Both the position numbers and the translations under genes were made by a program. Below are positions 1 to 25,934 of a stretch of DNA of 25,934 bases, piece by piece (within the stretch, counting starts at the first letter, position 1; each line of letters begins with the position of its first letter). The DNA comes from a virus: IMG/VR virus record IMGVR_UViG_3300028364_000976, positions 1-25,934 of that record; one strand, written 5' to 3'. The notes below the pieces were generated by a model. It saw nothing but the letters and a program-made list of their open reading frames with translations. It did not search any database and had not been told where the DNA came from.

Positions 1-2
1 CC

Positions 3-1001
3 CACCCGCACGAGGTCTGCCAAATGATCGTCAAGCTGCGAGAGTTTGACAAGGCCGACAGCACGTTCATCGACTCGATCCTACGGCACGAGCACAAGGG
101 GCGGATCCACACAGAGTTTCACCAGCTGCGCAGCGACGACGGCGGCACTGTCACCGGCCGCTTCAGCTCAAGCTCGCCAAATCTCCAGCAGATTCCAGCG
201 CGCGACCCGGACATCAAGAAGCTGATCCGCGGACTGTTCATCCCAGAAGAGGGGGAGAACTGGGGGTCGTTCGACTACGCATCGCAAGAGCCGCGGTTGC
301 TAGTACACTTTGCAGCATCGATGCCGGACCGCATGCGAAGCCCTGTGGTCGACACCATCGTCGAGGAGTACCACAAGGGCGACGTCGACCTGCACCAGAT
401 GGTTGCCGAGATCGCAGGCATCTCTCGCAAGCAGGCCAAGGCTGTGAACCTCGGGATCATGTACGGCATGGGGGTGACCAAGCTGGCAGCCCAGCTGGAC
501 ATCTCGGTCGAAGAGGCCAAGCGTATCATGGCCGAGCACAAAGACAAGGTTCCGTTCGTGAAGCAGCTGGCCGATGTAGCCAGCCGCAGGGCCGAGAGCG
601 AAGGCCAGATCCGCACGGTCCTCGGACGCCTGTGCCGGTTCCATCTGTGGGAACCAACGACCTTTGGGTACAATAAGCCGCTACCTCTGGAGGAGGCTAA
701 GAAGGAGTATGGCAACATCAACAATCTGAAAAGAGCGTTTAGTTACAAGGCCTTGAACAAGCTTATTCAGGGATCGGCTGCAGACCAAACCAAGAAAGCG
801 ATGGCTGATTGTTATGCCGAAGGCCTCGTTCCGCTGTTGACCGTGCATGACGAACTGTGCTTTTCTGTGACTGATAAAGCGCAGGCCGCTCGGATCAAAG
901 AGATCATGGAGACAGGCCTGAAGCTCAACATTCCGTCCCGTGTGGACGACGACGTGCCAGCCTTTCGGGGCTTGCCAAACAACTGGGGAGAAGTCGAATG
1001 A
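3..1001 (+). CDS. polA: DNA polymerase I (family A), C-terminal polymerase domain, partial at left edge
   Basis: The reading frame is open to the left edge, so the N-terminal part (exonuclease or other domains) lies outside the window. It carries the palm and fingers motifs of a replicative family A polymerase. Numbering residues from the first ATG at 24: TGRFSSSSPNLQQIPAR (44-60) is the conserved template/primer region; motif A is DYASQEPR with catalytic D84; motif B is RKQAKAVNLGIMYG (135-148); NKLIQGSAAD is at 245-254; motif C is VHDEL with catalytic D276. In motif B the position equivalent to Phe762 of E. coli Pol I is Leu143. The next gene overlaps its stop as ATGA, so the two are probably co-translated. 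This is the phage replication enzyme; no other reading is plausible. Confidence 0.96.
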   Translation, partial: HPHEVCQMIVKLREFDKADSTFIDSILRHEHKGRIHTEFHQLRSDDGGTVTGRFSSSSPNLQQIPARDPDIKKLIRGLFIPEEGENWGSFDYASQEPRLLVHFAASMPDRMRSPVVDTIVEEYHKGDVDLHQMVAEIAGISRKQAKAVNLGIMYGMGVTKLAAQLDISVEEAKRIMAEHKDKVPFVKQLADVASRRAESEGQIRTVLGRLCRFHLWEPTTFGYNKPLPLEEAKKEYGNINNLKRAFSYKALNKLIQGSAADQTKKAMADCYAEGLVPLLTVHDELCFSVTDKAQAARIKEIMETGLKLNIPSRVDDDVPAFRGLPNNWGEVE

Positions 1002-1198
1002 GCAAAGCAGAAGAACAACAGGTGCTGGGGTTCAAGGACATGCATCCTGCTCAGGCCGAAGCGCTGCTGATGTTCATCCACATGGCCCTCACGGTTACTC
1101 CAGAGGAGTGCTTTGAGGACGTCTTCGATGCCGCGGAGGACTTGGTCGTCCTGCTGGGCGGCAACGGTATAGAGGTGCACTACGACGTGGTGATTTAG
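998..1198 (+). CDS. Small hypothetical protein downstream of DNA polymerase
   Basis: A 66-residue acidic protein whose ATG overlaps the polymerase stop codon by four bases (ATGA), a typical translational-coupling arrangement in phage replication operons. Predicted alpha-helical, with acidic patches (PEECFEDVFDAAEDLVV) and no Cys pairs, signal peptide or membrane segment. I do not recognise the family. The start is fixed by the overlap. Its stop TAG overlaps the stop TAA of the oppositely oriented structural operon, so it is the last gene of the + strand module seen here. Function unknown; a small replication-associated or host-takeover protein is possible but is only inference. Confidence 0.75.
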   Translation: MSKAEEQQVLGFKDMHPAQAEALLMFIHMALTVTPEECFEDVFDAAEDLVVLLGGNGIEVHYDVVI

Positions 1199-4100
1199 TT
1201 TGCCTGCCGCTGTGCGATCTCTGCGTTACGCGCTTGAGACACGGGGTCTGACCCCAACAACGCCATTGGAGGTGTACTTCCTGCCAGTGCTTGTGGAGCC
1301 TGTTGGGCCGCGGGCGCTGGCGCTTGCAAGGCAACGGGGGCCGGTGTAGCAACCGGCCCCTGAGCTACCGCAGCAGGAACACCTACAGGCGCCACGTCCG
1401 AAGCTCCGGGCGTGGCGACCAGCGGAACAGGATCTGTGAAGTTTTGTGGGATCAGCGGCTGCCGGTTTAGCTGTCGCTCGATTGCACGGATTTCTCTGGC
1501 GGGCAGACGCGTTGTCACACGGGCCTGTGTCCGGCCTTCCCGCATCACGGACTGGACGCGGTCATCGGATAGGCTGAGTGGATCGAACCGACCGCGCATG
1601 ATGTTGCGGATCTCGGTGCTACCCAACCGCGCCTCGCCCGTCAGCTGCTGGCGGATCTGCCGGTCGTTCATACCGAGGCGACGGGCTGTCTCAACCAGAT
1701 CAAACAGCTGTGCCTGCCCCCGCTGGAGCTGAGCGTTAGCCTTTTGGTAGGCCTCGATGACCTGCTCCTCTGTTGAGTCGTTGGCATTGGCCACGCGACT
1801 GAAAACGGATGAAGCATCACGGCGAGCTTGGTTGTACTCAAAGCCCTTGTACTTAAAGGTCTGGTCGAGCTGGGCGCGCAACGGACGCAGGCCCGTGATC
1901 ACGGCAGCGCCCTCTTCGTACCGATCAAACTCTTGGCCCGTGGCACTGGGTGTCCCAGTCACGGCACGGCTCACGCGGCCCTGAACAAACTTACCACCCT
2001 TTTCTTGGACGAACATTTCTGCTGCACCGGGGATATAAGCCCCGGCTACGTGGTTGAAGGCGATCTTCGCTCGTTCCCCCAGAGGGGTGTTTTCAGTGAA
2101 CAGCGTTGACCCCGTTGGCGTCCGGCCGCTACGCACGGTGACGTTCGCAAGCCGCTCGCCCACAAGGCTCTCGGATGCAAAGGGCTCAAAGATTTTGCCC
2201 ACACCAGCAAAGGTGGCTGCGCGTATCTGCTCTGCTTCGGATGCACCCACACTACCCTTTTCGCTATAGATCTGCATGGCCGCCCGCGCGGGAGCCAGAG
2301 CAAAGTCGTACGGCATCATGTAGCTGAGATCGAGATACTCTACGTCGGGATCACCTGCTGCCGAGATCGGGATAAGCTGGTGTCCTTTGGTGTAGTCTGC
2401 GGCGATCTTGTTCAAGTCCTCGATCGTGGGGTTTCCCTCTTCGCCCCAGCCAAGTGTCCGAGCGGCAGCAGCCTGCACACCAGACGGCACAGCCACAGCA
2501 GAGGCTAGGTATCCAGAGATGCGCTGCGCACCAACAGCGCGGATCTGCCGCTCGAGCTTGCGGGCAGCGTCAGGTCCAATTGCCGCAACCAGTTCATCAC
2601 TGGCCTTGAAGCTCATGTCCCGCAAACCTTGATCCATGATGTTTGTCGTGTTGCGAATAACCTCGGCGGGGAAGGCCACAAAGTTTCCGACCACAGGAAT
2701 GCGGCGGACCATCTTCACGGCTTCCGGCACACGACCATATGTCGGCTGCGTGTTCTTCACGATGTCGCCAGCCAGTGTGTCGAGGTAGCTTGCTGTGCCA
2801 GTCAGCTCCGAGGTCCGAGAACCGAGGCCCGACCGAACAAGAATGTCGGACAGGTTGTTCACGGAGTCGGGTGTCAGGCCAGCACTGCGGAATGCGTTGT
2901 TGTACTTGGCGCGCTCCGCGCTCCAGTTGACCATCTTCCAATACGTGTCGGAGTCGGAGTACAACTTTTCCAGTGTGGTGGCGAAAGGTACTTGGTCCTT
3001 GACGGTCTTGACCCCACTGCCCACGCGCCCGGCAACGGAGAGATCAGAGCCCTCCCTCATCAGGTTCCGGAATTCCTCGACGGTGATGTTCTGCTCTCGC
3101 AGACCAAGGTTCCCAGTCAGCTCGTACATGCTGCGGAACTCGTCGTCGCTGAGGTTTGCAGCCTTTGCCCCGGTCAAACGGAAGGAGTCGGAGAACGGCA
3201 TGCCCCGCATTATGTTGCCGTTTGCCATTGTCAGGAAGGCCCCAGACAAGAAGTTCCGCACCTGTGTGATCGGGCTGTACACAGTCTTGGCAGCCTGTGC
3301 CGCACCCTTCGCCTGCAGCGACAGTGCGAGGGCTTCGTTTAGGAAACCTTGCGTCATGCTTTGCGGGGTCGTGAGAGAGGCATAGATCTCAGGTGCCACA
3401 TAGGCGCCGGTCATAGAGCCGTAAGATCCACCGAACACAGTATCCTTGCCCGGCTCACCGAGCCGAACATATCCTTTTGTCCGCGCAAGCTCTTCACCGA
3501 TCTGCTCAGCGTCAGGGCCATATACTGCCAATGGGATCGCACGACCAGAGCTCTGGTTAATCATCTGCACCGCTTCGGCTCCTGTCTTTCCAAACTGGGA
3601 AAGAGTACTGTCGTACAGAGAGTTGCCTGCGGCAATGCGGGACATGTCTTCTACCGTGCGGAGGAACGCCTGCTTTGGATCCTTGATCTCGCCCAGCAGC
3701 TCCCGCAGTGCGGGGGACTTGGTCAGCAGCTTGCTGCGCTCCTCGAGCAAACCCTCTGCGATGTTGTACAGAGGCTTGCCGCCGATCTGCTTCTTGCCGC
3801 GGGCGGCCTTTGTGCCGCGCAGCTCAAGTATGGCTTCGTCAGACAGGTTGGTGTTCTTGGCGTCAAGGCCGATCAGGCGGCGAACCTCTTGTTCGGCGTC
3901 CGTCCGGACTACGTCGGCTGGGCGGACCTCGGCCAACGAACCTTGCCGCACGCGCGCCCGGTCCATTGACTCAAAGGTTTTCTGTACGTCGTCCACGGCG
4001 CGCTTAAATGTCGGGGACCGGGCGACGTTCTTGTCGACAACCCAGTTAGGGTCCTCAAACTTTTTGTACAGGCGGCGGACATAGCCACCCATGTTGTCGT

Positions 4101-5328
4101 TGAAGGTAGCCAGCATCTGCTCTTTGAGCTCGGGAGAAAGACTGCTCTCTGATACTTGGTCGGCAATGATCGTCGACATACGCGTGATCTGATCACGCAT
4201 CTGTGTGGCGGGGCCAACAATCTCTTCCCCGTAATCCTTGAGCGCGTCGTCCGTGCCTTGCAAGAACCGGAACAACCCATCGTACAGCTGATCGTGGCCC
4301 GCGCGGCCTGTGCCGCGGAGCTTCTGCATTGCATTGGGCGCGAACTTCTTGGCCGCTTGCTCGAACGCGGTGAGGCTCTTCTCGGCTTCGCCCCGCTGTG
4401 TTTTGGTAAAGGCCTCTGCTGACTCCACGTCAAGGAACAGATCCTGCGGCGCCAGACCACGAGAGCTAAGGTACTTCTGGAGCGTGGTTCCATCAAGCTT
4501 GTTACCAAGGGCTTCCATGCCGCGGACAACAGTGCGGGCAGCCAGTGGTACACCCGGCACCATTGAGACCCCTTGGGCAGCCAGTTTTGCAGCGGGAAAA
4601 AGCCCTTCAAAAGCGGCCCCGAAAGCGGTGCCCTCAGCCCCAACACGCAGCTTGTTGCGCAGGCGACGGAAGGCTTCATCCCGACCGGTCAGGCCAGTGT
4701 TCTCTTCTGTCTCAAGGACATCGGGCAGGGCGTCGAAAGCATCGGACAATGTGCCCATGCCGTCGGGCGAAACAAAGAAGTCGGACACACCTGCGGCCAT
4801 GGTGGTCGTGCCTGCAAGGCGGGCCCGCGAACCGACAAACCCTTTGCCTACGCGACTGGCGCCAAAGGCTTCCGCCGAGCGCGCCATGCGCCCACCCTTG
4901 CCCAGCACTTCAGCGCCCTTGGCAACCTGCCCAGCCCGGCCCAGCCAACCAGCGATGGGGATAAAGGCCAGACCAAAGTTCGTGATCCCCTCTGCAGCGA
5001 GACCCGCAGTGGTTTCAGGATCAAGGCCCAAGTTGTCCTTTGCGCCGACGAAGAAGTCTGTCGTGGGCTGCGAGTAGTTGGTGTCCAGCAGTGCGTCCAG
5101 ACCGGCGGCGCCAAGCTCCGCGATCCCCTGACCGAGGCCCACGGCCCCCGCACCCATGCCCCGTGCGATATCACTGGCGACAGTGCGGTCGCTTTCCTCG
5201 GCATCGGGGGCATCGGCCGCCGGTCCCCCGACCGCTGTAAACGGTTTGCTTGGGTCAAAAGCTGGGGCAACAGTAGGCTCGGGTGAGCCCACTAGGGTGA
5301 AAGGCTTGCTTGGATCAAAGACTGCCAT
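1195..5328 (-). CDS. Large internal virion (DNA-ejection type) protein, 1377 aa
   Basis: The largest gene in the window and the last of the - strand structural run. It opens with a twice-repeated FDPSKPFTxVG motif (residues 4-14 and 24-34), followed by Gly/Ala-rich, weakly hydrophobic stretches (about 50-190) that could interact with membranes. A long helical middle contains SPITQVRNFLSGAF, a type of segment seen in internal proteins of marine podoviruses. The C-terminus (about 1300-1350) is Pro/Ala/Gln-rich and probably disordered. I see no lysozyme or transglycosylase catalytic motif. The start ATG directly follows the stop of the upstream gene (TAAATG). By size, composition and position next to other low-complexity structural genes it is most likely an ejection protein comparable in role to T7 gp16 or P22 gp16/gp20; that role is inference. 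Confidence 0.8.
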   Translation of the reverse strand: MAVFDPSKPFTLVGSPEPTVAPAFDPSKPFTAVGGPAADAPDAEESDRTVASDIARGMGAGAVGLGQGIAELGAAGLDALLDTNYSQPTTDFFVGAKDNLGLDPETTAGLAAEGITNFGLAFIPIAGWLGRAGQVAKGAEVLGKGGRMARSAEAFGASRVGKGFVGSRARLAGTTTMAAGVSDFFVSPDGMGTLSDAFDALPDVLETEENTGLTGRDEAFRRLRNKLRVGAEGTAFGAAFEGLFPAAKLAAQGVSMVPGVPLAARTVVRGMEALGNKLDGTTLQKYLSSRGLAPQDLFLDVESAEAFTKTQRGEAEKSLTAFEQAAKKFAPNAMQKLRGTGRAGHDQLYDGLFRFLQGTDDALKDYGEEIVGPATQMRDQITRMSTIIADQVSESSLSPELKEQMLATFNDNMGGYVRRLYKKFEDPNWVVDKNVARSPTFKRAVDDVQKTFESMDRARVRQGSLAEVRPADVVRTDAEQEVRRLIGLDAKNTNLSDEAILELRGTKAARGKKQIGGKPLYNIAEGLLEERSKLLTKSPALRELLGEIKDPKQAFLRTVEDMSRIAAGNSLYDSTLSQFGKTGAEAVQMINQSSGRAIPLAVYGPDAEQIGEELARTKGYVRLGEPGKDTVFGGSYGSMTGAYVAPEIYASLTTPQSMTQGFLNEALALSLQAKGAAQAAKTVYSPITQVRNFLSGAFLTMANGNIMRGMPFSDSFRLTGAKAANLSDDEFRSMYELTGNLGLREQNITVEEFRNLMREGSDLSVAGRVGSGVKTVKDQVPFATTLEKLYSDSDTYWKMVNWSAERAKYNNAFRSAGLTPDSVNNLSDILVRSGLGSRTSELTGTASYLDTLAGDIVKNTQPTYGRVPEAVKMVRRIPVVGNFVAFPAEVIRNTTNIMDQGLRDMSFKASDELVAAIGPDAARKLERQIRAVGAQRISGYLASAVAVPSGVQAAAARTLGWGEEGNPTIEDLNKIAADYTKGHQLIPISAAGDPDVEYLDLSYMMPYDFALAPARAAMQIYSEKGSVGASEAEQIRAATFAGVGKIFEPFASESLVGERLANVTVRSGRTPTGSTLFTENTPLGERAKIAFNHVAGAYIPGAAEMFVQEKGGKFVQGRVSRAVTGTPSATGQEFDRYEEGAAVITGLRPLRAQLDQTFKYKGFEYNQARRDASSVFSRVANANDSTEEQVIEAYQKANAQLQRGQAQLFDLVETARRLGMNDRQIRQQLTGEARLGSTEIRNIMRGRFDPLSLSDDRVQSVMREGRTQARVTTRLPAREIRAIERQLNRQPLIPQNFTDPVPLVATPGASDVAPVGVPAAVAQGPVATPAPVALQAPAPAAQQAPQALAGSTPPMALLGSDPVSQARNAEIAQRQAN

Positions 5329-6765
5329 TTACGACCCCAGTGGTTCAAAAGTTCCGTCAGGCTGCTCTTGGTACTGCACACCATCTTGCTCAACAATCCT
5401 GCCCGAGATGGGCGAGGCCCCGCCCCGTTGTGTAAGCGATTCGGCCACCGCGCGGGCTTTTACAGGATCCACTGTTGCGCCGTCCGCACCAAACACATCG
5501 TAGAAGTCTGGGTTCGCAAGGACCAATCCGAGGTTCTGCTGGTACAGACGCTCCGGTGTGTAGGTGCTTGTCTGGCCGCCCGGTAACCTGATCCGCGCAA
5601 TCTCTCTGTCAGTCGCCAGCTTGGCCGCCAGCGCTCGCGTCTCTGCTCTGGTCGCGTCCTTCGCTGCGTCTTCGGAGCGAATGGCTTTCATACCGGCCAG
5701 CGCACCTTGGGCAATGTTGGTCAGCGCGTTGGGGCTCTGCCCCGAGGCAATAGCGAGACCGATCATGGCGAGGTTTGCCATGGCCTTCTGACGGCTATCG
5801 TTGTCTACCTCGTCGCTGCCCCCGCCGAGACGCGTCATCACCTCTTCGAAGTCCGTGTCGTAGGTCGCCGGGTTGTTGACCTCTTCCTCGGTCAGGATGG
5901 GGCCTGCAACAAGGGGGGCTTCTTCGGCGGTGGGCGCCTCTTCGACGGCAGGTTCTTCAACAACCGGCGCTTCGGTCACTGGTGGTTCCGCTGGAGCGGC
6001 TGGGGCAGGCCGACCAGTAAAGGGGCGTGTTACGGTCTCAAGGTTGGGGCCGACGTTGCTTAGACCAAACCTGTCGAAAAAACCTCCGCCTTCTGTTTCG
6101 TCTGGGTCCATAAGCGGCACGGGCTCGTTACCCACGTTCCCGTAGGGCATCATGTCATTAAACGATGGATCTCCTGACACGGTTTCACCCGGCAGGGCCG
6201 GCGCCGCATCGTCAATAGCTCCAAGGATCGGGGCCCCGATACCGCGCGTGATCCCAGCAAGATCCTCTTGGTACTGCTGCATGTCAAACGCCGAGGCGTC
6301 CCGCGCAGGCACTGCGGGCCCTGACATAGGTCCGATGTCCGAGGGCATTGGAGGGAGCTGGCCGCTCGTGTCTTCTGCAAACGAGGGGTTCACACCGCCC
6401 ATGCCGTACTGTGGGGGCTCTCCAACGATATCCGCCATGGTGAGGCTTGGACTAAGCCGCTGGCGTACTTCGGCCGCAACATCAGCAGAAGCTGGAGCCC
6501 CTGTCTGAGCATCCAAAACGCGGCCGTCATCGGTGAGAACAAAAGTCCGGTCACCTACCCGTGTCGCGCGCGCCCGAGCAGCCGACGGCAGAGGAGCATC
6601 GGGAGCAGAGGGGGTTGCCAAGCGCTGCGCACCGACGTTGCCCCCAACTTGGAACTTGGCCACCGTCTCGGCCAGCCGGGGAGACGATGACATGATGCCA
6701 CCCATACCGCGCAGCTTCTCACGAGCTTCGCGAGGCTGGAAGAGTTTGCGCATAAGTGGGTCCAT
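5329..6765 (-). CDS. Phage structural protein, acidic Pro/Ala-rich (ejection-type), 478 aa
   Basis: The frame is open to 7002, but the true start is the ATG at 6765. It begins MDPLMRKLFQ, has a perfect AAGGAG six bases upstream, and clears the upstream gene, which ends at 6779. The N-terminus (REAREKLRGMGGI, residues 12-24) is followed by KFQVGGNV near 37-44. A Pro/Glu/Ala-rich disordered linker lies around 245-300, and a long helical segment (about 310-400) contains DNDSRQKAMANLAMIGLAIA. The end reads PISGRIVEQDGVQYQEQP. I recognise the general type from marine phages, where it is a conserved unknown next to internal virion genes, but no enzymatic domain is visible. It lies between two other presumed ejection proteins in one operon. 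Virion location is inferred. Confidence 0.8.
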   Translation of the reverse strand: MDPLMRKLFQPREAREKLRGMGGIMSSSPRLAETVAKFQVGGNVGAQRLATPSAPDAPLPSAARARATRVGDRTFVLTDDGRVLDAQTGAPASADVAAEVRQRLSPSLTMADIVGEPPQYGMGGVNPSFAEDTSGQLPPMPSDIGPMSGPAVPARDASAFDMQQYQEDLAGITRGIGAPILGAIDDAAPALPGETVSGDPSFNDMMPYGNVGNEPVPLMDPDETEGGGFFDRFGLSNVGPNLETVTRPFTGRPAPAAPAEPPVTEAPVVEEPAVEEAPTAEEAPLVAGPILTEEEVNNPATYDTDFEEVMTRLGGGSDEVDNDSRQKAMANLAMIGLAIASGQSPNALTNIAQGALAGMKAIRSEDAAKDATRAETRALAAKLATDREIARIRLPGGQTSTYTPERLYQQNLGLVLANPDFYDVFGADGATVDPVKARAVAESLTQRGGASPISGRIVEQDGVQYQEQPDGTFEPLGS

Positions 6766-6771
6766 GATCTG

Positions 6772-6777
6772 CTCCTT
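6772..6777 (-). promoter_or_regulatory. Ribosome binding site fixing the start at 6765
   Basis: Reads AAGGAG on the - strand, with a six-base spacer (CAGATC) to the ATG at 6765. It lies between the stop codon of the 431-aa gene (6779-6781) and this ATG. It argues against the longer frame starting at 7002, whose extra 79 residues are Ser/Arg-rich shadow sequence overlapping the upstream gene. Confidence 0.85.
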
Positions 6778-6778
6778 A

Positions 6779-8074
6779 TTACCGCATGGCATTTCTGAGG
6801 CCGACGGCGCCAAGGCCAAGGCCCGCAACCTGCGAACCAATACTTGGACCGGGCTGAGACATTGTCGTGATCTGCCCAGACGGAGCCCCCGTAATGATGT
6901 CCGACGCGAAGGCCAGCTGCTGAAACGGCTGCATCGCCTGCTGGAACTCGTTCGCACGCTGCGCGTCCATCTGTGCTTGCTCCAGCTGCTGCTGCATGCC
7001 ACCAGTCGTCAGCAGGTTGTTCATGTCCTGCAGGTTGAATTGCTGCTCCGCCTGACCAAGACCAACGAACTGCTGACCGAGGCCCGCGATCCCTTGTCCA
7101 AGACCAGCGGCTTGCTGCTGTGCACCAAGACCAGCCTGAATACCAGACAGTCCAAGTTGCGAGCTCTGCAGACCGAGGTTACCGGCCGCTTGCGCACCGG
7201 TTTGTGCCAGCTGCTCAGCATTCAGACCAAGGCGACCACCTGCTTCGGCCGCACCGGCCGCGGCGCTCGAGCCGATCTGCCCCAGCTGCCCAGTTGTCTG
7301 GGCCGCCTGCAGCGCGCGGTTTGCCGCCGACTCAAATCCGCCGGCTCGCATCTGGGCTGCCGTGCGAGCCTGCTGCTCAAGGATGTTCCGCTGCAGTTCC
7401 TGCTCTGCCACAGCCTGACGAGACCCGCCGAAAGCACCCGCCTGAACAGCCTGACCGCGGACGTTCTGCTGCGCGAGCTGGCCCTGCCGAGCGATGTCGG
7501 CCAGAGCCTGCTGGATTGCAGCGTCTTCAAAAGGGCTCATGAACTGCAGCGCTGCGTCGGGCGACAGCCCAGCAATACCCTGCCGAGCAGTACTCATCCC
7601 GAAGTCGGAGGCTTCCATAAGCTGGCGCTGGGCCTCGGCCGTCGACGCCCGAGCGCGATCTGCCGTGACGCCTACGTCGAGGCCCGCCTGCCGAAGCGCT
7701 TCCTGCCCCGGCGCCATCTGCCCCGGGATCTGGCCCGCCAAATCACGTGTTGCCCCGAGAGACTGTTGCAAAGATGCAACACCTTCTTCGGTCAGGGCCG
7801 TCCCACGCTCAAGAAACGGCTTGTATGACCCCACGCCCTGCTCAGCAAGACCAAAGGCCTGCAGCTGCGCGGGGGAGAACCCCGCAACCTGCTGACCGGG
7901 AAGGTTCAGAGGCGTGGCCATAAGACCCTGTGCGGTTAGCGAAAGGCCGGGAACCCTGTCCCCTGCAGTGGGCACAGCGAACTCTCGTCCGCCGATCACG
8001 GCGCTTCCGGTGAACCCAGTATTTACGGGTCCGCCTGCTTGGAACTGCTTTGGCACCCCTGCATTCTCACACAT
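6779..8074 (-). CDS. Gln/Ala/Gly-rich phage structural protein (ejection-type), 431 aa
   Basis: Starts at an ATG overlapping the upstream stop by one base (TGATG). The N-terminus carries QFQAGGPV (residues 10-17), a motif shared in form with its two neighbours. From about 120 to 390 the protein is dominated by Gln, Ala, Gly and Leu in helix-forming segments (AQQNVRGQAVQAGAFGGSRQ, QAAGLGQGIAGLGQQFVGLG). This suggests a long coiled or aggregation-prone region of the kind seen in podovirus internal proteins that assemble into a trans-envelope channel. The C-terminal GLGLGAVGLRNAMR is mildly hydrophobic. No catalytic motif is visible. Its place in the ejection gene cluster supports a virion role, but the precise function is unknown. 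Confidence 0.8.
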   Translation of the reverse strand: MCENAGVPKQFQAGGPVNTGFTGSAVIGGREFAVPTAGDRVPGLSLTAQGLMATPLNLPGQQVAGFSPAQLQAFGLAEQGVGSYKPFLERGTALTEEGVASLQQSLGATRDLAGQIPGQMAPGQEALRQAGLDVGVTADRARASTAEAQRQLMEASDFGMSTARQGIAGLSPDAALQFMSPFEDAAIQQALADIARQGQLAQQNVRGQAVQAGAFGGSRQAVAEQELQRNILEQQARTAAQMRAGGFESAANRALQAAQTTGQLGQIGSSAAAGAAEAGGRLGLNAEQLAQTGAQAAGNLGLQSSQLGLSGIQAGLGAQQQAAGLGQGIAGLGQQFVGLGQAEQQFNLQDMNNLLTTGGMQQQLEQAQMDAQRANEFQQAMQPFQQLAFASDIITGAPSGQITTMSQPGPSIGSQVAGLGLGAVGLRNAMR

Positions 8075-8841
8075 CAGACACGTCCTCCGCGCTCAAACTG
8101 TCGCATCATCTCGTACATGCGAGCGGCGCCCGCTTCACGGTCCCCGTTCCCCGCACCTTTGACGGCCTTCTCTGTCATGACGAACTCGCCGTCAGAGAGA
8201 AGCGCTTCTTGCACAGGGACGCCGTTCTGCAGGATCACACTGTCGACCGAGTCGCTGGTCCCCGTTCCGGGGCCCTCGACGTATCCGCCGACGTTGAACT
8301 GCGTCTGCATCGGCGGTGCGCCAGCAATGCTGCCGTACTGCATCTGTGGGCTGCGCATGGCCATGGCCATCGTTGCGGCAACCATCGGATCGGAAAGGTT
8401 TGGCATCTGCCCGTTCATCATGGGCATCTGTCCTTGGTTCAAGGAAGCAAGACCTTGCTGCGGGGCAACCATTCCGCCCATGGCGAAGAGGCCGCCGTCG
8501 ACAACACCCTGACCACCATAGCCTGCGTTTGCTTTAGATGCGGCACTCGGACCTGTGTCCCTGCCAATGGCATTGTTGAACCTGCGCTGGTTGTCTATGG
8601 CGCGGTTCTGTTCCTCGGGAGTACGGTTTGTCACAGCGTTGCCGCCCATGACCGTGGAGCTCTGGTCACGGTCATTACCGCCACCGCCACCGCCACCGCC
8701 ACCGTCACCGTTGCCGCCACCGAGGCTGCCGAGATTACCAAGACCGCCGCCGGGGATCCGGCCGCCGTACAGCAAAGCCTGCAGCGTGGGGTCCAGCTTG
8801 GTTTCTTGCGTTACCGTTTGGCTTTTGGGTGCACCGCACAT
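8074..8841 (-). CDS. Phage structural protein with Gly-rich tract and SDGEFVMT motif, 255 aa
   Basis: The N-terminus (MCGAPKSQT) leads into a glycine-rich linker (about 31-55) ending in nine consecutive glycines. A Met/Gly/Gln-rich middle follows. A conserved C-terminal block then contains FNVGGYV (182-188), GPGTGTSDS (190-198) and LLSDGEFVMT (214-223), followed by KAVKGAGNGDREAGAARMYE. This GxGTSDS...LSDGEFVMT signature recurs in many tailed-phage virion proteins of unknown function. Both ends overlap neighbours by one base (TAATG upstream, TGATG downstream), indicating coupled translation. Likely a minor virion or ejection component; the role is inference. Confidence 0.8.
   Translation of the reverse strand: MCGAPKSQTVTQETKLDPTLQALLYGGRIPGGGLGNLGSLGGGNGDGGGGGGGGGNDRDQSSTVMGGNAVTNRTPEEQNRAIDNQRRFNNAIGRDTGPSAASKANAGYGGQGVVDGGLFAMGGMVAPQQGLASLNQGQMPMMNGQMPNLSDPMVAATMAMAMRSPQMQYGSIAGAPPMQTQFNVGGYVEGPGTGTSDSVDSVILQNGVPVQEALLSDGEFVMTEKAVKGAGNGDREAGAARMYEMMRQFERGGRV
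8677..8700. repeat. Hexanucleotide simple repeat, four copies of ACCGCC (+ strand)
   Basis: Four perfect tandem copies encode part of the glycine run of the 255-aa structural protein on the - strand (GGCGGT units). Loss or gain of a unit would change linker length by two glycines without a frameshift. Confidence 0.9.
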
Positions 8842-9512
8842 TATCCGAACCTCATACCTTGGCTATTAAGATAGCCTCTGACCATGTCTTGCTGCGCGGG
8901 GGCAAACCCCGCCAGCATTGTGTTGTCACTCATCGTCTGACCACCCACGGGCAACGATCCAATACCCATAGAGGCAGGCATCATTGTGTTGCTGCCGCCA
9001 ACAGAAGGGATATTGGTTGACGCCATCTGGGCCACGGCCGGTTGCGGCTGCGCTCCAGCGGTGAGCATCGGGTTTGCAGATGCCTGCGTCCCCGTGTTCC
9101 GCTGCACAGCGGGGGCCGCAGGCATAGCAGAAGGCTGCTCACCACCACCTAAACTTTGTAGCGCTTTTGAAATGTTCCCGAGGTCCAGCTGCGGAGAGGC
9201 GGCGGCCGGGGCCGCGGCGCCAGCACCGGTCGTACCGGCGGCCGAGGTCGCAGCGCCGGGCGCTCCGCCCATCATGGCTCCGAGGGCCGTGCTCCCCGCA
9301 CCAAAACCAACTGCGTTGAGTGCCGCGTCACCAAGATCGCCGCCTGCAAGAAGCGTGCCAAGTCCTGCACCCAGCGCCTTTGGGGCGGCCGCAGCAAGAA
9401 GCCCGGCCCCCGCACCGCTGAGACCAAGAGCGCCTGCTATGCCCGTTCCAACTGTGGCGGGCAAAAGAGATGCCGCCATACTGCCGAGTAGGGGTGCAAG
9501 AAATGGAACCAT
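8841..9512 (-). CDS. Gly/Ala-rich hydrophobic phage structural protein, 223 aa
   Basis: The first 100 residues are strongly hydrophobic and glycine/alanine-rich (LAPLLGSMAASLLPATVG, GIAGALGLSGAGAGLLAAAA), resembling a membrane-inserting or channel-forming segment. The middle is Ala/Pro/Gln-rich and the end reads MVRGYLNSQGMRFG. No signal-peptide pattern is clear, since there is no basic N-terminus. A GGAG ribosome site lies seven bases upstream of the ATG. The ATG overlaps the stop of the 33-residue ORF just upstream (TAATG), and the gene's own stop overlaps the next start in the same way. By composition and place among ejection-type genes it may be a small membrane-active ejection protein like P22 gp7 or T7 gp14 in role. 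That comparison is inference, not homology. Confidence 0.75.
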   Translation of the reverse strand: MVPFLAPLLGSMAASLLPATVGTGIAGALGLSGAGAGLLAAAAPKALGAGLGTLLAGGDLGDAALNAVGFGAGSTALGAMMGGAPGAATSAAGTTGAGAAAPAAASPQLDLGNISKALQSLGGGEQPSAMPAAPAVQRNTGTQASANPMLTAGAQPQPAVAQMASTNIPSVGGSNTMMPASMGIGSLPVGGQTMSDNTMLAGFAPAQQDMVRGYLNSQGMRFG

Positions 9513-9613
9513 TATGCTTCTCCGCGCACCACGTCTGGTGCTGTCATAGTTTTCAAGGTGCTGCGCCGAAGAGGCGTGTCTGCCGCAGGGCAGGGTATGT
9601 TCTTAGGAACCAT
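9512..9613 (-). CDS. Likely small protein, 33 aa
   Basis: In the only sizeable gap of the structural operon, an ATG at 9613 opens a 33-residue frame beginning MVPKNIPCPAADTPLRRSTL and ending TAPDVVRGEA. Its TAA stop overlaps the ATG of the next gene (TAATG), exactly the geometry used by its neighbours, which is the main reason to believe it. No good ribosome binding site is visible before the ATG. The protein is basic in its middle and has no recognisable domain. It could be a genuine micro-protein or chance. Confidence 0.45.
   Translation of the reverse strand: MVPKNIPCPAADTPLRRSTLKTMTAPDVVRGEA
9526..9541 (-). other. Perfect 6-bp hairpin just before a ribosome binding site
   Basis: On the - strand GCACCA, four-base loop GACG, then TGGTGC. 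It ends two bases before the GGAG ribosome site of the 223-aa gene. Two weaker hairpins lie a little upstream (9564-9576 and 9580-9593). It could modulate translation of the ejection gene, but it also lies inside the small ORF's 3' end. Confidence 0.3.
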
Positions 9614-9651
9614 ATCAGATGTTCTAATACGGTGCAACGAAAGGCTCCACC

Positions 9652-9948
9652 CTATGGAGTCACGACGGTAACGCCGCCAACACTTGCGGTGGCAGACGAG
9701 CCTCGTACATGCGGCGTGTCCGTCAGCACCACCTTCAGAAACCCACTCTGCTGGAACACCGCGCCTTCGGGCAGGCCGACATCGTCAGTCTGTAGCGCGG
9801 TCAGCGTCAAAGCCGTCGCCCGTAGCGGGCCTGGTACTTGGCTCTGCTGGGCGAACACAGCGAAGTTACGAATGAGCTGCGAGAAGTACGACTGGTTGTA
9901 CTCTTGTGGAGGGTTCGGAAAGAATGGAATCGGTACGCCGCGGCTCAT
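9652..9948 (-). CDS. Small conserved phage structural protein, 98 aa
   Basis: Begins MSRGVPIPFFPNPPQEYNQS, followed by a helical stretch (QSYFSQLIRNFAVFAQQSQV) and a beta-rich C-terminal half (LKVVLTDTPHVRGSS, SVGGVTVVTP). I recognise this N-terminal type (GLPIPFFPNPP.EYN) from short proteins encoded beside tail genes in marine phages; it has no assigned function. The start overlaps the stop of the nozzle-like gene by one base (TGATG). Downstream is a gap of 139 bases up to the next large gene, most of it occupied by the small ORF at 9512-9613. Likely a minor virion or tail protein. Confidence 0.8.
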   Translation of the reverse strand: MSRGVPIPFFPNPPQEYNQSYFSQLIRNFAVFAQQSQVPGPLRATALTLTALQTDDVGLPEGAVFQQSGFLKVVLTDTPHVRGSSATASVGGVTVVTP

Positions 9949-11843
9949 CAGCGTCTCCCGTCGGGTCGCAAGTCATATCGCATGCTGCCAAGGCGCCAGC
10001 CCACACCAGAGCCGTCCGACGCGATGCGTACGCTGAACTGCCTGCCGCGCAGACGCAGGTGGATCTGCTCAGTGCTCTCGTCAATCGTGCTTGTCGTGGT
10101 CCGCAGGTAGTTGCCGTTGGTAAAATTCCGCACGCGCGTGGTTACGTCTATCGACGGAGATTCGGTCGAGGAGTTGCGGAAGTCCACGTCGGGGATCATT
10201 CGGCGCATGAAAATGAACTGCTCTCCGTCGCCCATATCAAGCGGGCTGGACTGCACAAAGGCGTCTATTGGTGACGCGGGGACCGTGCTGCCGTCGTCGA
10301 ACCCTGTCTCGTGGTTGTACAAACGCTTGTCAGTGCTGGCCGCCACCGGCAGCTGCTCGATGCCGCGGTCAAGCCACGCCGTGCGCGCCAGCGAACCGTA
10401 GTACCACAGGTTCTCGAGGTAATTGAACACAACGTACCGATCGTTTTCAGCGCTGTTCGCCGACGGGTAGAACCACCAGATCTCGCTGTTCGCCGTGTTG
10501 GCGGCCGCAAAGATCTTCTCCACCTGATCGAAGTTCATGTCGTTGAACACAAGGTCCCGCACAGAGCAAGGCAGCCGGTTGACCGTCCCCTCGTAGACGT
10601 AGAACTCGTTCCGTCCCATCCAGAAGATCCTGTCGTCCACGGCTACAACCGCGTTCGGGCTCTGGATCGTGATGTTCTCAGAAACCTTTGACAGGCCGAA
10701 CGTGAACGGGGGGCCAATGAACTGCATGGCGTACATGGAGACGTCGGTGAAGATGATTGTCTGCTGGCGGGTCTCGACGGCACGGATGATCTTGGACCCA
10801 GAGCCGAGGCGCAAGTCGCCCGCTGTGTTGGTCGCGGTCGGCAGCCAGTCCACCACGGACTCTTGATCCGAGAACCGGATGAGCAGGGGGTCTTGCACGC
10901 CGACGTCGGTGAAGGGGTCGCACCCGAAGGCGATGACGTGCCGGTCGATGTCCGACACCATGACCTGCGTTGCCACGGTAGGGGCAGAGATTGCTCCAGA
11001 TAGATCGCTGATCGCCACGCCGCGGTTGTTGCTCAGCCCTGCAGAGGAATCCCAGAGGTAAATGCCGCCGTTGACGACGTTGAACAGCAGGTCCTCGCCA
11101 AAGTTGTCGTGGCTCCACAGACGCAAAGTGTCTTTGATGAGATCAATGGTGGCGGCACTGCCCCACGCGCCGCGGCTCCACGGGCCTGCGCCCCAGCCGG
11201 TGCCGAACACAGAGGTGTCGAGACCGATGTTGATTTGATACGCGCCGATCACGCCCGCCCCGCCGTCGCCGGTGTCGGAAGCATTGGCCGCCACAAGCGT
11301 GGGGGTGTAGACCCCGTTGATCGTGATCTGCGATAGCGAGGCCACGGCCCGCGCCAGAATAGTGTAGGTCGACGAGTCGACGACCGAGGCAATCTGATAC
11401 TCTTGGTTCAGGATGTCAGCGGTGATAACGCCGCCAAGGCTGGCCGCATCAGTGTACGTCACGAAGTCCCCGGCCACCGCGCCGTGCGTCGGGTCCGACA
11501 CAGTCAGCACAGAAGAGCCGTTGACCGCAGCAAACGTAACGGCTCCGGCCGAAGTCGTGCGGCGGATGGGGGTGACGTCGTAGTACCCCTGACCGTACTC
11601 GATGTAGTACTTCAGGTGCGTGCCAACGCCGAGGTAGGTCTCAAGGCCCAAGGTCCGCCAGATATGAAGCGCGCGGCACGATCCGAGGAACGTGCTGTTC
11701 CCAAGGCGGGCCCAGCCGCCGATCTTCTCAGGATATCCAAACCGGAAGCGAATCTTGTCGCCGTCGAACCATCCACCCTCGTTGCTATACGAAGTGATCT
11801 CTCGGTTAATACCGGGACGGAACTGGAGTTTTGTCAGTGGCAT
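9948..11843 (-). CDS. Tail nozzle / DNA-stabilisation-like protein (P22 gp10-like), 631 aa
   Basis: The N-terminus (KLQFRPGINREITSYSNEGG...GDKIRFRFGYPEKIGGW) is a signature I associate with large podovirus tail proteins. Later come beta-strand-rich repeats typical of a propeller (HVIAFGCDPF, KIIRAVETRQQTIIFTDVSM, AVVAVDDRIFWMGRNEFYVY, RYVVFNYLENLWYYG). A tryptophan-rich box GWGAGPWSRGAWGSA lies at 216-230, and the C-terminus (LRGRQFSVRIASDGSGVGWRLGSMRYDLRP) is another family-type ending. Placement in the tail module and size fit a distal tail nozzle or stabilising protein such as P22 gp10; this assignment is by resemblance only. AGGATG just upstream serves as ribosome site and overlaps the end of the preceding epimerase gene. 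Virion location is probable. Confidence 0.7.
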   Translation of the reverse strand: MPLTKLQFRPGINREITSYSNEGGWFDGDKIRFRFGYPEKIGGWARLGNSTFLGSCRALHIWRTLGLETYLGVGTHLKYYIEYGQGYYDVTPIRRTTSAGAVTFAAVNGSSVLTVSDPTHGAVAGDFVTYTDAASLGGVITADILNQEYQIASVVDSSTYTILARAVASLSQITINGVYTPTLVAANASDTGDGGAGVIGAYQINIGLDTSVFGTGWGAGPWSRGAWGSAATIDLIKDTLRLWSHDNFGEDLLFNVVNGGIYLWDSSAGLSNNRGVAISDLSGAISAPTVATQVMVSDIDRHVIAFGCDPFTDVGVQDPLLIRFSDQESVVDWLPTATNTAGDLRLGSGSKIIRAVETRQQTIIFTDVSMYAMQFIGPPFTFGLSKVSENITIQSPNAVVAVDDRIFWMGRNEFYVYEGTVNRLPCSVRDLVFNDMNFDQVEKIFAAANTANSEIWWFYPSANSAENDRYVVFNYLENLWYYGSLARTAWLDRGIEQLPVAASTDKRLYNHETGFDDGSTVPASPIDAFVQSSPLDMGDGEQFIFMRRMIPDVDFRNSSTESPSIDVTTRVRNFTNGNYLRTTTSTIDESTEQIHLRLRGRQFSVRIASDGSGVGWRLGSMRYDLRPDGRR

Positions 11844-11852
11844 CGGGGCATC

Positions 11853-12602
11853 CTAGAACAGAGCGTTGGTCTTGGTCATGTCCGCTTGCGTGTACCGCTG
11901 GTAGCCGGAGATGGTAGGCATCGGCACTGTGACTATCTCCGCGTTAGTTCCAAGGGCCACGGACCGAGCAACATCCATAAAAGACACAGCTTCCCCGGTC
12001 CCTAAGTTATACACGCCGCTCACATCCAAGTCAAATAACCGTTTGTGGACCTCGATCACCCTCTCCACCGGCACAAAGTCCCTGTATATCGCATCGCTGC
12101 CCTCGAACACTTCGATCCGCCCGGTCGCCGCCGCCTGCTGCCGGAACCGTGTGTGCGGAGAGGGCTGGTCCTTGTGATCCTCGTGCGGACCGTAGACGTT
12201 GAAGTAGCGAAACGCCTGCACCGGCATGGGCCAGTCGCGCGAGGTGATGCACTGCTCCACGAGGTGCTTTGATTTGGCATACAGGCTTTGCGGATTGGGG
12301 CTGTCGGTCTCCCGAAAGGTCGTAGCATCAGGCCCGTACACAGACGCCGACGATGCAAACTGTATGGGTATGCGACGCAGGGCGCACCGGTCCAGCAGGT
12401 CGATGCTGAAGTACACGTTCTGCTCCTGCAGCCTGTCCCAATCTTGGCAGGCAGTGCTGGAGATAGCGCCCAGATGGATCACGCGGTCGATCCCAGCGAG
12501 AGAAAAAGGGCCGTCGCCCCACTCGTAGCCCACCGATCCCGGCAGTGCCGCCATCATGTTCTGGCCGATAAAGCCCTTGTGCCCTGTGATCAGAATAGCC
12601 AT
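11853..12602 (-). CDS. hldD: ADP-L-glycero-D-manno-heptose 6-epimerase-like NAD(P)-dependent epimerase
   Basis: A short-chain dehydrogenase/reductase of the extended type, 249 aa. The Rossmann motif GHKGFIG is at 7-13, with ASSASVYG (catalytic Ser region) and YAKSK (YxxxK catalytic pair). Several stretches follow E. coli HldD closely in order: FRYFNVYGPHEDHK, FEGSDAIYRDF, YNLGTGEAVSFMDVA, and the C-terminal YQRYTQADMT. HldD converts ADP-D-glycero-D-manno-heptose to the L,D form used in LPS inner core. The protein ends soon after TQADMT and is about 60 residues shorter than the E. coli enzyme. It overlaps the preceding HAD gene by 13 bases and lies directly before the tail nozzle gene. A related UDP-/GDP-sugar epimerase cannot be excluded. 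Confidence 0.8.
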   Translation of the reverse strand: MAILITGHKGFIGQNMMAALPGSVGYEWGDGPFSLAGIDRVIHLGAISSTACQDWDRLQEQNVYFSIDLLDRCALRRIPIQFASSASVYGPDATTFRETDSPNPQSLYAKSKHLVEQCITSRDWPMPVQAFRYFNVYGPHEDHKDQPSPHTRFRQQAAATGRIEVFEGSDAIYRDFVPVERVIEVHKRLFDLDVSGVYNLGTGEAVSFMDVARSVALGTNAEIVTVPMPTISGYQRYTQADMTKTNALF

Positions 12603-12886
12603 TGCGCTTTGTCATCCACCCATACGTCATATTGCGGCTTGCCCATGCGGAACTCGTGGTATTTGCAGCCCCACTCCGACAGCTGGCTACAGGTCAAGTC
12701 TGCCCAGTCTTTACCGGATGCCGCGCCGCGCGCCGTCCAGTACACGATTGTGTGGCCCTCGTCGTACAGCGCGTTGATCTTCGCGATCCTGTCGTACAAA
12801 GGTTGGGCGTTAGGGTAGTCGCTGGCCGTCTGCGTGCAGATCGTGCCGTCGATATCAACCACATATTTCTTCAAGGGTTGGGGCAT
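12590..12886 (-). CDS. Small HAD-superfamily phosphatase (sugar-phosphate type)
   Basis: A 98-residue capless HAD fold. Motif I is VDIDGTIC (nucleophile D11, general acid D13), motif II is WTARG with T51, motif III is Lys83 in MGKPQYD, and motif IV is VDDK with D91/D92. All catalytic residues are present despite the small size. Similar mini-HADs occur in capsule and LPS gene clusters. Here it overlaps the heptose kinase by 32 bases upstream and the epimerase by 13 bases downstream. That supports a role in the same pathway, possibly removing the 7-phosphate of heptose 1,7-bisphosphate as GmhB does. It lacks the zinc-binding cysteine loop of GmhB, so that role is inference. Confidence 0.8.
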   Translation of the reverse strand: MPQPLKKYVVDIDGTICTQTASDYPNAQPLYDRIAKINALYDEGHTIVYWTARGAASGKDWADLTCSQLSEWGCKYHEFRMGKPQYDVWVDDKAQWLF

Positions 12887-13580
12887 ATGTTCCTCTGTGT
12901 TGGCAGGTTATAGCAGCCGCGCGGTTGGCAAACATCATCGCCTCCGCCAGATTGCTCGGGTCTTGGACCATCTGCCACGCAAAGGCAGCCAGATACGTAT
13001 CGCCCGCGCCGCACGGATCGACAACCTGAATATCCCGCGTTGGAGCATAGTGGTCCGCGGACCGCGAACCTCGGTTGCCGAGCGTCACAACAAGGTTCTT
13101 GGGCGGTGACACCAGCGCCTCGGCCTCCGCTTCGTTGACCTTGATCCACGCCGCTGTCATCAAACTCAGGTTTTGCTTCTTGGTGTCAACAAACAGGGGA
13201 ATCTTGCCATCAAGCTCTTGCAGAATGTCATGGGACACAAATCCCTTGCCGTAGTCTGACACCACCACAGCGTCGTAACCGGACAGGTCAGGCAGGTGGC
13301 CCAATGGGCTACTCGGTCTGTCGTAATCCACGCGCAGCAATTGTGTCCCATGGCGCGCGTCGATGTAGCGTTCCTTCTCGGACCACGGCTCAGGGGGCAG
13401 CATTATCTTCACCTCTGCCCCCAGCGCGATCAGGTTGTTGGCCACGTTGGCAGCCATCCCGTCTTGGACGGTGGTGACGAGATTGTTCAGGAGCGGGGCC
13501 GCCGCTTCTGGGTTCTTGCGGCTGCTGCTGCCGTGGATGTAGACATCCCGGCACGCGTCACCGATGACCAAGACCCTCAT
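12855..13580 (-). CDS. hldE1: PfkB-family kinase, D-glycero-beta-D-manno-heptose-7-phosphate kinase-like (HldE domain 1)
   Basis: A ribokinase/PfkB fold of 241 aa. GDACRDVYIHG (7-17) and the GMAANVANNLIALGA substrate loop (41-55) are the family N-terminal signature; VVSDYGKG is at 106-113; the C-terminal signature DPCGAGDTYLAAFA (188-201) includes the anion hole GAGD with catalytic Asp194. Spacing and several words (SDYGKG, GDxxxDxY, ANxAAA) match the kinase half of HldE/RfaE, which phosphorylates heptose 7-phosphate at C1. It is much shorter than the roughly 315-residue E. coli kinase domain, having lost loops in the middle, and the usual VTGAGD is PCGAGD. The adenylyltransferase half is a separate gene two positions upstream. 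It overlaps the cupin as ATGA. Another phosphosugar substrate is possible. Confidence 0.8.
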   Translation of the reverse strand: MRVLVIGDACRDVYIHGSSSRKNPEAAAPLLNNLVTTVQDGMAANVANNLIALGAEVKIMLPPEPWSEKERYIDARHGTQLLRVDYDRPSSPLGHLPDLSGYDAVVVSDYGKGFVSHDILQELDGKIPLFVDTKKQNLSLMTAAWIKVNEAEAEALVSPPKNLVVTLGNRGSRSADHYAPTRDIQVVDPCGAGDTYLAAFAWQMVQDPSNLAEAMMFANRAAAITCQHRGTYAPTLEEICG

Positions 13581-13924
13581 GGCTGGCTGTCTCCGGGGCG
13601 GACCCGGTAGTTGTCGTCGGGGTCGTCAAAGGTCGATACTTCGACCACGGTCCCCGCTTTAATACAGATGAGCTGGTGTGGGACAAGCGGGGCGTTGCGC
13701 CATGTGTCTCCGGGAAGCAGGGGCATTTCATGCTCAGAGGCATCGGTCGTGTCGATCCAGCGAAGGGTGAATTCGCCGCTTTGCACGAGCCACGTTTCAT
13801 CTTTGGTCCGGTGGAAGTGCATCGAGAAGCGCTTGCCCGCCTCGAACACCATGTTCTTGCCGCAGTATCCGGGCTGATCAGCCCAAATCTCTTCCCGTCC
13901 CCAGCCCTTCGGTATAATTATCAT
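13577..13924 (-). CDS. Cupin-domain protein, phosphomannose-isomerase-like
   Basis: A single-domain cupin of 115 aa. It starts with PKGWGREEIWA, the entry strand typical of the mannose-6-phosphate isomerase C-terminal cupin. Cupin motif 1 (H36 and H38 in SMHFHRTKDETWLVQSGEF) gives the HxH...E metal ligands, and motif 2 is PGDTWRNAPLVPHQL. It sits between the HldE2- and HldE1-type genes, overlapping both (47 bases upstream, 4 bases downstream), so it is almost certainly part of the same sugar pathway. It may be an isomerase or epimerase of a phosphosugar, or a nucleotide-sugar 3,5-epimerase-like cupin. The chosen ATG has AAGGA nine bases upstream. The exact reaction is not determined by sequence. 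Confidence 0.75.
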   Translation of the reverse strand: MIIIPKGWGREEIWADQPGYCGKNMVFEAGKRFSMHFHRTKDETWLVQSGEFTLRWIDTTDASEHEMPLLPGDTWRNAPLVPHQLICIKAGTVVEVSTFDDPDDNYRVRPGDSQP

Positions 13925-14297
13925 TGTTCAAAATCCTTGTTGTAGACTTGCCGTCAACATACGGCAGAACAACAACCTTTGCCAAGCCGTAACCGACGAT
14001 GTCCTCGGCGGTATAGTCCCCGCCCTTTGTAACTACATCCGGTTGCAGCGATACGATCAGATCGTATGGGGTGTCCTCATCGAAGATCACCACCTCGTCC
14101 ACGCAGCGCAGGGCCTGTAGCATGCGCTTGCGGTCGGCCTGATTGTTGACCGGGCGACTCGGGCCTTTTAACCGGCGCACCGAGGCGTCGGAGTTAAGAC
14201 CTACGACAAGCCGGTCTCCTAGGTTTTTCGACTGCTCGAGGTATTGCAGGTGCCCGACATGCAGGATGTCGAAGCAGCCGTTGGTGAAGATCAGCAT
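13878..14297 (-). CDS. hldE2: Heptose-1-phosphate adenylyltransferase-like (HldE domain 2 / RfaE2), 139 aa
   Basis: A nucleotidyltransferase of the cytidylyltransferase-like superfamily. The HxGH-type motif lies in TNGCFDILHVGH (5-16), followed by YLEQSKNLGDRLVVGLNSDA and LKGPSRPVN, nearly word-for-word with the C-terminal domain of E. coli HldE. KGGDY (91-95) and DGKSTT (114-119) complete the family signature. HldE2 transfers AMP from ATP to heptose 1-phosphate, giving ADP-heptose. The gene overlaps the GT25 gene by seven bases and the cupin by 47 bases. After ILNN the last residues are encoded entirely within the overlap with the cupin gene. A glycerol-3-phosphate or other sugar-phosphate cytidylyltransferase is a less likely alternative. 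Confidence 0.88.
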   Translation of the reverse strand: MLIFTNGCFDILHVGHLQYLEQSKNLGDRLVVGLNSDASVRRLKGPSRPVNNQADRKRMLQALRCVDEVVIFDEDTPYDLIVSLQPDVVTKGGDYTAEDIVGYGLAKVVVLPYVDGKSTTRILNNDNYTEGLGTGRDLG

Positions 14298-14983
14298 GAC
14301 AGGTCGTCGTTGCGCTCGGTCGTGCGGCCCTCCGTGGGGCGGCCCAGAATCGTGGTGTCCGGCTCTTTGACGTCGTGCGCGTAGATGCCCATCTGGTGGA
14401 TCGGGAAGACGTCGGCACGCAGCAGGATGTCGAGCGGAGCGCTGATCCCGTACTTGAGCACATGGGCCAGCATGTTCTTGGCCACAGCAGGGTCGATGGC
14501 GTAGGCGTGGGCCCGGCAGATGAAGTGGTAGTTCGGCCCTTCACTGGCATGGGGTGGTGTAGGGAGCACCTGCCAGCCTTGGTTCACCTGCTCGTTGCTG
14601 CCCAGATAGCAGATCGAGTTGAACACGGCGTGGTGGGCGTAGGGCTGCACCATCACACTATCGTGTTCGAGAACCACCAGCGGGCGGTCGTCGATCACGC
14701 ACTTCTGCCAGAGGCTGATGTGGCTCAGAGCACAGGCCACCTCGCCTCGCGTCAGATAATGGTCTGTCACCTTGACCATTGCAGGCACACCGCCGTGGTG
14801 GGCAGGAGGCACGATAGGGTTCTGAATGCCGTCGTAGGCGTCCCAGTATTCCCAGTCCATGCCCGCCAGATCGCAGCTCTCCGCCGCGCGCTGAGCCTTC
14901 TGCATCGACATCTCGTGGTTCGGGATGCGGATGATGTAGGCTTTGGTAACGGACTGGTCGTAGCTGTAGTTCAATGATTGCAC
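14291..14983 (-). CDS. Glycosyltransferase family 25 (LPS-type) protein
   Basis: A 230-aa protein with the GT25 pattern: N-terminal strand KAYIIRIPNH (14-23), the signature RGEVACALSHISLWQKCV (79-96), then the strand PLVVLEHDSVM (101-111). The usual acidic EDD motif is EHD here (106-108). The C-terminal part has HAYAIDPAVAKNML and APLDILLRADVFP. GT25 enzymes add galactose or related sugars to LPS cores or proteins. The start is GTG at 14983, three bases after the RCC1-C stop; an ATG further in would remove the first beta-strand. It heads the heptose cassette, overlapping the adenylyltransferase by seven bases. Acceptor (LPS or virion protein) unknown. Confidence 0.8.
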   Translation of the reverse strand: MQSLNYSYDQSVTKAYIIRIPNHEMSMQKAQRAAESCDLAGMDWEYWDAYDGIQNPIVPPAHHGGVPAMVKVTDHYLTRGEVACALSHISLWQKCVIDDRPLVVLEHDSVMVQPYAHHAVFNSICYLGSNEQVNQGWQVLPTPPHASEGPNYHFICRAHAYAIDPAVAKNMLAHVLKYGISAPLDILLRADVFPIHQMGIYAHDVKEPDTTILGRPTEGRTTERNDDLSC

Positions 14984-14986
14984 GGG

Positions 14987-16213
14987 TTAGCCTGTTGTTA
15001 TGGCGACGGAGACGCTTCCGGTAGCCGAAACCTCCGACCAAGTTGTTAAGGTGCCAACTTGAACAGGGCTGGACTTAAACACATTGTTTGTTCCATCCCC
15101 AAGATAGCCGATAACGTTTCTTCCCCAAGCCCAAAGAGTGCCGTCGGTCTTAATCGCCGTGATGCGGTTGTCGCCAACCGACAGTTTTGACCAGTTTGAT
15201 AAGGCCCCGACCTGAACAGGGCTGGACCTTCGGACTACAGTGCCGTCACCAAGCTGCCCGTAATTGTTATTCCCCCAAGCCCAAATAGTGCTGTCGGTTT
15301 TTATGGCTCCCGAAAGAAAACTACCTCCGCTTACACGAATCCAGTTTGTCAAAGCCCCCACCTGAACAGGGCTTGATCGGTTAATAATATTGCCAGTGCC
15401 TAGCTGCCCGAAAGAGCTGGAGCCCCAAGCAAATAGCGCGTTTCCTGTTGTTACGGCTAACGTGTGATTAAGGTTTGCCGACACGGAAGCCCATGTGCTT
15501 AACGACCCAACCTGCACAGGGGATGAGCGCGCCGAAGATGCGGCGGAACTCAAGTTTAGCCCAAGCTGCCCGTCTCCGTTCCATCCCCACGACCAAAGAG
15601 TGCCGTCGGTTTTTACAGCCACACAATGACTGCCGCCTACGGAAACCTGCGCCCAGTTTGTTAGAGCGCCAACCTGTACGGGACTAGATTTAGCGACTCC
15701 GTTGGTGTTAAGGCCGAGCATACCAGCGAAATCTCGGCCCCATGTCCACATAGTGCCGTCGGTTTTTATGGCTGCGCTAGTAAAACTTCGTGCGTCAACC
15801 TTAGACCAATTGGTTAGAGCGCCCACCTGCGAGGGCGAAGACCTAGTTAAAGTGTCGTTATGGCCTGCTGCTCCATAATTGTTACCGCCCCAAGAATATA
15901 ATGACCCCCCGCTACGAACGGCCAAAACGTGCTGCCCGGTTGCAGCAGAAGCCCAGTCTGTCAAAGCGCCTACGGAAACAGGGGAAGACCTGTTTCCCGA
16001 ACTCTCAAAGGGCGGCGGCCAAAAACCGGCCTGAGCGAACCCCAAAACGTCTGACAGAGACCAGACACCCGACGCCACTACTTGATTGGAGTTTGCACCA
16101 ATGCCAAGGCTTGGGCCGTCCCCCCATGCGTAAAGGTTAGAGTCCCCCAACGGTTGCCCCGTCACCTCTGGAGGTGTCTTGCTGATTACGCCACCGGGAA
16201 AGCGATCACCCAT
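14987..16213 (-). CDS. RCC1-repeat protein C (seven repeats), putative tail fibre or receptor-binding protein
   Basis: The N-terminus PGGVISKTPPEVTG is a form I have seen in phage tail-associated proteins. Next come LYAWG, then the module SGVWSLSDVLGFAQAGFW (48-65). Seven RCC1-type repeats of about 50 residues follow, each with SSPVxVGxLxxW and KTDGTLWAWGxNxxGxLGDGT. Seven repeats match a seven-bladed beta-propeller. No signal peptide or catalytic residues are visible. AAGGAG lies eight bases before the ATG. The gene follows the 141-aa helper-like protein and precedes the sugar cassette. A virion attachment or adhesion role is inferred from context; RCC1 propellers in other organisms bind proteins or nucleotide-exchange partners. 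Confidence 0.8.
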   Translation of the reverse strand: MGDRFPGGVISKTPPEVTGQPLGDSNLYAWGDGPSLGIGANSNQVVASGVWSLSDVLGFAQAGFWPPPFESSGNRSSPVSVGALTDWASAATGQHVLAVRSGGSLYSWGGNNYGAAGHNDTLTRSSPSQVGALTNWSKVDARSFTSAAIKTDGTMWTWGRDFAGMLGLNTNGVAKSSPVQVGALTNWAQVSVGGSHCVAVKTDGTLWSWGWNGDGQLGLNLSSAASSARSSPVQVGSLSTWASVSANLNHTLAVTTGNALFAWGSSSFGQLGTGNIINRSSPVQVGALTNWIRVSGGSFLSGAIKTDSTIWAWGNNNYGQLGDGTVVRRSSPVQVGALSNWSKLSVGDNRITAIKTDGTLWAWGRNVIGYLGDGTNNVFKSSPVQVGTLTTWSEVSATGSVSVAITTG

Positions 16214-16225
16214 CGGTCGGACTCC

Positions 16226-16651
16226 TTACAGAGCGTCCACGTCTTCGTGGGTTATTGCGGCTTCAATCGCATCCATGCGGGCTTCGAACACCACGCGAGC
16301 AGCGTCAACCACGGCGGCGTCATACTGCGTCTCAGGATACGCATCGGTTTCCTTGGCAACCTCGGCGTCAACCACGGCCTTGAACTCGGCCTTGGCTTGC
16401 GACCGCAGGCCATCCTTGCGCTCTTCCGGCTCAAGCTCACGCTTCGACCACACGATCTGTGCAGGCTCGACATCAATGTCGATCTGGTGCGTGGTCATGA
16501 TCTCGCGGTTCGGCACAAGGTCGGGCATGACCTCGACGGCCTCGCGCCAACCGGGCTCTACAGCCAGCTTGTCAGCCGACGGCTTGTAGTCCCACACGTC
16601 CTTGACTTGGCCGTTCTTGACGCGAATCCAATAACCCGTTTTCGTAGGCAT
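16226..16651 (-). CDS. Hypothetical tail-associated protein with C-terminal coiled coil, 141 aa
   Basis: The N-terminal half (1-72) is beta-rich, with GYWIRVKNGQVKDVWDY and PGWREAVEVMPDLVPNREI. The C-terminal half (74-138) is a charged helix-forming region (EERKDGLRSQAKAEFKAVVD) likely to be a coiled coil. AAGGAG stands six bases before the ATG, making the start secure even though the upstream sulfotransferase gene overlaps its first 80 bases. It is immediately followed by an RCC1-repeat fibre gene. Small proteins of this layout next to fibre genes are often fibre-assembly factors, so a chaperone role is possible, but I do not recognise the family and this is inference. Confidence 0.7.
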   Translation of the reverse strand: MPTKTGYWIRVKNGQVKDVWDYKPSADKLAVEPGWREAVEVMPDLVPNREIMTTHQIDIDVEPAQIVWSKRELEPEERKDGLRSQAKAEFKAVVDAEVAKETDAYPETQYDAAVVDAARVVFEARMDAIEAAITHEDVDAL

Positions 16652-18389
16652 GGTGTAGCTCCTTTTTCAACTCTCCGAAGACTGTCACCCAGTCCCCATG
16701 TCCTGTTTGACGGAAAAGACGCACTGAGTCGTACCACTCCGTCCGATGTCCCGGCTTCGCCCAAAGATAATACGGAAGCACGGGCGTGACAATCCATGTT
16801 TGCACGCCCATCGCCGCCGCCATGTGAGCAACTGATGTGCAGGACGTTACCACAATATCACAGGATGCGATAGCCTGTCGCGTGTCTTCCCAGTGCGCCA
16901 ATGGCACATCTTTGACCCACGCAGGTTTGTGCTCCGCGCCCTCGTCGCGCTGCAGGCTGACGTACTCGACATCCAGCCCCTTCACCGCGTTGAACATGTA
17001 TTGCGCCGGGAACAGCCGGTGCTGCTGGTGCTCGAACTCAGGGTTGCCCTGCCAGCGCAGACCGATCCGCAGCTTGCCGCTCTTAGCTACATCCGGCTTG
17101 GGCATATACGCCGACCCGTCGATGTGCTTGTACTGCCAGCCCAGAGGAATGCTCGCCGTCATGCTCGGCACCCAGAAGTCATGCACCACGCCAAACGCAG
17201 CCTCGTGCTGGACAACCATATCGACGCCATCAACATGGCGCATGGTCATCGCCAACGCGCCGGAGCACGCCACAATCACCTGATTGCCGCGCTTCTTCAG
17301 TTCGCGGGCGAACCGCGCACCGTGCATTTGGTCGCCCAGTCCCGCCTCTAGGTTCAGCAGGACCGTGCCTTGGCTCACGCCGTCCCAGATCGGTGTCGGC
17401 ACCTTGGGCGCCTCGTTGCCAAAGACCTTCTCGATCCGGCCGCGATCCAAGAGCTTCATGCCGTCCAGCAGGTGGCCTTTGCGCATCTCGTACCAACCAC
17501 GGTTGAACGCCGCGCGGTGGTTCTTGGGCTCCTTGATCGCCAGCTCTTGCGAGATTTCCTCGCCCTTCTCAAAGTCGCCGATGATCCCAGCAGCAAGCTG
17601 CATGTCCAGCGGATGGATCATCTCGGTCGTCAGCGGCTTTTCACGCCAGAAGCAGGGCTGCACGAAGTTCTGGTGCATGTGCTGCAGGACGTCTTCAGGC
17701 TTCTCGTTGTGCCGCTTGCCCAGCTTCGGGGCCACGGCATGCAGGCCCGGGACTTGCCATATCTCCTCGTCGCGCTCCTTCGGGGCGTACTCGTCGAGGT
17801 GGTCAAAGTCGTAGTCAAAATCGCTAAGTTCTAGAAACTCGTGAATGCGGGCCAACTGCTTCTTCGGGTCTGCCAGCATGTCCTCATACTCGACGAACAG
17901 AAAGCAGGACTTGTCGTAGTTGAACCCTGACAGCAGCGCCGCGTAGCTCTCTTTCAAGTGGCCGATCAGCTCGCTGTTGCGCAGGAACTGCTCTGGATCG
18001 TTGGGCTTGGCGATCCGCACGAAGGATGCTGCGCACTCGTCGATGCTGCGCACGGTGGCGATGATCTTGGGCTTGTACGGCAGCAGGTCTTTGAGCACCT
18101 GCACCGTCGAGGCGTCCGCCCAGTTCCGCGCTTTGTCGATCACCACAGGCTTGTCCACCTTGGCGTACTTCGCGTCCATAATGCCACGCAACACGGACTT
18201 GATCTGGTCGGGGTCGGGGGCTGCCTGCTCGGCCGAGCTGCCCTGCCACGCCTTGAAGGTGTTGAACATCACCTCGCCCAGCCCGCTTGTCGGACTGGTG
18301 TGGACGTCAGGGTGCTGGTTGAGCATCGCAGCGAGTACCGTGCTGCCAGAGCGGGGGAGACCAGCGAGGAAGTGAAAGGTTTTGGGCAT
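16572..18389 (-). CDS. Sulfotransferase fused to TPR-like linker and heptosyltransferase-like (GT9-type) glycosyltransferase
   Basis: 605 aa. Residues 1-250 are a sulfotransferase: the PAPS 5'-phosphosulfate loop is LPRSGSTVLA (11-20) and the 3'-phosphate site is ATVRSIDECAASFVR (111-125). Residues 262-320 look TPR-like (ELAIKEPKNHRAAFNRGWYE). Residues 340-580 resemble the ADP-heptosyltransferase/GT9-like domain found in TPR glycosyltransferases: NLEAGLGDQMHGARFARELK, IGLRWQGNPEF, and DIVVTSCTSVAHMAAAMG. The frame extends upstream to 18452, but the ATG at 18389 overlaps the RCC1-B stop (TAATG) and gives the conserved start of the domain. The last 26 residues run into the next gene. Probably transfers sulfate and a sugar to a glycan; the substrate is unknown. 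Confidence 0.82.
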   Translation of the reverse strand: MPKTFHFLAGLPRSGSTVLAAMLNQHPDVHTSPTSGLGEVMFNTFKAWQGSSAEQAAPDPDQIKSVLRGIMDAKYAKVDKPVVIDKARNWADASTVQVLKDLLPYKPKIIATVRSIDECAASFVRIAKPNDPEQFLRNSELIGHLKESYAALLSGFNYDKSCFLFVEYEDMLADPKKQLARIHEFLELSDFDYDFDHLDEYAPKERDEEIWQVPGLHAVAPKLGKRHNEKPEDVLQHMHQNFVQPCFWREKPLTTEMIHPLDMQLAAGIIGDFEKGEEISQELAIKEPKNHRAAFNRGWYEMRKGHLLDGMKLLDRGRIEKVFGNEAPKVPTPIWDGVSQGTVLLNLEAGLGDQMHGARFARELKKRGNQVIVACSGALAMTMRHVDGVDMVVQHEAAFGVVHDFWVPSMTASIPLGWQYKHIDGSAYMPKPDVAKSGKLRIGLRWQGNPEFEHQQHRLFPAQYMFNAVKGLDVEYVSLQRDEGAEHKPAWVKDVPLAHWEDTRQAIASCDIVVTSCTSVAHMAAAMGVQTWIVTPVLPYYLWAKPGHRTEWYDSVRLFRQTGHGDWVTVFGELKKELHHAYENGLLDSRQERPSQGRVGLQAVG

Positions 18390-19561
18390 TAGTTTGTCGT
18401 GTCTTGAAAAAGGGCGGCGGTGTGTAGGCCGCCCGCTGCCGCCTGCGCCCATTTAGTTAGGGCGCCGACTTGGACAGGACTGGAGTGGCTGATAACCGTG
18501 CCTTGCCCGAGTTCACCGTTGCCGCCGTAACCCCAAGCCCAAAAAGTGCCGTCGGTCTTAACTGCAGCGATGTGTCTGCGCCCCGCCGAGGCCTGCTTCC
18601 AGTTCGTAAGGGCGCCGACTTGGACAGGACTGGAGCGGCTGATAACCGTGCCTTGACCTAAGTTGCCGAAGTTTCCCAACCCCCATGTCCAGAGAGTGCC
18701 GTCGGTCTTGATAGCAGCGTGGAAAACCTCGCCCCCCGAAATCTGCTTCCAGTTCGTAAGGGCGCCGACTTGGACAGGACTGGAGCGGCTGATAACCGTG
18801 CCTTGACCTAAGTTGCCGAAGTTTCCCAACCCCCATGCGTAGAGCGTCCCGGAGGTTGTGATGGCGGCGGTGTGGTTGACGCCTGCGGAAACCTGCGCCC
18901 AGTTTGTTAAAGCGCCGACTTGAACAGGACTGGAGAGGTTAGCGTTATTATTGTGCCCAAGGGTGCCGTAGCCTCCGAACCCCCACGTCCAGAGAGTGCC
19001 GTCGGTTTTAACACAGGCAGTGTGCCCTTGACCCGCTGAAACCTGCGCCCAGTTTGTTAAGGCACCGATTTGAACGGGGCTGGAGCGGTCGATAGTCGTG
19101 CCGTCACCAAGCGCACCTCTTCTATTAAAGCGGTTGCTATTGACCCCCCACGCCCAGAGAGTGCCGTCGGTCTTGACAGAGGCAGTCCTGCCGCCACCCG
19201 CCGAAACCTGCGCCCAGTTTGTTAGCGCACCGATCTGAGTTGGACTGGAGCGAGAGATAATGGTTCCATCACCGATTCCAGATATAGGGCCGCCCCCTCC
19301 GGAGCCTTGGTAGCCCCAAGCCCAAAGAGTGCCGTCAGTTTTAATGGAGGCAGTGAGCCAGAAACCCGCCGAAACCTGCGCCCAGTCCGAGCCCGCGACC
19401 TGCACCGGCGAAGATCTAGAAACAATAGTCCCGTCCCCAATCCCCCCAAATAAGTTGCGGCCCCAGCCATATAGCTCGAATATCGGCAACCCCGTCCACC
19501 GCCCCGCAGCGACGGCCTGCACCTGCTCTTTTAGGTTCCAGATTCCCGAGAAGTTGGGCAT
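18389..19561 (-). CDS. RCC1-repeat protein B (seven repeats), putative tail fibre or receptor-binding protein
   Basis: 390 aa, beginning MPNFSGIWNLKEQVQAVAAG with the SG-I-W...AG-x-W module (5-22) that also occurs in RCC1-C. Seven repeats follow, each ending in a form of SRSSPVQVGALTNWxQVSAG and containing KTDGTLWAWG, compatible with a seven-bladed propeller. Repeats five and six are nearly identical at DNA level. AAGGAG sits eight bases before the ATG inside the end of the upstream gene, whose stop abuts the start (TAAATG). The stop overlaps the start of the sulfotransferase fusion (TAATG). There is no signal peptide, as expected for a virion protein assembled in the cytoplasm. Role in host recognition inferred. 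Confidence 0.8.
   Translation of the reverse strand: MPNFSGIWNLKEQVQAVAAGRWTGLPIFELYGWGRNLFGGIGDGTIVSRSSPVQVAGSDWAQVSAGFWLTASIKTDGTLWAWGYQGSGGGGPISGIGDGTIISRSSPTQIGALTNWAQVSAGGGRTASVKTDGTLWAWGVNSNRFNRRGALGDGTTIDRSSPVQIGALTNWAQVSAGQGHTACVKTDGTLWTWGFGGYGTLGHNNNANLSSPVQVGALTNWAQVSAGVNHTAAITTSGTLYAWGLGNFGNLGQGTVISRSSPVQVGALTNWKQISGGEVFHAAIKTDGTLWTWGLGNFGNLGQGTVISRSSPVQVGALTNWKQASAGRRHIAAVKTDGTFWAWGYGGNGELGQGTVISHSSPVQVGALTKWAQAAAGGLHTAALFQDTTN
18593..18687. repeat. Exact 95-bp direct repeat, copy 1
   Basis: Identical base for base to 18743-18837, exactly 150 bases away, i.e. one 50-residue RCC1 repeat. Lies inside RCC1-B. A third, shorter and imperfect relative lies around 18463-18510. Confidence 0.92.
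18743..18837. repeat. Exact 95-bp direct repeat, copy 2
   Basis: Second copy of the 18593-18687 sequence inside the RCC1-B gene. The perfect identity, including synonymous positions, indicates a recent unit duplication or gene conversion and offers a site for repeat-number change. Confidence 0.92.
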
Positions 19562-20947
19562 TTATATGACTCCTTGGAGGGCGTTGATGTGGGCGACGCC
19601 TGCTTCAACCTGCACCCAGTTAGTTAAAGCGCCAACTTGGACAGGGCTAGACTTATCAATAATCGTTCCGTCTCCAAGCTGACCGCTAGGGCTATTGTCT
19701 CCCCAAGTGAACAAAGTGCCTGCCGTTGTCACGCAGGCGGTGTTGACATCACTTGCTGAAACCTGTGCCCAGTTGGTTAGCGCACCAATTTGAACAGGGC
19801 TGGAGCGGTTAATGATAGTGCCGTTGCCAAGCTTGCCGCTGTTGTTGAAGCCCCAAGTAAACAGGGTGCCTGCTGTCGTGACGCAGGCGATGTGATTGCT
19901 GCCTGCTGAGGCCTGCGCCCAGTTTGTAAGGGTGCCAACCTGTACGGGACTGGAAAGTCTAATAGTGTTGTTATGACCAAGCTGCCCGTTATTGCCGCCC
20001 CATGTAAAAATAGCTCCAGTCGTTGTAATGCAGGCGGTAAAAAAAGCGCCTGCCGAAACCTGCGCCCAGTTGGTTAAGCTACCCACCTGAACAGGGCTGG
20101 AACGGTCAATGATATTGCCTTGACCGAGTTGTCCGTCATAGTTGCGCCCCCAAACAAACAAAGTTCCGTCAGTTTTAACACAAGCGGTGTGAACGCCCCC
20201 AGCAGAAACTTGAGACCAATTAGTTAACGCGCCGACTTGAACAGGGCTAGACTTGTTGGCGACCGTGTTGTCGCCAAGGCGTCCGTTAGTACCATTGCCC
20301 CAAGTAAACAAAGTGCCCGCTGTTGTGACACAGGCAGTGTGCGCAAGGCCCGCAGAAACTTGAGACCAATTGGTTAGAGCGCCAACCTGCACAGGGCTAG
20401 AAAGAGAAATAGTGTTGTTGTGACCGAGGCGACCTTCATTGCTGATCCCCCAAGTAAAGAGAGTGCCAGAAGTCGTAACACAGGCGGTGTGCGCATAACC
20501 CGCAGAAACCTGCGACCAATTGGTTAGAGCACCGATTTGAACAGGGCTGGACTTATCTATGTTGTTCGTCCCGTCGCCAAGGCGACCGTTGGCACCTTCG
20601 CCCCAAGCATACAACTCTGCTCCTGAGAATACGGCATTCCCCGGTACAAACTCCGTCAGCCGTCCCGGCCCAAAGCCGTTGACCGCCTGCGCGCGAATCT
20701 TGAACGTGCCGCCGCCGGGGGAGATGCTGATCGGGGAAGCTGAACCAACAGCGCCAGTGCTCAGACCCGTGCTCTCGTTAATCGCGGTCACGATGTACGA
20801 CGTAACCGCCGCGTCCCCAGTGTCGCTGGGCGCGGTAAACGAAACAGAAGCAGAGCCGATGCTCGTGCTTACGCTCAAGTCGGTTGGTGCGTTCGGTGTG
20901 CTGAGAGGCGTAAAACCGCTTAGCGTGCCGCCTTGTCCACGAGGCAT
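19562..20947 (-). CDS. FN3-RCC1 protein A: fibronectin type III domain plus seven RCC1 repeats, putative tail fibre
   Basis: 461 aa. Residues about 19-97 form a fibronectin type III domain (NAPTDLSVSTSIGSASVSFT, TFKIRAQAVNGFGPG). From 110 onward there are seven RCC1 repeats of about 50 residues, each with SSPVQ[VI]GALTNWxQVSAG, HTACVTT and GTLFTWGxNxxGxLG. FN3 domains are common surface adhesion modules on phage tail proteins. AGGAG lies six bases before the ATG, just after the homing endonuclease stop. A seven-bladed propeller is the expected fold; ligand unknown. The start and the FN3 N-terminus agree. This is the first of three consecutive RCC1 genes, all of them in the tail operon. Confidence 0.82.
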   Translation of the reverse strand: MPRGQGGTLSGFTPLSTPNAPTDLSVSTSIGSASVSFTAPSDTGDAAVTSYIVTAINESTGLSTGAVGSASPISISPGGGTFKIRAQAVNGFGPGRLTEFVPGNAVFSGAELYAWGEGANGRLGDGTNNIDKSSPVQIGALTNWSQVSAGYAHTACVTTSGTLFTWGISNEGRLGHNNTISLSSPVQVGALTNWSQVSAGLAHTACVTTAGTLFTWGNGTNGRLGDNTVANKSSPVQVGALTNWSQVSAGGVHTACVKTDGTLFVWGRNYDGQLGQGNIIDRSSPVQVGSLTNWAQVSAGAFFTACITTTGAIFTWGGNNGQLGHNNTIRLSSPVQVGTLTNWAQASAGSNHIACVTTAGTLFTWGFNNSGKLGNGTIINRSSPVQIGALTNWAQVSASDVNTACVTTAGTLFTWGDNSPSGQLGDGTIIDKSSPVQVGALTNWVQVEAGVAHINALQGVI

Positions 20948-20950
20948 AGC

Positions 20951-21541
20951 TTACTCCTCAACCTGAGTTTGTTGCGCAGCCAAAATCTTCTTGCGCTCGC
21001 GATACAACCTTGAAGCTTCCCACATCTTTTCCATGTGCCCAGTCCGCTTTTTGGCGTTCTCACTAATCTTCTTGCGCGTTTCTTCGGACCGAACCTTGCC
21101 AAGATGCGCTTTCCGCATCTTTTCTTTGGTTTCTTCCGTATGAGGCACTCCCCGCCGATAGCCGGGCTTGCCAAAGTTGGGGTGTTGCTCCCCCGTGCGG
21201 CCGTACATCCCGTTGTGCTCTCCCGTCAAACCCTTAGAGCCCCTGCCGCCGGAACAGATGTTATATCCGTGGGGGGTCTGGGTGTTGTACGCAGAGATAA
21301 AACGTGACTCGACCAAGTAGCAGTAGTCCTTTGCTCCCACGCAAAGGATTTCAAACACAAAGTTTTCTTCGCCGTGCTTGGCGATTGCGTTTTTCAGCAT
21401 AGACCGGGTTCTAATGTTCTGCTTAAAGTGACTGCGCTTCCGGAGCTCCGGATCAATCGTCACTCCAACGTACATCTTTCCGTCAACCTTATTGGTAACG
21501 GAGTAAACGCAGGCAGCTTTTTCTGGGAGCTGCATAAGCAT
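20951..21541 (-). CDS. GIY-YIG homing endonuclease with NUMOD3-type DNA-binding motifs
   Basis: 196 aa. The GIY-YIG core is CVYSVTNKVDGKMYVGVT (VYS at 12-14, YVG at 24-26), with Arg34/Arg36 in the next helix and the catalytic Glu78 in YLVESRFISAYN, then GYNICSGG. Two NUMOD3-like repeats follow (NGMYGRTGEQHPNFGKPG, 110-127), then lysine-rich helices (HTEETKEKMRKAHLGK and RSEETRKKISENAKK) for DNA binding. The architecture is that of free-standing homing endonucleases of phages such as the Seg/Mob families. It is inserted between a small virion gene and the FN3-RCC1 gene without breaking either. Start may be the ATG at 21541 or the one two codons later (21535). Confidence in type is high; target site unknown. 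Confidence 0.92.
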   Translation of the reverse strand: MLMQLPEKAACVYSVTNKVDGKMYVGVTIDPELRKRSHFKQNIRTRSMLKNAIAKHGEENFVFEILCVGAKDYCYLVESRFISAYNTQTPHGYNICSGGRGSKGLTGEHNGMYGRTGEQHPNFGKPGYRRGVPHTEETKEKMRKAHLGKVRSEETRKKISENAKKRTGHMEKMWEASRLYRERKKILAAQQTQVEE

Positions 21542-21543
21542 TT

Positions 21544-21918
21544 TTAAGATATGTCCTCATAGCTCACTACGACCTTCAGGTCGTTCGCGGAGCCAGCCGT
21601 CGCACCAATCGACCGGTCTTCCTCAAGGTAGAGCGAGGTGTTCTTGTCGATCACGATCAGAGAGGCATCCGCAGGGACGCTCACCGTGCTGACGATCTGA
21701 GTCGCCGTACCGCCAATCGCGGCGGCGCTGTAGTAGCTCACAGTGATATCTGCAGCGTTCGTGCCGTCTACGTTTGAAACCACCAGCGAGTTGATCTTGA
21801 AGACCTTGCCGCTTGCGGCAGCGTTACTCACCACCGCAGTTGCTGCTGTCGTCGTGAGACTGACCACGGCGGATTTGCCGAGGATCGTGGTCACGTTAAT
21901 TATGTTCGGGTTTGCCAC
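21544..21918 (-). CDS. Small beta-rich phage structural protein, 124 aa (GTG start)
   Basis: Alternating beta-strand pattern throughout: ITVSYYSAAAIGGTATQIVS, SVPADASLIVIDKNTSLYLE and ends KVVVSYEDIS. A Ser/Thr/Ala-rich segment near the start (VVSLTTTAATAVVSNAAASG) is typical of virion decoration or tail proteins. The start is GTG at 21918, with AAGGAG seven bases before it; no ATG gives a better-placed start. It lies between a tail-fibre-like gene and the homing endonuclease. I recognise it only as a conserved type of marine phage structural protein; the exact role is unknown. Confidence 0.78.
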   Translation of the reverse strand: MANPNIINVTTILGKSAVVSLTTTAATAVVSNAAASGKVFKINSLVVSNVDGTNAADITVSYYSAAAIGGTATQIVSTVSVPADASLIVIDKNTSLYLEEDRSIGATAGSANDLKVVVSYEDIS

Positions 21919-21925
21919 CTAGCTT

Positions 21926-21931
21926 CTCCTT
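21926..21931 (-). promoter_or_regulatory. Ribosome binding site fixing a GTG start at 21918
   Basis: AAGGAG on the - strand, seven bases before GTG. It overlaps the last codon of the upstream tail-fibre-like gene and supports the non-ATG start. Confidence 0.85.
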
Positions 21932-22553
21932 AACCAAAAATCAGGGCCGCCGCGACGGCCTTCCCGAATCCAATGCCAGCGTCACCGAAGCTGATGCTGC
22001 CCGATCCATCCGTCACCAAAGCCTGACCGCTTGTGCCATCAGTGGTCGGCAGTGTAAGTGCGGTGACGAAAGCTTGCAGATTTGCGTCGTAGGCCAAGAC
22101 TGTCGTGCCAATCGAAGCTGTCGTCAACACGTTCGAGAGGTCGGCACCCAAACTGGCCACATTCGCGCCTGCACCGCCGCCGTCCGCGTAGACGATGTCC
22201 GTCGCGCCGGTGGCGACCGTAACCGTGGTCCCCGAACCTTGGGTCAGGATGATGCTCTCGCCGGAGTTGTTGACGATGAAGTACAACTTCTCCTGATCGT
22301 TGGGCGAGATCGTCACCGTGTTGGTGCCGCTAGGCGTGCCGCCAAATACCAGAACCTTGTACTGGCCGTCCGACAGCGCGCCGTCCGAAGTGGTCAGCGT
22401 GTGCGTCGTGCCGGTAATCGTGATGTCACCAACGCCATTCGTCAGGCGGTCGATGATCTCAAGATTCGTGTTGGTGGTATCACCCCACGTCCCCGACTGC
22501 TCACCATTGGTGATGAGCTCGATGCCGGTATTTACGGTATATGTACTAGCCAT
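21930..22553 (-). CDS. Tail-fibre-like phage structural protein, 207 aa
   Basis: Opens MASTYTVNTGIELITNGEQS with GTWGDTTNTNLEIIDR (22-37). This N-terminal pattern (TNxGIELI..GEQSGTWG..TNTN) is found in tail or fibre proteins of cyanophages and other marine phages. The rest is beta-rich (HTLTTSDGALSDGQYKVLVF, EKLYFIVNNSGESIILTQGS) with a Gly/Ala tail. The ribosome site is moderate (AAGGG). It follows the VTG-repeat protein and precedes the 124-aa protein. Probable tail or baseplate-associated component; assignment by resemblance. Confidence 0.78.
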   Translation of the reverse strand: MASTYTVNTGIELITNGEQSGTWGDTTNTNLEIIDRLTNGVGDITITGTTHTLTTSDGALSDGQYKVLVFGGTPSGTNTVTISPNDQEKLYFIVNNSGESIILTQGSGTTVTVATGATDIVYADGGGAGANVASLGADLSNVLTTASIGTTVLAYDANLQAFVTALTLPTTDGTSGQALVTDGSGSISFGDAGIGFGKAVAAALIFG

Positions 22554-22573
22554 AGGTCGCCCTTATATCCGGG

Positions 22574-23569
22574 TCACGGTTGAATCTCAGTATAGACTGT
22601 TGTGGGAGTTGGCGCAATAGGAGTCCAGTCCGTGTCAGGATCAGGCACAATGCGGCCCCAGACCAGAACGCCCCACGGACTGATGAGCCCTCGCGCGGAA
22701 ACCCCTGTGACCAGAACGTCGATCCCCGTGCCGCCCGTGACGGCCACAGAACCAACAGCCCCCGTCACCGCAAAACCATTGACCGGAATGCGCTGGTTGA
22801 CCTGCGTCGTGACCTCGCCGACCTGACCAGTGGCCTCGAGCGGCAGCGTAACCGGCTGGCTCCATGCGCCCTGACCCCATGTGCCGCGGCCCCAGCCCTC
22901 AAAGAAGACCAAGGCGTCCTGCCGGATCGAGCTCACCAAGCCTTCGGCCGCCACACCCGTCACCGAAACAACAGCGATGCCCGTGGCTGTAATAGTGCCG
23001 ACGTCCCCTGTCGCGGCCAGACCCGTGAGGATTGGAGCGGTGGAGCCTGTCGCGATGACCGTGTCCACCGCACCGGTGCCCTCGACGCCTGTAAGCGTTG
23101 TGCTTACACCGACGCCCTCGCCAATCGTAACGCCCTCAACGGACGTCGTGCCTTCGACACCGGTGACGACAGCGGCGACCAAAGCGCGGAACGTGACCTC
23201 GCCGACCCCGCCGGTGGCAGCAACCCCCGTGGCAACAGCGCCGGCGCCCGCAGCGGCCGTAGCAGTGCCAACAGCCGTAGTGGCATCCACCCCCGTTACC
23301 GTAACAATAGCCGTGCCCGTTGCAACAACCGTGCCAACGCCACCAGCCGCCGCCAGACCAACAATGTCTGGAGCAGCATTGATCTGGACTGTGACGCCCT
23401 CAGCAGCAGCCGTGGCAGAAAGACCCGTTACAGCGAGTGTCGAGTCACCAATAACAGTAAGCGTTCCCGGAGAGGCCGTGGCAGAAAGGCCCGTAACCGT
23501 TACCGGTACGGCCTCGCTCCACGCGCCCTCAGACCATGTGCCGCGGCTCCAGCCCGTTATGTTTGCCAT
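22574..23569 (-). CDS. VTG-repeat, beta-rich fibre-like structural protein, 331 aa
   Basis: Residues 23-294 contain about twelve degenerate repeats of roughly 22 residues with the core VTVTG[VL]xATGxVGxV. Two tryptophan boxes frame and interrupt them: GWSRGTWSEGAWSEAV (6-21) and GWGRGTWGQGAWSQPV (225-240). Ala, Gly, Thr and Val dominate, with almost no charge, so a beta-solenoid or extended fibre is likely. The repeats are divergent at DNA level. GGTGAT lies upstream of the ATG at 23569. The W-box type GWGxGxWxxGAW is also seen in other marine phage structural proteins and in the nozzle-like protein here. Virion role probable; function unknown. Confidence 0.78.
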   Translation of the reverse strand: MANITGWSRGTWSEGAWSEAVPVTVTGLSATASPGTLTVIGDSTLAVTGLSATAAAEGVTVQINAAPDIVGLAAAGGVGTVVATGTAIVTVTGVDATTAVGTATAAAGAGAVATGVAATGGVGEVTFRALVAAVVTGVEGTTSVEGVTIGEGVGVSTTLTGVEGTGAVDTVIATGSTAPILTGLAATGDVGTITATGIAVVSVTGVAAEGLVSSIRQDALVFFEGWGRGTWGQGAWSQPVTLPLEATGQVGEVTTQVNQRIPVNGFAVTGAVGSVAVTGGTGIDVLVTGVSARGLISPWGVLVWGRIVPDPDTDWTPIAPTPTTVYTEIQP

Positions 23570-23589
23570 GGCCGATCACCCCGCGTGCT

Positions 23590-24027
23590 TCAAGCTATGC
23601 GAATGATCGCCGTCGAAGCATCCGCGGTAGGGAAGACAATCTGGAAGTCACCGGCGGTCGACGTTTTGTCGGCACCAAAGTCCAGCACAGCAACGGTTGG
23701 ATCGCCAGCAGCGGTGTCGTTGTAAATCAACGCGCCGCGCGCCGTGATCGTGGCCGAGGTGAAGGTCAGGTCATCGAAATCCGTGAACGCCGTGGTGCCG
23801 CTCGTCGTGGGCGTGACGTTGGTCAACGCACCGCCGCCCGCAGCGTAAGAGCCGGAGTTCGCAACCTCGTTCGTGGCCGTGTAGGCCGTGGTCGCAGCCG
23901 TAAACGAAGCACTGTTGTTATACAGCGCCAGCTTAAAGGTGTTCCCCGTCGAGGTCGTAAAGTTGTGCACAGCTTGCAGGATTTCCTGCTTGAAGGATGT
24001 GCAAAGAAAGTTGCCTATAAAAGCCAT
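23590..24027 (-). CDS. Conserved phage structural protein, 145 aa
   Basis: Begins MAFIGNFLCTSFKQEILQAV, a signature I associate with a conserved small virion protein of marine tailed phages. Then HNFTTSTGNTFKLALYNNSA and beta strands with Thr/Ala/Gly (GALTNVTPTTSGTTAF, TARGALIYNDTAAGD), ending DFQIVFPTADASTAIIRIA. AAGGAG is eight bases before the ATG at 24027. No transmembrane segment. It is the first clearly beta-rich gene after the connector genes, consistent with a tail or head decoration protein; function not established by sequence. Confidence 0.8.
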   Translation of the reverse strand: MAFIGNFLCTSFKQEILQAVHNFTTSTGNTFKLALYNNSASFTAATTAYTATNEVANSGSYAAGGGALTNVTPTTSGTTAFTDFDDLTFTSATITARGALIYNDTAAGDPTVAVLDFGADKTSTAGDFQIVFPTADASTAIIRIA

Positions 24028-24028
24028 G

Positions 24029-24313
24029 TCAAAGTCTCCTTATGAGTTCGGCCAAGTCAGGATGGCCTGCGTCTGTCAGCGCATTATACACTGTTGTGCG
24101 GTCACTGCGAACCGTTTGTTTCATGTACTGCTCGACAACGACAGCGATCTGCTTTTGGAAAGCCACGGCTTGCTCCCGCAGTGCGGGGTGCGCGGTTTCC
24201 GAAACGCTGACAATCTTCTGGGCCGCCTGCTGCGCAAGCTCCTCAGTGCTAAATCCGCGGCCGCTGGTTGTTCGAACCCCCACGGCGCCGATGTCCATGA
24301 AACCCAAACTCAT
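24029..24313 (-). CDS. Small conserved phage protein, 94 aa
   Basis: Mostly helical: a short disordered start (VGVRTTSGRG), then STEELAQQAAQKIVSVSETA, PALREQAVAFQKQIAVVVEQ and the C-terminal RSDRTTVYNALTDAGHPDLA. The C-terminal block is of a type conserved in small phage proteins located beside head-tail adaptor genes. The start overlaps the stop of the 217-aa gene as ATGA. Its last codons contain the ribosome site of the next gene. I recognise the family only as conserved hypothetical in marine phages; a helical scaffold or connector accessory role is inference. Confidence 0.78.
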   Translation of the reverse strand: MSLGFMDIGAVGVRTTSGRGFSTEELAQQAAQKIVSVSETAHPALREQAVAFQKQIAVVVEQYMKQTVRSDRTTVYNALTDAGHPDLAELIRRL

Positions 24314-24963
24314 TGCTTCGCCCTAATCACTTGGCCAGTGCGATACTGGTCCGTTGTTTCCTTGGCCTCGCCCAGCAGCTTGATGCCGACAATGGACTCT
24401 TGCAGGCGCTTTTCATATCCGGCCAGCACGTCCTGCTCGCCCTTCATGTAGATGTACGCCTCGATCAGAGACCCATACAGCATGGCCATCGGAGCGTTCG
24501 TGGCCAGCCACGTCGTGCCCGAGTCAGCAAGCTCCGTGATGCTCTGCGGCCGGTACAGGTAATGCAGCTCCATTGTGTAGATCGCGTCCGGCGTTGGGGC
24601 CAGCAGGAAATACTCCACGTCGAACTGCCCGTAGTACTTCGGCTCTCCCGTCGTCGACTGCGAGGGCGTGTACTCTTGCAGGAACGAGATGTCCTTGAAG
24701 TCCAAGAACTCTTTCGCTCCACCCACATCAGTGCGGATGCTCAGTGAGTACGGCGCCAAGAAGTCCGCAGGCACCGCCAGATACGGATTGCCGTTGTCGG
24801 TGAACGCCGTGGCGTTCTTGCGGAACAGGCTCAGCTGCACCTGCTTGAGGATGCGCTCTTCGGCCTGCCTGATGAACAACGGGATATTGGTGACGAAACT
24901 GCTTTCGTCATTCTCCGTGTAGTCAATGACGGCCTGCTTCAACTGGCCATATGTAAAGCTCAT
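24310..24963 (-). CDS. Head-tail adaptor-like protein (SU10-type adaptor), 217 aa
   Basis: Starts MSFTYGQLKQAVIDYTENDE, then FIRQAEERILKQVQLSLFRK, PYLAVPADFLAPYSL and ELHYLYRPQSI. The combination of an N-terminal helix pair, a PxDFL segment and a beta-sandwich middle fits the adaptor proteins that ring the portal in podoviruses (SU10 type). The C-terminal half is helical (AYIYMKGEQDVLAGYEKRLQE). It overlaps both neighbours by ATGA and lies among other connector genes. Assignment by pattern and context, not by alignment. Confidence 0.7.
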   Translation of the reverse strand: MSFTYGQLKQAVIDYTENDESSFVTNIPLFIRQAEERILKQVQLSLFRKNATAFTDNGNPYLAVPADFLAPYSLSIRTDVGGAKEFLDFKDISFLQEYTPSQSTTGEPKYYGQFDVEYFLLAPTPDAIYTMELHYLYRPQSITELADSGTTWLATNAPMAMLYGSLIEAYIYMKGEQDVLAGYEKRLQESIVGIKLLGEAKETTDQYRTGQVIRAKQ

Positions 24964-25262
24964 GTCGTCACCACCGTAACTTGTCCAGCCTTGCCTATCA
25001 TACGAACGCTCTGAAGGCGAGGCGCTTCTACCGTCGGGACGCCAACGAAGACCTTGAGGGTCTCAGGGCCGTCGGGCCGTGGATTCCGCAACGCCTGCGG
25101 ATCCGACTTGTGCCGGGACGGGGTGAGCTGCGGGTGCTTTTCCTCGAACTCGTCAGCGCCAACAAGCGCACCCGTCCACTCCTTGCGCATGTCGCGCAGC
25201 CGGTAGCGGAACCCGGAGCGGTCCGAAATCCCGTAAGCATTCTTCTCGGAAGCAAAAGCCAT
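24960..25262 (-). CDS. Conserved phage structural-module protein, 100 aa
   Basis: Basic N-terminal half with SDRSGFRYRLRDMRKEW, then VGADEFEEKHPQLTPSRHKS and a Pro-rich turn (NPRPDGPE). A beta-rich C-terminus (ETLKVFVGVPTVEAP) ends in KAGQVTVVTT. It overlaps the upstream gene by one base (TAATG) and the downstream gene by four (ATGA). A protein of this layout is often encoded between the two adaptor genes in marine phages. Function unknown; a connector accessory component is possible. Confidence 0.75.
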   Translation of the reverse strand: MAFASEKNAYGISDRSGFRYRLRDMRKEWTGALVGADEFEEKHPQLTPSRHKSDPQALRNPRPDGPETLKVFVGVPTVEAPRLQSVRMIGKAGQVTVVTT

Positions 25263-25927
25263 TAGACCCTCAGGTATCTACCGCTCGGCCGCATGATGAG
25301 CGGCACTCGGTCCTCGTCTTCCATCGCGGCGCGCTGGAACTCTTCCTCGTAGATCGACTTCATCATCTGCACCCGCTCAGGTGCGCGCTTGATGGCCAAG
25401 TAGTATGCCAGCCCGGCCACCATGCACGGGTAAAAACGGAACGGGATGCCCGTGGTGTTCGTCAGCGCTCCTGCGTCCTCGATCCGGCGCACGTAGTAGT
25501 ACACCAGCTGGTCCGTGGAGTTCTCCGGAGTTTGCCAGAGGTTGATCTCCGGCGAGATCTGGCGGTCAAAGAAGAACTGCGAGGGTCGCCCCTGATCAGT
25601 CTTGTTCGGAAAGTCCAGATAGTCGGAGCGGCTGATGCGCACCATCTCGATGTCTGTGCCGTTGCGGCGCAGCGCCATGTCCAGAATATCAACGATGTCC
25701 GGATCGAGCGTGTATTTCGATACACCCTGCGTCACGGTCAGCGTGTCTTGGGTCACGGTGAACAGGTTCAGACCGCGGTTGGCCCACTCTGCAAACATCA
25801 GGTTCAGCGACCGGCGCGCCGTCTTCGCGTCGTACCCTGTGCGCACCTCTTTACCAATGCGCTCATACGCCTCTTCGATCGCTTCCGCGATGTCGAGGTT
25901 GAAGTCTCGGCTGCCGGACGTTGTCAT
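25262..25927 (-). CDS. Head-tail connector / tail accessory-like protein (P22 gp4-type, tentative), 221 aa
   Basis: The ATG at 25927 lies close to the right edge, and the frame is complete in the window. The N-terminus (NLDIAEAIEEAYERIGKEVR) is helical. It continues with ARRSLNLMFAEWANRGLNLF, DILDMALRRNGTDIEMVRIS and a beta middle (GVSKYTLDPDIVDI). The C-terminal helical part (MVAGLAYYLAIKRAPER, MMKSIYEEEFQRAAMEDEDR) resembles tail accessory or head-completion proteins of P22-like podoviruses. Encoded first in the visible connector block, next to a SU10-type adaptor-like gene. The P22 gp4 comparison is by resemblance and should be treated as tentative. Confidence 0.6.
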   Translation of the reverse strand: MTTSGSRDFNLDIAEAIEEAYERIGKEVRTGYDAKTARRSLNLMFAEWANRGLNLFTVTQDTLTVTQGVSKYTLDPDIVDILDMALRRNGTDIEMVRISRSDYLDFPNKTDQGRPSQFFFDRQISPEINLWQTPENSTDQLVYYYVRRIEDAGALTNTTGIPFRFYPCMVAGLAYYLAIKRAPERVQMMKSIYEEEFQRAAMEDEDRVPLIMRPSGRYLRV

Positions 25928-25934
25928 TTGTTAC

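Follow-up and report, generated by a model that had tools for sequence, protein, structure and literature searches.

The RCC1 genes and their genomic context

The window, by which we mean the whole analysed stretch of 25,934 nucleotides, comes from an IMG/VR record of an uncultivated virus of bacteria and carries three genes for RCC1 propeller proteins, all on the minus strand. RCC1-A (19562..20947; 461 aa) comprises an FN3 module and a seven-bladed RCC1 propeller, RCC1-B (18389..19561; 390 aa) has seven predicted RCC1 repeats, and RCC1-C (14987..16213; 408 aa) is the protein whose allele is replaced in a near-identical genome. All three matched the RCC1 repeat family PF00415, with E values of 5.5e-81, 2.1e-65 and 6.3e-54 and scores of 267, 217 and 181 bits, respectively, against a curated Pfam cut-off of 21.7 bits, so the assignment is far above chance. 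RCC1-B additionally matched phrog_4219 (E = 1.5e-38). A genome scan for clues to the host returned only distant RCC1 proteins, mostly from Bacteroidetes, and led to no host assignment.

The RCC1 genes occupy a tail-fibre locus, namely the slot between a tail-fibre anchor gene (21930..22553, minus strand) and the gene of a P22-like stabilization protein (9948..11843, minus strand; phrog_3287, E = 1.8e-77), which forms the downstream border and is 42% identical to the stabilization protein of the cultured phage DSL-LC04. Just ahead of the head genes lies a gene for a conserved small protein (21544..21918, minus strand); its DSL-LC04 counterpart, with 72% identity, bears the annotation "putative lectin". 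The slot also holds an inserted GIY-YIG homing endonuclease with NUMOD3 (20951..21541, minus strand; PF01541, E = 2.8e-8; phrog_314), and a GIY-YIG endonuclease between head genes recurs in four other loci (L029, L033, L163 and L212). A SU10-type adaptor gene (24310-24963; PF24175) is found upstream of the heads. The small gene between the sulfotransferase gene and RCC1-C (16226..16651, minus strand) matched no family, known tail chaperone families included; its position makes it a possible fibre chaperone.

Repeat number and predicted fold

According to the original prediction, made from the DNA sequence, each of the three proteins contains exactly seven repeats, the number needed to close a seven-bladed propeller. 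Seven copies were indeed counted in A, B and C with a relaxed SSP motif and likewise with xWG, but not with stricter patterns: SSPVQ[VI]G[AST]L[TS].W was matched 7, 5 and 5 times, respectively, and exact copies of SSPVQVGALTNW numbered just 3, 3 and 2, so that "SSPVQVGALTNW-type" is only a loose description of the repeat. In all three proteins the layout is one of six contiguous blades of ~50 aa and a seventh blade split across both termini, made of an N-terminal WG strand and a C-terminal SSP half and thus non-contiguous. Velcro closure with an end-split blade is usual for propellers. In RCC1-C the first WG strand stands before the anchor tag and not after it, an order rearranged with respect to the relatives aligned. 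The mean identity among blades inside one protein was 50-68%, which fits growth by blade duplication, a route described for propellers in general (PMC9218822).

A survey of RCC1 genes in the loci collected yielded 143 complete distinct RCC1 proteins; phages with RCC1 include PollyC, AG-345-E08 and the cultured S-SRM01 and BUCT-ZZ01. About six to seven repeat lengths were covered in 131 of the 143 proteins, and four larger ones covered 11.6, 12.7, 13.4 and 20.0 repeat lengths, close to two or three rings. These counts are HMM coverage, chosen because simple regular expressions undercount blades (6 in 24 proteins).

The AlphaFold2 model of RCC1-A, built on a 28-row alignment (pLDDT 91.8, pTM 0.83), contains an FN3-like beta sandwich followed by 28 propeller strands (7 x 4), in which strand 109-116 completes the last blade as its fourth strand. 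RCC1-A is therefore confidently predicted to be a closed seven-bladed propeller (residues 108-461; 19565..20626, minus strand), in agreement with what had been proposed. The model superimposed on HERC2 RLD2 with a VIA Z of 53.8 and an rmsd of 1.5 Å over 350 residues, and on BLIP-II with a VIA Z of 31.7 and an rmsd of 2.1 Å over 264 residues. The model of RCC1-C (pLDDT 82.8) also forms a seven-bladed ring, with Z ~47 to UVR8 and HERC2; residues 1-50 are disordered in it (pLDDT <50), and it leaves the closing strand without a position, so for this protein the predicted blade number holds and the closure of the ring lies outside the model. The propeller fold is thus supported strongly for A, mostly for C and by sequence for B.

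Anchors and heads in related phages

The N-terminus of RCC1-A alone does not reach the Pfam fn3 cut-off. An HMM of A-type N-termini, however, matched proteins that join FN3 to a head other than RCC1 (E = 7e-13 to 4e-20), and those matches that were tested exceeded the fn3 cut-off with their N-termini. Together with the beta sandwich of the model, this bears out the FN3 domain that had been noted in one of the three proteins and places it as an anchor module at approximately residues 19-104 (20636..20893, minus strand). RCC1-B begins with an anchor tag of ~24 residues, MPNFSGIWNLKEQVQAVAAGRWTGLP (19484..19561, minus strand), of the pattern SG.W.L..Q....AG.W; the tag HMM matched RCC1 proteins and five non-RCC1 proteins, always inside the first 80 residues. 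The anchor region of RCC1-C (MGDRFPGGVISKTPP ... SGVWSLSDVLGFAQAGFWPPP; 16010..16213, minus strand) is a RFPGGVISKTPP-plus-tag region, and its kind of tag also occurs on Laminin_G and glycine-rich proteins of DSL-LC04. The N-terminal modules of all three proteins are hence found on non-RCC1 heads as well, as conserved anchors with exchangeable heads. Searches of the phage collection by tblastn with the short tag peptides alone returned the source phage only, or nothing, since tblastn needs longer queries in that collection. Other repeat heads, for example STRGxFAGG...TIASTGNATDFGDL, are joined to these FN3 or tag anchors in L105, L094, L103, L052, L088 and L122; heads of this type have no Pfam name and are perhaps another propeller.

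The closest full relative, L048, has flanks of 84-92% nucleotide identity to those of the window. It keeps the first ~140 residues of the anchor protein, which there continue into a tail-fibre-family C-terminus, and the anchor gene is followed by a gene for an Lcl_C lectin protein and then by a Phage_tail_APC tail assembly chaperone; its slot contains neither RCC1 nor sugar genes. The Lcl_C protein is located at 5316-6041 of L048, and proteins of the Lcl_C type are often targets of diversity-generating retroelements. In other syntenic relatives the anchor either is fused to a long protein (up to 1386 aa) or precedes FN3/tag proteins whose heads are glycine-rich or made of other repeats. DSL-LC04 shares the syntenic slot and the C-type N-terminal tags with the window, but its two tagged proteins carry Gly_rich_2 and six Laminin_G_3 domains, respectively, instead of RCC1. 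Across the relatives, the anchor is shared while the head changes. The location of the RCC1 genes among tail genes, as originally proposed, is thereby supported, as the same slot holds a tail-fibre C-terminus, Lcl_C, Laminin_G or glycine-rich heads in related phages.

Allele replacement and variation of the heads

The window is 99.5% identical to locus L009 over 9524 bp (16170-25693) and 94% identical at 14737-14985. RCC1-A and RCC1-B do not differ by a single SNP between the two, and only RCC1-C is replaced: from codon ~15 to the end the alleles are different, with 55% amino acid identity. This swap is known from two metagenome assemblies. A further locus, L010, stops at 16260, adjoining RCC1-C, and assemblies are expected to break where a gene is variable. 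In more distant relatives the heads are ~48-69% identical, in comparison to mostly 76-88% for the sulfotransferase, the GT25 protein and the product of the gene at 21544. Both replacement and diversification, as known for tail-fibre adhesins, are thus seen in these heads. A cluster of differences from both L009 and L010 is also present in the adaptor gene (24690-24870), surrounded by near-identical sequence, which suggests a small recombination tract.

Within 533 distinct repeats, loop entropy was 2.93 for the B-C loop and 2.05 for the D-A' loop, in comparison to 1.07 for A-B and 0.98 for C-D, with peaks at repeat positions 19, 20, 36, 38 and 39, all in the B-C and D-A' loops. By strand order these two loops share one face of the propeller, and the variation is concentrated there. 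A structural constraint general to RCC1 repeats may explain part of this one-faced variation.

Proposed function and alternatives

From the fold, the slot, the shared anchors, the allele swap and the one-faced variation we infer a further step, from an exchangeable head of the slot to a virion protein with a docking partner and a receptor. We consider it likely that A, B and C are the receptor-binding adhesin heads of a tail fibre or spike, as the slot is one of tail fibres and lectins and a head has been swapped wholesale between near-identical viruses, which makes these proteins the most likely host-gripping parts. The original prediction of adhesion heads on fibres is in this way supported by the slot, by the anchors on non-RCC1 heads, by the replacement of C and by the fold of A. 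The N-terminal anchors (FN3 in A, the tag in B and the RFPGGVISKTPP-plus-tag region in C) would dock onto the tail, with the fibre-anchor protein (21930-22553) and the adjoining small protein (21544-21918) as the probable docking partners, and the seven-bladed propeller behind the anchor would be displayed outward. The freely varying B-C/D-A' face would be the likely receptor-binding surface, with the remainder as a rigid scaffold. Heads would be exchanged as modules: at C one RCC1 allele gives way to another, and relatives have lectin, glycine-rich or other repeat heads where the window has RCC1. Our guess that the receptor is a surface glycan comes from the lectin heads that take the place of RCC1. 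If receptor binding is correct, the propeller serves as a swappable scaffold, one face of which varies, and lectin heads can take its place on the anchors that both share. Phage RCC1 proteins, listed so far under "regulator of chromosome condensation" and guessed to be DNA condensers, would then gain a testable function.

Proteins of this kind are already known in phages. Three RCC1 proteins of Escherichia phage W70 (W70_237-239), encoded in a row like those of the window and belonging to the PHROG of RCC1-B, phrog_4219, were found in virions by MS (PMC11370258), and so was GAP32_001 of Cronobacter phage GAP32 (PMC5259590); unlike the virus of the window, both are large myoviruses. Eleven RCC1 proteins have been described for phAPEC6 (PMC7247149), and in BUCT-ZZ01 an RCC1 gene lies near a tail-fibre gene. 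The T7-like Pseudomonas phage PollyC has RCC1 repeats at the tail-fibre position, in an 867-aa protein (YP_009622570.1) with a sub-threshold T7 tail-fibre N-terminus; this is a single fused fibre in which fewer repeats can be recognised, in contrast to the three separate tagged heads of the window. The contrast drawn originally with the guanine exchange factors of eukaryotes overstated the novelty of these proteins, as RCC1 was already known or annotated in phage virions or tail-fibre genes. We found no paper in the open-licence literature that assigns phage RCC1 proteins to receptor binding, and what appears to be new is the cassette of three tagged proteins whose heads can be exchanged, together with the function argued here. 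The eukaryotic UVR8, HERC and RCC1 propellers share the closed fold of RCC1-A (Z as high as 53.8), in a context that the window lacks. UVR8-like light sensing was rejected, because the GWRHT motif of UVR8 was absent from A, B and C and from all 143 relatives.

A role inside the virion has been put forward for other phage RCC1 proteins: the authors of the phAPEC6 (PMC7247149) and W70 (PMC11370258) studies suggested that they order or encapsidate DNA, those of W70 suspecting a part in DNA packaging, and eukaryotic RCC1 binds nucleosomes according to literature cited there. Transferred to the window, this would make A, B and C internal proteins that order or condense the packaged genome. However, their genes lie in a tail-fibre slot and are swapped there for lectin or fibre proteins, the net charges of -3, +7 and +3 (A, B and C, respectively) give no strongly basic DNA-binding character, and the replacement of the C allele fits an exposed surface better; on location and charge, we judged a DNA-condensing role highly unlikely. 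The heads might instead be virion adhesins whose targets, for instance particles or decoy surfaces, are not the receptor used for infection, which would agree with the several different heads per phage and with the lectin-like replacements. Near-clonal replacement of a single head and faster divergence of heads than of flanks are nevertheless typical of receptor-binding genes, and adhesion to such other targets seems improbable to us.

The fold shared with BLIP-II raises the further option of soluble, non-virion proteins that would bind and inhibit a host protein as BLIP-II does. BLIP-II is a bacterial propeller of the RCC1 type with seven blades and binds another protein, as the title of entry 1jtd indicates, but it is secreted as an inhibitor, its blades are shorter and it lacks a tail anchor. 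An export signal of the BLIP-II type was not detected at the N-termini of A, B and C, where the first 45 residues contained no hydrophobic stretch (maximal 15-residue hydropathy <1, by a crude test). Moreover, the anchor tags are common to lectin heads of the tail locus and related RCC1 proteins are present in the virions of W70 and GAP32, which leaves very little room for a soluble inhibitor.

Sulfotransferase and sugar genes of the locus

RCC1-C and RCC1-B are separated by a gene of the minus strand (16572..18452; 626 aa) for a sulfotransferase (PF13469, E = 5.1e-18) fused to a second part, which is homologous to phage TPR/glycosyltransferase-like proteins; this part is a putative glycosyltransferase by sequence resemblance, with no Pfam match. 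Further along, still on the minus strand, lie a gene of a GT25-family glycosyltransferase (14291..14983; PF01755, E = 9.8e-13) and a nucleotide-sugar cassette of epimerase, HAD, PfkB kinase, cupin and cytidylyltransferase genes (11853..14297).

The co-occurrence of RCC1 with the sulfotransferase-glycosyltransferase gene is the least expected result of our analysis. Among the RCC1-bearing loci that extend 2.5 kb or more downstream, 22 of 25 contain this gene, in 16 cases within 300 bp, as against none of 74 loci lacking RCC1 (each at least 10 kb); the comparison is no clean statistical test, since the loci are related and some were retrieved via RCC1 queries. The pairing extends to distant phages, namely S-SRM01 (L233), BUCT-ZZ01 (L232; second part only) and AG-345-E08 (L235), in the last of which a GT25 homologue accompanies three RCC1 genes and the two parts of the enzyme. 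So tight a linkage raises the question of whether phages modify their own adhesins. It is a reasonable idea, if not the more probable one, that the sulfotransferase-glycosyltransferase fusion, the GT25 enzyme and the nucleotide-sugar genes build a glycan, possibly sulfated, and attach it to the RCC1 heads; the phage would then encode a modification system of its own, dedicated to the heads that bind the receptor. Alternatively, these enzymes could make or alter some other glycan. The sugar cassette, with the GT25 gene included (11853-14983), lies inside the tail-fibre slot and resembles an ADP-heptose-type route.
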